Shown one piece after another: positions 1-64,000 of a stretch of 64,000 nucleotides of DNA. The stretch lies in NCBI RefSeq assembly GCF_000005825.2, contig NC_013792.1:186001-250000 (forward strand), in the 5' to 3' direction. A program made the translations under genes and the position numbers. Position 1 is the stretch's first letter. Every line of letters begins with the position of its first letter. Origin of the DNA: Alkalihalophilus pseudofirmus OF4 (GTDB lineage Bacteria > Bacillota > Bacilli > Bacillales > Bacillaceae_D). The notes below the pieces were generated by a model. That model searched no databases. It saw nothing but the letters and a program-made list of their open reading frames with translations, and was not told the DNA's origin.

Positions 1-9700: not shown

Positions 9701-9849
9701 TGCAGACTAAAAGAAGCGGTGACCAAATACGAGTGAAACTTCATTCTCATAAATTGGTCTATTTCATACCTGTTGCTGTGCCAGTAATGGAATGGATTCA
9801 AGCTTATTCTCTTTTTCTCCTCTACTTTCTCATTCGCTTTTTCTTCCAA
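6757..9849 (-). CDS. VirD4/TraG-type coupling ATPase
   Basis: About 1030 aa. The TTG start is supported by an AAAGGAG site; the longer frame to 9885 runs into the leader hairpin. The N-terminal 220 residues carry about four membrane segments. Walker A is NGATGSGKTSTQ near residue 258. Walker B is FTIDEFPLY near residue 590, followed by the conserved GVTIAIQSLGQLERI stretch typical of TraG/TraD/VirD4. The last 300 residues are a long acidic, low-complexity tail rich in Glu, Asp, Pro and Asn. Coupling proteins bring relaxosome DNA to a secretion channel and pump it. It is preceded by a CGGAAGCACCG leader, and an IS200/IS605 element is inserted right at its stop codon. No relaxase or VirB4 gene is present in this window. 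Confidence 0.85.
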   Translation of the reverse strand: MEEKANEKVEEKKRISLNPFHYWHSNRYEIDQFMRMKFHSYLVTASFSLQMLLILPSAFLSYIAIIMGWELPTFFIRYDSIHWFWLLVSLNIPLAAWLYSTITSPIKKGYKLIIDWKQTIKGRNLAAIFSGIPFFVMGWAVCARYVQDNYSATLLAIDVTNTHPHLLFTNFSSVLGILYFAPVLGTGFALFLGIRHFMKYEDIREQFYEWEFRPLSKVAFSLEDDSADVIVGWEKDSKKPIVLKENERYIHKLVNGATGSGKTSTQLLVEITQDLVRIARGQKLSVVMLEPKGDAVADILEICDELEIPREKIKVVDPTDKIRSIKFNPFSGPLEAAAESFRGALDSLTGDQDSFFRGQQGETASMFTMLAKLRYGNRANILHIQQMFTDARYLGDMAEEVREEIEDKISKWRVKEQSLSAQLNALKEHSGDPHERLKLSDELEGIKHNLKDLEKHSRIVAYFEDEVLEYKTYRDQKTGDTIPVTYSNGKYEGRQVVDNKKDKYITGAKKYLNDIAMNTMLTDLMVGNDDEALDLDQFLDEGGILLVNSALGELEELSLLLGQFFTRQFQSAVFRRPSEKDGNYKRIPTFFTIDEFPLYANEAFERFLTLGRSYKVGVTIAIQSLGQLERIVPGYRQVIMANSSTKVVFGRGVYDDNLIFSNEFGEEYEYEESLNESTTPVTVGNPSWSYRHNTQRKLIARFTPTQIRELKFKHMIVSTVKEDGSAAPPVHAIGRFLNETDFIDKYLDVSSLTLRTKESNPLDIGAAVSKFRELITPPTKEEAQSVHEGIEPSIPAESTNEDDEYYSDLTLDLAGEEHKEEHKVLNRKEVNKEEGVSKEIEVVNEVAVVKEIPKNVEPIALFNENDSAASNEEQLKPTLNEEPPTDTTAPPKLKRMKKPKELGVEQLSLLDMATKAQSNISSDTKVNELKVPSYPEVNEIVEEAKEVSDPLNEELPFGENDEVVQEFTNSIPDEHQSKNLQVLLDEVSQEAVITPPLPHKVKSDVKDQPSATNKHSDHLVSNFDEEDDDF

Positions 9850-9875
9850 TCTCTCAACTCCTTTCTTATGAACAC

Positions 9876-9924
9876 AAAAAAGCACCGCAAAAAGGGATAG
9901 ATTAATCCCAGTTCACGGTGCTTC
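9876..9924 (-). promoter_or_regulatory. Leader hairpin of the CGGAAGCACCG family upstream of the coupling ATPase
   Basis: Minus strand: CGGAAGCACCG, middle part GGGAT-TAATC-ATCCC, then CGGTGCTTTTTT, ending about 20 bases before the AAAGGAG of the ATPase gene. The outer arms match the copies at 4773, 32465 and 60118. The variable middle is different but still self-complementary. Confidence 0.75.
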
Positions 9925-9963
9925 CGTAGTCGGTTGAATTTTTATTTGTTGGATATTACTAGA

Positions 9964-11253
9964 TTAGCGAATCGCTAAAGCCTCGTCAACATGTATCAAA
10001 GGATTTAAAGAGATTACTTCCCCAGTTAAACGAGCAAAGGTAGCAGACTTGTCATTTTCAGTATGTAAAATGAGCATACGATCAGCAGGTACTCCAGTTC
10101 TCTTGGAGAAAACATGATCCGTTGAGATAGATGACGGGACTTCATGTGCAAACAGAATATGAACTAATTTTTTAACATTCGTGAAATCAGGAGATTTCTT
10201 TAAGTAACCAAAATGATTCTCCATGTTTTCTATTGAGATCCAGGGTGACGTCTCGTAGCCCTCTATATTGTGATAAACAAACAAGACGTCTCCTTCCTTA
10301 CCATACGTCATAGAAGCGAACGTTGGCTTATGGAAGTAGTTAAATCCTTTATCAATCGTAAATACTTCCGTCCCATTATAGGCATCGTTAAATAATAGTT
10401 GTTGTAACGTGGTAAGTTTTCTCTTTTCATAATCTTTTGAATGAATGGCGTCCGTTAGAGTTCGTTGGACGTCATTACTGTGTATATAACGCAAATTGAT
10501 GACGTCAGTAAACTCACCCATGCCCTTGATAAAGGCTTCTTGTATGGTTTCCCATCTTCTCTTAAGAGTGTCCACCCTTTCTCGGTAAGGAGCAACAAAA
10601 AGAATAGTCGTATAAGGAAGATCCTCTTTAGCACGTAGGTAGCGAGCATAGCTTTTAAATTTCTCAGTTAATGCAGCACTACTTTCGCTGGCAAGATCTA
10701 TTTCAATAGCCCATTGCTCATTAGAATTAATCCTAATTTCCGCATCGGGACGCATCCGGAATGTACGTTCGTAGGTTTCTTTTCCTTTTACATCCTCGGA
10801 AATAAAAATCTTGCTAGCATACCGATTGTCACGATATGAGAATGTATGTTCGTCAGTTTTACTAGCGATCGAATGACATTGCAGCAGAAACTCAATGGTA
10901 AGCAAATGATGCTTTAGCAATCGCTGGGGTGGCTTATACAGGCTATAGGCAAAATCACCATGATCATTTCCGTATCCGGTTCCTACATAGCCCTCTGGTA
11001 TATCAAACCTAATATTTGCAAGTTCTATACCTTCCTTGCTTAGAAAATAGAAATGTTTCGTTTCTCCTTGTAGAAACATTGAATGCGCTTCTAATAGTCC
11101 ATTATTCCTCAGGGTGCGTAAAGAACGGTAAGTATTATTAATAGATGATTTATTACGTTTTCCATAAACATACATACTTAGATCATCAACTCTTCCCCCC
11201 CTAAACTTAAACAATCCCTCAAACACCATTAATTCCTTAGGTGATAGATGCAT
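9964..11253 (-). CDS. Replication-relaxation family-like winged-helix protein
   Basis: 429 aa, with a strong AGGGGGGG site before the ATG. Residues 1-75 form a winged helix domain (LSPKELMVFEGLFKFRGGRVDDLSMYVYGK, then SINNTYRSLRTLRNNGLLE). Residues 130-220 hold a nuclease-like alpha/beta part (FRMRPDAEIRINSNEQWAIEIDLASESS) like that in replication-relaxation/MobC-type proteins. It lies just upstream of the coupling ATPase in the same direction, separated from it by a leader hairpin. A relaxosome or plasmid-copy role is likely by context. It is paralogous in design to the protein at 2645-3805, though with low identity. Confidence 0.65.
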   Translation of the reverse strand: MHLSPKELMVFEGLFKFRGGRVDDLSMYVYGKRNKSSINNTYRSLRTLRNNGLLEAHSMFLQGETKHFYFLSKEGIELANIRFDIPEGYVGTGYGNDHGDFAYSLYKPPQRLLKHHLLTIEFLLQCHSIASKTDEHTFSYRDNRYASKIFISEDVKGKETYERTFRMRPDAEIRINSNEQWAIEIDLASESSAALTEKFKSYARYLRAKEDLPYTTILFVAPYRERVDTLKRRWETIQEAFIKGMGEFTDVINLRYIHSNDVQRTLTDAIHSKDYEKRKLTTLQQLLFNDAYNGTEVFTIDKGFNYFHKPTFASMTYGKEGDVLFVYHNIEGYETSPWISIENMENHFGYLKKSPDFTNVKKLVHILFAHEVPSSISTDHVFSKRTGVPADRMLILHTENDKSATFARLTGEVISLNPLIHVDEALAIR

Positions 11254-11285
11254 TAAATCCCCCCCTATCTTAACCCTTCTAAATT

Positions 11286-11325
11286 AGACCCGAACAACAA
11301 GCTAAATAGTCGGGGTCTATTTTTC
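11286..11325 (+). other. Hairpin in the divergent promoter region
   Basis: AGACCCGA pairs with TCGGGGTCT and a TATTTTT run follows on the plus strand. No plus-strand gene ends nearby, so this may be a terminator of an unseen RNA or a leader structure of the minus-strand gene that starts at 11253. Confidence 0.35.
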
Positions 11326-11380
11326 CTATTCTAGTATCCTTCTCTATCATAAGCCAGTCAATAGTTTGAGAAAATTAATG

Positions 11381-11480
11381 ATTGATTCTAAGGTGATTAT
11401 ACGATGATTATAATAATCAACTCAGAATCAATAAATAATCAACCTAGAATCAATAAATAATCAACTCAGAATCAATGCAG
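11381..11480. repeat. Iterated 22-bp repeats, candidate centromere (parC) of the partition module
   Basis: Three direct 22-bp repeats at 11415-11436, 11437-11458 and 11459-11480 share AATCAAC(T/C)(C/T)AGAATCAAT. An inverted, slightly diverged copy sits at 11381-11399. They lie about 400 bp upstream of the ParM-like gene. ParR proteins bind such arrays next to parM, so this is the natural parC candidate, although replication iterons are also possible. The stretch 11481-11870 is AT-rich with many TAATATT motifs and no ORF. Confidence 0.65.
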
Positions 11481-11880
11481 ATACTCATACAATTTATAAT
11501 GCAGATCCAACTATTTATTGGGGTTATACTAAGCTTTTGTTAGATAACTTACTGCTTGCCAGAGTTAATCTGTTAATCAATATTGTTGTGGGTTCATGGG
11601 GAAATTATAAAACTTTTTATTAATTAGAGTTTATGGTTGGTGATAATAAAGGGGTTAGTTATAGTTGTAGTCCATTTACTAGATAATGAAACGAAAATAT
11701 AGAATAATACTAAATAATATTTTTTACCGAAGAGTAATATTTTGTATTATAACCCGCTTGAAATCTTGCAAAAGTATTTTTCATAGGATAAAATATTATT
11801 AGGTAATACTTAGTAATATTTAGAATTAATATCTATTACAGGTATACCAACACCAAAAACCATATTTAGGAGAGATGTAC

Positions 11881-13116
11881 ATGAGCAACTATCATTACAC
11901 ATTTGCAAATGACAATGGAAATTCAAAACACAAAGCGATGATTAACGATTCTTTATATGTGTACCCAAATGTATATTCTGTTTTACATAGTCCTCTAGGT
12001 GAAGTTGATAAGAGTCTAGAAGAAGCTGTTCGAGATCTTCATAACCGAATGGATGTAAGAATTGAAAGCAAAGCCCTTAGTTCTAATCACCGCTATTTAA
12101 TTGGTAAAGCTGCTTTAGATAGTAAATCTGATCTTTATAATATGGATGTAGGATCTATTCAAAAGCATAATGAGGATATCCCTATTATCAATAGTTTAGG
12201 TTTATTAGCAGTTAAAGCTGTACAAGATCATTACGAGAAAAAAGGCACATTACAAGATGCTGAATCACTAGAAGTTACGGTAGATATGACAACAGCCCTC
12301 CCTGTGAGCCTTCATAATGCGGTTAATCAAAAGACGTTTCAGGATAGATGGCTAAATGGTCCTCATCAAGTGAAAGTATATGTGAAAGAGCTTGCTTTAA
12401 ATGTTGTGATTCGTTTCAGAGTTGTAAAGGTATTACAAGAAGGTGTGCCGGCATTATTTACAATCTTTGAAGATGAAGATGGCAATTACAGAAACGACGA
12501 CATGTTTGATGAATTCAAAGAACAATATAAAGAAGAGCTTGATGAAGAAGTCACTGGAGAGTATTTCTTAGACAAACGTATCCTACATTTCGATATTGGT
12601 GATGGGTCCACAGAAGCGGTCTATACAGAGGGCTATAGTGTTAATGTTGAAAAGTCAGATGGTAGAAAGTTTGGCCTAGGTGCTACATTAGAGGCGGCAG
12701 CAGAAAAGCTTAATTTGGAGCCGAAGTATGCAAATACTAACATCACAAGGCAAAAACTATCAGACTTCCTTTATGTTGGACCAGGTAAACCGAATAAAAA
12801 ACGGAAAGATGCTGTAAAAGCACTAGCGGAACCTCTAAATGAACTAGTGGATGGTAAATTAATGCCGTTTATGAAGAAGAGACTAGAAACCTTGGTATTC
12901 GAGGTAGACGTTGTTGTGGTTTATGGAGGAGCATCTATTTTAGCCAAAGATAACATGTATAAAAAAGTCCTCGACTACTGTTCGATTTATGATATTCAAG
13001 TATTATGGGTACCGGCACATTATTGTGTAGAAATGAATGTACGAGGAATGAATATGTATAACAAAATTAAAATGGATGAATTAATTGCAGAAGCTGAGGA
13101 ATTAGTGAATCAATAA
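11881..13116 (+). CDS. parM: ParM-like plasmid segregation actin
   Basis: 411 aa with start MSNYHYTFANDNGNSKHKAMI, chosen because GGAGAG lies nine bases before this ATG. The N-terminal FANDNGNSKHKA is the phosphate-1 loop of actin-like ATPases, LHFDIGDGSTEAVY is phosphate 2, and VVVVYGGASILAK is the adenosine motif. Length and order match the ParM/Alp family of Gram-positive plasmids. It polymerises with ATP to push plasmid copies apart through an adaptor bound at the centromere. The downstream gene at 13151 would be that adaptor, and the repeats at 11381-11480 its DNA site. Confidence 0.85.
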   Translation: MSNYHYTFANDNGNSKHKAMINDSLYVYPNVYSVLHSPLGEVDKSLEEAVRDLHNRMDVRIESKALSSNHRYLIGKAALDSKSDLYNMDVGSIQKHNEDIPIINSLGLLAVKAVQDHYEKKGTLQDAESLEVTVDMTTALPVSLHNAVNQKTFQDRWLNGPHQVKVYVKELALNVVIRFRVVKVLQEGVPALFTIFEDEDGNYRNDDMFDEFKEQYKEELDEEVTGEYFLDKRILHFDIGDGSTEAVYTEGYSVNVEKSDGRKFGLGATLEAAAEKLNLEPKYANTNITRQKLSDFLYVGPGKPNKKRKDAVKALAEPLNELVDGKLMPFMKKRLETLVFEVDVVVVYGGASILAKDNMYKKVLDYCSIYDIQVLWVPAHYCVEMNVRGMNMYNKIKMDELIAEAEELVNQ

Positions 13117-13150
13117 CTAAACCCTCTCCCCTTTTAGAAAGGAGGATAAT

Positions 13151-13657
13151 GTGAAGAAATCATTGCAAATACGGTTGGATACCAATAGTACCCACCCTCT
13201 TATAAAGGAGTGGGTGGCAAATCAGGGCGGCTCACATAATGCAGCTTTAAAAGAAGTACTAATGTATTTCATTCGGGTCTATGGTACAAACGATATTAAT
13301 TCGCTTGAAACAAAGGCTAAGATGAACCTTCATGAGTTAAATGTAAGTGGACTCTTATCAGATAACGAATATACTAATAAAATGGTGAGTGTGGCAAAAT
13401 CTACACCGCAAAATAACAATCAAGAAAGCCCACACCCTATTAACAAAATAGAAGTAACTGAGGATACAAACGTAATTAATAAAGATATACCAGAATCAAG
13501 TACATCAGATTCAATTACTGACCAATACAAAGAAGAGCCGGCAAAGGGTAAAAATGAAGCTTCGTTCTCTACATCATCTGACAAGTCGGATGTAAACACC
13601 GTAGAGAGAAAAACTACTAAACCTGTAGATCGTTCTAAAAGGAAAATAAATTTCTAG
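13151..13657 (+). CDS. parR: ParR-like partition adaptor
   Basis: 168 aa with a GTG start preceded by AAAGGAGG. Residues 1-50 (KKSLQIRLDTNSTHPLIKEWVANQ...AALKEVLMYFIRVYG) have the strand-helix-helix pattern of ribbon-helix-helix DNA-binding proteins. The rest is a charged, disordered tail ending in KPVDRSKRKINF. It lies 34 bases after parM in the same direction and is closed by a terminator. ParR family members bind parC repeats with the RHH domain and contact the ParM filament with the C-terminal tail. Sequence recognition is weak; the call leans on context. Confidence 0.7.
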   Translation: MKKSLQIRLDTNSTHPLIKEWVANQGGSHNAALKEVLMYFIRVYGTNDINSLETKAKMNLHELNVSGLLSDNEYTNKMVSVAKSTPQNNNQESPHPINKIEVTEDTNVINKDIPESSTSDSITDQYKEEPAKGKNEASFSTSSDKSDVNTVERKTTKPVDRSKRKINF

Positions 13658-13663
13658 TTGAAG

Positions 13664-13701
13664 CCACTTATGTCTATCCGGTAGATGTAAGTGGTTTTTC
13701 T
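13664..13701 (+). terminator. Terminator of the partition operon
   Basis: CCACTTA...TCTA-TCCG-TAGA...TAAGTGG followed by five T, starting seven bases after the stop of the ParR-like gene. Confidence 0.8.
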
Positions 13702-13830
13702 TCTAGTATCTTTAAAAATTAAAACAATTTATGAGTTACATTAAGGTTAGATAAGTGAAAAAAGTTTGAAAGAATCACCCCTATGAAATATTAATATGTG
13801 TGGTCCCAAATTTTTAATACCTTCTTAAAC

Positions 13831-13866
13831 TAAAGCTCCCGTTACTTTAAGTACATTATTTCACAA
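13831..13866. repeat. Cassette-type repeat, partial copy (left edge of array)
   Basis: Contains CTCCCGTTACTTTAAGTACATTATTTCACAA; the last 29 bases closely match the copy at 27488-27524. It marks the left border of the cassette-like array. Confidence 0.6.
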
Positions 13867-13911
13867 AGCCTCTAATCATTATAAAATCTAAATATGCTTG
13901 TATTAAGAATT

Positions 13912-13947
13912 AAAAAAGTAGCTAATTTCTGCACTAGCTACTTTTTT
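13912..13947. terminator. Bidirectional terminator
   Basis: AAAAAAGTAGCTA-loop-TAGCTACTTTTTT. It lies 12 bases beyond the stop of the minus-strand gene at 13960 and serves that gene; the symmetrical T and A runs allow use from both sides. Confidence 0.8.
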
Positions 13948-13959
13948 AACTATATTAGT

Positions 13960-14334
13960 TTACCAACTAACTCCATATGAATTTTGGAATTGTTCAGCTA
14001 AATGGGGGTGTTCAGTAAGACTAAAAGCATCTAATATCGTCCTATTGTTTTGATAAACTCTAACTATGTACTCGTCACCGTCAGCTTTAGCTAAATAAAA
14101 TTTTCTTAATTGCGGAGAATCTTCTGTTCCAACATACTCAAACGATAAATCACTGCTTGAGCTCAGGACTTCAACCATATTTGCTTCAAGCGTATTTTTT
14201 TGTTGAGTGTTTGCAAATGTAATCATCCCAGCAAAAAATATAAAGGAAAAAATTATAAACCCAACCATACCTTTAGCAATACTAGCTTCATTACCTGTAA
14301 CAACTTTGGATTTTCTATTAACCTCAATTTGCAT
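13960..14334 (-). CDS. Membrane-anchored hypothetical protein
   Basis: 124 aa, with GGAGGTG before the ATG. Residues 22-45 form one membrane segment (GMVGFIIFSFIFFAGMITFANTQ). The remaining 80 residues are predicted to be outside the cell and hold a compact alpha/beta part (FEYVGTEDSPQLRKFYLAKADGDEYIVRVYQNNRTILDAF). Family not recognised. It is the first unit of the minus-strand cassette-like array, with its own terminator. Confidence 0.65.
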   Translation of the reverse strand: MQIEVNRKSKVVTGNEASIAKGMVGFIIFSFIFFAGMITFANTQQKNTLEANMVEVLSSSSDLSFEYVGTEDSPQLRKFYLAKADGDEYIVRVYQNNRTILDAFSLTEHPHLAEQFQNSYGVSW

Positions 14335-14461
14335 AACAACACCTCCAACGCAATATTACTACACAAATTCCAATAATTCACTTTTATTGTTTATTATTCA
14401 CACAAATTACTTATTTTGGAGTTAGCTACTAGGATATTTTATCATGCTCTGATTATGAAAT

Positions 14462-14545
14462 TAACTTGCTTCTTATGCTTAATATAATTTTCCTTTTTTT
14501 AACAAATAAAAAGCATCCCTTTTTTGAAGGAATGCACCCTTGACT
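14462..14545. repeat. Cassette-type repeat, long form, degenerate
   Basis: Has the order AACTTGCTTC...TTAATATAATTTTCCTTTT...AAAAAGCATCCC-TT...AAGGAATGCACCC. The hairpin read on the minus strand, followed by T-rich sequence, would terminate the gene at 14630. Confidence 0.6.
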
Positions 14546-14629
14546 GTAAGTCCATGTCTTTCATAGCCTTACTTCTTTAATATACGAACAAAAAATAGAA
14601 ATGTCTTGTTAAGCGTTGTTCTGTAAGCT

Positions 14630-14866
14630 TTATTCTTTACTTGTTACGGATAATTTTTGAGACAAAAAATAAGCTAATGTTGCGATTGATAAAGTTGTCA
14701 GAATCGGAATTATCGAAGTTTGCCCAAACATTACTTCTTGACTTACACCCATGTTCGTTAAAGAAAAATCAGGAGTATAGAAAGCTGTTAGAACCCACCC
14801 CGATAAAATTTGTAATACGATAAATAGAAGAAAAAAACTAAATATAAATACAGTATATTTTTTCAT
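14630..14866 (-). CDS. Small two-helix membrane protein
   Basis: 78 aa starting MKKYTVFIFSFFLL; AGGGAG is well spaced for this ATG rather than the GTG three codons earlier. There are two membrane segments, at about residues 4-26 and 48-68, separated by a short loop (TPDFSLTNMGVSQEV), and a basic C-terminus. Family not recognised. It is one unit of the cassette-like array, bounded by repeats at 14462-14545 and 14935-14994. Confidence 0.6.
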   Translation of the reverse strand: MKKYTVFIFSFFLLFIVLQILSGWVLTAFYTPDFSLTNMGVSQEVMFGQTSIIPILTTLSIATLAYFLSQKLSVTSKE

Positions 14867-14934
14867 TTTATTCACTCCCTTTTAATTTGATACGATACAC
14901 ATAGAAGTAAGGTTTCAATTATTCCAATATTTAA

Positions 14935-14994
14935 CACTGCTGCCTCTTTAGTTCAATAACAAGAACTAACTCTTCTTCAACTAACCTGCTCCTT
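14935..14994. repeat. Two partial cassette-type repeat ends, the second cut by IS110
   Basis: Contains a partial end CTGCCTCTTTAGTTCAA (14938-14956), then CTAACCTGCTCCTT (14981-14994). The IS110 element follows. Joining 14994 directly to 16621 rebuilds CCTGCTCCTT-AGTTTAACATTAAT, a standard repeat end, so this is an interrupted repeat. Confidence 0.75.
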
Positions 14995-15004
14995 CGTATT
15001 ATAA

Positions 15005-15200
15005 GGTCAGCCAGATAAGAAAATATTTCTGGTTGACCATTTGTTATATGGTTTTATTATAACGGTAGCCGGGGTAAAACGTAACTGCTCGTGGGACTTG
15101 ATCCCGTCAACTAAACAGTTTGCCCCCTACTTGTAGAAACATGATTGAGGCTGGTTGGGACATAGATCTCGTATAACAAGCGAAGCTGTGATACTGCAAG
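15005..15200 (+). ncRNA. Candidate bridge RNA of IS110 copy 1
   Basis: The roughly 250-bp noncoding stretch before the transposase is where IS110 bridge RNAs are encoded. A stem GGGGTAAAAC / GTTTGCCCC encloses a left loop GTAACTGCTCGT, an inner hairpin GGGAC-TTG-ATCCC and a right loop CAACTAAACA. The left loop contains CTGCTC, as does this copy's left flank (CCTGCTCCTT). Copy 2 shows a compensatory base change in the outer stem. This fits a target-binding loop. Confidence 0.6.
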
Positions 15201-15247
15201 AAGGATTAGGGGTACCGGTTAATATTAATATTTGGAGGGGATTGAGA

Positions 15248-16484
15248 ATGAATCCAGTCATTGGTCTGGATGTGTCAAAAGGAGAAAGTCAGGTACAAGC
15301 ATTCATAGATAAAGGGAAACCATACCGTAAGAGCTTTAAGGTATCACATATTAACGAAGGGCTTGAGTCCCTTGTACAATTCATTGAAGGTTTGACAGCT
15401 GAGACAGGGAAGAAACCTCCGGTTATTCTGGAAGCAACAGGACACTATCAAGCTCCTATTGTTCATTATCTTGAGGAACGGGGCTATCTCTTGATTTGTT
15501 ATTAACCCATTGATTTCTTACAAAGCCAAAAGTTCCAGCCTGCGAAAGGTTAAGACGGACGCAGCCGATGCTTATCTTCTGTGTGAACTGTACTATAAAG
15601 AGGAACTTGAACCCTATAAAAAGCGCGGTGTTCAACTCCTAAACTTACGTAATCTTACGAGACAACATGAGAATATTACTGGTACTTTAATTCAGACAAA
15701 GTTACAATTTCAAGCGATTCTAGATCAGGTATTCCCTGAATTTAGAGGAGTGTTTGGAGATTTATATTCCGTTGTGTCCCTGCTAACTTTAAAGGAATTT
15801 CCCTCGTCTGAAGATATTCTAAATGCCAGTGATGAGGTCTTGACCGAAAAGATCCACGGGAATTGTAAGAGTCGTTCACTAAGTTGGGCTAGTGATAAAG
15901 CAGCCCAAATCAAAGCTGCGGCCATTCGAAATCCGTTTGAGAAAGCCGTTTATCAGAGTCACATTTTGAGCCTTGGAATGTTTATTAATATTATCCTCCA
16001 ATACAAAGAGCACCTATCAATGTTAGAATCCGAGATAGATGCCCTTGCGCAAGAAGTTGAAGAATATGAAGTTATCAAATCAATTCCTGGTATCGGAGAA
16101 AAAATCGCTGCAACGATTATATCCGAGATTGGGGAAATTGATCGATTTGACCATCCAAAGAAGCTAGTCGCATTCGCTGGAGTGGATCCAAGCGTTTTTG
16201 AATCTGGTAAATTCACAGCTACTAAGAATCGAATAACCAAGCGTGGCTCCAGCAGGCTTCGTCACGCGTTATATATGGCCGTACGTTGTGCCATTCGAGA
16301 CTGTCGTAAGAAGAAAACGAGTGATGAAATTATCCCTCGTAATAAGAAGTTACGTGAGTTCTACGACAAGAAACGTGATGAAGGAAAACCTTTTAAGGTG
16401 GCTGTCATTGCTTGTGTGAATAAGCTCTTACATTGGATTTATGCCCTGTTAAAAAGCAACACATTATTCCAAGATGTAGTTTAG
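15248..16484 (+). pseudogene. IS110 transposase, copy 1, disrupted by a +1 frameshift
   Basis: Start MNPVIGLDVSKGESQVQAF. The frame runs to a stop at 15505. It then resumes one base shifted, as PLISYKAKSSSLRKVKTDAADAY, and continues to 16484. Removing one T from the TTT at 15495-15497 restores LLIVINPLISYKAKSS, which aligns with copy 2. The DEDD residues of the RuvC-like domain and the C-terminal DPSVFESGKF...KRGSSRLRHAL serine region are all present across the two pieces. It is therefore a recent inactivation, a sequencing error, or an unproven frameshift product. Confidence 0.85.
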
Positions 16485-16620
16485 TCACTACGTCTATCTA
16501 AATAGTCCAGAACCTTCCATGTGTTGAGAAATGGTAGGTTATTTAGTGCACTCATTTTTAGTATATCATTTGTATTTTAACTTTTTTATTGAAAAATATT
16601 GACAAACTATTAGCTGGTTT

Positions 16621-16692
16621 AGTTTAACATTAATTTCCTTTTTGTTGACAAACAAAAAAGCATCCCTTGTTGAAGGAATGCCACCCGTTACT
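16621..16692. repeat. Cassette-type repeat, long form, right part after IS110 copy 1
   Basis: AGTTTAACATTAATTTCC...GTTGACAAAC...AAAAAAGCATCCCTT-GTTG-AAGGAATGCCACCCGTTAC. On the minus strand the GCATTCCTT/AAGGGATGC hairpin plus T-run acts as a terminator for the gene at 16708. Confidence 0.8.
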
Positions 16693-16707
16693 TTAATAAT
16701 ATTTTGT

Positions 16708-17151
16708 TTATTCTGATTTATTTAATAACTCAAAGGTTTCTTCTAAACCATCCCATTTCACAATAACGGGTATGATTTCATCCTCATATACTTTAGCTCC
16801 ATTATCACTACTATTTGACCTTAATGTAATGTCAGTGGGTGGTTCATCAAACTCTCTGCTTCCACTACCCTCTCCAGCTGATGTTTTATAGTTATATTCT
16901 ATTTTTTCTATTGTTTGCATCTCTTCAACGTCCCCTTTGTAGGAGAGTGTAAATACATCGCTATTGATTGTAGAATATGTCGTCCTTCCATTTTTCTCCT
17001 TCTGTGTTTCTTCACTCTCAAAAACATATTCAGCTTCCCAATACGCACCTTCACCTATAAAGGTGTATCTGTCATTCACAACTTCTTCGTTACTACATGC
17101 GGTAAGCAAGACCGTTATCACAATAATGGAAATGAAAATTAAATTTTTCAA
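16708..17151 (-). CDS. Lipoprotein of unknown function
   Basis: 147 aa with a TTG start after AGGGGGAG. Signal sequence KNLIFISIIVITVLLTAC ends in a clear lipobox (LTAC), so Cys-19 should be lipidated and the protein held on the outer face of the membrane. The remainder is an acidic beta-rich domain (YTFIGEGAYWEAEYVFE...TLSYKGDVEEM...VIVKWDGLEETFEL), a pattern seen in small Bacillus lipoproteins. It is a single-gene unit whose repeat on each side has been split by an IS110 copy. Confidence 0.8.
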   Translation of the reverse strand: MKNLIFISIIVITVLLTACSNEEVVNDRYTFIGEGAYWEAEYVFESEETQKEKNGRTTYSTINSDVFTLSYKGDVEEMQTIEKIEYNYKTSAGEGSGSREFDEPPTDITLRSNSSDNGAKVYEDEIIPVIVKWDGLEETFELLNKSE

Positions 17152-17211
17152 ATCGCTACTCCCCCTTTTTAATGAAATCCCCTCTTATTACTACAACTTG
17201 TTATTGAATAA

Positions 17212-17271
17212 TCCTGCTCCGTTACTCCAATAAGGAAAAGCGATAACCCTTATTCAGCTATCGCACCCGTT
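17212..17271. repeat. Cassette-type repeat, short form, cut by IS110 copy 2
   Basis: CCTGCTCCGTTACTCCAATAAGG...AGCGATA-ACC...CAGC-TATCGCACCCGTT; IS110 copy 2 follows directly. With the base after the element (AGTGAAAG) it rebuilds CACCCGTT-AG, the other end of the repeat family. Confidence 0.8.
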
Positions 17272-17281
17272 CGTAATATAA

Positions 17282-17480
17282 GGTTAGCCAGATAAGAAAA
17301 TATTTCTGGTTGACCTTATTTTTTATGGTCATATGATAGCGGTAGTCGGGGTAGAACGTCGCACCCGTGGGACTCGATCCCGTTAGCTAAACTGTTCGCC
17401 CCCTACTTGTATGAACATGTTTCAGGCTGGTTGGGACATAGAAATGATCCCGTTTAACAAGCGAACCTATGACACTACAA
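17282..17480 (+). ncRNA. Candidate bridge RNA of IS110 copy 2
   Basis: Same layout as in copy 1: stem GGGGTAGAAC / GTTCGCCCC, left loop GTCGCACCCGT, inner hairpin GGGAC-TCG-ATCCC, right loop GTTAGCTAAACT. TCGCACCCGT in the left loop is identical to the ten bases that end one base before the insertion point. In copy 1 the pair at the stem base is A-T where it is G-C here, a compensatory change. Confidence 0.65.
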
Positions 17481-17528
17481 GAAGCTCTAGGGGTTACCGA
17501 CTAATTTATTTCTAGGAGTTGATAAACA

Positions 17529-18767
17529 ATGAATCCAGTCATCGGTCTGGATGTCTCAAAAGGAGAAAGTCAGGTTCAAGCCTTCTTGGACAAGGGAAAG
17601 CCTTATCGTAAGAGTTTCAGTATTAAACATAATCGTGAGGGTCTCGAGACATTCTTGGCATTTCTTCAAGAAGTCGAACAAGCAGCACAAGGACAACCAC
17701 CTTCTGTGGTTTTAGAGTCGACAGGTCATTATCATCTACCTGTGATTCAGTTTCTGGAGGACCAAAAGTATGTGTATATTGTCATCAACCCACTCATTTC
17801 GCATCGAGCGAAAAGTTCGAGCTTACGCAAGGTAAAAACAGATGCCGTTGATGCGTATCATTTGTGCGAGCTTTACTACAAGGAGGAGCTTGAACCCTAT
17901 AAAAAACGAGGGATTCAACTCTTAAATCTTCGTAATTTAACCAGACAACAAGAGACGATCGCTGAAGTATCGGCGAATACGAAACTACAACTCCATTCCT
18001 TATTGGATCAGGTGTTTCCTGAATACAGAGGCGTATTTGGTAGTTTGTATTCGAAGGTATCGTTATTAACCCTGCAGGCTTTTCCAACTTCAGAGGCTGT
18101 CTTACAAGTGGATGAGTCTGAATTGGTCGAAAAGATCGCTTCGTTATGTAAAAGTCGTTCTGAGAGGTGGGCCATAGAAAAAGCACAAAAGCTGCGAGAG
18201 GCTGCCTTGCGTAACCCGTTTCAAAAGAATTTGTATGAGAGTCATATTTTTAATTTGGAGATGTTAACGAACATCGTTCTTCAATACCAAGAGCACCTAT
18301 CCAACATCGCAACTGAAATAGATGCCCTTGCGAAAGAAATTGAAGAATATCAGATTATCCAATCTATTCCCGGAATTGGAGAAAAGATCGCCGCCACGAT
18401 TACTTCTGAGATCGGTGAGATAGATCGGTTTAATCACCCAAAGAAGTTGGTTGCATTCGCTGGAGTCGACCCTAGTGTTTACTCTTCAGGAAAGTTTACA
18501 GCTTCCGTTAATCGGATAACTAAAAGAGGCTCTTCCAGACTGAGACATGCCTTATTTATGGCCGTTCAATGCGGGATTAGAGATTCTCGTAAGCAAAAGA
18601 CAACCGACGAAATTATTGCACGGAACAAGAGACTCAGAGAGTTTTACGATAAAAAACGCGAAGAAGGTAAACCATTTAGAGTCGCTGTCATTGCTTGTGT
18701 CAATAAACTCTTACATTGGATTTATGCTTTACTGAAAAGCAAAACACCTTTCCAAGATGTAGCTTGA
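17529..18767 (+). CDS. IS110 family transposase (DEDD recombinase)
   Basis: 412 aa, full length. The N-terminal RuvC-like DEDD domain shows Asp in VIGLDVSKGES, Glu in SVVLESTGHYH and paired Asp in VKTDAVDAYHL. The central region is helical. The C-terminal Tnp_20-type domain has QSIPGIGEKIAATI and FAGVDPSVYSSGKFTASVNRITKRGSSRLRHAL with the catalytic serine region. IS110 recombinases work with a bridge RNA that specifies target and donor. The gene follows 257 bp of noncoding left end containing the proposed RNA. Confidence 0.93.
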   Translation: MNPVIGLDVSKGESQVQAFLDKGKPYRKSFSIKHNREGLETFLAFLQEVEQAAQGQPPSVVLESTGHYHLPVIQFLEDQKYVYIVINPLISHRAKSSSLRKVKTDAVDAYHLCELYYKEELEPYKKRGIQLLNLRNLTRQQETIAEVSANTKLQLHSLLDQVFPEYRGVFGSLYSKVSLLTLQAFPTSEAVLQVDESELVEKIASLCKSRSERWAIEKAQKLREAALRNPFQKNLYESHIFNLEMLTNIVLQYQEHLSNIATEIDALAKEIEEYQIIQSIPGIGEKIAATITSEIGEIDRFNHPKKLVAFAGVDPSVYSSGKFTASVNRITKRGSSRLRHALFMAVQCGIRDSRKQKTTDEIIARNKRLREFYDKKREEGKPFRVAVIACVNKLLHWIYALLKSKTPFQDVA

Positions 18768-18916
18768 TAGCTATATCTAACTAGATAGACCAAGACCTTC
18801 CAAAAAGTACAGATTGGTAGGTTATTTGGTATACTCATTTTTAGTATAGCATGTGTAATTTCATTTTTTTATTGAAAATGTTGACAAACTATTAGCTGGT
18901 TTAGTGAAAGAACACG

Positions 18917-19699
18917 CTATTTCTTTTCAGCAACTATATAAACATAATCACCTAAGTCGCTACTAAAGTTATTAAGAACATTTTCTATTTTTTTAGTTTC
19001 AATGTCCTTTTTGAGCTTATTACAACCTTCTTCCACTTCTTCTTTAGATGCCAAATTTGCAAAGGTAGATATTCCTGAGCGTACTTTTTCATCTAAATAC
19101 ATCTTTGGTTCATACTTGCCACTATAAAGGAAGAAATCTTTTAAATTAGGTTGTATCAAGAATGTTTCATGACCAACAATATTAAATCCAACAGTTTTCA
19201 ATATATCGCTGACTTCTACTATACTCGGCATTTGATTAGCAGATTTTTTCAATAGCGTCTGGAAAATATTCTTTTAGCCAATAATTTTTCATCTGTTCAG
19301 GGGATGAAGTAAAAATGACAAATCTACCTTTATCAAGAACTCTAAAAACCTCTTTAAAAGCAGGTAACAGTTCATTAAAATGGTGAATAGCTAATGTACA
19401 AGTTACTCCTTCAAAAACGTTATTCTCATAAGGTAGTTTGTTTACATCAGCTACTTCCCAATCTATTGTGCTTGATTTCCCTTTAGCTTTTTTAATCATC
19501 TCTTCTGAAACATCGCTTCCAGTTATTTTTAAACCCGTTTTTTCTAAAGCAATAGTATAATTTCCTGTTCCACAAGCAATATCGAGAACTCTGCTTCCGT
19601 TAGGTACTTGTAAATGATTTCGTAACCGACTTGCGATTTCGGGGTCAGCTTTAGGGGAGTATCATAAGTTAAGCCAATGCTATCGTATAAAGATGTCAT
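18917..19699 (-). pseudogene. Class I SAM-dependent methyltransferase, two frameshifts
   Basis: Begins MTSLYDSIGLTYDT (ATG at 19699). The frame then shifts by one base near 19660 and continues as KADPEIASRLRNHL, with motif I VLDIACGTGNY. LAIHHFNELLPAFKEVFRVLDKGRFVIFT corresponds to later motifs. A second one-base shift occurs in an A6 run (plus strand 19242-19247), after which SANQMPSIVEVSDIL leads to the stop at 18917. The parts together make a normal methyltransferase of about 260 aa. The two single-base indels make it a pseudogene unless they are sequencing errors. IS110 copy 2 lies immediately downstream. Confidence 0.8.
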
Positions 19700-19759
19700 T
19701 TCTAAACCTCCTACACTAAATTATCCTTATATGCATATTACCATTTAATCATTTTTTCG

Positions 19760-19845
19760 AACTATTTTGTTTCTATAGTTTAATATTATTTTCCTTTTAT
19801 TCGACTTAGAAAAAGCTTTCCTTGTTGAAGGAATGCACCCGATAG
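19760..19845. repeat. Cassette-type repeat, long form, degenerate left end
   Basis: TATAGTTTAATATTATTTTCC...TTCGACTTAG...AAAAAGCTTTCCTT-GTTG-AAGGAATGCACCCGATAG. The right end has GATAG in place of GTTAG. It separates the methyltransferase and GNAT units. Confidence 0.7.
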
Positions 19846-19857
19846 TAAATAAACACC

Positions 19858-20286
19858 TTAGTTCAATTGCTTATAAAATCCTGTGGCTTTTCCTTCAAAC
19901 CCTCTACGAATATAATAATTGTGTGCATCGTTTCTTTCAGTCCGATTACCACTATTCAAAGTCACCATTTTTGCTCCTTGTTTTTTAGCCCAGTTCTCAG
20001 CTTCATTTAATAGCTTAGTACCAATACCATTACCTCTTAATCCAGAGTTTACAACAAAAGCAACCACCCTTATATAACTTTCACTTTTTTCAAAACGGTA
20101 ACATAAAATCATTCCAATCATTCCAAGTAATTTCTCATCTTCTTCGTACACATAAGTCTGATAAGCATTATTTGAAAGAATATTAGACATTCTATAATTC
20201 ATCTCATCGATATTAGTCGGGTACCCCAATTCTCCCATCAACTCCGCTAAACCCCCAATATCCTGCTTTGTTGCTTCTCTAATCAT
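19858..20286 (-). CDS. GNAT family N-acetyltransferase
   Basis: 142 aa, with GGGGAGG before the ATG. The fold is recognisable: N-terminal IREATKQDIGGLAELM, central strand VYEEDEKLLGMIGMILC, then the acetyl-CoA loop VVNSGLRGNGIGTKLLNEAENWAKKQG (R-G-x-G-I/T-G type), ending in the YYIRRGFEGKATGFYKQL helix-strand. It transfers an acetyl group from acetyl-CoA; the substrate is unknown. It is a compact single-gene unit: the repeat starts soon after the stop and another lies about 40 bases upstream of the start. Confidence 0.88.
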   Translation of the reverse strand: MIREATKQDIGGLAELMGELGYPTNIDEMNYRMSNILSNNAYQTYVYEEDEKLLGMIGMILCYRFEKSESYIRVVAFVVNSGLRGNGIGTKLLNEAENWAKKQGAKMVTLNSGNRTERNDAHNYYIRRGFEGKATGFYKQLN

Positions 20287-20323
20287 TTCTTTTTCCTCCC
20301 CAAAAAATTATTTTCTTGTTGTA

Positions 20324-20406
20324 TTAACCTGCTCTTTAGTTTAACATTAATTTCCTTTTAGTTGACAAAGAAAAAAGCATCCCTAGTTAAGGAATGCACC
20401 CGATAG
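20324..20406. repeat. Cassette-type repeat, long form
   Basis: TTAACCTGCTCTTTAGTTTAAC...ATTAATTTCCTTTT...GTTGACAAAG...AAAAAAGCATCCC-TAGTT-AAGGAATGCACCCGATAG. Close to the family consensus. Confidence 0.8.
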
Positions 20407-20412
20407 ATGAAA

Positions 20413-20937
20413 TTACATTTCATTCAAAATTTCATCAACAAACTGTTTCTTTTCATTTGTATATGAATGTTCATCGTTAGGGTATTTTTCTGCTAGATTT
20501 TTCTTGAGTGACTCATATTCCTTAGAAACTAATGGATTTGCATTTAAATAATCTCTGAATGAAATGTGTTCGTTCCACCAATCACCTTGATATTCAACAA
20601 CGTGAAGAATATGTGTCTTGGTTAGGTTTTCTAAGTCAGTAAACTTAGCAAAAACCTCTTTTCCATCAATTTGAACTCTGGATAAATGATAATATCCAGC
20701 TTCTTTTAATCTTTCATTATTAAACTTTTCAACATCCTTTAATGACTCTACACCAACCAATATATCAATAATAGGTTTTGCTTCAATGCCCTTGATTGCT
20801 GTACTGCCAAATTGTTGAATATCCTTTACCTGTTCCCCAATAATCGTCTCCAATAAAGATTTTTCTTTATCAAATAACCTCTTCCAATTTTCAGAATGAG
20901 TAACTAAAATCACTTCACCTTTGTTAACCCCTAACAT
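20413..20937 (-). CDS. GrpB family (UPF0157) nucleotidyltransferase-like protein
   Basis: 174 aa, with AGGGGGAA before the ATG. Shows the family signatures SENWKRLFDKEKSLLETIIG, IQQFGSTAIKGIEAKPIIDILVGV (the GS...D.D-type nucleotidyltransferase motif), THILHVVEYQGDWWNEHISFRDYLNANP and a C-terminal helix with LAEKYPNDEHSYTNEKKQFVDEIL. GrpB-type proteins have a nucleotidyltransferase fold; their substrates are mostly unknown and some resemble dephospho-CoA kinase fusions. Complete length. A single-gene unit in the array. Confidence 0.88.
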   Translation of the reverse strand: MLGVNKGEVILVTHSENWKRLFDKEKSLLETIIGEQVKDIQQFGSTAIKGIEAKPIIDILVGVESLKDVEKFNNERLKEAGYYHLSRVQIDGKEVFAKFTDLENLTKTHILHVVEYQGDWWNEHISFRDYLNANPLVSKEYESLKKNLAEKYPNDEHSYTNEKKQFVDEILNEM

Positions 20938-20970
20938 TTAATTCCCCCTAATGTGTAACTTTCACCTTAA

Positions 20971-21056
20971 ACTAACCTGCCTCTTTAGTTTGACATTAAT
21001 TTCCTTTTCTTTGACATAGAAAAACCATTCCTTTTTAAAGGAATGCACCCGTTAGC
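20971..21056. repeat. Cassette-type repeat, long form
   Basis: CTAACCTGCCTCTTTAGTTTGAC...ATTAATTTCCTTTT...TTTGACATAG...CATTCCTTT...AAAGGAATGCACCCGTTAGCACAA. Here the hairpin arms pair without mismatch, and the ends CTAAC and GTTAG are complementary. Confidence 0.82.
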
Positions 21057-21068
21057 ACAAGAAAGAGT

Positions 21069-21236
21069 TTAATTATTACTAATTGCATTTTTCTTTCTAA
21101 AGTAGCGGAACATTGCTAGAACTACTGCTGAAGTGAATAATAAAAACGAAATCATTATAGAAAGCAATGTAAAGCTCTGTGCTATAAAACTCACAATTAA
21201 CATCACTATGCTTAAAACAAATAAACCAATAACCAT
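21069..21236 (-). CDS. Small two-helix membrane protein
   Basis: 55 aa from MVIGLFVLSIVMLIV, chosen for its AAAGGGGGAA site. Two hydrophobic segments (about residues 2-20 and 24-45) are followed by a basic tail FRYFRKKNAISNN. Nothing else can be said of function. It forms one of the shortest units of the array, between repeats at 20971-21056 and 21308-21370. Confidence 0.6.
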   Translation of the reverse strand: MVIGLFVLSIVMLIVSFIAQSFTLLSIMISFLLFTSAVVLAMFRYFRKKNAISNN

Positions 21237-21307
21237 ATAAATTCCCCCTTTGTAATATTTCAACATAACAATTTCACTTTTTAAAGTAATTGCTTTTCTT
21301 CTTTCAC

Positions 21308-21370
21308 AATCCTGCTCCGTTAGCGGAACAAGGGTAGCGATGCCTTGTTAAAGCATCGAACCCGTTAATG
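21308..21370. repeat. Cassette-type repeat, short form
   Basis: CCTGCTCCGTTAGCGGAACAAGG...AGCGATGCCTT-GTTA-AAGCATCGAACCCGTTAATGG. The CGATGC/GCATCG arms form a hairpin, without the ATTAATTTCC section found in long copies. Confidence 0.8.
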
Positions 21371-21387
21371 GAAAAGAGAAATAGGTT

Positions 21388-21969
21388 CTATCTCATCCCT
21401 ATTTCTCTTTTAAATTCATTTATCTGTTGAGATTGACTGACTGTAAATTCTTCAATTATTTCTTGCTGAAGCTCATTCCAGTTCTTCATTGGATTTTCAT
21501 TTTGTTCATACTCCATTAGCTTTTCCCTCATTACAGCATGAGCATAGGAACTAAGCATATATTCATTCCAATAATCATCTTCAGAAATTCCTAATTGTTC
21601 AATCTCTTCTTGAATGCCAATCAGTACCTCTTTAACATTCTCAGCCTCTTCGTTCTCCAGATCCTCTCTAGTTTCTTGAGACTTTTGAAACGCTTCCTCT
21701 TCTGAAACATTGATACCTACGTCAATTGCTCTATTGATGACTGCTACTTCATTCAATTGAACACGAAAAGCTTCTTCATCAGCATCCTCTTTGGTTAGTC
21801 CACGTTCATCTTGAAGCCTTTCTGCATATTTTACATGTTCCTCTATTGAAAACTCGCTATTAATCAAATTATGCCCTTGACTACCTTGATTAACATTCGA
21901 CGTGTTACCACATGCTGCCAATAATAAAACTATAATTAAACTAAAAGCACTAACACTTACTTTATTGAT
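21388..21969 (-). CDS. Lipoprotein with a SurA/PrsA-like N-terminal region
   Basis: About 193 aa. The in-frame upstream sequence reads NKVSVSAFSLIIVLLLAACGN, a complete lipoprotein signal with an LAAC lipobox. No ATG, GTG or well-placed TTG precedes it. An AAAGGGGAG site lies just before ATT-ATC codons, so initiation at ATC (21967-21969) or ATT, or a mutated start, must be considered; a TTG start inside the signal would remove most of it. The mature part is acidic and helical (FSIEEHVKYAERLQDERGLTKEDADEEAF...), like the helper region of small Bacillus lipoproteins. Array unit. Confidence 0.65.
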   Translation of the reverse strand: MNKVSVSAFSLIIVLLLAACGNTSNVNQGSQGHNLINSEFSIEEHVKYAERLQDERGLTKEDADEEAFRVQLNEVAVINRAIDVGINVSEEEAFQKSQETREDLENEEAENVKEVLIGIQEEIEQLGISEDDYWNEYMLSSYAHAVMREKLMEYEQNENPMKNWNELQQEIIEEFTVSQSQQINEFKREIGMR

Positions 21970-22008
21970 AATAAATCTCCCCTTTAAAACCTATTTTCTT
22001 ATACAACT

Positions 22009-22130
22009 GTCCTGCCAGATAGTTGAATAGCACCTAATACTTTATTTTATCTTAACATTAATTTCCTTTTATTCAGGAGAAAAAGAAAAAAGCGTTGCTG
22101 CTGTTATTCTAGAAACGCATCCGTTTGTTG
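22009..22130. repeat. Cassette-type repeat, long form, with different hairpin
   Basis: CCTGCCAGATAGTTGAATAGCACC...TTAACATTAATTTCCTTTT...AAAAAAGCGTTGCTGC...AGAAACGCATCCGTTTGTTGAAC. The hairpin is GCGTT/AACGC here rather than GCATCCCTT/AAGGAATGC. Confidence 0.65.
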
Positions 22131-22152
22131 AACAAGAAATTTGACAGTTGGT

Positions 22153-22443
22153 TTATAAATTGAAAAATGTAATTATGCCCCAAACAAACAAGCAAACAAA
22201 TATTATTAAGAATACAATGTCTTTGATGTATCTCTTTGTATTATAAAAAAGGAGCTTACAGACCGAGTAAGTTACGCCTATAACCGTTCCTGTGAATACA
22301 AAAATAAATCCAATCATTTTATCAGTTCCATTAACTTGTAATAAGAATACAAAAGTAATAAACATTATAGCTAATACCTTTTTAGTTTTTGAGTATTTAC
22401 TATCATTGAAAATAACATCTTTAAGTTGTACGTTTTCCCCCAT
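22153..22443 (-). CDS. Three-helix membrane protein
   Basis: 96 aa from MGENVQLKDVIFNDSKYSK, selected because GAGGGGGA lies at the right distance; the frame extending to 22497 has no site. Three hydrophobic segments are present, at about residues 23-40, 44-65 and 73-94 (VLAIMFITFVFLLQV, MIGFIFVFTGTVIGVTYSVCKLLF, IVFLIIFVCLFVWGIITFF). Family not recognised. A single-gene unit in the array. Confidence 0.6.
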   Translation of the reverse strand: MGENVQLKDVIFNDSKYSKTKKVLAIMFITFVFLLQVNGTDKMIGFIFVFTGTVIGVTYSVCKLLFYNTKRYIKDIVFLIIFVCLFVWGIITFFNL

Positions 22444-22512
22444 ACAATCCCCCTCTAACTCTTTAAATATTTCGTTCATTTTACCATAACAAACCAATTG
22501 CCTTATTAAAGA

Positions 22513-22535
22513 TTACTGCCTCGTTAGCTTAATAA
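22513..22535. repeat. Cassette-type repeat, one end only
   Basis: ACTGCCTCGTTAGCTTAATAAAC, matching the CCTGC-TC-GTTAG end. The hairpin and the second end are missing; the stop of the serine hydrolase gene falls next to it. Confidence 0.55.
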
Positions 22536-23534
22536 ACAGGTCATTATGGTATCACCAAATTTTCGAACATCAGCTAAGTAATTGAATCCTTCAGGAGAAC
22601 CGAAACTATTAAAGGCACGTACAGCAACTAGATTATGCTGAGGTACAATCAAAAGCGTTACTCCTGTATAGCCCAGAATTTGAAAAGATCCTTTAGGCAA
22701 ATATTCACCAATTTCTGATCTTCTTGTAGGCAAATCTTGTACAAACCATAAGAAACCATTTGTAGGATGTTCTTCATTAATTGTGTTGGGGCTTTGAATT
22801 GAAGTAACTAATTTAAATATTTCGCTTGGAACTATCTGTTTCCCATTTATTAACCCTTCTTTAAGGTGAAAATATCCCCATTTAGCTAACTCTCTTGTAG
22901 AAACATACATATTCATTTTGTCACCGTCTGTACTTTTACTTGTGTACCAATTTGGATCACCAGGCTTCCTTATAACTTCCACAAGTTTCTCATTGAGTTC
23001 CCCGTACCAACCAGTTTCTTTAAATTCTAGGGATTTAAACACTTGATCTACTATTTCGGCTACTGATTGTCCTGTTGTAATCTTGACAATTTGAGTTAAG
23101 AGTTCAATCCCGATTCCTCTATACGCCCAGCTTTCACCTGAAGTAAATTCTTGTTGTAGTTTTCCATTAACCATTTTTAAACCGTGTGTATGAGTTAACA
23201 AATGTCTTATGGTTGTTTTCTGCAGAATTGGTGAATTTATTGATAGATATTTAGTTATTGGGTCATCGGTTGATATTAAACCTTGTTGAACAGCATATGC
23301 TACGGCATATCCTATATAACTTTTTCTAACTGAAGCAACGTGGAATTGAGTATCTTCCTGGATGCTTCTAGCATTATTAGCCTGGGAATGCCTTCCCCAA
23401 TATTCTTCTGTAACTATATTGTTGTTATGTATAATAAAAACTGATGCACCAGAACAATCAACTAGTTCTGAGGTCTTCTTAACATTTAGAACAACCGAAT
23501 CAAACTGATTACTCAACATTTTATTCAAATTCAT
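22524..23534 (-). CDS. Serine hydrolase of the beta-lactamase / penicillin-binding fold
   Basis: 336 aa. The nucleophile motif SxxK is Ser68-Val-Arg-Lys71 in FHVASVRKSYIGYAVAYAV. The following HLLTHTHGLK and GESWAYRGIGIELLTQIV parts are typical of class C-type beta-lactamase-related hydrolases. The third motif is probably the GYTG in FQILGYTGVTLLIVPQHNLVAVR. There is no signal peptide, so the protein is probably cytoplasmic and an esterase or peptidase rather than a resistance beta-lactamase. A ribosome site is weak. It is a full-length single-gene unit of the array. Confidence 0.85.
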   Translation of the reverse strand: MNLNKMLSNQFDSVVLNVKKTSELVDCSGASVFIIHNNNIVTEEYWGRHSQANNARSIQEDTQFHVASVRKSYIGYAVAYAVQQGLISTDDPITKYLSINSPILQKTTIRHLLTHTHGLKMVNGKLQQEFTSGESWAYRGIGIELLTQIVKITTGQSVAEIVDQVFKSLEFKETGWYGELNEKLVEVIRKPGDPNWYTSKSTDGDKMNMYVSTRELAKWGYFHLKEGLINGKQIVPSEIFKLVTSIQSPNTINEEHPTNGFLWFVQDLPTRRSEIGEYLPKGSFQILGYTGVTLLIVPQHNLVAVRAFNSFGSPEGFNYLADVRKFGDTIMTCLLS

Positions 23535-23604
23535 CTTTTCACTACTTTCTTCTTGTTTGGCTTTATCTGCGACTTAATAAAGGTTAATTCCTTTCTACTT
23601 CTTC

Positions 23605-23655
23605 AACTAACCTGCCTCGTTAGCGCAATAAGACAATCGATACCCTTTTGCAAAT
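23605..23655. repeat. Cassette-type repeat, short form
   Basis: CAACTAACCTGCCTCGTTAGCGCAATAAGA...CAATCGATACCCTTTTGCAAATATC. The left end is good; the right GTTAG end is lost. It lies at the boundary where gene direction switches from minus to plus. Confidence 0.65.
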
Positions 23656-23732
23656 ATCTAAAAGTTCTAAAATTTCATTTAGAAGCAGTAATGATATGAT
23701 AGAATTACTTAACTATTGTAAGGAGGAGACAT

Positions 23733-24143
23733 ATGGAAACAATTACACAGATTACTTATAAAGTAAATGAAACAATTAAAGCGGAAGAACTTTCAAATGT
23801 TTTCAAAACATCTGGCATTAAAAGACCGTTTAATGATTTGGAGAGACTTCAACGAATGATTGAAAATTCTAATGTTTTGATTACTGCATGGGATAATGAC
23901 CAAGTCGTTGGTGTTGCTAGGGCTATTACCGACTATTGTTATTGTTGTTACCTATCAGATTTAGCTGTAAATAAAAATTATCAAAGTAAAGGCATAGGTA
24001 AAGAACTGGTGAGTTTAGTACAAGAACATATAGGTGAAGAAGTTGCCTTATTGCTTCTGTCTTCCCCTATTGCGATGGAATACTATCCTAAAATTGGGTT
24101 CGAAAAAATTAAAAATGGATTTAAAATTTCTAGGAAAAAATAA
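23733..24143 (+). CDS. GNAT family N-acetyltransferase
   Basis: 136 aa with AAGGAGGAG before the ATG. The acetyl-CoA motif is LAVNKNYQSKGIGKELVSLVQEHIG (Q-x-x-G-I-G), preceded by VVGVARAITDYCYCCYLSDL. The ending MEYYPKIGFEKIKNGFKISRK is typical of GNATs of the YpeA/PhnO-like class. Substrate unknown. It is the only gene in the array on the plus strand and appears to have its own promoter in the 70 bases upstream (TATGATAGAATT), so this unit is reversed relative to its neighbours. Confidence 0.88.
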   Translation: METITQITYKVNETIKAEELSNVFKTSGIKRPFNDLERLQRMIENSNVLITAWDNDQVVGVARAITDYCYCCYLSDLAVNKNYQSKGIGKELVSLVQEHIGEEVALLLLSSPIAMEYYPKIGFEKIKNGFKISRKK

Positions 24144-24190
24144 TAACCGCGAAGTGTCTTTTAAGTCACTTCTTTTTTATCGCTATTCTT

Positions 24191-24270
24191 TTAACCTGCT
24201 CCTATTAGTTGAAGAAGCGTCAGCCCTGTCACCCGTTAGCACAATAAGGAGTAGCACACTACAAAATGCT
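24191..24270. repeat. Cassette-type repeat, composite
   Basis: TTAACCTGCTCCTATTAGTTGAAGAAGCG...GTCACCCGTTAGCACAATAAGG...AGTAGCACACTACAAAATGC. Both ends are present and a second GTTAG end begins at once, as if two copies were fused. Confidence 0.7.
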
Positions 24271-24307
24271 TAATTGTTGAAGATGAATTACAATAATTCC
24301 TCTTTAT

Positions 24308-24827
24308 CTATTCATTAATGTCATAAACTAAAATATCAAATAATTCATCATTTGTGTAAAGTAAAAATGCCCATTCTCCTTTTTCTGGTAATGCTATATT
24401 AGAAGGCATATGTGCATCTGCACCGTTATTTTCTCCACCAACTTGTCTTGTCCAATAAGAATCTCCACCTGGTCCGTTATATAAAACTTGGTGAACCGTT
24501 TGTGTTTCTTTGTGAAAACCAACAACAGTTAACTCCACATTCTCAACACCCCAGAGATGCCACATCCATTTTTTGTCCATTTAAAGTTGGCATATCTGCA
24601 CCAATAACACCAGATTTGTTTTCATTTCCTATAATTCTTCCATCTCCAAATTCAACAGCTTTCCTTTCCCAATCAATTTTAGTGAAATCACTTTCTTGAA
24701 CAAACGAAGGTATACTTTCTGGTAAGAGAATATTTGTTTCTTTTGTTTCCTCCGAACTACAAGCAACAACAACAAACAGCATACTGACTAACATTAAAAG
24801 CAATGATATTTTTTTCAATAATTTCAT
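24308..24827 (-). pseudogene. Lipoprotein (DUF4871-like), one-base frameshift
   Basis: Signal MKLLKKISLLLMLVSMLFVVVAC with lipobox VVAC, then SSEETKETNILLPESIPSFVQESDFTKIDWERKAVEFGDGRIIGNENKSGVIG, to a stop at 24543. Dropping one A from the A6 run (plus strand 24569-24574) joins NGQK to WMWHLWGVENVELTVVGFHKETQTVH and restores one frame to 24308. The joined protein of about 173 aa matches a Bacillus lipoprotein type in which NGQKWMWHLWG is a known-looking signature. Either a real inactivating slip, transcriptional slippage, or a sequencing error in the homopolymer. Confidence 0.75.
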
Positions 24828-24896
24828 CTCCTAAAGATAAATATTATCAACCTAATAATGTAAACAATAGCATAAAAACCCTTACCTTAGTTTAAG

Positions 24897-24969
24897 TATT
24901 CTGCCCGTTACTTCAACAAGAAGAAACGATTACCCTTTATTTAGCAATCGCTACCCGTTTGTTTAAGTA
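24897..24969. repeat. Cassette-type repeat, short form
   Basis: TTCTGCCCGTTACTTCAACAAG...AACGATTACCC...TAGCAATCGCTACCCGTTTG. It separates the lipoprotein and peptidase units. Confidence 0.75.
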
Positions 24970-24976
24970 CGTCTCT

Positions 24977-26731
24977 TCACAAAGTTTTGTTATACTCCTC
25001 TATATCTTCAACTACACTCTGGATTGACTGTTGCCAGAAATCTGGTTTTGAAATTTCTATATTGAAGTGTTTATGAATAAGTTGTTCAAGTGGCATTAAT
25101 CCAGTCTCACTTAGAAACCATTGGAATTTTTGGTCAAATTGTTTATCCCTTTTAGCAAGGTTTAACAGTCCAATACTCAACAAGAAACCAAAAGAGTAGG
25201 GGTAATTATAAAAAGGAATATTCGCTTGGTAGAACTGTACATATTTAATCCATACAAAAGGTTCATATTCACTTAAACTATATCCATATGCTTTTTCTTG
25301 ACATTGCAACGAAAGTTCTTCTACCTGATTAGCATCTAATGGTCCCTTTTTTCTATTACCATAAAACTTATCTTCAAATAAGAATGCTCCTCTAATTGAC
25401 ATTAAATAATTTAAACTACGCTCAATCTTAGCACCAAGTATAGCTTTTTTGAGTGAAGTATCATCAGTATTTTGAATTACATAATCAATATATGCTGTTT
25501 CAAAGAAAATTGAGGAAGTTTCAGCCATTGTCATTTCGAATGTATCATCTGAGAAAAATAGAGATGGAACGTTTTTCATTTGTTTAAAATGCCAAGCATG
25601 ACCTAATTCGTGCGCAAGTCTTCTAGCACTGTCTATACTATTATCATAATTTAATGATATTCGTGATTCACCTTCTGGAATAAATGGAGCACAAAAGCCT
25701 CCCGGTGGTTTTGTTTTACGTTGCTCTGAATCAACCCATCCCTTTGCTATTGCTCCTTTGACAAATTCACTCATATTGGTGTCAATATCAACAAGGGAAT
25801 CAATAATTCCCTTACTCGCTTGTGAGTATGTAATTTCGTTAGACACCTCCTGAGAAGAAGTCATCAATTCATGCCAAGAAATTCTTTCTTTCCCTACTTC
25901 CCCTGCTTTTATTTTTAAATATCTCGAAAGAGAGTGTATATTGGTATCCACAGTATCCCACATTGTATGAAGCGCTCGTTTAGATATACCATTCAACCTT
26001 AAAGAGTCGTCAAGGTAATCTGTATTTTTCACCATATTCTCTTTCAGTCTCAACCCCACCATTGAATTGTAAACGGATGCAAAAACCTCTGCTTGCGTTT
26101 TAAGTGTTTGGTTAAGTTCCCTGAATGCAAAACGTCTATTAGTTTGTTCTGGATGAGAAAGAGCCAAACTACTAGCTTCAGCAAAAGATATCTCTTTTAC
26201 ATCTTTATCAATGTTGCCTTTTACTTTCAAATTGTTTCGAGCTTGCACATAAATTTCTTCCAGATTACCTAATGTTTCTCTAGCAAAATTTGAAATAATC
26301 TTTTCTTCTTTACTTGTTCTTTGTGTATCCATTAATAATTCCTCTATAAAAACTTTTTGGTTAATACTGTTAGACCAAACTGAAAATTGTTTTTCACTCA
26401 TATTACCGATTCTTTCTTGGAAATTCGACACAATAAAACGGGCTTGCGATTTTAACATCGAAATATTTGTATACAATGATGTTAATAGAGAAGGTTCTAC
26501 GTCTTCTGTTGTTAAACAATAGTAGAAAGATTCTGCCGATTCAAGTTGTTTTATTATTTGTGAAATTGCATTTAATCCACTTTCATTCAATGGATTTAAC
26601 TTCTCACATTCCTCAATTTCTAACAAATTTGCTTTTATACAACTGATATAATTCTTGAATTTTTCCAAGTCTGAATCACACTGAAGAAGGTTATTTAAGT
26701 TCCATCGAGTTGGAGTAATGAATGATTCCAT
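24977..26731 (-). CDS. M3 family oligoendopeptidase (PepF-like)
   Basis: 584 aa, with GGAGGGAAAGG before the ATG. The zinc site HELGH is in SARRLAHELGHAWHFKQM near residue 373, and the third ligand Glu in TFEMTMAETSSIFFET. These and the overall length fit M3 oligoendopeptidase F of Gram-positive bacteria, a cytoplasmic metallopeptidase that cuts short peptides. The N-terminal 200 residues give the usual helical PepF_N part (SNFARETLGNLEEIYVQARNN). Complete. It is the largest unit of the cassette-like array and stands alone. Confidence 0.93.
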   Translation of the reverse strand: MESFITPTRWNLNNLLQCDSDLEKFKNYISCIKANLLEIEECEKLNPLNESGLNAISQIIKQLESAESFYYCLTTEDVEPSLLTSLYTNISMLKSQARFIVSNFQERIGNMSEKQFSVWSNSINQKVFIEELLMDTQRTSKEEKIISNFARETLGNLEEIYVQARNNLKVKGNIDKDVKEISFAEASSLALSHPEQTNRRFAFRELNQTLKTQAEVFASVYNSMVGLRLKENMVKNTDYLDDSLRLNGISKRALHTMWDTVDTNIHSLSRYLKIKAGEVGKERISWHELMTSSQEVSNEITYSQASKGIIDSLVDIDTNMSEFVKGAIAKGWVDSEQRKTKPPGGFCAPFIPEGESRISLNYDNSIDSARRLAHELGHAWHFKQMKNVPSLFFSDDTFEMTMAETSSIFFETAYIDYVIQNTDDTSLKKAILGAKIERSLNYLMSIRGAFLFEDKFYGNRKKGPLDANQVEELSLQCQEKAYGYSLSEYEPFVWIKYVQFYQANIPFYNYPYSFGFLLSIGLLNLAKRDKQFDQKFQWFLSETGLMPLEQLIHKHFNIEISKPDFWQQSIQSVVEDIEEYNKTL

Positions 26732-26813
26732 AACCTTTCCCTCCTTCTAAATTGAAGCCTAACATTAAGTCCTATAACCTAGTTATTACTAAAACCAAGT
26801 AGTGTTATTTAAT

Positions 26814-26896
26814 GAACCTGCTCCCTTAGTTTAACATTAATTTCCTTTTCGTTGACAAACAAAAAAGCATCCCTTGTATGCACCCTTTAGTTTAAG
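26814..26896. repeat. Cassette-type repeat, long form, hairpin arm deleted
   Basis: AACCTGCTCCCTTAGTTTAAC...ATTAATTTCCTTTT...GTTGACAAAC...AAAAAAGCATCCCTTG-TATGCACCCTTTAG. The GAAGGA of the second arm is missing. Confidence 0.78.
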
Positions 26897-26902
26897 AAGA
26901 AA

Positions 26903-27430
26903 TCAATATTTGAATGCAGGATTTTCTTTTATATTCAGAAGGATTTTATCTAATTCTGATGGCTGTAAGTTAGTTGTATTATAGACAAAGCGATTATCTA
27001 TTCCTTTACTTTCAAATTCATTTATTAATTCTAAACATCTAACTCCCATCTGATGTTCTTTAATCCTTAAAGCATCTCTTCTTAGCAGTTCATCACCATC
27101 CACCCATAAAACAACATATATAATTTCTACGTCCTTTACCTCTGTATAAATCTTTTGAGAAAATTTTTCTACTTCTACTGGAAATGCAACATAATCAATG
27201 ATTACATTCTTATTCGCCTGAACAAAGTTAATACTTAAATCGGCTATATTTACCCAGGTTAATGATAGTAATTTCTCGCTTTCCCACGGTGGAACGTATC
27301 CACCAATAACCATATGATTGATTAGGTCACCTTCAATATATGCACTGTTCTCAAACTGTTCAGTAAGCTTCTTTGAAGTGGTGGATTTACCGACTCCTGC
27401 TGGACCAGATATTATATAAATTTTATTCAT
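26903..27430 (-). CDS. P-loop kinase-like ATPase
   Basis: 175 aa from MNKIYIISGPAGVGKSTTSKKLTEQF; a GTG three codons earlier is an alternative. Walker A GPAGVGKSTT is at residues 9-18. VIIDYVAFPVEVEKF is the Walker B-like strand, and LLRRDALRIKEHQMG gives a lid with Arg residues. The pattern matches small AAA_33/AAA_18-type nucleoside or sugar kinases of Bacillus. The substrate is unknown. Single-gene unit near the right border of the array. Confidence 0.83.
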   Translation of the reverse strand: MNKIYIISGPAGVGKSTTSKKLTEQFENSAYIEGDLINHMVIGGYVPPWESEKLLSLTWVNIADLSINFVQANKNVIIDYVAFPVEVEKFSQKIYTEVKDVEIIYVVLWVDGDELLRRDALRIKEHQMGVRCLELINEFESKGIDNRFVYNTTNLQPSELDKILLNIKENPAFKY

Positions 27431-27487
27431 TTTTTCCACCCACTCTTAATATGTTCATATCTATTTCAATGTTAATACCTTCTTCCA

Positions 27488-27524
27488 CTAACCTGCTCGT
27501 TACTTTAAGTACATCGTTTCACAA
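27488..27524. repeat. Cassette-type repeat, partial copy (right edge of array)
   Basis: CTAACCTGCTCGTTACTTTAAG...TACATCGTTTCACAA, similar to the partial copy at 13831-13866. The two lie on opposite borders of the array, 13.6 kb apart. CTGCTCGT here equals the guide loop of IS110 copy 1. Confidence 0.7.
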
Positions 27525-27769
27525 TCTCTACTCATTCTAACATAAATATCCAATTTCATTGTCAAGTGTTGTTCAATTATACCGCCCTAACCGAATATCT
27601 TTATGTAACTCAATAGGTTCTAAATCGATCTTTCAATTCAAATGTTCTTTTCTTTTTTTAATAAACCCGTCTTTAGATAACCATCCAAAGGCGGGGAAAC
27701 GGTGCAACTTTTTTACAAACGGTATAATTTTATTCAAAACAGTACATCTTTTTTATATACGGTACGACT

Positions 27770-27868
27770 TTACTTCAAAGCTACAGCTAGAAATATAAAA
27801 ACAATTAAATAAATTAACGAAAGAAGGCCAAAGAAATAAAACCAAAATCTATGTGATTTACTAGGCAT
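27770..27868 (-). CDS. 32-aa single-pass membrane peptide
   Basis: ORF MPSKSHRFWFYFFGLLSLIY then LIVFIFLAVALK, with GAGGTG eight bases before the ATG. The central 20 residues are a strong membrane helix with a basic start. It is too short for normal gene calling. The ribosome site and clean membrane pattern support it. Function unknown. Confidence 0.45.
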   Translation of the reverse strand: MPSKSHRFWFYFFGLLSLIYLIVFIFLAVALK

Positions 27869-27949
27869 CTTAGTACACCTCGATATTGAAACTTATTTTG
27901 AAGCAGCCTGACCTATAGAAAGTTCCGTGTATAAAATTGCACAGAGACA

Positions 27950-28453
27950 TTAGAAGAGCAAGCTAACCCCAACAATGCATAGAACGATGCCACCTATTCT
28001 ATTGAACAGTAATGCTAGATCACTTGGTTCTGCCTTGTTTAGCTTCCAACCGATTTGTAGATACCAAATCACTCTGGGTGAGATAGTACCCATAAGCCCT
28101 ACCATGATAAGAATAACGCCCGCTATACTCCCAGTTAATGAAGTAGAATTTCTTCCTGTTGCATTATGCTGTTGTTTATAGAGATTTAATGCTTCATTCG
28201 CCTGTTCTCTTTCTTTAGTCGTCAGTTCAGAGGATCCCCCTCCGGTGCCGATGTGTCCTTGATCTTTCCAAAAATACGTATTCCCGCTCGGAAACCGAAT
28301 CTCATATTGATGCCCATTATTGATAGTTGTTACAGAAACTTCTACAACGTCACCATCTGAGAGTGTCACTTCTTGATAACTAGATGCTGCAGCACTAGAG
28401 ATAAAGGAGAAAAATAAAAGCAACGTCAGTCCGGTTAGTATTACACGCTTCAT
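27950..28453 (-). CDS. Exported membrane protein, DUF6199-like C-terminus
   Basis: 167 aa. Signal peptide MKRVILTGLTLLLFFSFISSAAASS, then a small beta domain (YQEVTLSDGDVVEVSVTTINNGHQYEIRFPSGNTYFWKDQG). Two C-terminal membrane segments follow (GSIAGVILIMVGLMGTISPRVIWYLQIGWKL and ALLFNRIGGIVLCIVGVSLLF). The SPRVIWYLQIGWKLNKAEPSDLALLFNRIGG stretch is a recurrent Bacillaceae signature that I associate with DUF6199. Function unknown. Ribosome site GAAGGGAAGGG present. Confidence 0.7.
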   Translation of the reverse strand: MKRVILTGLTLLLFFSFISSAAASSYQEVTLSDGDVVEVSVTTINNGHQYEIRFPSGNTYFWKDQGHIGTGGGSSELTTKEREQANEALNLYKQQHNATGRNSTSLTGSIAGVILIMVGLMGTISPRVIWYLQIGWKLNKAEPSDLALLFNRIGGIVLCIVGVSLLF

Positions 28454-28559
28454 GAGGCATACCCTTCCCTTCTGATAATATCTTTTTTTGTAGCTATTAG
28501 TTATTACGTCTCAGCCTCCATAAAGTTCCTCAATGTACATGCCACGAAAAAATAGAGTA

Positions 28560-28790
28560 AACTTCTCTTCATACACGTAATTTAACCGCTTTTAGCAGGG
28601 ATTCCATCCAAAGTAGGACCTCCCCCTTGCAGTATAAACTCTGGAGTTTCAATCCAATTGATGATTAACGACCGCACACTCTTGACTTCAGTCGTGAGTA
28701 GTTCAATAGATGTTGGAAATTCGAACGTTCAATAATATTGATTCAATCATAATAAAGTTCTCCTCGTTTCGGATTACCATAAGAATAAAT
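28560..28790 (-). pseudogene. Gene remnant
   Basis: Minus-strand reading gives fragments such as VCGRSLIINWIETPEFILQGGGP ending in IPAKSG-stop, without a start and with stops upstream. It looks like the decayed end of a small protein gene. The rest of 28454-29033 is AT-rich with no supported ORF. Confidence 0.25.
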
Positions 28791-29033
28791 TCTGTTATCC
28801 CCCCACTCCCCTAATCAAACTTTAAAAGTATAGTAGCTTTATATTCATTTATAATATATTTAAATATGTTGAAATATTATTAAGTTGAAAATAATAATAA
28901 ATAAAATTTAGTATTATTTTGTATTATGTTTTATTATTTTATAGTTTCCTGTAATAAATTATAAAATTAGCTAGTGTAGCATCCGGTTTTTAATTCGATT
29001 AAAGAACGAACATCCTTCAATTTTCATTTGGAA

Positions 29034-29845
29034 TTTGCGAAGTGACTTATCTTTTCTTCTAGCGGTAGTTTGCGATCTTGCGTAAATAAGGGGCTGGAAC
29101 CTTTGTTGTTAAAGGGAATTGGACATATAAAACAACTCATATACTTTTATTTTTACTAGTATAAAGTTAATTTTTAAAATCAGTTAGGTAGTAGCGAATC
29201 GAGACTTTGAGATTCCTTGCGGTAATTTGCAATCTAAAGAAAAGTTAACAATAAACCCTTTAGCTACAAGTTATTTTGATATGTAGCCGATTTATAAAAA
29301 AACTAGAGTCGCTTAATATAAGCTGATTACAATCATTTTGGGCATTAGCGAAGTTTTCTGAAGAATTTTCGGGCGGTAGTTTGCGATCTGGGGAATGTTA
29401 CGAACCAAATATTTATTTAATTATGTGAATAAGTGAGCAAACTTTGAATTTTATATAGCTTGATAAATTTCGAGTAACTAGGATTGGGTAATTACTTGGA
29501 AAAAGTTAAATAGGTGCAATTCGCTTTTGCGGTAATTTGCGATCTTGCGTAAATGACCTCAATAACCTTGATTGTAAAAGGTTTTTTAATCTAACGTGTA
29601 ATTCGGTGTAATTAATTAGACTAGTGCTTGGTCGGTTTCGATTCTTGCGAAGTGGTTGCGTAGCGGTAATTTGCGATCTTGTGTAAATGACTTCCTAAAA
29701 CGTTGATATGTAGGGGATTAGAATAGATTTTATATTGGCGAAATTAACAAATGACATTCCAAATGAGAGATGGATTTGGTATGATTGGGTAATAGCGAAG
29801 TGTATCAGTGGTTTTCGCTGGCGGTAGTTTCCGATCAAGCGAAAT
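29034..29845 (+). repeat. Six phased repeats, candidate origin or centromere
   Basis: Core GCGGTA(A/G)TTTGCGATCTTGCG occurs, with variation, starting at 29062, 29219, 29373, 29529, 29663 and 29821. Spacings are 157, 154, 156, 134 and 158 bp, close to whole numbers of helical turns. Most cores are preceded by (T)AGCGAAGTG or TTGCGAAGT 20-30 bases upstream (29034, 29192, 29346, 29646, 29793). No ORF spans the region. It ends 65 bp before a DNA-binding protein gene. This is the pattern of a replication origin, partition site or operator array. Confidence 0.75.
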
Positions 29846-29911
29846 CAATAATGTGAGTTTGGATCTAAATGTTAATGATACTTAGAACAAGAAGTAAAGG
29901 AGGGTTTAATA

Positions 29912-30868
29912 TTGTTTGTTACTAAAGATTTAATAAAAGAGCAATTCGAAAAAGATTTGTTATATATGTATTTAGCTGCTGAAAAAAAAACAAAGGATAT
30001 CATTTTACCTGATTTTCTAGAGAAGTTACATACACAAGAAACATATTCAACTACAAAAATAGCAAAGTATATAGGTAAAACTGATGCTGTAATCAGAAAT
30101 TATTATAGAAATCCTCATATAGAAGCATATATAGGGTTGGAAAGAGTAGGGAGGATTATTAGGTTAGACTATAAAGCTGCGTATCGAACGTACATGGTCA
30201 CTATAATGGTACAAATGGGAAAACAACTTAAAGACGTTGAATCGTTATTAGGTGTGAGACCAGGGGTAAGAACTAGCAATCCAAATGTTACTGAAGTAGC
30301 AGCTACACAGAATAATCAACTTTTAGCAGAGCATGTAACCAGTATGACTGAGTATTATAATAAAAGTCTTAAGGTATTATACGCTCAAGATGAATTAAGA
30401 TTGGCTGAGCGCGAACTGGATAGGAATAAACTAGAGTACTTAGAATTGGAAAACACTAAGTTGAATTTAACGCAAGAAATTAATACAAGAAAATCTGAGT
30501 ATAAACAACAGCAATTATTGAGATTGGCACTAAAAAAATCAAATGCCAGTAATGGTGGTTTTTTTGCCTCCTTATTTAAAAAACAAGAGACAGTGGATAC
30601 AGACACGATCGTAAATGAGGCCTTAGATTCACTAAATTCTCTTGAGGAGATCCAAGGAATCTATAAAGATAAGCTTCAAGAAATTGAATTGAAACTTCAA
30701 GAAAACAAAAATGAAAAAATTGAAATCGAAAAGAAGATACAACAAAAAGAAATTAATTTAAAAGCTTTAGACAAGCAATTGTCGTTAAGGATTCCTTCGG
30801 AGAAGAAGGAGGATAGTACGTGGATAGAAGAAGCAGCTGCCTCAGTTGAGTATGAGGAAAGTGATTGA
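29912..30868 (+). CDS. HTH DNA-binding protein with long coiled coil
   Basis: 318 aa from a TTG start with AAAGGAGGG upstream. Residues 45-85 hold a MerR-like helix-turn-helix (YSTTKIAKYIGKTDAVIRNYYRN...). Residues 160-200 and 240-290 are coiled coil (LAERELDRNKLEYLELENTKLNLTQEINTRK; KLQENKNEKIEIEKKIQQKEINLKALDKQL). It follows the six 156-bp repeats directly, and the most economical view is that it binds them and multimerises, as a partition or replication control protein. I do not recognise a named family. Confidence 0.65.
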   Translation: MFVTKDLIKEQFEKDLLYMYLAAEKKTKDIILPDFLEKLHTQETYSTTKIAKYIGKTDAVIRNYYRNPHIEAYIGLERVGRIIRLDYKAAYRTYMVTIMVQMGKQLKDVESLLGVRPGVRTSNPNVTEVAATQNNQLLAEHVTSMTEYYNKSLKVLYAQDELRLAERELDRNKLEYLELENTKLNLTQEINTRKSEYKQQQLLRLALKKSNASNGGFFASLFKKQETVDTDTIVNEALDSLNSLEEIQGIYKDKLQEIELKLQENKNEKIEIEKKIQQKEINLKALDKQLSLRIPSEKKEDSTWIEEAAASVEYEESD

Positions 30869-30928
30869 CGAAGGAACTTTCTTCCACTAAGATTAAAATC
30901 ATTAAATGAAAAATTAATTTATTTGCGA

Positions 30929-30964
30929 AGCACGCACTCTTTGATACGAGTGTGTGCTTTTTTT
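30929..30964 (+). terminator. Terminator or attenuator before the small HTH gene
   Basis: AGCACGCACTC-TTTGATAC-GAGTGTGTGCTTTTTTT. It ends three bases before the GGAGGA of the next gene, so it can serve both to end the previous transcript and to control the next, as in the CGGAAGCACCG leaders. Confidence 0.75.
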
Positions 30965-30980
30965 GAATGGAGGAATGAAG

Positions 30981-31178
30981 ATGGAATTAACACCCTCTGA
31001 AAAGCTAAGGTTGTTTAGGATGAGAAGGGGAATAAACCAAACTGAACTAGGGAGTATTCTAGAAGTCTCCCAAATGCAGATCTCCCGCTTAGAGAGGGGT
31101 GAAATTATACCCGATAATACTGAGCAAGTACGGATAGAGAAGATACTCAAAGAAAATATATGGAAAGTAGATGATTGA
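30981..31178 (+). CDS. Cro/CI-type HTH regulator
   Basis: 65 aa from MELTPSEKLRLFRMRRGINQ, placed seven bases after GGAGGA. The helix-turn-helix is canonical: INQTELGSILEVSQMQISRLERGEIIPD. It consists of little more than the DNA-binding domain, as in small phage or plasmid repressors. It overlaps the next gene by four bases, so the two are translated together. Target unknown. Confidence 0.82.
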   Translation: MELTPSEKLRLFRMRRGINQTELGSILEVSQMQISRLERGEIIPDNTEQVRIEKILKENIWKVDD

Positions 31179-32155
31179 CTATGACTATTGTAATGCCGAA
31201 AGTAACTATTGGAAAGTTGTTAGATGGAACTAATATTGATTGGAGCTATAAAAGTACGTTAGATTGTAGATTTCTTTTACTAAGCCAACAAAATGCTCAA
31301 AAAGAAGCTTTAAAAAAGTTACTAGCACAAGAAACGACCGAAACGACCTCACTATTTACTATCCAGCCTGAGAAAATAGAATGTGACACGAAGGGGGAAC
31401 TATTAGATTTATTGGAATTTGAAAACGCACCTGCAGCGGCGCATGAAGATGAGCAAGTCCTGCGATTTATAGAGCAACGAATTTTTATAGTGAATCAATT
31501 TGCTCGAGTTCTTGCAGAATGTACACAGGTTGAAAAAGATGTTTTCTTTAAAGAGGGGTCTTATCGTCCTCATGTCGAAGGGCCTTTGAATTATTTTATT
31601 CGTAACATCGAAGAAGTTGAAAATGAGAAGGTGAAATCTAGACTTAATGAAGAAGTAGAAAATCTTAAACAGGTCGAGTGGTATAAAGTAAATAATTTTG
31701 AAAGACTTACATACTCCTATGGCAGTAATGGATCAAGTGAAACATTACTTCATTTTATTAAAGCGATCTGGACATTCTGGGCTACTGTTCAAGTACTCCA
31801 AGAACCAAGAGACCTTATACTGTTGGTAGAAGTAGAACAAGAATGGTATGAATCACTATCTGATACGGATAAAAGTGTAGTTAAGGACTTATTAAAAATA
31901 CTTCTTGATGTTACTCATGATTTCACTGTTACATTAGTTGTTGTTACAGAATCACTTCACCTTTCTGTAGAATTAGGAATTCGATATAAATTGTATGGGA
32001 AAGGCAGTTATATTGAATTTATAGAAGAATCCGATAGAGATGATTTTCTGACAGAAACTCTATTAAGTGATTGGACAGATAATGAGGAATCTCTTAAAGG
32101 TTTGTTGTATGATGAAGGTGATAATCAGCGTTATATTGGGGAGTTTTTAGAATAA
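31175..32155 (+). CDS. Hypothetical protein coupled to the HTH regulator
   Basis: 326 aa. The start is either TTG at 31175, overlapping the previous stop, or ATG two codons later. It is an acidic soluble protein with several Leu-rich helices and a strand LILLVEVEQEW, and no membrane segment. LLSDWTDNEESLKGLLYDEGDNQRYIGEFLE closes it. Family not recognised. Its tight coupling to the HTH gene and the repeats upstream suggests a third part of a plasmid-maintenance module. The stretch 32156-32440 that follows is AT-rich with no gene. Confidence 0.6.
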   Translation: MTMTIVMPKVTIGKLLDGTNIDWSYKSTLDCRFLLLSQQNAQKEALKKLLAQETTETTSLFTIQPEKIECDTKGELLDLLEFENAPAAAHEDEQVLRFIEQRIFIVNQFARVLAECTQVEKDVFFKEGSYRPHVEGPLNYFIRNIEEVENEKVKSRLNEEVENLKQVEWYKVNNFERLTYSYGSNGSSETLLHFIKAIWTFWATVQVLQEPRDLILLVEVEQEWYESLSDTDKSVVKDLLKILLDVTHDFTVTLVVVTESLHLSVELGIRYKLYGKGSYIEFIEESDRDDFLTETLLSDWTDNEESLKGLLYDEGDNQRYIGEFLE

Positions 32156-32439
32156 AAAACTTTTCTAAATTTAATATCGGTTAATAGCAAAGTTAAATCC
32201 ATTTAAAAAATGTGGATTGTGCAGGTCATCTAACTATTATTCTCGTATAAGATATTTTAAAGATAATAATAAACCTATAATGGTCTGTAATAAATGTATA
32301 GTGTATGTAGAACGTAAAGCGTGTAGGAAAGTAAATTAATTGTAATAAGCAGTTAACAATCTCATAATGTTTAAATTAAACCTTTACATTCCAAATAGTC
32401 TCTAGTAATATGAGGACAGGAAAAAATAACTAGATAAAA

Positions 32440-32517
32440 TTGAATAGAACTATTTACTATATAACGGAAGCACCGTAAGAAGGACAAGTATGTCCTTTTC
32501 TTACGGTGCTTTTTTTA
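32440..32517 (+). promoter_or_regulatory. Promoter and CGGAAGCACCG leader hairpin of the Tad-like operon
   Basis: A -10-like TATATA at 32458-32463 is followed within two bases by CGGAAGCACCG (32465), middle arms TAAGAAGGAC/GTCCTTTTCTTA, and CGGTGCTTTTTTT. An AAAGGAG follows about ten bases later. The hairpin begins near the expected transcript start, so the 5-prime end of the mRNA would itself be this attenuator. Confidence 0.75.
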
Positions 32518-32539
32518 TTTGCATGGAAAGGAGTTATGG

Positions 32540-33946
32540 ATGAGTACTCGCAAGAAAGTCATAGTGGCAACACCAGATATAGAATTTGCAGAAGCATTTA
32601 AGAGACATCTGCAAAAAAACAATGTCGATGTGGTTGATATCGCAAGCTATCTAGAAATGCTAATTGAAACAGTTGAAAGTAATGATGTAGATGCAGTTAT
32701 TTTTACGAGTAATCTAGCGAAGAAGTTGAATGACACACGCCTGGAACTATTAGTAGATACGATCTATTCAATCAGACAAGCCTTTCCAAAAGTGAAGTTC
32801 ATTGTTTATTCAAATGAGCCTGCTGGTCATCCATTTTTAACGGAGTTAGTCAGTCTAGGTATTTACAATATCTTTTTAAAGGATGATCGATCAAAAGGAA
32901 AAAACTCCATTTCTTCTTTAATCGAGCTAATTGAATATCCTAAAGAATTTGCGGAAGTTAGTCATTTACTACAGGTAGACAAATCATTTAAATGGCGCAA
33001 AGACATTGATAGTAGAGACTTCAATCTTATTGATATTCAAAGGTCTCAGGGGACTCCTGAAATTGAAGTGAAAGAGGGTCCTAAACAGGAAGAAAAAAAT
33101 GCTGAAATTCCAAAAGTAAAGCAAGCAAAAGTAAAGCAAGCAAAAGTAAAGCAGCCAAAAGTAGTAAAGGTAATTGAATATAATGCACCAGAGATAAACG
33201 AAAACGAATTACTAGAAGATCTGGAAATGGAGCAAAAAGTACAGATTATTAGAGAACGAACCATCGTAGGTACAGGGATCATATCTGTTGCCGGATTTGA
33301 ATCTAATACTGGTTGTACAAGTTTAGCAATTTTACTTGCTAACTACCTGTCAAAATCCGATCACCAAGTAGCTTTAGTGGAACGAACTTCTAAACAATCG
33401 TTTAACCGTATTGAATATGCATATGAGGGGAAGCGAGGTTTCCAATCAAAAAAGAAATTATTCGATATACAGGGTGTAGATTATTACAAGTATGACTTAT
33501 CCTTGAACATTTCAGACTTTATTAATACCTATCATTACATCATACTCGATCATGGTTGCTTCAAAGAAACCAAATTTATGGACGAGATAGAACGCTCTAA
33601 TGTAAAAATCATGACTGCTCATGGAGCGGAATGGAAGCATGAAGATATCCGTCAATATTATGAAGAGCAAAAAGGAAAGGATAAAGGGTGGATATGGGCC
33701 CTGCCCTTTGCGGAGAAAGAAGCTGCCACTGATATTCAGTCTGATATTGAAGGAATTGACATTGAGCCAATACCATATCATCCAGACCCATATGTACTGA
33801 CCCCTCAAGTTAATAAGGTGCTAGATGCACTGTTATTGGATTTTGCACCTGTAAATGAGGGGATTCCTAAGCGTTTAACATGGGCTATAGGAATTGTAAT
33901 GATACTTTCATTAGCCCTAATTCTAGGTACATATTTTCTAATCTAA
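32540..33946 (+). CDS. CpaE/TadZ-like protein with C-terminal membrane anchor
   Basis: 468 aa from MSTRKKVIVATPD, placed six bases after AAAGGAG. Residues 1-125 look like a receiver-type domain (KVIVATPDIEFAEAFKRHL...VDAVIFTSNLAKKL). Residues about 185-215 are a Lys-rich linker with an imperfect VKQAK repeat. Residues about 245-390 are MinD/ParA-like (IISVAGFESNTGCTSLAILLANYLS). The Walker A lysine is replaced, so ATPase activity is doubtful. One membrane segment ends the protein. This order matches CpaE/TadZ localisation factors of Tad pilus systems. Confidence 0.7.
   Translation: MSTRKKVIVATPDIEFAEAFKRHLQKNNVDVVDIASYLEMLIETVESNDVDAVIFTSNLAKKLNDTRLELLVDTIYSIRQAFPKVKFIVYSNEPAGHPFLTELVSLGIYNIFLKDDRSKGKNSISSLIELIEYPKEFAEVSHLLQVDKSFKWRKDIDSRDFNLIDIQRSQGTPEIEVKEGPKQEEKNAEIPKVKQAKVKQAKVKQPKVVKVIEYNAPEINENELLEDLEMEQKVQIIRERTIVGTGIISVAGFESNTGCTSLAILLANYLSKSDHQVALVERTSKQSFNRIEYAYEGKRGFQSKKKLFDIQGVDYYKYDLSLNISDFINTYHYIILDHGCFKETKFMDEIERSNVKIMTAHGAEWKHEDIRQYYEEQKGKDKGWIWALPFAEKEAATDIQSDIEGIDIEPIPYHPDPYVLTPQVNKVLDALLLDFAPVNEGIPKRLTWAIGIVMILSLALILGTYFLI
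33111..33170 (+). repeat. 15-bp tandem repeats inside the CpaE-like gene
   Basis: Three to four copies of CAAAAGTAAAGCAAG encode KVKQA repeats in the linker between the receiver-like and ATPase-like domains. Such repeats can vary in number. Confidence 0.85.
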
Positions 33947-33958
33947 AGGAGACATAGC

Positions 33959-34882
33959 ATGAAAATTAGACAAAGGAACAAGAACTTATTGTATGCAGGG
34001 TTAATAGGAGCGTTAAGTATTGCACTCATCTCTGCTGGAATCTTATATTTCATGTACAAAAACATGAAAGAATCAGAAGAGCTATTGATTCAGCAATACG
34101 AGGAAGAGTTAGAAGAGTTTCAGATATGGGCGGATCAACAAGTAAAAGCATTTACAGCTAACAGATACATCGAAGCGGGTGAAACAATCGAAGAAAATGA
34201 TTTAAGAGAAGTGCTTCTTTCTGCTGAAACAGCAGCTGAAGATATAACACATTATGATGAATTATTAGGGAGTATTGCAAAAGTAAATCTGGAACCAAGA
34301 ACAGTATTAACAGATAGCATCCTTTACTTTGAAGAAAGAACTCCGCGGGACCTACGGTTGGCTGAATATGCATTTATAGACTTACCCAGCAGAGTTGAAG
34401 TAGGGGATTTTGTAGACGTTCGTATTCAGTTTCCAAATGGTAACGATTATGTCTTGCTGTCAAAGAAGAAGGTAAAAGAGTTAAACGAGGATGTTGTTTG
34501 GTATGAAATGAACGAACAAGAACTGTTAACAATTAGCTCTGCAATTGTTGATGCATACCTAGAGAATGCGATTATCTACGCTTTAGCTTATGTAGAACCA
34601 TATGTACAAGATGAAAGCGTAGTGACGTATCCAGTTAAAGATAATGTACTGGAACTAATCGAAACTAGTCCTAACATTGTAGATCGTGCAAGGAATGAAC
34701 TCGAAGCTAGGAATCGTCAAAAGCTTGAGAATCAGCTAGAAGAATTAGAGTCTTCTGAGAGAGAGAAGTACCAACGTGAAAGCGAAAAAGAGCAAGAGGC
34801 AAGAGCAAATAGACAGCAAGAGGTCTTTGAAGCAGTCGATACAGTTAACCTAGATGTTGATGAAACAAATGATGAGGAGTGA
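33959..34882 (+). CDS. CpaB/SAF-domain pilus assembly protein
   Basis: 307 aa, with AAAGGAG before the ATG. One N-terminal membrane segment (LLYAGLIGALSIALISAGILYFM) is followed by a coiled coil. A SAF domain begins near residue 65 (ANRYIEAGETIEENDLREVLLSAE...SIAKVNLEPRTVLTDS), as in CpaB/RcpC and FlgA. The C-terminal 60 residues are a Glu/Arg/Gln-rich coiled coil. CpaB proteins act outside the membrane in Tad pilus assembly. It lies 12 bases after the CpaE-like gene and overlaps the next by a few bases. Confidence 0.75.
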   Translation: MKIRQRNKNLLYAGLIGALSIALISAGILYFMYKNMKESEELLIQQYEEELEEFQIWADQQVKAFTANRYIEAGETIEENDLREVLLSAETAAEDITHYDELLGSIAKVNLEPRTVLTDSILYFEERTPRDLRLAEYAFIDLPSRVEVGDFVDVRIQFPNGNDYVLLSKKKVKELNEDVVWYEMNEQELLTISSAIVDAYLENAIIYALAYVEPYVQDESVVTYPVKDNVLELIETSPNIVDRARNELEARNRQKLENQLEELESSEREKYQRESEKEQEARANRQQEVFEAVDTVNLDVDETNDEE

Positions 34883-34887
34883 TAGGG

Positions 34888-35577
34888 ATGAAAAAGGTAC
34901 TGTTTTTAGGTTCAAGAGATAAGACAGATCTTGTTATGTATGTTGGGCAAGTATTATCTAAGTTGGATTTAAGAGTCTTGATTGTTGATGGTACCGAGAA
35001 AGAGAAGCATGTGAAAACCTATAATGCTGAAATGGATCACAGATTAACTGACTTTCACGGTGTTGATATAGTGCCTTCGGCTGGATCTAAAAAGAATTTA
35101 GAAGCAACTCTAAAGGTATATAAAGAGTCCCTTAGCACTTACGATGTAGTTATTTATGACTTAGATCAAATTGCTGGTTTAGAGGGCTGGGAAGAGTTTA
35201 GTCATCGAATTTATGTTACAGATTATTCAAAACTTACATTGCGGCAAGATAAAGAAATATTTAATTATTACGCGACAAAATTTGATGATATGGAATTCAC
35301 TAGAGTTGTTTTTGAGGTAGATAGTTCTGTTGATGAATTTTACATTGACCAATCACTTGACTATAAGCCTAAATGGACAGCCTTAGATTACTTCATACCT
35401 TTAGATGATCGGGATGAGGCGAATAAAATAAACATGCACTACGATATGATCCCTTCATTAAAAAAGCTTACTAGGCCATATAAGAGCTTTTTAGCCTCAT
35501 TTATTAGTGTGATGAATGAGACACATACTAAAGATGTGAAAATCAGCATGAAAACTGTAGAGAGGAGTGTTTCTTAA
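34888..35577 (+). CDS. MinD/ParA-like protein lacking a normal P-loop
   Basis: 229 aa from MKKVLFLGSRDKTDLVMYVGQ, chosen for GAGGAGTG upstream. The first strand-loop-helix and LDLRVLIVDGTEKEK, then YDVVIYDLDQIAGL, follow the MinD/ParA fold. The loop GSRDKTD does not match a nucleotide-binding Walker A. It may be a degenerate regulatory partner. It overlaps its neighbours on both sides within the Tad-like operon. Its place corresponds to extra TadZ-like genes seen in some Firmicute Tad loci. Confidence 0.6.
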   Translation: MKKVLFLGSRDKTDLVMYVGQVLSKLDLRVLIVDGTEKEKHVKTYNAEMDHRLTDFHGVDIVPSAGSKKNLEATLKVYKESLSTYDVVIYDLDQIAGLEGWEEFSHRIYVTDYSKLTLRQDKEIFNYYATKFDDMEFTRVVFEVDSSVDEFYIDQSLDYKPKWTALDYFIPLDDRDEANKINMHYDMIPSLKKLTRPYKSFLASFISVMNETHTKDVKISMKTVERSVS

Positions 35578-36398
35578 TGGCAAATATCGCATTTTGGGGT
35601 ACGGTCCATGGACAAGTAGCAACTACGACAAATATCATAACCGCTGCTCATTATTCTACATTAGAGTACGATGTTAAAGCGTTGTTAACACAAACTCATT
35701 GGAGTCACTCTACTTTAGAGAAATCAATTACCAAAGAAAATAGTTCGAATACTTTCTTTAATGATACAGGAATAGATGCCTTAGAGCGTTTAGCAAGGAG
35801 TAACCGATTGACAGCAAAAGCTATCCCTGATTATACAGAATCGATAATGAGTGATCGACTGGACCTTTTACCAGGTACTACAAAAAAAGATGAGAGTTTG
35901 TTTGCTAACGTTGAAGACGTGATGTCAAAGATAATGACTGTGGCTAAAAATGAATACGATTTTTCTTTCTTTGATATAAATAGCGGCACTCAGAATGAGT
36001 TAAGTAAAATCGTACTTAATCATGCTGACCTGGTTGTTGTGAACCTTAACCAAAACAAACATGTACTTGATCGCTTTTTTAACAAAGAAGATTATGTCTC
36101 CGCATTAGACCAAAAGCCATACATTATCGTGATTTCCCAATATGATGAACAATCTAGAATGACACTAAAAAATATAAAGAGAAAATACAAAGTTAATGTA
36201 CCTATTGTAGGCATTCCGTATTGTAGTCAATTAAGAGATGCTATGAATGAAAACCGTATGACGGAATTTTTGATTAGATCCCATAACTCTACTAAAAAGC
36301 ATCATGACTATAAATTCAGACAAAGCGCACTTAAACTTGTAAATCTAATTTATAAGCTCTCGCAAAAGAAAACTGAGACGATACAAGGTGCTTCATAA
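35577..36398 (+). CDS. ParA/MinD-like ATPase homologue
   Basis: 273 aa. Begins MANIAFWGTVHGQVATTTNIITAAHYS, a deviant Walker A position in which GQVATT replaces GKGGVGKT. SFFDINSGTQNELSKIVLNHADLVVVNLNQNKHVLD is the Walker B and switch region of this fold. The start overlaps the previous stop by one base and its stop is adjacent to the cpaF start, so it is part of the same operon. Probably a localisation or regulatory subunit of the pilus apparatus. The lack of a clear Lys makes ATPase activity uncertain. Confidence 0.62.
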   Translation: MANIAFWGTVHGQVATTTNIITAAHYSTLEYDVKALLTQTHWSHSTLEKSITKENSSNTFFNDTGIDALERLARSNRLTAKAIPDYTESIMSDRLDLLPGTTKKDESLFANVEDVMSKIMTVAKNEYDFSFFDINSGTQNELSKIVLNHADLVVVNLNQNKHVLDRFFNKEDYVSALDQKPYIIVISQYDEQSRMTLKNIKRKYKVNVPIVGIPYCSQLRDAMNENRMTEFLIRSHNSTKKHHDYKFRQSALKLVNLIYKLSQKKTETIQGAS

Positions 36399-38282
36399 AT
36401 GAATACCACGCTAAATTTCATACTTATTGCGATAGTCATACTATGTGGCATCATATTGTTCGCGTTAAAACTGAAAGGTCGTAGTAGAGAAGTTGAACCA
36501 AAGGATAATACCGACAAGAGGCTCTACACTATGGAACAAGTCGCCCTGTATGTTAAAGAAACCATCAATAATATGGGAACAACGAACATTCACGATTTGG
36601 GTTTATCGAAAGCTGAGTTTGAAAGAAGAAAACGGAAGCAATCTGAATTAGAGTTTGCTCTAAAAAACTGTAACACCGGAGATTTAAATAATAAGACGTA
36701 TGTTAAAGAATTTATTTTCGATCTCTTAGCAAAAACGTACGACTTTAATGAAGTAAATATAAATTACCCCATTCCCTTTAACGATGTAGAAGAGCTAACT
36801 TCTAGAGACAAGTTTGATATCTTGCTCCACATCTACAAAAAAAAGCATGGATTTGATGGATTAAGTATCTTATTTGATAAGTATGAGCTTGCAGCAATGA
36901 AACAAGTTATTGAAGATGGGGTCGATTCCTTTATTGTAACTAACAGTGAAATATCCTCGACCTTTGAAAAAGAAATTTACAATACTCAAGCCCTAACGTT
37001 TGAGGATAAGTTACAGATTATTACACAGCGAATTTATGCTCATTACAAAGGTTTCGGTGTAATTGATGAGATTAGAGATATGAACATTGACGGGGTTTCA
37101 GGGGGAGTTTCAGGTCTTCCTCCTAGTGTAACTGATTTTGATGAAGAAAAAGATTTAATAGATTCGCTTAGTAAAAGACCTTCCGTTCTAGAAAGTATTT
37201 GGGTGATGTACAAAGGTAAAACTATTCATCTTTCATTTCTAACTTTTGGGAAGGAAAGCGAACTAAGAAGGGTCGTACAATCTATTCATAAATTCAAAAA
37301 CCCTGGGCAATTATCTGAGTCTAATCCTTATATAGTAAATGAAATGGCAGATGGATCACGTGTCGTGGTAGTACGTCCTAACTTTGCAGAGTCTTATGCA
37401 TTTTTCATTCGTAAATTCGATCTTCCTTCAGCTTCACTAGAATCTTTAATCCAACACGAAAATAGTGAGCTAGTGATTAAATTACTAAAGTTTTTAATGG
37501 CTGGTTGTCGAGTTACAGGAATAACAGGGTCACAGGGTTCAGGTAAAACGACTTTATTAATGGCATTAGTCAAATATATTCCTGCACCTTTAACATTACG
37601 TTTACAAGAAATGGCATTCGAGTTGAATATCAGAAAAATTTATCCTCAACGTAACATCTTGTCATTTCAGGAGACCAAGAATGTGACTGGTCAAGAAGGT
37701 CTTGATATCCAAAAGAAAACAGATGGATCGGTTAATATCCTTGGGGAGGTTGCAACCGATGCTGTAGCTGCTTGGATGATTCAAATGTCTCAAGTTGCTT
37801 CGTTATTTACAGTGTTTACACACCATGCTAATACACACAAATTACTTATCGAGTCTTTACGTAATTCGCTGCTTAAATCAGGAATGTTCAATAATGAAAA
37901 AATCGCTGAAGAGCAAGTTATTAACGTAGTCAACTTCGATATTCATTTGAAAAGAGACTACCATGGTAATCGCTATATTGAGCGAATCACTGAATGTATT
38001 CCGTTAGACAATGATTCTGATTATCCGCAAGGCTGGAAGGATTGTACTACTGAGTCTGATAGGACTGCAGCAATGTATGAGACTATGAGCGAATTCTTTA
38101 GAAGAATGACCGACAGAAGGTTATACGAGAGTAGAAATATTATTGAGTTTAGAGAAGGGAAATATGTACCTGTTCATCCAATAAGCGACGCACAATTGGA
38201 TCAAATGAGTGCTTATCTATCTAGAGATCAAATGGATGAACTAACAAGCTTCTTTAAAAAGTACTGGGAGGAGGTAGCTTAA
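36399..38282 (+). CDS. CpaF/TadA-type secretion ATPase
   Basis: 627 aa. An N-terminal membrane segment (LNFILIAIVILCGIILFAL), unusual for CpaF, precedes a cytoplasmic region. The VirB11/CpaF ATPase domain has Walker A GITGSQGSGKTTLLMAL near residue 377, the Asp/His boxes and LGEVATDAVAAWMIQMSQVASLFTVFTHHANT with the conserved His box. It energises pilus assembly or secretion. It is longer than typical CpaF (about 450 aa) because of the N-terminal extension. It abuts the ATPase-like gene upstream and the TadB/C gene downstream. Confidence 0.82.
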   Translation: MNTTLNFILIAIVILCGIILFALKLKGRSREVEPKDNTDKRLYTMEQVALYVKETINNMGTTNIHDLGLSKAEFERRKRKQSELEFALKNCNTGDLNNKTYVKEFIFDLLAKTYDFNEVNINYPIPFNDVEELTSRDKFDILLHIYKKKHGFDGLSILFDKYELAAMKQVIEDGVDSFIVTNSEISSTFEKEIYNTQALTFEDKLQIITQRIYAHYKGFGVIDEIRDMNIDGVSGGVSGLPPSVTDFDEEKDLIDSLSKRPSVLESIWVMYKGKTIHLSFLTFGKESELRRVVQSIHKFKNPGQLSESNPYIVNEMADGSRVVVVRPNFAESYAFFIRKFDLPSASLESLIQHENSELVIKLLKFLMAGCRVTGITGSQGSGKTTLLMALVKYIPAPLTLRLQEMAFELNIRKIYPQRNILSFQETKNVTGQEGLDIQKKTDGSVNILGEVATDAVAAWMIQMSQVASLFTVFTHHANTHKLLIESLRNSLLKSGMFNNEKIAEEQVINVVNFDIHLKRDYHGNRYIERITECIPLDNDSDYPQGWKDCTTESDRTAAMYETMSEFFRRMTDRRLYESRNIIEFREGKYVPVHPISDAQLDQMSAYLSRDQMDELTSFFKKYWEEVA

Positions 38283-40337
38283 TTGATTCTTGAACTAATT
38301 TTCGCAACAGTAGTTCTGGGATTTTTACTGAACGTATTGATGTACAAAATACTAAGTAAACGATTCCCTAAAAAGAAGAAAGAATTAAGGCCTGTAGATC
38401 TTCTCCCTTCAAAAAAGAAAGGAACCCAGTGGTTCAACAAGGTCACCCAGAAACTATATGTCAGCATGATGAGGATTCCAATCCTTAAGAATTATGTGTT
38501 GAAAATCCGAATCCGTTTAGAGGCTATCAATAGTTATGATGAATATTCGATTAGGAAAGAAACAGCCAAGATTGTAGCTGCCGTCTTAATCATAGCTATC
38601 TCACTTATTCTACTAATGATTATATTCAGTAGAAGTTATGTAGCTGTTTTTTGGTTGACCTTAGGTTTGATTTTTTTGAATGGTGTGTTTGTAGATTTTT
38701 TTATTCATCGTTTAGAAGATCGAATGCTAAGAGAGTTGCAAACGTTCATTACTGCATTAAGACATCGATTCCAACATTTAAAAGTTGTCGATGAAGCAAT
38801 GTATGAGGCGGCGCAGGTTTCTTCATTTGAAATGAAACTACAAGCTGAAAGAATTTATGAAGTATTAATCTCTACTGAGATTAAAGAAAAACTTTCAGAA
38901 TATGAAGATACAGCGCCTAATAGGTTTTTGAAAGCTTTGGCTGCCATTTCAGTAATGGTGATGGAGCAAGGGGATAGGAAGACGGATAAGGGATCTGTTT
39001 ATCTTAATGGATTAGCTGGAATTTCTCGTGAATTGAATTTTGAAGTATCAAGGCGCACCCAATTGAACTGGGTTTTAAAAGGACTTTCAGTTTTAACGGT
39101 GGTACCAGTATTTTTTGCGATACCGATTAAAACTTGGGCTACAACCTATTTTCCGGTGATGATCGATTTTTACCAAAACCGCATAGGACTCTTTTTGGAG
39201 ATCATCGTATATGTCACTCTTGTTATCTGTTACTTACTAATTAGGAAAATGCGTGAAATACAAGAAAGTAAGTATACAGTGGGTGTTAAAAGAAATCCCC
39301 TTGTAAAAAGAGTATATGAGGTTCGCTTTATTAAGAAGTTTGTGGATTTGTTTGTACCTTCCTATCATGAAAAACAATATTACAAACAAACCATCTTGTT
39401 AAAGGAAGCTAATTCTCCATTGAAAGTGGAATGGCTAACCTTACAAAGACTTAGTTTAGTAGTATCGGCATTCCTCATCTTTATTGGGTTTATCTTATAC
39501 AGTAATCACGTTAAAACTAACAATATTTTGTTCTCACCAACATCCTTAAATGCCTTTGGATTAATGGATGAGCAACAACTAGGAGAAGCTCTAGAGTTAA
39601 CTGCATATGATCGTGAAATGATCGATCATTTAAAGGAGGTGAGAATTACTGATAGACAAGACGTAATTGAAACGGTTAGTGAGGACTTGGGGATTGATCC
39701 AGGAGATTCTTTAGCCATTGTAACCGGTAACCGAATACACAATAAGATACTGAACCTTGAGAACACTTATTTAAAATGGTGGGAGCTAGTGGTAGGGGCT
39801 GCTTTAGCCTATGTAGCTTACTATATCCCAATTGGTTTGTTACATTTCCAACGATTCTTTAGAAAAAGGGAAATGGAAGAAGAGGTTCATCAGTTTAACA
39901 CTATTATTTCGGTTTTATCAAAATTCGATCGTATCACTGTTTATGAGATTGTTGAATGGATGGAGAGATTCTCTGTAATGTTTAAAGATCCTCTTCGCAG
40001 AACCATTCTTACATACGATAGTGGTCCAGAAGAAGCATTATCACAACTAAAGAAAGATGTGTCATTTCCTGCGTTTACACGTACAGTTGATCGTTTAGTA
40101 TTAGCGGTTAATAGAATCTCTATTGAAGAAGCATTCGAAGATCTCGATATTGAACAACAGTTTCACACTGAGCAGAGGGATCATTATAACAAGAGGATGA
40201 TTGAGAATAAGAAGTTGTGGGGAAACATGATTGGCCTTACACCGATTATTGTTCTTGTTATTTTTTACTTAGTGGTACCTCTAATTTGGGTAAGTATTCA
40301 AAACTTAAATCAAACAATTTTCAATCTAACATCATAA
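38283..40337 (+). CDS. TadB/TadC-like platform membrane protein
   Basis: 684 aa with a TTG start after GGAGG. Membrane segments occur at about residues 1-18, 95-145, 260-275, 290-312, 390-410, 495-515 and 655-675. Two cytoplasmic T2SF-like helical parts (residues 150-235: LRELQTFITALRHRFQHLKVVDEAMYEAAQ; and 530-640: EVHQFNTIISVLSKFDRITVYEIVEWMERFS) suggest that TadB and TadC are fused into one protein. Such platform proteins couple CpaF to pilin extraction. Directly follows cpaF. Confidence 0.75.
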   Translation: MILELIFATVVLGFLLNVLMYKILSKRFPKKKKELRPVDLLPSKKKGTQWFNKVTQKLYVSMMRIPILKNYVLKIRIRLEAINSYDEYSIRKETAKIVAAVLIIAISLILLMIIFSRSYVAVFWLTLGLIFLNGVFVDFFIHRLEDRMLRELQTFITALRHRFQHLKVVDEAMYEAAQVSSFEMKLQAERIYEVLISTEIKEKLSEYEDTAPNRFLKALAAISVMVMEQGDRKTDKGSVYLNGLAGISRELNFEVSRRTQLNWVLKGLSVLTVVPVFFAIPIKTWATTYFPVMIDFYQNRIGLFLEIIVYVTLVICYLLIRKMREIQESKYTVGVKRNPLVKRVYEVRFIKKFVDLFVPSYHEKQYYKQTILLKEANSPLKVEWLTLQRLSLVVSAFLIFIGFILYSNHVKTNNILFSPTSLNAFGLMDEQQLGEALELTAYDREMIDHLKEVRITDRQDVIETVSEDLGIDPGDSLAIVTGNRIHNKILNLENTYLKWWELVVGAALAYVAYYIPIGLLHFQRFFRKREMEEEVHQFNTIISVLSKFDRITVYEIVEWMERFSVMFKDPLRRTILTYDSGPEEALSQLKKDVSFPAFTRTVDRLVLAVNRISIEEAFEDLDIEQQFHTEQRDHYNKRMIENKKLWGNMIGLTPIIVLVIFYLVVPLIWVSIQNLNQTIFNLTS

Positions 40338-40352
40338 TGGGAGTGGATACAA

Positions 40353-40805
40353 ATGGATTCAGTAACTAAGGCAATAATTTTCGGAGCAAGTCTATTAATG
40401 GCCATTGCTTTTATCACGATCGGAGTACAATTATTTGGCACATCGACAGAAGCTTCAAAAGCAGCTACTAACGACTATTCAAGCATTCAAACAGAACTTT
40501 CAGAACAAAAATACTTAGCATTTGAAGGCACAACGGTATCAGGTTCTCAAGTAGGTAACGCAATTAGACGTTTCCAGAATGAAGATAACTTCGGTATCCA
40601 AGTAATTACAGGGAAGAACTCAACTGGAACATGGTATCACCATGACGCGAGTAACAGTGATAATGTATCACCGGTTGATAATAACCCAGCAAACATTACA
40701 AAGCCCGATTCGATTGAGTACGTAAATTCATCTGGATCATTCAAATCTTCAGTCATTCGTGATAGCAACCATGTTATTAGAGGGATTGTTTTCACACAAA
40801 ACTAA
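40353..40805 (+). CDS. Pilin-like protein (probable major subunit)
   Basis: 150 aa. The N-terminus MDSVTKAIIFGASLLMAIAFITIGVQLFGTSTEA is a pilin-type hydrophobic helix that follows a short polar leader. The rest is a Gly/Ser/Asn-rich soluble domain (DNFGIQVITGKNSTGTWYHHDASN...). The Flp-type cleavage motif G-x-x-x-x-E-Y is not seen. It is the first of four small proteins with one N-terminal membrane helix after TadB/C, where pilin genes are found in Tad operons. Spacing and a site GGGAGTGG support expression. Confidence 0.65.
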   Translation: MDSVTKAIIFGASLLMAIAFITIGVQLFGTSTEASKAATNDYSSIQTELSEQKYLAFEGTTVSGSQVGNAIRRFQNEDNFGIQVITGKNSTGTWYHHDASNSDNVSPVDNNPANITKPDSIEYVNSSGSFKSSVIRDSNHVIRGIVFTQN

Positions 40806-40818
40806 GGGGTTTTAGCAT

Positions 40819-41208
40819 ATGACATCTCTTACGAAAGTTATAGTATTTGCAGTTACAGTGGCTATGGTTATAGCTTCTGTGACTGCAACTCTTCACATAT
40901 ATCAAACGCTTAATCAGGGGTATGAACAGGTTCAATCGTTAAGTACATCAAGAGAGGTTATTCAAACCTTAGAAATACCAGAGGAACGATTGTTTCAAGC
41001 AGACGAAGTGCTATTTTATTTATACCAAAATCACCAATCCCCTTATTTTATAAGAGTTAATAATACGGATTACCCTTCTACTTTTAAAATAGCAGATATC
41101 AATGTTAATAGCATCTTAAGTGAACCTTATTATATGCGCACTATCCATTACGATTCTACAGGTATTATTCACATGATTGAATTCAAAGGAGGAGTAGACA
41201 ATGCCTAA
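40819..41208 (+). CDS. Minor pilin-like protein
   Basis: 129 aa. The N-terminal helix MTSLTKVIVFAVTVAMVIASVTATLHIYQTLNQGYEQV resembles that of the preceding pilin-like protein (both begin with a short polar stretch, TK(A/V)I-F). A small polar domain follows. It overlaps the next gene by eight bases. Likely a pseudopilin or minor subunit of the Tad-like pilus; family not otherwise recognised. Confidence 0.6.
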   Translation: MTSLTKVIVFAVTVAMVIASVTATLHIYQTLNQGYEQVQSLSTSREVIQTLEIPEERLFQADEVLFYLYQNHQSPYFIRVNNTDYPSTFKIADINVNSILSEPYYMRTIHYDSTGIIHMIEFKGGVDNA

Positions 41209-41755
41209 TCCCGTTTCATTTATTGCTTCATTTTTTATAGCTATCGCGGTGATGGTTGTATTCCCCTTGTATCAATTACTAGATAGGCAGGAAGATCAAG
41301 CTCAAATCCTTGCTCAAACTGCTACCGTGTCATTCGTAGATAGTGTACGTAATAAAGGATACATTACTCCGAATATGTATGAGGAATATTTTCAGCTTCT
41401 TCATTCTTCTGGCTATACGTTTGATATAGAAATAGAACATCAAGCAAAATCGTACCATCCAGTATACGAAGATCCGGCAAACCCTTCTACCTTCACTGGT
41501 GAGTATATAGTTACGTACGACCATTATTACAATTCGCAAATCTTAGAGATTTTATTCCCTGATAATACGTTGCAGCAGGATAATGTTACAAGAAGGTACG
41601 AGCTCATTGCAGGCGATTTCATTAATGTGAGAGTGAAAAATAGTACGTATACTCCAGTCAGCATTTTAAGGGATGCCGTTACAAATCATGCTAGTGACGA
41701 TCCGACATCCATCCATATTCTATATGGAGGTATGGTTCATAATGAAGATTACTGA
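41201..41755 (+). CDS. Pilin-like protein
   Basis: 184 aa. One N-terminal membrane segment (VSFIASFFIAIAVMVVFPLYQLLDRQEDQAQILAQTATVSFVDSVRNKGYIT) leads into an exported domain of about 145 residues with several Tyr-rich strands. The Ser/Ala helix with QTATVSFVDSVRNKGYIT recalls TadE/TadF-type pseudopilins. The gene overlaps both neighbours (8 bases before, 14 after). An AAAGGAGGAG lies just before the start. Confidence 0.6.
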   Translation: MPNPVSFIASFFIAIAVMVVFPLYQLLDRQEDQAQILAQTATVSFVDSVRNKGYITPNMYEEYFQLLHSSGYTFDIEIEHQAKSYHPVYEDPANPSTFTGEYIVTYDHYYNSQILEILFPDNTLQQDNVTRRYELIAGDFINVRVKNSTYTPVSILRDAVTNHASDDPTSIHILYGGMVHNEDY

Positions 41756-42734
41756 TTTAATTCTCTTATTTTTTATTTTCCTTATTCCTATTACATTTGG
41801 TTTAGGCATTAAAAGTTTCTTTGTAAAGGAAGCTATCTACTTAAGTAATACATATGATACTGCAATGACAACTGCCACCATCGATGCTACCAGAAGCTTA
41901 TTAATGAATGAGCGTCAAGAGTATGAAAGTGGCTACCAATCAGCAAAGTACGCAAGTGTCAATTTAGAACAAGCAGGAGAAACCTTTTTCCATACTCTAT
42001 ATAACAATTTTGGAGTAGTGGATGATCCTATTGGACAAGGAACACTGAAAGCCTTTTTACCGGCACTAGCAGTGCTAGGATATGACGCTCTTCACTTATA
42101 TGTAGTGGATGAACATAAGGATGTAAATGGAATGACGATAAAAGAACATAAGTGGCTGCCGCCGATACCATTTACGTATAAGGATACTCAAGGCAACCTT
42201 ATTTACTTTACGTTAGATGATCAAGTGACGATCTATGATGTGGAAACTAAGGAGTGGGATGAAGGGAAGCGCGATGAACTAGCAACCTATTATAATATTC
42301 CCTTGCTACATGATAAAACGCTTTTTGAAGAGGTAAGAAAGAATACGATTGTCCATGCTTTCCAAGATGAGGTCGCGTTTTATATAAACGAACATAATAC
42401 GTATGCCCGTCAGATGGGAATAACCTATCAATTTACATTACCAACGATCAGCCAGGAAGATTGGTTAAATAGTATTGATGATATTGGGGTTTTAAGTTTC
42501 CTACAAGGAATCCCTTTAGGGTTGGATCAAGAATACAACAACTATGCCTTTGGAGGTGGGCGACTCGTTAGGAACCATAATTTTGAGGGGGTGATTGAAA
42601 ACGGGGTGAGGACAGCTTATCGTTCAGATTGCCAGCATGGTAGACAAGTATATCAAACGTTTTCGAATGCAAAGCAGGCAGCCGAATCAGGTTACTTTAT
42701 ATCTAGGTCTAGGTGTAATGTCGGTGGAAATTAG
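41742..42734 (+). CDS. TadE/TadG-like exported protein
   Basis: 330 aa from MKITDLILLFFIFLIPITFGLG, selected for the GGAGG upstream; the longer frame from 41673 lies inside the previous gene. The N-terminal membrane segment is followed by an extracellular domain of about 300 residues with SNTYDTAMTTATIDATRSLLMNE, a helix often seen in TadE/TadG proteins. It is the last gene of the Tad-like operon. Four Asn/Gln and two Cys residues lie near the end (SDCQHGRQ, SRCNVGG). Confidence 0.6.
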   Translation: MKITDLILLFFIFLIPITFGLGIKSFFVKEAIYLSNTYDTAMTTATIDATRSLLMNERQEYESGYQSAKYASVNLEQAGETFFHTLYNNFGVVDDPIGQGTLKAFLPALAVLGYDALHLYVVDEHKDVNGMTIKEHKWLPPIPFTYKDTQGNLIYFTLDDQVTIYDVETKEWDEGKRDELATYYNIPLLHDKTLFEEVRKNTIVHAFQDEVAFYINEHNTYARQMGITYQFTLPTISQEDWLNSIDDIGVLSFLQGIPLGLDQEYNNYAFGGGRLVRNHNFEGVIENGVRTAYRSDCQHGRQVYQTFSNAKQAAESGYFISRSRCNVGGN

Positions 42735-42803
42735 ACGATATATAGGTATAAACATATAATGAAATTATAGGAAATTATACTTATTATTCAGAGGAGTGAC
42801 GTT

Positions 42804-44030
42804 ATGAAAAAGACCGTAAAATTATTAAGTGCCACCGTCCTAGCAGGCTTACTTCTATTCAATACTAATGCAGAGGCTAGTGCCCAATCATTTAAAGATG
42901 TAGCAACCAACCATTGGGCTTACAGCACTATTGAACAGGTTGCTAATCGTGGATACATAGCTGGATACCCAAATGGAACATTTGCTCCAAGTAATGAAGT
43001 TACTAGAGCTGAGTTTGCGGCTTTCCTCTCAAGGATTATACCAGGGGAGAGCACCAAGCAGCATACTTTTTCTGATGTCCCTTCAAATCACTGGAGTACT
43101 CATGCCATTAATAAAGGGTTAGCGTTAGGTTTTATTAACCCCAATGATTTTAACAATGGTCGGTTTGAACCGAACCGTACTCTGACTAGAGCAGAAATGG
43201 CTAAGTGGATGGCTAACGGGCTTGCCCAAATTGATGAGGATTATGGTCAAGCTCTAAAAGATACTAAAGACACGCTTGTTCCAATTCCAGAATATTATGG
43301 AGGCCAACTTAAAAAGCCAGATGTACCTTATGTTGCAGTGTCTCTTGGTACAGGTTTATTAAATGGATATCAAGATGATACTTTCCGTCCACAGGGTAAA
43401 ACTACACGAGCTGAAGTCGCTGCCTTATTAGTAAGATACCTAAATGTTATGCAAGCTGATGCAGAGTCATTTCAAGGTTTAGAAGAATTAAGAGCTGTAG
43501 GGACAACTGGTACGAATGTAGAAGTTACTACAAATTATGAGATTACTGAGCCTTTTAGTAATATACGGAACAAAGAGATTCCTCACTTGAGAGGGATCGG
43601 ATCAGCTAGTGTTAATAGATTGATTTTCTTAGATGGAGTAGGTCAGAAACATAACAGCATTTATTCAAAAATGTTTGTCGGTGAACGAGGTGCTGGTTCT
43701 GATCAACACATTCCTGTGTTTGTAGAAAAGTCGTTTAAAGCATCGAACTCACCAAATTATAACGCCTATTATAATGATTATATTCAGGGTTTGATTTATG
43801 GGTCTCGATTAGATGTTAAAAATTTAAATAGATTTAACTTGCCTGGTTTTGACGGATACAATTTTTCTAATTATATGAACTCCATTGCTGGAACAGGGAA
43901 AACATACTGGGAAATGACTACTGTTAATCGAGCTCCTTTAGGTGATAGTACATTCCATCATAGATCTATATTTTTAAATCCTAACGCAACAGTTAACGGT
44001 GAACGCTTTACGATTACTGTTAGAAAGTAA
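42804..44030 (+). CDS. S-layer homology (SLH) domain protein
   Basis: 408 aa with a signal peptide (KKTVKLLSATVLAGLLLFNTNAEASA) and GAGGAGTG before the ATG. Three SLH modules lie at about residues 30-75 (FKDVATNHWAYSTIEQVANRGYIAGYPNGTFAPSNEVTRAEFAAFLSR), 90-140 and 160-210 (YVAVSLGTGLLNGYQDDTFRPQGKTTRAEVAALL). They bind pyruvylated cell-wall polymer. The C-terminal 190 residues have no family I recognise and could present a ligand or hold the neighbouring large protein. It follows the pilus operon with 70 bases between. Confidence 0.9.
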   Translation: MKKTVKLLSATVLAGLLLFNTNAEASAQSFKDVATNHWAYSTIEQVANRGYIAGYPNGTFAPSNEVTRAEFAAFLSRIIPGESTKQHTFSDVPSNHWSTHAINKGLALGFINPNDFNNGRFEPNRTLTRAEMAKWMANGLAQIDEDYGQALKDTKDTLVPIPEYYGGQLKKPDVPYVAVSLGTGLLNGYQDDTFRPQGKTTRAEVAALLVRYLNVMQADAESFQGLEELRAVGTTGTNVEVTTNYEITEPFSNIRNKEIPHLRGIGSASVNRLIFLDGVGQKHNSIYSKMFVGERGAGSDQHIPVFVEKSFKASNSPNYNAYYNDYIQGLIYGSRLDVKNLNRFNLPGFDGYNFSNYMNSIAGTGKTYWEMTTVNRAPLGDSTFHHRSIFLNPNATVNGERFTITVRK

Positions 44031-44041
44031 GGGGATGCTTA

Positions 44042-47000
44042 ATGAAGAGAATAATATTAATTATTCTATCTACTTTCTTTGTAATCTTGTTAGGTCAGCA
44101 ATCTTCTTATTCTCAACAGCCGGCTGCCAAACAACAAACAATCTTTAAAAACGTGGAGTCGATACCTGCTGAGATAAATCCTAGGGTGACCTATTATCAA
44201 TTAGATGGCGGAGAGTTTAGAGTTAATTATACAAATGCTGCTGGACAACAAACCGCTAAGAATGTACCAATGGAAGGTACTAATGCCAATCCAGTTCCAA
44301 GAACTAATTTAATTGTAGATCAAATTGACTGGAGGAACTATTCTGCTCCTTCATTTATAGATGAAGATGGTAATAGATATTCTGCTAGTACAATTAATAA
44401 TCCAACTCTGAAATACGTAAACTTTAACGAACACAGAGAACCTTCTTTTGAAGGAGTTAATTACTATTTTGATGTGAATCAACCTTTCGTTGTACAGCTA
44501 TACACTAGAACAGGGCATGATTTCGTTCCCTCTGAAACTTTTTCTCAAGGTGTAAATAGACCAGGTACAAATTTTCCTAAAATGGTAGTTCGTTATAATG
44601 TATGGGCTGAAGCGGTTTGGAACGGGAGATTAGAAGAAACAAAAGAGATCCGTGTAATTCAAGATACCACAATGAGAATTGGGGATAAAGTTCAGTATAG
44701 AGCTGAAGTACGCACTAAGCCTTGGGGCAGTGATCAATGGTCTCAATGGGTAGATGTAACTCATAGACCTGAAACAGAGTGGTCCACAGACCTTAGAGCT
44801 GTAGCTTCTGTAGATGGAAATGGGATGGTGACAGGAAATAATGTAGGGCAAGCTAATATCGCAGCTAGATGGAGAACGAATGAATATCATCTAGTAGATA
44901 CCGCAAAAGCTATTGTAGTAGACGAGGAATTGGTTCCAAATCCAAATCCGAATCCGCAGCCTCCACCACCGGGAGACTGTGATTATATTATTTCCACACC
45001 TAATAGTGGGCAACTCTTAACTGCTGACACAATGACCCCCAATACATCTGGAATGATTAGGGCTGACAATAGGGGGAGTGAGCAGTTTGATGTCACTCTT
45101 GGGATTCCTACCAGTGAATCTCTTTATGCTAATGCATTTGGTCGTGAATATTTATTTCAACAAAGGTTCCAACAAATGAGTGGTCAAGTTACATATACGG
45201 TTCCAGTAACTAAAACATATGAGTTAACTTGGCAGGAACCCAAAGAAACTTGTGACGACGATGGTGAGTGTACGACAACCCATGAACCTAAAAGTGAGAC
45301 AGAATATTTTCAGGAAAACTATACAGTTGTTCGCCCCTACAGTTACTGGCAAATAGGTAACCTAGAGGTATATGGTCTACAACATGCTACGATGTCAAAT
45401 TACGCATTACCTAATGAATCAATCACATTACTACCTAACGGATACACGCCTCCTAATGTTAATGCTGATCATAGTAATCGAGTGGAGGATCATGTATTCC
45501 CAGCCAATTGCGCTCCAGTAGATATGGGCACGCAAGTTATTAATGGGGGTAATGAAAGACCTTCAGTCCCGACTGAAAATTTCCAAAGTAATGCTGATGC
45601 TGCCATTGGACAAAATCAAGTTCAAAATGACAGAGTTACCTTTAACGGCTCTACTATAATGAACAATCAAAGAGTAAATCAAAGCGGACCAACACCGTCA
45701 AGCATTCCTACACCAGGAATGATAAATCAAAATGTGTTGTACCGTAGCAACATGGTGATTAGCTCGTCGAAGGTAAACCGAGCAAATACACCAAGTAGTG
45801 GAAATATACGATATAACCAGGTTATCGGAATTAATGGAGGAGAAAGTGAAAAGTTCTTCATTATTAATGGCATAAATAGTGTTACAGTGCATACACCGGT
45901 TGTAGCTAATGGTGATGTATCTGATGATGAAGACTTTAACCAAAAGACTTCACCGAATACCAGTAGAAACGCGGTAATCCTAGATCGCCCATTTACTGTC
46001 GATCTAGGGACTCACGGACAACATCGTAATATTCCGGGCTATGGTAACAGAAATTATGAAAAATATGTACGTGAGAAACAAGTACGCATACCTTTTGATG
46101 TCTATAATGCTACTCAAACTCAGTTCATACCCGCAGGTACTTGGATTAATGTACCTGGCTCTACCTCTACTGTAGAATTTTTTACGCCTGTATGGGTGGA
46201 AGAAGGAGATTACGATATCGAGTATAGAGTGATTGCTGAGAATGCCCCATCTGGATATTCTAGTGAGACCTATGCAAATTTAAACATCTTAAACCACGCA
46301 GCTATAAGAGAGTTACCTGTTGAAGTAATCGGCCGTTTATATGACTTTAGAGTCACAGATGTGGCTGATTATAACTGGGAAGAGGTATTTAGAGTCAGAC
46401 AGGGTTCTCCTCGTCACACCGAAAATTATTATTGGGTCGGAGATAAAGAAATTGATGGGGGACTTAGAGGAAACTCTGAACCGTTTACCTTACCGATGAT
46501 GGTAGGGAGTCATCCTGATTCGGCAAAAGCAAATGTCGGAATCAAGACAGGGTATCATTTTAAGTTCGATTTGAAGACTAAAGGGAATATGCAAGGGGTC
46601 CAAGATGGGGTCCGTATAACGCCTTCTTTTTCTTTTGTTAATAAGGAAGGGACGGTAAGAGAAAATATTGACCTTTATTACCATACAAATGATAGTAAAT
46701 TCGTAAAGATCGGTAGTGATGAGGATACTGTAGAAAGATTTGTCATTCTTAACGATCGACTGCGTAATATATCGGATGTTGATTTATCTAACACTGTATC
46801 TTATATGTATCATTTTTATGACCATCTAGGTACTTCCGAACCGTTCACATCATTTCTTAATGCATATAAACGTAATGAAATGCGAGAAAAAACGTGGATT
46901 GGCGAATATGACTGGATGATTCTTCCTCATCGTGCTCGAACATTTATAGGACCTACACAAGTACCTCCAGGAGCAAGTGTTACCGCACTAGAAGCAGTAG

Positions 47001-47362
47001 GTGCAGAACAACAATGGTATGGAGAATATAGTTTGCCTGCTGAAGTTTATGCCGTCCCAGCAGGAACAAATCTAGCAAGCTATGGTCGTATGAATACATT
47101 AAATGAGCAGTCTTCAATATTCCTTAAAGACGGTTATATTATCGTCAATTTTAATATTGAATCTGTGAGAAACGGAAATACCGATCAACCACATTTACAA
47201 TACATTAACGCGCCGCTATCTAATCAATGGCAGCGGGAAGGTTTTAAGTACAGCAAGACCGATGGTTTAGGCAATACTATGAATCTAATAGATGGAGACG
47301 TGATCTTCTATCACGGTGATTTATCCTCTATTGATGACTTTGATATTAGTGGTACCCATTAA
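44042..47362 (+). CDS. Large secreted protein with Ig-like region
   Basis: 1106 aa. Signal peptide MKRIILIILSTFFVILLGQQSSYS. Residues about 200-295 (IRVIQDTTMRIGDKVQYRAEV...TDLRAVASVDGNGMVTGNNVGQANIAARW) match a bacterial Ig-like group 2 module. A PNPNPNPQPPPPG spacer follows, then a Cys-containing beta-rich segment (TCDDDGECTTTHEP) and long Asn/Thr/Val-rich beta parts to the end. No LPXTG, SLH or membrane anchor is seen, so it may be held by the SLH protein encoded 12 bases upstream. It looks like an adhesin or surface partner of the pilus system. Confidence 0.7.
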   Translation: MKRIILIILSTFFVILLGQQSSYSQQPAAKQQTIFKNVESIPAEINPRVTYYQLDGGEFRVNYTNAAGQQTAKNVPMEGTNANPVPRTNLIVDQIDWRNYSAPSFIDEDGNRYSASTINNPTLKYVNFNEHREPSFEGVNYYFDVNQPFVVQLYTRTGHDFVPSETFSQGVNRPGTNFPKMVVRYNVWAEAVWNGRLEETKEIRVIQDTTMRIGDKVQYRAEVRTKPWGSDQWSQWVDVTHRPETEWSTDLRAVASVDGNGMVTGNNVGQANIAARWRTNEYHLVDTAKAIVVDEELVPNPNPNPQPPPPGDCDYIISTPNSGQLLTADTMTPNTSGMIRADNRGSEQFDVTLGIPTSESLYANAFGREYLFQQRFQQMSGQVTYTVPVTKTYELTWQEPKETCDDDGECTTTHEPKSETEYFQENYTVVRPYSYWQIGNLEVYGLQHATMSNYALPNESITLLPNGYTPPNVNADHSNRVEDHVFPANCAPVDMGTQVINGGNERPSVPTENFQSNADAAIGQNQVQNDRVTFNGSTIMNNQRVNQSGPTPSSIPTPGMINQNVLYRSNMVISSSKVNRANTPSSGNIRYNQVIGINGGESEKFFIINGINSVTVHTPVVANGDVSDDEDFNQKTSPNTSRNAVILDRPFTVDLGTHGQHRNIPGYGNRNYEKYVREKQVRIPFDVYNATQTQFIPAGTWINVPGSTSTVEFFTPVWVEEGDYDIEYRVIAENAPSGYSSETYANLNILNHAAIRELPVEVIGRLYDFRVTDVADYNWEEVFRVRQGSPRHTENYYWVGDKEIDGGLRGNSEPFTLPMMVGSHPDSAKANVGIKTGYHFKFDLKTKGNMQGVQDGVRITPSFSFVNKEGTVRENIDLYYHTNDSKFVKIGSDEDTVERFVILNDRLRNISDVDLSNTVSYMYHFYDHLGTSEPFTSFLNAYKRNEMREKTWIGEYDWMILPHRARTFIGPTQVPPGASVTALEAVGAEQQWYGEYSLPAEVYAVPAGTNLASYGRMNTLNEQSSIFLKDGYIIVNFNIESVRNGNTDQPHLQYINAPLSNQWQREGFKYSKTDGLGNTMNLIDGDVIFYHGDLSSIDDFDISGTH

Positions 47363-47368
47363 GCACGA

Positions 47369-47402
47369 GAAGCCGGACAAATTATTTGTTCGGCTTCTTC
47401 TA
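47369..47402 (+). terminator. Hairpin between the surface protein and the GGDEF gene
   Basis: GAAGCCGGACAAAT-TATT-TGTTCGGCTTC with TTCT following. It lies seven bases after the stop and just before the GAGGGAG of the next gene, so it may terminate most transcripts or weaken the next gene. Confidence 0.7.
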
Positions 47403-47423
47403 TAAGTAGAGGGAGTGGTTTTT

Positions 47424-48428
47424 ATGATGTTATCAGTAAGCGTTATGCTTATTGCTATGTTATTAATGATGGCAGGGATGTATAAGCGGTGGAAGAAAAC
47501 GAATTATGTTCTAGTGATGGCCCTACTGATGTTATCCGGCGCTGCTTCTTTGTTATCTCTCTTCTTAGATAATCGAGTCTTTCTTATCACTGCAACATGG
47601 CAAACCATTACATTAATGGGTGCTGTATTATTCTTTTATAACAAAACCGTTAACAGTAAAGTGTATGTATTGCTAGGTGCCACTTTGGTGGCAACAGTAA
47701 CAATATCGTTGCAGCATAACATTGCACTAGCTATTGGAAGTTTATTATTGTTTGGTAGCTTGTGTTGGGTTGGGTACACCTTACGCCATACATACATAAA
47801 CATGGTTATCTACATAGCTTGGTTCTCCATGATGATTGGAGGTTATATTCTGGGTGTTACCTTATTATACGTTCCTGAAATTGCCGCGCTAAAGAGCATT
47901 CTTTACGTAGTATATATAGGTTTTACGCTGTTAAGCTTTCATTTAATGTTTGCTAGGATTATTAATCTCATGCTAGCTATTACTAAATCATCGGTAATCG
48001 ATCCTCTAACTAAACTCTATAACCGGCGCTACTTTAATCAACAATTAGATAAGATGGCTGTAAAGGAACCTGTGAGTATGATATTTATGGACATTGATGA
48101 TTTTAAGGCGTTAAACGATACAAAAGGTCATGAAGAAGGAGACAGAGTATTGAAGGAAGTAGCAGATATCACGAAAAATATTGTACAAGCCCATGGGATT
48201 GTAGGTAGATATGGCGGTGAAGAGATCGTTGCAGCTGTTAAAGAGGACCGACAAGAGGAATTGGCAGAGAGAATTAGACAAACCATTGAAGAAAAAACGG
48301 GCGTTACCGTTTCTATTGGGGTTTCCTCACTTCGTGAAGGAATGAGTGTACGTGATTTAGTAGTTTCTGCGGATGAAAATATGTATCAAGCAAAAACCAC
48401 TGGTAAAAACAAGGTAGTATCTGCATAG
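47424..48428 (+). CDS. GGDEF domain membrane protein (diguanylate cyclase)
   Basis: 334 aa from MMLSVSVMLIAMLLMMAG after GAGGGAG. Residues 1-170 are about six membrane segments. The GGDEF domain runs from residue 180 (VIDPLTKLYNRRYFNQQLDKM), with the active loop RYGGEEIVAA (GGEEI) near residue 261 and MDIDDFKALNDTKGHEEGDRVL for metal and GTP binding. The I-site RxxD is not obvious. It should make cyclic di-GMP at the membrane and may tune the surface structures encoded upstream. Confidence 0.88.
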   Translation: MMLSVSVMLIAMLLMMAGMYKRWKKTNYVLVMALLMLSGAASLLSLFLDNRVFLITATWQTITLMGAVLFFYNKTVNSKVYVLLGATLVATVTISLQHNIALAIGSLLLFGSLCWVGYTLRHTYINMVIYIAWFSMMIGGYILGVTLLYVPEIAALKSILYVVYIGFTLLSFHLMFARIINLMLAITKSSVIDPLTKLYNRRYFNQQLDKMAVKEPVSMIFMDIDDFKALNDTKGHEEGDRVLKEVADITKNIVQAHGIVGRYGGEEIVAAVKEDRQEELAERIRQTIEEKTGVTVSIGVSSLREGMSVRDLVVSADENMYQAKTTGKNKVVSA

Positions 48429-48498
48429 CAGCGGTTTTTTGCACAAACCACCAGTCCGAGGTATGTTAATTATACGCAAGTAGAAAAGGGTGAAGTAA

Positions 48499-48672
48499 AT
48501 GAAGAAAAAGATTTTATTGATCCTCTCCTTAACCTATGGTTGGAGCTTAATATTCTTTTTATTATTAGTATTTTATTTTGAAAGTGATCCAGGATTCCAC
48601 TTCGCTTTTCTATCATTTCAGCCAAGAGGACCCCTTCCTCAAAAAATCAATATAATTATAGGTGGGAGGTGA
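48499..48672 (+). CDS. Small membrane protein next to TnpB
   Basis: 57 aa with AAAAGGGTGAAG before the ATG. One membrane segment (KKKILLILSLTYGWSLIFFLLLVFYFE) is followed by a short polar tail ending IIIGGR. The tail may run into the tnpB element, so the original C-terminus may be lost. Function unknown. Confidence 0.45.
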   Translation: MKKKILLILSLTYGWSLIFFLLLVFYFESDPGFHFAFLSFQPRGPLPQKINIIIGGR

Positions 48673-48760
48673 ATTGGCGGTTTGTGTTTTCACACTAGAG
48701 TTTTTGTCGGAACTTTGGTAATATACAATAATAAGAACTTATGTTTGGGGGGTGAGGTCA

Positions 48761-50200
48761 ATGGTTCATTATAAAACCATGCAAATTCAAGTCAAAAAAG
48801 GGCATCGTTTGTATAGTTATTATAAAGAGATGTGCCAAAACGCCAAAAATCTGCATAACACAACCAACTTTTATATTCGACAAGTGTTTACGGGTCTTAC
48901 ACAAGACAAAGGTTTACAACCCCTCCAACAAGAAGTTCTACAAAATATCCAAACTCATCTACCAAAAATTAACGATAACCAACTAGCTGCTTATCTAAAG
49001 AAGGTAGAGAAGGAAAAATCAAAACCAGTTGAAAACCGAAAAGAAATCAAATGCAACTTATTCAAAGAGCCTTCAAAAGAAAAGCCGTATGTTGATTACA
49101 ACTTTTTGGACGCTCTTTTCAAATCAATGATTCAACGCGATTATCGTTCACTTCCTACACAGTCTAGTCAAGGGATAATCAAGAGCGTTTTCCAAAATTG
49201 GAAATCGTTTTACGCCAGTCTAAGAGAGTTTAAAGTAAACCCTGGTAAATTTAAGGCAAGACCGAAAATCCCTGGTTACGGTCGTTCTTTTGAAAAAGAA
49301 GTCACGTTTTCAAATCAAGATTGCGTTATTAAAGAACGAAAGTATTTGAAGTTCCCTAAGACAAAAGAGCGTTTGAATATTGGTAAATTAGGTTGTGTTG
49401 AAGGGAAGCTTAAACAAGTTCGTATTCTTCCGAAATATGGACACTACGTTGTTGAGTTGATTTTTCAAGTTCCTTCGGAACATGAAATGAAAGTATCTAA
49501 AAATCGTTATATGTCTGTTGATTTAGGGATTGATAATCTTGCAACCATCGTCACCAACACAGGTCGAAGACCTGTATTAGTGAAGGGCAAAAATATTAAA
49601 TCCATCAATCAGCGATACAATCAATTAAGAGCGTATTATATGGGTATTCTTCGTCAAGGGAAAAATCCGAAAGAGGGTCCATTCACTTCTAAACGTTTAG
49701 AGAAAATTAACCATAAACGTTTTTTAAAAATTAAGGATTTGTTCCACAAAGCTAGTTCTCAAATTGAACGAATTATCTTAGAAGAAGATATTGATACCCT
49801 TATTATTGGTCATAACAAAGATTGGAAACAACATTCAAATATGGGTAAAAAGAATAACCAATCGTTTGTATCCATTCCGCACAGTCTTTTGATACGTATG
49901 ATTACCTATAAGGCTGAACGACACGGAATCAAAGTCATAGTGACCGAAGAGTCCTACACTTCAAAAGCTAGTTTCCTAGATGTTGACGCAATCCCCGTTT
50001 ACGGCGTAGATGATTTGAAAAAATCATTCTCAGGTAAGCGTATTAAGCGTGGGGTATATCGTTCGAAGAACGGAACCCTTTTTAACGCTGATGTGAACGG
50101 TGCTGGAAACATTATGAGGAAGGTATTTAAAGATGCATTTCAAGAGCCGTTTTTAATAGGGAACTCAATGTCCAAACCAGTATCGATTGTGCTCAAATAA
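48761..50200 (+). CDS. TnpB-like RNA-guided nuclease without the usual zinc-finger cysteines
   Basis: 479 aa from MVHYKTMQIQVKKGHRLYSYY, placed after GGGGTGAGG; longer than the 370-aa TnpB in this window. RuvC triad: Asp in MSVDLGIDNLATIV, Glu in IILEEDIDTLIIGHNKDWK and Asp in NADVNGAGNIMRK. Where most TnpB have a CxxC zinc finger, this has TSKASFLDVDAIPVYGVDDLKKSFSGKRIKRGVYRS with no Cys. The SGKRIKRGVYRSKNGTLFNADVNGAGNIMRK ending is characteristic of a separate TnpB branch. Confidence 0.85.
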   Translation: MVHYKTMQIQVKKGHRLYSYYKEMCQNAKNLHNTTNFYIRQVFTGLTQDKGLQPLQQEVLQNIQTHLPKINDNQLAAYLKKVEKEKSKPVENRKEIKCNLFKEPSKEKPYVDYNFLDALFKSMIQRDYRSLPTQSSQGIIKSVFQNWKSFYASLREFKVNPGKFKARPKIPGYGRSFEKEVTFSNQDCVIKERKYLKFPKTKERLNIGKLGCVEGKLKQVRILPKYGHYVVELIFQVPSEHEMKVSKNRYMSVDLGIDNLATIVTNTGRRPVLVKGKNIKSINQRYNQLRAYYMGILRQGKNPKEGPFTSKRLEKINHKRFLKIKDLFHKASSQIERIILEEDIDTLIIGHNKDWKQHSNMGKKNNQSFVSIPHSLLIRMITYKAERHGIKVIVTEESYTSKASFLDVDAIPVYGVDDLKKSFSGKRIKRGVYRSKNGTLFNADVNGAGNIMRKVFKDAFQEPFLIGNSMSKPVSIVLK

Positions 50201-50204
50201 AAGT

Positions 50205-50335
50205 AATCCTGAAGACATGATACGACAGGATAGCGGGGTTGGGTGTTTTTAGCACACCAACGTGTCAACTCCACTGGTGGTTAATCGTCATTTTGAAAGT
50301 CGACACCTCAGAAACCCCCACTTCAAATTTGGTAG
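50205..50335 (+). ncRNA. Candidate omega-RNA / right end of the stand-alone tnpB element
   Basis: The noncoding stretch directly after tnpB is rich in short stems (AGCGGGGTTGGGTG, CACACCAACGTG, AACTCCACTGGTGGTT, AACCCCCACTT). It is the position from which TnpB guide RNAs come. Prediction by position only. Confidence 0.35.
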
Positions 50336-50342
50336 AAATTAA

Positions 50343-50612
50343 GTGGTGGGAGTATTCATACGGTATCAAATCGCCAAACCAATATTACAAGCAGCAGGCA
50401 CTGGAATGGTTGTAGTCGGCTTTGGCTATTTATTAGATATTCTGTTCAATGATAAGAACCATGCACTATCAATAGGAGCCTTTATCGGAGCGGCCTTCAT
50501 CGTTGTACTATTACTCTTGAAAAATGCTTGTATAAGTCTTTGGTTCCTTTTGTGTGAAACGAAAACCTTCTTCACCTTATTTGTAAAAAAAACTAACGAT
50601 CAGGGGGTTTAA
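50343..50612 (+). CDS. Membrane protein, possibly 5-prime truncated
   Basis: 89 aa from a GTG. No good ribosome site is seen, and the N-terminal codons lie right at the proposed end of the tnpB element, so the original start may have been lost. Two membrane segments (ILQAAGTGMVVVGFGYLLDILF, LSIGAFIGAAFIVVLLLLKN) are followed by CISLWFLLCETKTFFTLFVKKTNDQ. Family not recognised. It ends two bases before the next gene and probably forms an operon with it. Confidence 0.5.
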   Translation: MVGVFIRYQIAKPILQAAGTGMVVVGFGYLLDILFNDKNHALSIGAFIGAAFIVVLLLLKNACISLWFLLCETKTFFTLFVKKTNDQGV

Positions 50613-50614
50613 CC

Positions 50615-50866
50615 ATGAGTATAAAACCAGATTTACATAATCTTAACCAATTAGATGCTGCTGTGTTGCATGAAAAGTATCATTTATTAAACGCAATGTT
50701 AGTTCGTGGTACAAAAGAAGAAAAACAGAGAGCTAAAAGGGAGCTCGAGAAGTTGGATACGACTATCAATCAAACTGTAAATTTACATGCGGTTGCTGTG
50801 GCCCTTCACCATTTGAGGCTAAAACCAGATGAGTTAAGAGAATATAGCGACTTTAGATTCAATTAA
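50615..50866 (+). CDS. Small helical hypothetical protein
   Basis: 83 aa with AGGGGGTT before the ATG. All helical, Leu/Lys/Glu-rich (SIKPDLHNLNQLDAAVLHEKYHLLNAMLVRGTKEEKQRAKRELEKLDTTIN). No membrane segment. It follows the membrane gene by two bases. Function unknown. Confidence 0.55.
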   Translation: MSIKPDLHNLNQLDAAVLHEKYHLLNAMLVRGTKEEKQRAKRELEKLDTTINQTVNLHAVAVALHHLRLKPDELREYSDFRFN

Positions 50867-51359
50867 ATAGTAAGCTTAGTGGTGATCAGCGAGATGTTGT
50901 GCAACAAAGGCTACATCATTAGGGGACTTTTTTTAATGCCGGAGGTTAATACAGAAAGAGATATTAATGTTATAACATCTCCTTTACTTATAATTTCTTG
51001 AGATATTATGACTCTATTCATGTTTTAGATATGGCAGAAAGAGATGCTTTAGTAATTGTTTCTGTACCCTCATTTTCTTTTTCAACAAAAGATTTAATTC
51101 AAGGCGAAAGTAGCATAAGAGGTTTAACAGTAGGCAATACCCATACGGGGTTTTATATATTAGCTTGCTTTTACCAGATTATAAGTAAACTCTGCTGTAT
51201 CGGAGATTGATATTTTCCAGCTCCACCATCCGGCAAGTACGTGGACAAACAATGGTCTATTCGAGAGTTATTTTTTTGAAAACAACAGGCACATGTATAA
51301 ACGATCGTAGTTACTCATCAGAGCAAGGTAAGAGTGAAGTATGAGGAGAGAGAAGCGTT
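50867..51359. other. Intergenic stretch with a possible gene remnant
   Basis: Contains a TTG-started frame at 50998-51210 (YYDSIHVLDMAERDALVIVSVPSF...) that has no good ribosome site and stops in a Cys-rich end; it may be the remnant of a gene. Nothing else supportable. Confidence 0.3.
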
Positions 51360-51860
51360 ATGACCAGGGAGATAATAATTAGTTTGGTTATAGGTGCCAC
51401 CATACCGATAATCACTAATTGGCTAAATGCTGCTTTGAAATTTCATTATAATGGTAAATCTGAAATGAAACCCATATTAAGAGAAGAGGTGCGCTCATAT
51501 TTTATATATAAGCCACACTTAAGGTCTGCATATTCGGATATAAACCAAATAAATAATACGGATTTTGGGAGTGAGGTATTAAAGCATTCAATTGATGATT
51601 TAAGAAAGAGTGTAGAAAAACTAGAGAGTATCCCGTTAGAAAATGTACCAATAGAGATATTTGGAGATTTTTATGAGGTTTTAGGTGAGATGCAGTATGT
51701 ATCAAAGACAGGGTCTGATATCTTGCTGACGAAAAAGCATTCGGTCCACCTTAGAAACGCTGTAAAAAATGAAGTGTATCCGGATATCGAAATGAAGTTA
51801 GATCGTCTAATTGATAACTACTCAGAATACATTGATACAGCAATACAAAAACTTAAATGA
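51360..51860 (+). CDS. Hypothetical protein with N-terminal membrane anchor
   Basis: 166 aa with GGAGAGAG before the ATG. Residues 5-24 (IIISLVIGATIPIITNWLNAAL) could be a single membrane anchor. The remainder is helical and charged (DDLRKSVEKLESIPLENVPIEIFGDFYEVLGEM...). Family not recognised. Appears to stand alone, followed by a terminator-like hairpin. Confidence 0.6.
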   Translation: MTREIIISLVIGATIPIITNWLNAALKFHYNGKSEMKPILREEVRSYFIYKPHLRSAYSDINQINNTDFGSEVLKHSIDDLRKSVEKLESIPLENVPIEIFGDFYEVLGEMQYVSKTGSDILLTKKHSVHLRNAVKNEVYPDIEMKLDRLIDNYSEYIDTAIQKLK

Positions 51861-51880
51861 ATAGTTCTACCACCCCATTT

Positions 51881-51931
51881 GAGGACACTATTTGATTACG
51901 GAAGCCTGTAGTCTGTTAGCGTCCTCTTTTT
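51881..51931 (+). terminator. Terminator-like hairpin containing TTACGGAAGC
   Basis: GAGGAC and GTCCTC enclose about 34 bases including ATTACGGAAGC, then TTTTTAT and an AAGGAGGG. The TTACGGAAGC echo and the position before a ribosome site recall the CGGAAGCACCG leaders, but the arms differ; it may be a decayed relative. Confidence 0.45.
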
Positions 51932-52251
51932 ATTGGTAAGGAGGGAAGAAGCCAATGAATATAAGGTAGTTAAAAAAGAACAAAAGAAACTCAAAACGAG
52001 AAATGGCTTGAAAAAAGAGACAGGGTGGAATAGAAGAGGATAAGTTATTAGACCGATATCTAGTGATACTATGTTCTCAATTGTATGGAAGTCTACTGGT
52101 AAACGGCCGAGTTTAAAAAGGGCATTGAACGTCGATTAGCATATCAGCGTAAAGTTTTAAGCCTGTAGATGGTCTAACAATTTATTAGTACGTACGGACT
52201 CATGCTAATGAATATAATTTGACGAGTATTAAAGAGGAGTCATGTATCACA

Positions 52252-52445
52252 ATGGATATAAATCATTTAGAGGATGCCATGTCAGTGTTAACTGCGAGTG
52301 AAAAGGAAATCCATTAATGGTTGGTGGTTACTTATTGTCGTACGAAGCGGTAGCTAAGATGTTAGTTATATCTAAAAGTACAGCCCAATACAGCCCAACC
52401 ATGTGTCGAAAGGTCAGAAAAGAAAATAGCAGTACATATCTATCA
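52252..52445 (+). pseudogene. Remnant of a sigma-like HTH regulator
   Basis: MDINHLEDAMSVLTASEKEIH ends in a stop at 52317. One frame over, MVGGYLLSYEAVAKMLVISKSTAQ continues. Together they resemble the C-terminal helix-turn-helix of phage/plasmid sigma-like regulators (LT-x-x-E-x-x-I...GYLLSYE-x-(V/I)-AK-x-L-x-ISKST-x-Q). The frame is broken and a small tandem duplication (ACAGCCCAATACAGCCCAA) follows. 51932-52251 holds no supportable gene. Confidence 0.4.
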
Positions 52446-52548
52446 AAGCCTCTTCTAGTTTGCGGGATGAGGTTTATTTTATTTATTGGAACAAATTAAA
52501 TGTTTCTAGTAAAATAGTAATGGAACTATTTGTATAAGGTGGTGCAGT

Positions 52549-53916
52549 ATGTCAAACGATAATAAATTGTTCATACAAAAAAGAGACAGAGTGTTATTGT
52601 TACACAGTGTACATTTTAAATCTGAGTTGTACCGAGAGTACCGAGATTTATTAGTAAAGAATAAAAGAATAACCAATGGGTTAGTCAATAGCTTGCCACA
52701 TGAAAAACAAAGCTTTATGCGTACGGTTCTAAGGCAAGTGATCAGGGAAGCTCATAACGAGTGGCAAGCAGACGAAAGTAAAATTGTTGAGGATAAGGGA
52801 GAAGGTAATACGGATATTAAATGTTCGCTTTGTGCAACAGGAAACAGATATATATTTTATATTAAAAATAAAATTAGTGGTGAAAAACTTAATGTAGGTA
52901 GTGATTGCATTGAGGACTTCGTTAATGATGGACTAAAGTTACCAACGACCATAGCAGATCTAAAGAAAAATGCCACTAAAATACAAAGAATGTTTAAATT
53001 AAATTCCCTCATTCCGGATGTGAATGAAAAAATAGAGAAATGGGCTGCTTTTTTAGATAAACAACCTATTTATATCCCTAAAGAACGAACCAAAAATTAT
53101 TATGATTTAATGAATACCACACAAGCACTTTATAAAGACTACTTAGAAAACGGCCATAAAAATGATAGTGTTGCCGAAATAGCGAAAAATTTAGAAACTA
53201 AGGAAGAGTACGAGCTTAATATAGAAAGATATGTTAAACAAAAAATAGATGTTCCTTTTATAGTTACCAAAAATATAATTAAAAACCTTCAGCGTAATGG
53301 TAACAAAACTGCATTAAGAATGATTGAATCTGATAATGGTTTTATAACTTCAAGAACTGCAGGACGAGTAACTGAGACTAATTTTATTAGCTTTATAATC
53401 AATCTCTTAAATACTCATTTTGATAAAGTAGATTCTTCTATTGTTTCGATGGACCATGATAGGGGTCAGTTAGTTTTTCAGATGAAACCATTAACAAGGG
53501 TTAATTTGTATATTGGGTATCAGCTATTTATGGAGGAAGTTGGTATGATTATTTTTGGGGAAGAGCCAATTGAAATGTTAACTAAAAGTTATTTACTTCA
53601 GCAGTCGAATATATATGAAAGTGAAAGTGCTGAGATAGCGTTAAAACAAATGGAGAAAAATTTAGGAAAAAAGTTTATGAAGATAGCCTTTATCTCATAT
53701 AATGAAAATGAAATAATAGTTCATTCAAGGAAAAGTAATCAATATCACCTTTGCAAAATGGATAATTTTATAAATGATAATTTAAAATGGGCGTTTGGTG
53801 GAGATAAAAATGTTGATTTAAGTAGATCAATCAAAGTTATGACACACAGAGAATATCAATTATACAGAGAAGCGAAAAAAGTTGCTAAAGACATGAATAG
53901 AAGCATTAATAGATAG
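52549..53916 (+). CDS. Hypothetical protein with a zinc-binding-like motif
   Basis: 455 aa with AAGGTGG before the ATG. Residues about 90-125 read KCSLCATGNRYIFYIKNKISGEKLNVGSDCIEDF, a CxxC...(G-S-x-C) motif recurrent in phage and plasmid proteins and probably a zinc site. The rest is Lys/Asn-rich, helical and soluble. The C-terminal region has FISYNENEIIVHSRKSNQYHLCKMDNF. No catalytic motif was recognised. Monocistronic. Confidence 0.6.
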   Translation: MSNDNKLFIQKRDRVLLLHSVHFKSELYREYRDLLVKNKRITNGLVNSLPHEKQSFMRTVLRQVIREAHNEWQADESKIVEDKGEGNTDIKCSLCATGNRYIFYIKNKISGEKLNVGSDCIEDFVNDGLKLPTTIADLKKNATKIQRMFKLNSLIPDVNEKIEKWAAFLDKQPIYIPKERTKNYYDLMNTTQALYKDYLENGHKNDSVAEIAKNLETKEEYELNIERYVKQKIDVPFIVTKNIIKNLQRNGNKTALRMIESDNGFITSRTAGRVTETNFISFIINLLNTHFDKVDSSIVSMDHDRGQLVFQMKPLTRVNLYIGYQLFMEEVGMIIFGEEPIEMLTKSYLLQQSNIYESESAEIALKQMEKNLGKKFMKIAFISYNENEIIVHSRKSNQYHLCKMDNFINDNLKWAFGGDKNVDLSRSIKVMTHREYQLYREAKKVAKDMNRSINR

Positions 53917-54008
53917 AATTTGTCGTAAGAATGTATAAAGAAGCTTTTGAAAAAATTATTTTAATTTATTTTATTAATTGTATTTTTGGTCATACTATAG
54001 ATGTAAAA

Positions 54009-54027
54009 GGGGGCGATACCCCCCTCT
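54009..54027 (-). terminator. Terminator of the 31-aa ORF at 54036
   Basis: GGGGG-CGAT-ACCCCCC; on the minus strand GGGGGGTATCGCCCCC is followed by TTTT. It lies within ten bases of the ORF stop. Confidence 0.65.
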
Positions 54028-54035
54028 TATTTTAG

Positions 54036-54131
54036 TTAATTAATGAAATGGCTTACTAAAACCAGGATGGGTAGAATTGTGAGCCATTTCGCTTTTATGA
54101 AAATCCCATATTGATTGATGATAATAGACAT
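54036..54131 (-). CDS. 31-aa hydrophobic small protein, second copy
   Basis: ORF MSIIINQYGIFIKAKWLTIL then PILVLVSHFIN, with GGGGAGGTG eight bases before the ATG. It equals the length of the ORF at 1815-1910 and shares LP-I-(V/I)-VSH. It is also followed directly by a terminator. A membrane peptide is likely. Confidence 0.5.
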   Translation of the reverse strand: MSIIINQYGIFIKAKWLTILPILVLVSHFIN

Positions 54132-54207
54132 TATTTTCACCTCCCCTCTCTTTAATTATCGCCAAATGAGGATTGAATGATTCATATATATAGGTTTTAC
54201 TCTTAAG

Positions 54208-54237
54208 ACAAGTTTGATAACTTGTTTTTTATTTTTT
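54208..54237 (+). terminator. Terminator-like hairpin
   Basis: ACAAGTT-TGAT-AACTTGT followed by T-rich sequence. It could end transcripts from the plus-strand gene stopping at 53916, although it is 290 bases away. Confidence 0.5.
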
Positions 54238-54429
54238 CAAAACAAGCACAATACAAGGTGCGGTGAAGATGTTGATAATGTAGCATGGCTAGAGTGAGGA
54301 ATCCAAACTGAGATAAAGTCTTTAAGTTGTGGAAAAAAATTCAAAAATCAGCAAAGTGAAAAGATATTGGTAGCTGAGAGAGGAAGTGGGAGTTCTAGTT
54401 CGCTTGGGATAAACATGCAACTCCTAAAT

Positions 54430-54610
54430 GGGCGAATTCCCCTTCCTTTAAATAATTGACTATAATTGTAAAACAAACACAGCAAGTGCGTATTAATAAA
54501 TACGCACTTGCTGTGTTTGTTTTTTACCGGAAAGCTATTAATTGAAATGCTAAATTAGAGCAATCTAAACAAAATCCTATCAAAAGAGTGATTGCTAAAG
54601 ACCTTCATGT
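54430..54610 (+). repeat. Diverged long repeat with a 25-bp perfect hairpin, copy 1
   Basis: A perfect 25-bp inverted repeat (54470-54494 with 54499-54523, loop AATA) with the core ACAGCAAGTGCGTATT is followed by TTTTTT. The same arrangement with similar flanks lies at 63735-63910 (TTAAATGAAATACTAA there, TTAATTGAAATGCTAA here; ATCTAAAC...ATCCTATC in both). The rest of 54238-54786 is noncoding. Confidence 0.65.
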
Positions 54611-54786
54611 GATGCTATTAGTAACGAGAGCGTATGTAGAGGGGATATGGTGAAACTATTGCAGCGTTACAGGAGGAGTCCCAAAAAGAATGTATTGCAA
54701 TTGGCTTGTCAAGTATTTCACACTTACTGCATTTTTATTACTAGAAGTCGATATAAAATATAGAACTTAATAAAGGTTGTGAAGTT

Positions 54787-57782
54787 TTGAAAGTAAATAA
54801 TATCTTAAAAGCGCTATGGCAAATAGAAACGTTAGCTCCTTTTGAAATTCCTAATTCAGGTACTATAAGCAGAAAATATACAACTCAAAAGATAAAGAGC
54901 CTTCATAAATTAGAACAATTAAATACGGACCTTTTGGCTAAAGAATGGTCCGTATCTAGCCTTAAGTTAAGAAACAATAACATGAAGCCTAACTATGGAT
55001 TATATGGATACTGTTTTAGAGAGCATCAACTACTGCAGTTTCAAAGAGATATTTCTCACGTTAGAGATGAAATACATAATAAATCCCTAAAGAACTACTT
55101 CGGTTTCTTTGTAGATTTTGATGAAAATCAAAAATATATTAAAGATTCGCTATTTGTACCCCATGTAACATTATTTGTAAAATTAGCAATTGAAAATAAA
55201 TCTCCTTTTAAAAAAAAGAGTAATTTTTTTGATGATTATAAAGAGGCTTGTACTTACTTAGAAGGGCAAGCAGCAAATATTAATGGAGGAAAACTATCAC
55301 CAGAGTGGCTAGAATTATTTTCAAAAGAATACAATACAGTTTTTGCAATCCCCCCAAATACTGAAAAAGACAAGCATTATATGGAACTAACAATAATAGA
55401 TGGAAAACGTGAACAAAAAGATAAGTTTAATAGTTTTTACTCCGAAGATATATTAAAAGCAATAAAAGAAAAAGGTATGACAATTGAACAATTTTTCAGA
55501 AAGCCAAAGCGTAAGATAGATATTAATGAAAACAGAGAGTTTATTGAGGAATCATTACATCCACTTAATACACCACTAGGCAGATGGCCATCCAATGTTG
55601 AACATAAAGCATCATTGATGCAACAAGTTGCTATCAATGAATTTTTTAGAAGTGATATGCGCATTAGTTCCGTAAACGGTCCTCCAGGTACAGGGAAAAC
55701 AACGTTACTAAAAGATATATTTGCTGAAATTATTGTTCGAAAGGCTATAGCCCTAGTAGCGTTTCGAAATAAACCGGATAAGGCATTGATAGACACTGGT
55801 ACAAAGGTTACTATAAAAAACCGATTTAGCAGAGAACCTGTATCAAGAAATGTTTACAATTTAGATCCTTCAATAGCAGCACATGCTGCTGTTGTTGCTT
55901 CAAGTAATAATACTGCTGTGGAAAATATCTCTAAAGATTTACCCAAAGAAAAAGAAATACATCCCGATTTTTTAAAGGAGATGCAACCATTAAGGTATGC
56001 CAAAGCAATAAGTAAGAAGGTTACTGGTGAGGAATCATGGGGGATGTTTTCGATTCCGCTAGGAAAAGGAGATAATATTAAAAATGCATCTACTTTGCTT
56101 ACACATGATACGTTCAGTTTTATGAACAGTCTTATTAAAACGGGTGGGCAAAGGGAAAATCGAATTAAAGAATGGGAAAAGGCATGTGATGAATTTATCA
56201 AGTTGTACAAGGAAGTAAAGAAGATTAGAAAATCTTTGGCCAAGTCAGCTGATAAATTTCATAAATATTCTATTGATGATCCCGAATTCGAACAATCTAC
56301 TGATCTTTATTGGCAAAGTGCTAATTATGAATCTAGGCAACAGAAAGTTTTATTTCAAACAAATGAATTAAATACTTTAAGATCACAACTATTTATTAAG
56401 GCTTTAATTGTACTGCGACATTTCCTATCAGTTAATTATGCAAAAATTGAAGCTGCTCTGTCACTGCTTAATGAAAACAGAAATGCAATAGATATAAACA
56501 GCGAAAAAGGAATAAATGCTATGAAAGCTATGTGGAATACCGTACATTGTATTTGTCCTGTAGTTAGTACTACTTTTGCCAGTTTTGCTTCTATGTACCA
56601 TGGGATGCCTAAAGATTTTATTCCAAACCTATTCATAGATGAAGCTGGTCAAGCAACTCCAGCCCAAGCTGTAGGTGCAATATGGCGTTCTAAAAAGGTT
56701 CTTGCTGTTGGAGATCCGTTACAAATAGAGCCGGTTCAATCAGTTGAAGCTTCACTTTTAAAAGATATTTGTTTAATTAATAAAGTTGATGATGAGATCT
56801 TAAATGCCAAAAGTTCGGTACAATCTTTGGCTGACAGATCTAATCCAATTGGGACATCCATTAATGAGGATCAATGGATTGGTATACCGTTATGGGTTCA
56901 TAGACGATGTATAAACCCTATGTTTTCTATAGCAAATAAGCTAGCTTATAACGGGAATATGGTTCTAGCTAATGATAATAAAAGCAATACTGATGGCGTT
57001 GCAAAATGGTTGAATACGCAGGGGAATGTTAAGGTGAAACAGTATGTACCTGAACAAACTGATGTTCTCATAAGGACATTAATGAAATTATGGCTAAGTA
57101 TCTAAGAAAAAAATTGTTAGATTCTATTAAGGGTAAATTAGGGGAGATAAACGAAATGAAACCACTGTTAGAAGCTGTACTAAATCAACAAAGTATAAAT
57201 CAGAATTGGGATACACTAAAAAAACAATCTTATATCTTAATGAAAAAGTATGTTGATTTAAGGAATAGGCGCAGTAATAATATGTTGGTGGAAGAAATTG
57301 ATAAATATATAAAAGGGGAATATTCCTTTCCAAGTGTATTTGTTATAACTCCTTTTTCTGTTGTGAAAAATGAGATTAAAAAAGATTTAGTTTCTGGTTT
57401 ATTTAAAAATATGAAAATATGGTTAGAAGCACCTCCAATATATGACATAGAGTATTCATTCGGAGTTAAAAGTTTATTGAAACAAGAAATAGAGGAATTT
57501 GAGACTTTTTATAAAGATTGGGTACAGAATAATGTTGGCACTGTTCATACCTTTCAAGGTAAAGAAGCTGATATTGTATATTTTGTCACCGGCACGGATG
57601 CCACTACACTTAGTGCTGGAGAATGGGCTTGTAAAGAGCCTAACTTATTGAATGTAGCAGTAACTCGAGCTAAGAAAGAGTTCTATATAATTGGCGATAA
57701 GAACTTGCTTGAAAGATTTGATAACTATAAAATTATAATTCAAGAAATAGAGGAATACGAGACTGAAACAAAATATTACTAA
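54787..57782 (+). pseudogene. SF1 (Dna2/Nam7-like) helicase gene with one frameshift
   Basis: A TTG start (54787) gives 772 aa up to a stop at 57105. One base is then missing and a second frame (57090-57782) carries on as KDINEIMAKYLRKKLLDSIKG. Adding an A in ATAAGG near 57072 joins them into about 998 aa. Motif I is NGPPGTGKTTLLKDI near residue 298, motif II LFIDEAGQATPAQAVGAIW near residue 617, motif III VLAVGDPLQIEPV, and motifs V/VI VGTVHTFQGKEADIVYF and LLNVAVTRAKKEFYIIGD. All motifs of a DNA/RNA helicase of the AAA_11/AAA_12 type are present, so the break is recent or an error. Confidence 0.85.
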
Positions 57783-57814
57783 TGCTAACTGGCGCTAAGT
57801 AAAGGAGATTATTA

Positions 57815-58207
57815 TTGAGAAAAATTACAATATTATTAGCTTTATTATTGCTATTTGGATGTAGTGAAAAAACTGCAGAACAACAAGGTGAAGGAATTTC
57901 AATTGAAATGGGTGATGTCAATAATATACAGTATTTAGGCATAAACGTATATGTGGATGGGTTGTTTTTTAACAATGAGTATGTATTTAAGGATGAGGGA
58001 GAGAGTTCTTTCAAAACGGGTGAAATTATTTGGTTTGAAGGTCCAATTATTCAAGATCGTTTACAGGAAGTTGAAGTGATTTACAGTAGGAATAAAGATG
58101 GGAGCGACTCTGCAACAACTAATAAGATTGATATAACAGATGTAAAGGAATGGGCGAATACAAAATTAAATAGTGAGCTAGAATTGGAGTTATTAAAATA
58201 TGATTAA
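57815..58207 (+). CDS. Small lipoprotein
   Basis: 130 aa with a TTG start after AAAGGAG. Signal RKITILLALLLLFGC has the lipobox LFGC. The mature part is acidic (SEKTAEQQGEGISIEMGDVNNIQYLGINVYVDGLFFNNEYVF...). It lies 32 bases after the helicase gene in the same direction. Family not recognised. Confidence 0.7.
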   Translation: MRKITILLALLLLFGCSEKTAEQQGEGISIEMGDVNNIQYLGINVYVDGLFFNNEYVFKDEGESSFKTGEIIWFEGPIIQDRLQEVEVIYSRNKDGSDSATTNKIDITDVKEWANTKLNSELELELLKYD

Positions 58208-58317
58208 CAAATTATTTGAACAAGAGCACCAAATTGTTCAAAAGACGCCAAGTGGTGCTGCAAAAATAAAATAGCACTTGTCATTTTTATTTCCTTTTTA
58301 CTCCTATGAAAAAAGGA

Positions 58318-58342
58318 AATAAAAAACCCCTCTGAGAGGGGT
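58318..58342 (-). terminator. Strong hairpin with T-run on the minus strand
   Basis: On the minus strand ACCCCTC-TCA-GAGGGGTTTTTTA. No minus-strand gene above it is convincing, so it may end a short RNA started in 58345-58480, where a TATAAT box lies on that strand. Confidence 0.6.
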
Positions 58343-58521
58343 ATCAAGGGGAAAAGAGGGAAGTAATACCTCATATAATTATAGTAACAATTTGTGTAAA
58401 TGGAATTCAACCTAAAGTAATATTAATATACTAATTAGACTTGGGTTGTTTTGCAACTTATAATAAAGACAAGTTGGTAAGCATCATATGAATTCCCCCT
58501 GTTGCGATATTACACCATGAA

Positions 58522-58546
58522 GCCCTCACAAGTTGTGGGGGTTTTC
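58522..58546 (+). terminator. Terminator
   Basis: CCCTCAC-AAGTT-GTGGGGG followed by TTTTC; it would end plus-strand transcripts from the lipoprotein region. Confidence 0.65.
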
Positions 58547-58694
58547 TTGTAATAAAAAAATCCAGCCATTAATGTCGTTCCATTGTTAACTAACTAGTAC
58601 ACAGAGGTAGGTCAACATTCAATTTGTTGGCTTTTATAAATAAATACTTTACAGCTTAAAACAACAAATTCTTTACACCAATAATGAGCAGCAT

Positions 58695-58852
58695 GTCTAC
58701 CCGAATTCACTTGTGAATTCGGGTAGACTCTTTCAAATGCTTCATTTGAAAATTTATTAGGCTAATGCCTTCTATAATTGCCATGTTGTTCAGTCATTCA
58801 ACTCAACTTTCCATGTTATCTAGTTATCATATGCTGAAAATGACATTTTCAG
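58695..58852. repeat. Three perfect palindromes in a noncoding region
   Basis: 58695-58728: GTCTACCCGAATTCAC-TT-GTGAATTCGGGTAGAC (16-bp arms). 58731-58751: TTTCAAATG-CTT-CATTTGAAA. 58834-58852: CTGAAAATG-A-CATTTTCAG. None has a T-run that would make it a terminator. The noncoding stretch 58550-59100 also holds two CCATGTT motifs. Possible operator, origin or nick region upstream of the regulator gene. Confidence 0.7.
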
Positions 58853-59101
58853 AGGGTTAATATATAGTATCTCTCGGGAACCTATGATAACTTTACAGCA
58901 CTTAAGTTCAAAGGATAAGATAAATTAACGACAATATATAGGACTTGTTGGTAACCACGAGAGGACATTAATTTATACATTGTTGATCAATTTTTTTAAT
59001 AGCTTATTATTTTCTCTTTCTATAAATCCCACTTGGAAATGGCGAAATAAACAAGCTGATGATAGGATAGAGTCGTTGAAATTTTATTTGGAGGAAAACG
59101 T

Positions 59102-60037
59102 ATGAATGGCAAAGAGGCAATGAAAAGGTTAAAGATCAGTCGTACGAAACTATATTTCTATATACAAAATGGAGAATTAATACCGGAAAATCCTCATACT
59201 TTCCGAATGGAAGGAGAGTACCGTATTCCTGATGAACAAGTCGAAGCCTTGTATGAAAAGTTATATCCTGGAGGAATTACAACTAAGGAAGCCGCTGCGT
59301 ATATAGGATGTAAACCTGCGGTCATTTATCAAGCTATTAAAAATCAAAAACTAACCACACATAAAGCAGAAGGTAACTACTACATAGAAGAAGACGAGAA
59401 GCTAGAAATGTTTAAGGAGACCTACCGCCAGAAGTTAGGTGTAGAGAAAAAAACGTCTCATTACAACAAGCAAAACAGAACGTACTTATTTCAATCTTAT
59501 GTCCATCGATTGAATGGTGAATTGGCTCGGATCATGAGTATCAAAGGTGATGAAGGGTATGCGTTAGATGCCTACGGTGAGAGGATATCTGTTACTCAAC
59601 TTTTACTCAATTATTATCCTTGTTCACCTTATCATTTAGGAAAAAGCACCACAAGGAAGGGGAAGGTTACCTTTAGATTTGTAAAGCCAACCCATATCCG
59701 GTCATTAACTTACACTTTTATCGAAACCCTTGTAGTAATTGTAGGTTTAAAGCAGGTACGTATTGAGGAGATAGGAACTGAAATTGAGGTAACATGTAAA
59801 CCATTTATTTTCAGGCAAGGAGAAGAGAACCATGATCTTGCTGAGCTCGCTAAAAGGAGTTTGGTAAGCGGTAAGGTAGTTCAGCAAAACAATGAATTTG
59901 CTTTCTTTTCAACAGATAAAGAGATCTCTCTATCTATTGATGAAGATCAGTATGAGGCATTAAGAATTAAAGCTGCCACGTGGGGAATGACTGTGGAAGA
60001 ATATATTGTTAGAAATCTAAATCTGATTGAGAGATAA
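59102..60037 (+). CDS. DNA-binding protein with tandem helix-turn-helix domains
   Basis: 311 aa with TTTGGAGG before the ATG. Two excisionase/MerR-like domains are seen: residues 1-50 (NGKEAMKRLKISRTKLYFYIQNGELIP...YRIPDEQVEALYEKL) and 58-100 (ITTKEAAAYIGCKPAVIYQAIKNQKLTTHKAEGNYYIEEDE). A C-terminal region of about 190 aa has no clear family; a short RHH-like end (LSIDEDQYEALRIKAATWGMTVEEYIVRNLNLI) is visible. Probably a plasmid regulator. It follows a palindrome-rich region and precedes the CGGAAGCACCG leader of the 3D-domain gene. Confidence 0.7.
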   Translation: MNGKEAMKRLKISRTKLYFYIQNGELIPENPHTFRMEGEYRIPDEQVEALYEKLYPGGITTKEAAAYIGCKPAVIYQAIKNQKLTTHKAEGNYYIEEDEKLEMFKETYRQKLGVEKKTSHYNKQNRTYLFQSYVHRLNGELARIMSIKGDEGYALDAYGERISVTQLLLNYYPCSPYHLGKSTTRKGKVTFRFVKPTHIRSLTYTFIETLVVIVGLKQVRIEEIGTEIEVTCKPFIFRQGEENHDLAELAKRSLVSGKVVQQNNEFAFFSTDKEISLSIDEDQYEALRIKAATWGMTVEEYIVRNLNLIER

Positions 60038-60090
60038 GCTTGTAAGGCTTAACAGAAGGCGATATAATGAAATTACCCATTAATTTCAAC

Positions 60091-60166
60091 ATGACAACCA
60101 AATATTTTGTTTACAATCGGAAGCACCGATAAGGAGACAGCTGTCTCTTTATCGGTGCTTTTTTTT
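60091..60166 (+). promoter_or_regulatory. Promoter and CGGAAGCACCG leader hairpin before the 3D-domain gene
   Basis: A possible -35 (ATGACA 60091) and -10 (TACAAT 60112-60117) are followed immediately by CGGAAGCACCG, arms ATAAGGAGACA/TGTCTCTTTAT and CGGTGCTTTTTT, then GGGGGAGG. The transcript would begin within the first arm of the hairpin. Confidence 0.75.
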
Positions 60167-60184
60167 GGAAGGGGGAGGAAGTAC

Positions 60185-61426
60185 ATTAAGTATGTGTTAT
60201 TTACTCTACTTACAGCCGTAGTAACTATATTAATGGCCATTGTAGCTGTTCAAGGTTTCGATCAAAAGATTCAACTAGTTGTTTGGATGGATGGTAAGGG
60301 AATTGCCGTAGAAACAAAGCCGAAAACAGTTGGTGAGCTTTTTAATGAGAGTGACTGGATCATTGGGCCACACGATCAGTTATCTGTTCCATTAGATCAT
60401 ATGCTAAGGCAGGGTGATGAAATCATCTGGAATCAAGCAAGGCAGGTAATGTTACTTACAAGAGATGGAAAAGAGAATAAGTGGACAAGTGCAGCCACTG
60501 TTGAAGGAGCTATAAGGGAATGGCAACTACCTTCTCCAGGACTTTATGATGTTTTATCTCCTAACGGTGATATTCCTATCAGGGAAGGAATGACCATCAC
60601 TTACCATCAATCGTTTAACGTTTCTATTCACGTGGATGGTAAGAAACTAACTAAAGAAACAGCCCCTACAACTGTACAAGAAGTTATTGACGGCCTCGGT
60701 ATTACCTTAAAGGATCGAGACTATACAGTACCTACTCTTACAGCGGAAGTCCTTAATGAAAGAGACATAGTGGTTCACCGCGTAGCAGAAGGGCATGAAT
60801 TAGAGCAGGAAGTGATCCCTTACATGACAATAGAAGAAGAGGACCCCAATGTACTACTAGGTAAAAGAGAGTTGAAAATAAAAGGGGTAGAGGGAATCAA
60901 AGTTAGAGAATATGAGTTATTAAAGCAAGACGGAGCTGTAGTCGACCGGCAATTTAAAACGGAAAAGGTGTTGCAAGAGGTCGTTGATGAAATTTATTTG
61001 ATTGGGACAAAAGAACCAGAACCAGATCTAGAACCAGAACCAAATCTAGTAGAAGAACCAAATCTAGTAGAAGAAAGTGCACTGGCTACGTACCTTCCTT
61101 CTCAAGCGGCTGAGACTACTAGTGAACATCAAGCAAAAAAGACATTAAGCATTATGTCTACGGCCTATACAAGAGATTGTGAAGGGTGCATTGGCATTAC
61201 CAAAATGGGCATCGATCTCAACAAAAATCCTGATCAAAAAGTGATTGCGGTAGATCCAGACGTCATCCCATTGGGAACAAAAGTGTATGTAGAAGGATAT
61301 GGGGAAGCTATTGCTGCTGATACTGGAGGAGCCATAAAAGGAATGTTAATTGATGTTTATATGCAATCCCATGAGGAGGCAATACGTTGGGGAAGAAGGC
61401 CTGTTCAACTAACAATACTGGAGTGA
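60185..61426 (+). CDS. DUF348/G5-like and 3D-domain cell-wall protein
   Basis: About 413 aa. No ATG or GTG lies at a usable distance: an optimally placed GGGGGAGG stands six bases before ATT at 60185, so ATT initiation is proposed; GTG at 60194 is the other choice. One membrane or signal helix (YVLFTLLTAVVTILMAIVAVQ) is followed by DUF348-like repeats (QLVVWMDGKGIAVETKPKTVGELFNE; NVSIHVDGKKLTKETAPTTVQEVID) and a G5-like region. An EPEPNLVEE linker leads to a C-terminal 3D domain (VIAVDPDVIPLGTKVYVEGYG...ADTGGAIKGMLIDVYM) with its three Asp. Similar proteins remodel peptidoglycan. Headed by the shared leader. Confidence 0.8.
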   Translation: MKYVLFTLLTAVVTILMAIVAVQGFDQKIQLVVWMDGKGIAVETKPKTVGELFNESDWIIGPHDQLSVPLDHMLRQGDEIIWNQARQVMLLTRDGKENKWTSAATVEGAIREWQLPSPGLYDVLSPNGDIPIREGMTITYHQSFNVSIHVDGKKLTKETAPTTVQEVIDGLGITLKDRDYTVPTLTAEVLNERDIVVHRVAEGHELEQEVIPYMTIEEEDPNVLLGKRELKIKGVEGIKVREYELLKQDGAVVDRQFKTEKVLQEVVDEIYLIGTKEPEPDLEPEPNLVEEPNLVEESALATYLPSQAAETTSEHQAKKTLSIMSTAYTRDCEGCIGITKMGIDLNKNPDQKVIAVDPDVIPLGTKVYVEGYGEAIAADTGGAIKGMLIDVYMQSHEEAIRWGRRPVQLTILE

Positions 61427-61679
61427 TGGTAAACGTATAGGTGAAATATATTTTTTGTGAAATATAAGAACTTAGCTTACTTACTATGGGTAAACCCTTA
61501 AGGTATATAGATAATTTTTTTGTTTTACTGAAAAATAAGTGAATTACTATAAAAAGTGAAAAAAACTCACGAAATTCTTTGCTTATATAAATATAGTAAT
61601 ATTGAAAGGTGTATTTAAAATTTTCCATTTGTGGTAAGATGTCAAATGTGAAAATTATACAGAAAGAGTAGGTAAAGAT

Positions 61680-62927
61680 ATGAAAATTAAAGCTATTATA
61701 TTTTTAGTGACTATTTTTTTGTGTTTATCTGTTAATGGTGTCCTGGCAGAAACTCATAACGAAGTAGCTGAAGGGATTACAATTTCAGATACAACGGTTG
61801 AAGAAATTGTAGAAAAAGCAGTAGAAGAAGGTATTAAAATAGGAGTAATTGGTGAGTGGAATAAATCACTTGATAAGGCTCATAATGCTATATATACTGA
61901 ATATCATGAACAGTCAGGACGTGAAAACATTGCATACAGGAGCACCACATTATCAGAATATGCCTCAGTGATAATTTCTAAAGATCACATGCCATTAGTA
62001 ACTAAGGAGTTTATAAAAGATTTATTAAACAAAGGTTCTATAGTATATTTTGAGAGAGAGGCTATAAGCCCTCAAGAATTAGCAGATCTTTTAGATTATG
62101 AAATTTTTATTGAAGACGAGTTTATTGAAGAAGAAAGTACAGCTACTGAAGAACTTGTTTATGTTACAAGAGATGAACTAGGGAATTTAAGCTTTGGAGT
62201 TAATCTACTTGATAAAGAATCTGGTTACAAGTATCTTTTAGATAGTATAATTTATGATAGTTATACAGAAAGTCCCAAGAAATCTGACACTTCATTTTCT
62301 ACTATGAGCGCTTCAAACATAGCATTGGGAGCACACTGGTATAGAACTTATGGTCCTTTGAATTATCGAAGCAGCTCGGGAAATGGTATTTTAAATGAAA
62401 GAAAAGAAGGTTATGCCTTAGATACTCGCTTCGATCAAGATAGTACTAATGATTATGCAGCTATACACTCTCGTTTAGAATTAGTACCTCAAGGTAGTAC
62501 TAGTTATGCTTACACAGCCAAGTTTTTTTCAGACGGGAATAGGGCTCCCACACAGTCAGGGAGAAGAGTACACGAGTACGGCCCCCACCCACAGCCATCT
62601 GGGAGTACTAGAACTATTAATCTAGGGCTTAGACCAAGGGGATTAGAATTGAATGTTACATACCAGACCCCTTTAAATGATTTAACTATTAGAGGAAATT
62701 CAGATACTGGAAAGAATTGGGTTGAGATAATTTACGATTATCGAAATAGCGCTTATGCAAGAGGTACCACTGTTCAAAACCCTTTTGTGGTCTATCGTAC
62801 TTGGCAAGGACAAAGTGTTAATCAGATTACAATCCAAAATACTAAAACTGCATTATTTGTAGCAGGTGTAACTAGAACTACCACAGAATTAGCTCATAAC
62901 ACTCCAATTCCTTTAAAGCGCCAATAA
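61680..62927 (+). CDS. Secreted protein related to the lipoprotein at 63110
   Basis: 415 aa with signal peptide MKIKAIIFLVTIFLCLSVNGVLA. Residues 25-200 form a domain also found in the lipoprotein at 63110-63703: ASVIISKDHMPLVTKEFIKDLLNKGSIVYFEREAIS here against ASIIMADQFSNVESTEVLNLIESGVPVFIDRSAIT there. A shared (E)ELVYV...G...(S)FGV/YGV and YTES end the domain. The C-terminal 210 residues are a beta-rich region of unknown family (YGPLNYRSSSGNGILNERKEGYALDTRFDQ...). No anchor. The ribosome site is weak. The function cannot be named. Confidence 0.65.
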   Translation: MKIKAIIFLVTIFLCLSVNGVLAETHNEVAEGITISDTTVEEIVEKAVEEGIKIGVIGEWNKSLDKAHNAIYTEYHEQSGRENIAYRSTTLSEYASVIISKDHMPLVTKEFIKDLLNKGSIVYFEREAISPQELADLLDYEIFIEDEFIEEESTATEELVYVTRDELGNLSFGVNLLDKESGYKYLLDSIIYDSYTESPKKSDTSFSTMSASNIALGAHWYRTYGPLNYRSSSGNGILNERKEGYALDTRFDQDSTNDYAAIHSRLELVPQGSTSYAYTAKFFSDGNRAPTQSGRRVHEYGPHPQPSGSTRTINLGLRPRGLELNVTYQTPLNDLTIRGNSDTGKNWVEIIYDYRNSAYARGTTVQNPFVVYRTWQGQSVNQITIQNTKTALFVAGVTRTTTELAHNTPIPLKRQ

Positions 62928-62956
62928 TTTTCACTTTTTTAAAGGTTTAAATCAAT

Positions 62957-63002
62957 AAAACTCTCCGAAGTCTATAAAATTGATCTTCAGAGAGTTTTAT
63001 TC
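62957..63002 (+). terminator. Terminator
   Basis: AAAACTCTC-GAAG...CTTC-GAGAGTTTTATTC, 30 bases after the stop of the secreted protein gene. Confidence 0.7.
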
Positions 63003-63109
63003 TTCTTCAACATTTTAACCTAATATTTATGGTTGTTAAAGTTAAGTTTTTGATAATATCTACTATAATACAGAGTTAAATAAAGAATATATCTTGGAGG
63101 AAAAGGTTA

Positions 63110-63703
63110 ATGAATTCAAAATACTTAATTTCGGTTGTTTTATTTATATGTATTATTATGACAGGGTGTGGTACGTCAAATGATAACACGAGTTTAGAGG
63201 AATCATCTTTTGATTCTAAGTCATCTTCTGATAATAACTTATCTTATGATGAAACCATAGAAAAAATAATAAGTGAAGAATACAAAATTAGCTTTTTGGG
63301 AGATTTTAATAAATTAACTCCGCCCCATCGGTTTGAAAACATGGTCGAGAATGTTGAAGATTTAGGACATATTAATTCGAATGAATATATTGCTAGTATT
63401 ATAATGGCTGATCAATTTTCTAACGTGGAAAGTACCGAGGTTTTAAATTTAATAGAAAGTGGAGTCCCTGTTTTTATAGACAGATCTGCTATTACTATTG
63501 AAGAATTAATCAAGTGGATAGAAGGGAAAGATGTTCCAGATGAAATGGGTGAAAGTAGATCTGATGAAGAATTGGTTTACGTACTTAAGGATAAAGAGGG
63601 AGAAATTAGTTATGGGGTTTTAGTACCTTCTAAAGAAGATTCTGATTGGTTATCCTTATTATATAAGGAAATTTTATATGTTAGTTATACTGAGTCCCTT
63701 TAA
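63110..63703 (+). CDS. Lipoprotein related to the secreted protein at 61680
   Basis: 197 aa with TTGGAGG before the ATG. Signal NSKYLISVVLFICIIMTGC with lipobox MTGC. The mature domain corresponds to the N-terminal domain of the protein at 61680 and ends at the shared YTES. It lacks the C-terminal beta region. The two may have come from a duplication with domain gain or loss. Function unknown; the lipidated form could be a membrane partner or immunity-type companion of the secreted form. Confidence 0.72.
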   Translation: MNSKYLISVVLFICIIMTGCGTSNDNTSLEESSFDSKSSSDNNLSYDETIEKIISEEYKISFLGDFNKLTPPHRFENMVENVEDLGHINSNEYIASIIMADQFSNVESTEVLNLIESGVPVFIDRSAITIEELIKWIEGKDVPDEMGESRSDEELVYVLKDKEGEISYGVLVPSKEDSDWLSLLYKEILYVSYTESL

Positions 63704-63734
63704 GTTTTTTGGCAATAATGAACTAGTTTAGGAG

Positions 63735-63910
63735 CAGTCCCCCCTCCTTTAAACACTTAACCAAAATTATAAAACACAGAAGGTGCGCAAAATTAATAAA
63801 TGCGCACTTTCTGTGTTTTTTTTTATACCGCAAGGCTGTTAAATGAAATACTAAGTAAAATAGGCTGCGATCTAAACATTAATCCTATCCAAGAGTACTG
63901 TTGGTCAGTC
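63735..63910 (+). repeat. Diverged long repeat with long hairpin, copy 2
   Basis: AAAACACAGAAGGTGCGCA (63771) pairs with TGCGCACTTTCTGTGTTTT (one G-T wobble) and a T-run follows. Flanks match copy 1 at 54430-54610. The sequence from 63911 to the window end shows no gene. Confidence 0.6.
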
Positions 63911-64000
63911 GTTAGAAAGTCAAGTTGAGCATATGCTTTAAGATGTTCAAAGAAAAAGAGTGGGTGGGGGAACCGATCGGTCGAGAGACATTGTAATGTA

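Follow-up and report, generated by a model that had tools for sequence, protein, structure and literature searches.

The window analysed here, a stretch of 64,000 nucleotides from Alkalihalophilus pseudofirmus OF4 (contig NC_013792.1, positions 186,001 to 250,000), holds two insertion sequences in one array of repeats. A loop in the left end of each resembles the flank of that copy, and the two loops differ. Do these loops direct the elements to their targets, and how did the two copies come to carry different ones? A sequence-only reading had proposed that a changed loop had retargeted the same element here between the two ends of the repeat. Coordinates below are those of the window, and all features lie on its plus strand.

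The two elements and their ends

Copy 1 (14995..16617) and copy 2 (17272..18899) are IS110-group insertion sequences, each with a bridge RNA in its left end. The ends and cores were set by script, and the elements exclude the cores at 14993-14994 and 16618-16619 (copy 1) and at 17270-17271 and 18900-18901 (copy 2). The core was TT in both copies; that of IS621 is CT.

The transposase of copy 2 (17529..18767) is an open frame of 412 aa with the IS110 layout, a DEDD N-terminal domain (PF01548, 7.2e-33) and a Transposase_20 C-terminal domain (PF02371, 1.4e-24). It scored 257.7 bits against NF033542 (cut-off 140), and matched the IS621 and ISCro4 chains in PDB. The motifs IGLDVSKG, LESTGHY, KTDAVDA and VDPSVYSSGKF, which have catalytic roles, were present. 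The transposase gene of copy 1 (15248..16484) is broken: a frameshift splits it into one open frame up to 15505 and a second at 15510-16484. L003, a 99.8% identical element on the same contig, has an open transposase.

A non-coding left end of about 255 bases precedes the transposase start codon. Membership of the IS1111 group, which usually has sub-terminal inverted repeats of 11-13 bp and its RNA at the right end, was considered and rejected. Within the terminal 50 bases, exact inverted repeats were at most 7 (copy 1) or 5 (copy 2) long, and the RNA is at the left end.

The right end of copy 2 (18881..18899) reads TTGACA AACTATTAGCTGG. Joining the ends in silico produced TTGACA, 17 bases, and then TAATAT (copy 2) or TATTAT (copy 1). 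The joined ends may form a promoter with these motifs. Promoter-like matches in 14900-19000 showed no excess (9 versus 10.8 expected).

The interrupted repeat

Both elements lie in an array of cassette-type sites (13820..27514), and all 16 sites with a score of at least 16 in 13800-27600 were on the plus strand. The repeat is composite, a CTG box followed by a GCAC box, and occurs in Bacillaceae. In stretches chosen as site-rich or as holding a recombinase match, the boxes were often 57-60 bp apart, the composite repeats formed one-direction arrays, and a XerA-like recombinase adjoined them in places.

Copy 1 interrupts a CTG-type box, with the left part at 14971..14994 and the right part from 16618; the GCAC-type partner box follows at 16666..16702. 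In the composite repeat entered by copy 2, the CTG-type partner box lies at 17200..17236, and the GCAC-type box is interrupted (left part 17248..17271, right part from 18900). An empty site of the copy 1 type was found in a genome of the same genus. It reads CTGCTCCTTTAGTTTAACATT, which equals the copy 1 flanks joined at one TT. In L188 the gene next to the copy 1 site has an uninterrupted CTG-type box at its edge.

Fold and guides of the bridge RNA

The target- and donor-binding parts of the bridge RNAs (copy 1, 15061..15220; copy 2, 17338..17502) were delimited by alignment A2 of 39 sequences, its consensus fold and pair counts. In this fold one internal loop has the left target guide (LTG) as one arm and the right target guide (RTG) as the other. 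The arms match opposite strands of the target, with the bottom-strand match first, as in the IS110 group.

The LTG of copy 1 is TAACTGCTCGT (15082..15092; internal loop, A2 columns 21-31), and that of copy 2, read from the sequence, is TCGCACCCGT (17359..17368). The reverse complement of the copy 1 RTG, CAACTAAA (15108..15115), begins with TTTAGTT, the start of the right flank. The copy 2 RTG, TAGCTAAA (17384..17391), would pair with TTTAG of the right flank, with a mismatch thereafter.

Across the 39 sequences, 99.3% of the cells were paired, versus 96.6% in shuffles. Ten pairs had changed on both sides (4.4 in shuffles), and covariation was 0.153 (0.101 in shuffles). None of 500 shuffles was as high in any of these three measures, and slid controls gave at most three pairs changed on both sides. 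A further measure of covariation, the number of further pair types, showed no excess (20 versus 19.0; 155 of 500 shuffles as high). A compensatory pair in the outer stem, noticed earlier between the two copies, recurred as G-C in 35 and A-U in 4 of the 39 sequences. The loop thus lies inside a conserved, covarying fold arranged as in IS110 bridge RNAs, and the absence of conserved structure that would have spoken against a guide was not what we found. Single-sequence folds were indistinct from shuffles (z 0.27 and -0.11), so that the case for the RNA rests on the alignment. A Rfam search of the window gave nothing above the gathering scores.

Two further parts of copy 1 were read from the sequence. 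A 5' stem-loop ahead of the guides (GGTCAGCCAGA...TCTGGTTGACC, 15005..15038) probably belongs to the bridge RNA, by analogy with the layout of IS621. In the putative donor-binding loop (15148..15184), GGCTGGTT appears to resemble AGCTGGTT, which is the right end with the core, and ..GCGAA may likewise correspond to the core plus left end (TTCG).

Guides and flanks in the window

Across both strands of the window, TCGCACCCGT was present twice, in the left flank of copy 2 at 17261 and in its loop at 17359, and the earlier claim of a ten-of-ten match is therefore correct. The loop of copy 1 matched its own flank, CTGCTCCT, at seven of eight positions, as had been reported. Its sequence CTGCTCGT was found at 15085 in the loop and in the downstream repeat, and nowhere else in the window. 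The eight-of-eight match at that repeat is real, but its position is 27493 and not 27488. The earlier observation on loops and flanks was thus confirmed, save that the left ends had been called nearly identical. The copies differ at 54 of the first 250 columns of their alignment, and full-length identity is 71.7% (1620 aligned bases).

Guides and flanks among relatives

Relatives were taken from the best 80 of 251 stretches encoding one (labelled L001 and so on). Sixty-five of them gave parsed elements, and 15 were unparsed by the pattern. Of 74 parsed elements, four with truncated or masked flanks were dropped, leaving 70 for the LTG test, in which guides were shuffled 5000 times among elements, ignoring kinship.

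With a 1-nt bulge allowed at a cost, the LTG matched its own flank at 8.04 of 10 positions, compared with 6.23 (sd 0.16) for shuffled guides; without the bulge the values were 7.26 and 5.89. The match was also higher in 38 representatives with bridge RNA likeness below 95% (6.55 versus 4.89 of 8 positions). The RTG gave the same result in 58 elements (5.90 versus 5.41 of 7) and in 30 representatives (6.00 versus 5.49 of 7). In none of these tests was any of the 5000 shuffles as high. Within the GCN class of LTG (n=39) no shuffle, and within the CTG class (n=26) one shuffle of 5000, reached the observed LTG match. The RTG and the right flank agreed over the first five bases in 42 of 58 elements. 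The correlation of loop with flank that the sequence-only reading had expected in other copies was thus present in both guide arms, and its absence, which would have counted against that reading, did not occur.

Small changes in the guides were mirrored by the flanks. L078 and L079 (97.9% identical) differ in the first 250 columns solely by a C to T change in the LTG, and the flank has changed likewise. Between L059 and L052 (97.0% identical), the RTG changes from AGC to AAG, and the right flanks read TTTAGTT and TTTACTT.

Some guides fitted poorly. In 6 of the 70 insertions guide and flank differed in class by their assigned labels, one of these (L029) being a labelling artefact, and in L083 the LTG matched the flank at 2 of 10 positions. 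In 16 of 70 insertions the match required one additional base of flank, lying between the core and the part that matched, and in 11 of 70 the left end was preceded by a dinucleotide other than TT (AT in ten, CT in L083). Core and register are therefore not fixed.

Two guide classes and two boxes

A partner box lay within about 140 bp in 23 of 65 insertions. It was to the left of elements with GCN or TGG guides in 13 of 14 cases, and to the right of CTG-guided elements in 9 of 9. CTG-guided elements thus use the left box and GCN-guided ones the right box in 22 of 23 insertions, which bears out the suggestion that the two classes address two ends of one cassette-type repeat.

We consider it very probable that these elements form a bridge-RNA-guided IS110 lineage specialised on a two-box repeat, in which guides mutate between insertions and copies 1 and 2 are sister lineages. 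Each element carries a gene for a DEDD recombinase, which is broken in copy 1, together with a left-end bridge RNA that has two guides in its target-binding loop. The LTG, about 10 nt long, repeats the left target sequence and extends to the first core base; the RTG, about 7 nt long, is the complement of the right target. Excision would join the ends around the TT core, a promoter would arise at the joint, and the bridge RNA would be made from it. The complex of RNA and recombinase would then insert the circle where both guides fit, with exchange at TT. The lineage would be specialised on the boxes of the repeat, a CTG-class LTG (copy 1) leading to the left box and a GCN-class LTG (copy 2) to the right box. 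Guides would mutate between insertions, and later insertions would follow the changed guide.

Origin of the two guides

That a loop change retargeted one element of this genome between the two ends of the repeat would have a parallel in L061 and L087. These come from one strain, are 90.8% identical, and have LTGs of CTG and GCC, each with a matching flank. Both guide classes are also present together in this genome and in four or more further assemblies (N. drentensis JC05, D. indicus MSL 225.1.2, Bacillus sp. J33 and Bacillus sp. CH30_1T). Box switching did occur elsewhere, in Bacillus sp. CH30_1T, and the transposase tree showed at least three switches of box class, L061/L087 being the closest pair; only two independent guide switches were well supported, so that a sign test was not possible. 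For the two copies here, however, retargeting is very improbable. Beyond their full-length identity of 71.7%, copy 1 fell in the CTG group of the tree and L001, 100% identical to copy 2, in a separate GCN group. (Three short translations, those of copy 2, L005 and L080, were omitted from the tree.) Copy 2 also shares 99.6% identity with an element from a different genus, and each copy has near-identical relatives with the same guide in other flanks. Judged from these relations, the two copies very probably represent sister lineages that differ in their guides, and not one element retargeted in place.

The guide might instead have been copied from the flank, the loop being rewritten after insertion to match the local target. 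The perfect own-flank match of copy 2 would look alike in that case, and L078/L079 alone can be read either way. This is extremely improbable, as one guide was found in different flanks in copy 2, L001 and L165 (99.6-100% identical), in copy 1 and L003, with L005 sharing their guide, and in the sets L053/L054/L056/L057 and L034/L035/L048, with identical transposases within each set. The likeness of loop and flank might instead reflect common descent or low complexity: with a single repeat as the target throughout, every guide in the lineage would fit every site. This might be argued from the CCCG common to box centres and from the six or so of ten positions (~6.2) that shuffled guides still match. 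It is even less probable in view of the advantage of own guides overall, within both classes and with one representative per bridge RNA group, a signal that persisted after removal of related copies, and of flanks that mirror small guide changes.

Relation to known systems

Guide-target covariation and natural redirection are already known, both having been published in 2024. Bridge RNAs of IS110 elements were described with IS621 (Durrant et al. 2024, PMC11208160). Compared with IS621, the transposase is longer here (412 aa versus 328; the best phmmer stretch falls in the C-terminal part), and the elements target a cassette-type repeat found in Bacillaceae. For the IS110 relatives ISEc21 and ISMch6, natural redirection was reported: their transposases are 72% identical, and a three-base difference between their guides goes along with a difference in the target (Siddiquee et al. 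2024, PMC11187229). This comes close to the case of the two copies here, but it concerned one pair with a single ISMch6 copy. The present set covers about 70 elements and both arms of the guide, and includes near-identical pairs and two boxes of one site. The same study also describes an IS1111-attC group (ISKpn4, ISPst6) that targets one end of certain integron attC sites. This is likewise a transposon lineage specialised on gene-cassette recombination sites; those elements, however, are of IS1111 type, with the RNA at the right end and the guide order reversed, while ours are of IS110 type and the site is not attC by its fold.

For bridge RNA targeting the lineage is a mutational series made by nature: the backbones are nearly the same, and guide changes of one, two or three bases are tracked by the flank. 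The series includes one-base bulges and alternative core bases, and is comparable with engineered guide screens.

Nature of the repeat

The target matters more than the guide series. Identity with integron attC sites was first suspected because the box edges read AACTAAC...GTTAGTT. DNA folds of both strands of two composite sites, one typed and one from the window, left the outer ends unpaired and formed separate hairpins. Against profile TIGR02249 (IntI), the genome itself and six further genomes gave weak tyrosine-recombinase matches, none of them over cut-off. The integron reading was thus not borne out.

The composite repeat as target is the new part of the finding. No description of it was found by word search in open-access titles and abstracts on cassettes, integrons, Bacillaceae and IS110 with attC, nor in passages of PMC12690207, a paper in which the terms integron-like and Bacillales occur. 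IntegronFinder 2.0 reported one complete integron and a few CALIN in the phylum of Bacillaceae. The arrays may be an undescribed integron-like cassette system. The chances are about even that the IS110 lineage is a parasite of such a system in Bacillaceae, in which composite sites (CTG box, hairpin, GCAC box) would shuffle small accessory genes by means of a 281-aa XerA-like recombinase (L152:10179-11021), and that there are two guide classes because there are two boxes. If the repeat is the recombination site of a cassette system, IS110 guides would be an independent read-out of such sites across dozens of species.

Unparsed relatives

Seven of the unparsed relatives (L021, L030, L031, L044, L047, L077 and L081) had no readable left end. 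The left flank of L042 was the right end of another copy, and that of L045 was the sequence of a transposase start, probably from a scaffold join. When read by eye, L038, L039, L040, L041, L049 and L069 had flanks resembling the centre of the guide.

Two IS110 elements and their loops

The two IS110 elements, copy 1 and copy 2 (inner ends at 14995-16617 and 17272-18899), were each flanked on both sides by TT, the core. The sequence-only reading had described their left ends as nearly identical. This was overstated: pairwise alignment showed differences in 54 of the first 250 columns and an overall identity of 71.7%. The compensatory stem pair between the copies was real, and the sequences quoted in that reading were present in the window. 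The loop of copy 2, TCGCACCCGT, occurred in the window only at 17359 (the loop) and 17261 (the left flank). The loop of copy 1, CTGCTCGT, occurred only at 15085 (the loop) and 27493 (the repeat), and the left flank of this copy reads CTGCTCCT.

The copy 2 transposase (412 aa) contained both IS110 domains, passed the NCBI IS110 model, and matched PDB chains of IS621 and ISCro4, most strongly in the C-terminal part. In copy 1, a frameshift divides the transposase gene, leaving two open frames. The genome contained three elements of the copy 1 type: the window copy; L003, which lies on the same 285-kb contig, is 99.8% identical and has an open transposase; and L005 on contig C3, in which the match was limited to residues 1-229 with an internal stop. 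The copy 2 type was present twice, with 100% identity.

Predicted fold of the bridge RNA

The target- and donor-binding part of the RNA was aligned for 39 elements. The consensus fold comprised an outer stem; a first stem, interrupted by an internal loop and capped by an apical hairpin; and a second stem-loop. The internal loop of the first stem had the left target guide (LTG) as one arm and the right target guide (RTG) as the other. Read from the alignment, the second loop contained GGCTGGTT, which resembles the right end plus the core, and ..GCGAA, whose fit to the core plus the left end is limited to TTCG. An additional stem-loop, GGTCAGCCAGA...TCTGGTTGACC, was found upstream of the guide-bearing part. 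This layout is that published for IS621 (PMC11208160).

Paired cells made up 99.3% of 1519, versus 96.6% in shuffled alignments; 10 of the 39 pairs had both partners substituted in one or more sequences (4.4 shuffled), and the covariation score was 0.153 (0.101 shuffled). None of 500 shuffles reached any of these values. Control structures shifted by 1 to 3 columns gave at most three doubly changed pairs. There was no excess of further pair types among the 39 sequences (20 versus 19.0 shuffled, 155 of 500 shuffles as high), and neither window copy stood out when folded as a single sequence.

Agreement between guide and flank

From the best 80 of 251 relatives plus the own copies, 74 elements were parsed (69 from 65 relatives' loci and 5 own), and the 70 with readable flanks were retained. 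Agreement between the LTG and the left target averaged 8.04 of 10 positions, versus 6.23 (sd 0.16) after guide shuffling, and no shuffle out of 5000 scored as high. The box class of guide and flank was concordant in 64 of the 70. Over the first eight LTG positions, the match was 6.55 versus 4.89 in 38 representatives (0/5000), 6.54 versus 5.86 inside the GCN class of copy 2 (39 elements, 0/5000), and 6.62 versus 6.19 inside the CTG class of copy 1 (26 elements, 1/5000). The share of elements identical to the flank at the expected position was 74% for LTG position 3, 74% for position 4 and 71% for position 5, each the maximum of its row. For the RTG and the right target, agreement was 5.90 of 7 positions in 58 elements (5.41 shuffled) and 6.00 in 30 representatives (5.49 shuffled), with 0 of 5000 shuffles reaching either value; the first five RTG bases matched in 42 of the 58.

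The LTG fit was poor in L083 (2 of 10), L090 (4) and L029 (5). Guide and flank differed in class by one base in L014, L023, L065 (second element) and L091. One extra flank base lay between the guide match and the core in 16 of 70 elements, e.g. L025, L051 and L054, and the left core was other than TT in 11 of 70. A left core of AT was seen in ten insertions (L018, L024, L028, L029, L032-L036 and L085). The left flank of L042 was the right end of another element copy (CTATTAGCTGG TT), as in tandem insertion.

Natural changes of guide

Loci L078 and L079 were 97.9% identical, and their sole difference in the first 250 columns was a C to T change in the LTG; their flanks read CGCACCCGTT and CGCACCTGTT, respectively. 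Loci L059 and L052 (97.0% identical) differed in the first 170 columns only at two adjacent RTG bases (CAGCTAAA, CAAGTAAA). Their right flanks were TTTAGTT and TTTACTT, with an RTG fit of 6/7 and 7/7; the left flank of L052 was masked. A third pair, 90.8% identical, came from a single strain, Bacillus sp. CH30_1T: L061 and L087 carried the LTGs CCCTGCCCGT and CCGCCCCCGT next to the flanks CCTGCCCGTT and CGCCCCCGTT, respectively. This pair was less clean, since each locus had a gap (N) as well as a duplicated left end.

On a transposase tree of 71 rows (quick method, SH-aLRT support), separating the CTG class from the rest required at least three changes. Well-supported branches carried only two independent guide-switch pairs, and in both the flank followed the guide. 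The same guide was found with differing flanks in copy 2, L001 (its second copy in the genome) and an Alkalihalophilus pseudofirmus plasmid copy (NZ_CP117836.1, 99.6%). This was also seen in four copies from Priestia abyssalis and in three from Lysinibacillus contaminans, the transposases being identical within each set. A guide that stays constant while the flanks vary argues that the guide picks the site.

A genome of the same genus, G018, held the gene lying between copies 1 and 2 (96-97% identical). In place of copy 1 it had an uninterrupted CTGCTCCTTTAGTTTAACATT, identical to the copy 1 flanks when these are fused across one TT. To the left of the CTG box the two genomes diverge, so the G018 box is a vacant site matching in type and position, but not one shown to be the ancestral allele. 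The diverging sequence left of this empty box (L188, G018:C70) looked as if another cassette preceded it.

The target is a composite repeat

The target consensus built from 58 reconstructed insertion sites was cnTTnTTcAAcaAacgcnCCCGTTAGTTtAAgaAnAA. Scanning the window with the site matrix, which was derived from IS targets so that scanned sites resemble them by definition, revealed an array spanning 13820-27514 (13.8-27.5 kb), with all 16 sites at score >=16 on the + strand. Across the window plus nine loci picked for sites or a recombinase match, ten stretches in all, the majority strand held 158 of 168 sites. Neighboring sites 40 to 120 bases apart formed 36 pairs, 21 of them spaced 57 to 60. 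The CTG box came first in 30 of the 36, of which 18 were typed CTG then GCN, and a hairpin lay between the boxes in the pairs that were folded.

The flanks of 65 insertions (204 kb) contained 137 further sites, versus 0 in one shuffle; 133 had the orientation of the target, and 48 insertions had at least one. A partner box within about 140 bases was found for 23 of the 65. For GCN/TGG-guided elements this box was on the left side of the insertion in 13 of 14 cases, and for CTG-guided elements it was on the right side in 9 of 9. Hence the two guides are directed at the two boxes of a single composite repeat.

The GCAC-box pattern was found in 10 of 10 genomes with relatives (167 matches, versus 2 for the reversed pattern) and in 24 of 41 family genomes (reversed, 5 of 41). 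The composite-repeat arrays sat among small accessory genes, mostly in one orientation, on Bacillaceae chromosomes and plasmids (the window and L143-L154).

A candidate cassette recombinase

Among the array ORFs with a minimum length of 90 aa in five stretches, 62 of 80 ran opposite to the site direction. A GrpB-family gene with its sites (20323-21063) was 98.4% identical in an A. pseudofirmus plasmid (L165:10099-10841), where its neighbors were different, and the similarity ended inside boxes on both sides.

A 281-aa tyrosine recombinase (L152:10179-11021, minus strand; also in L167-L173) lay inside or at the edge of arrays. Its best model scores were to XerA, XerD and XerC, and it passed no model cut-off, the integron integrase models included. 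In the 22 loci fetched, a site lay within 1.5 kb of the recombinase in 14 of 14 homologues at 70% identity or more (several near-copies, some partial) and in 0 of 8 below 60%. A GCN-type box started 35-38 bases past the end of the match in five recombinase loci. At E 1e-55, a match was present in 14 of 41 family genomes, with an open version in one genome of the same species. The own genome had no match at this threshold and carried a broken remnant (C2:54314-54721). No IntI scored over the cut-off in the own genome and six further genomes. A canonical attC was considered for the target repeat, and the two sites folded did not conform to it. The arrays may represent an integron-like system that has a site type of its own, and the XerA-like protein is a candidate recombinase that may mobilize the cassettes.

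Relation to known elements

Guide-target covariation in IS110 (PMC11208160), natural redirection at 72% transposase identity in IS110 relatives, and IS1111 elements targeting attC (both PMC11187229) have been described, so the elements here join a known kind. The lineage, its target and the division of the guide classes between two boxes appear to be new, as far as an open-access library, searched by word rather than by sequence, shows.

Outside the array, a 24-base repeat (GCGGTAATTTGCGATCT...) occurred six times at 29061-29843, with copies 134-158 bases apart. They are perhaps iterons or binding sites.
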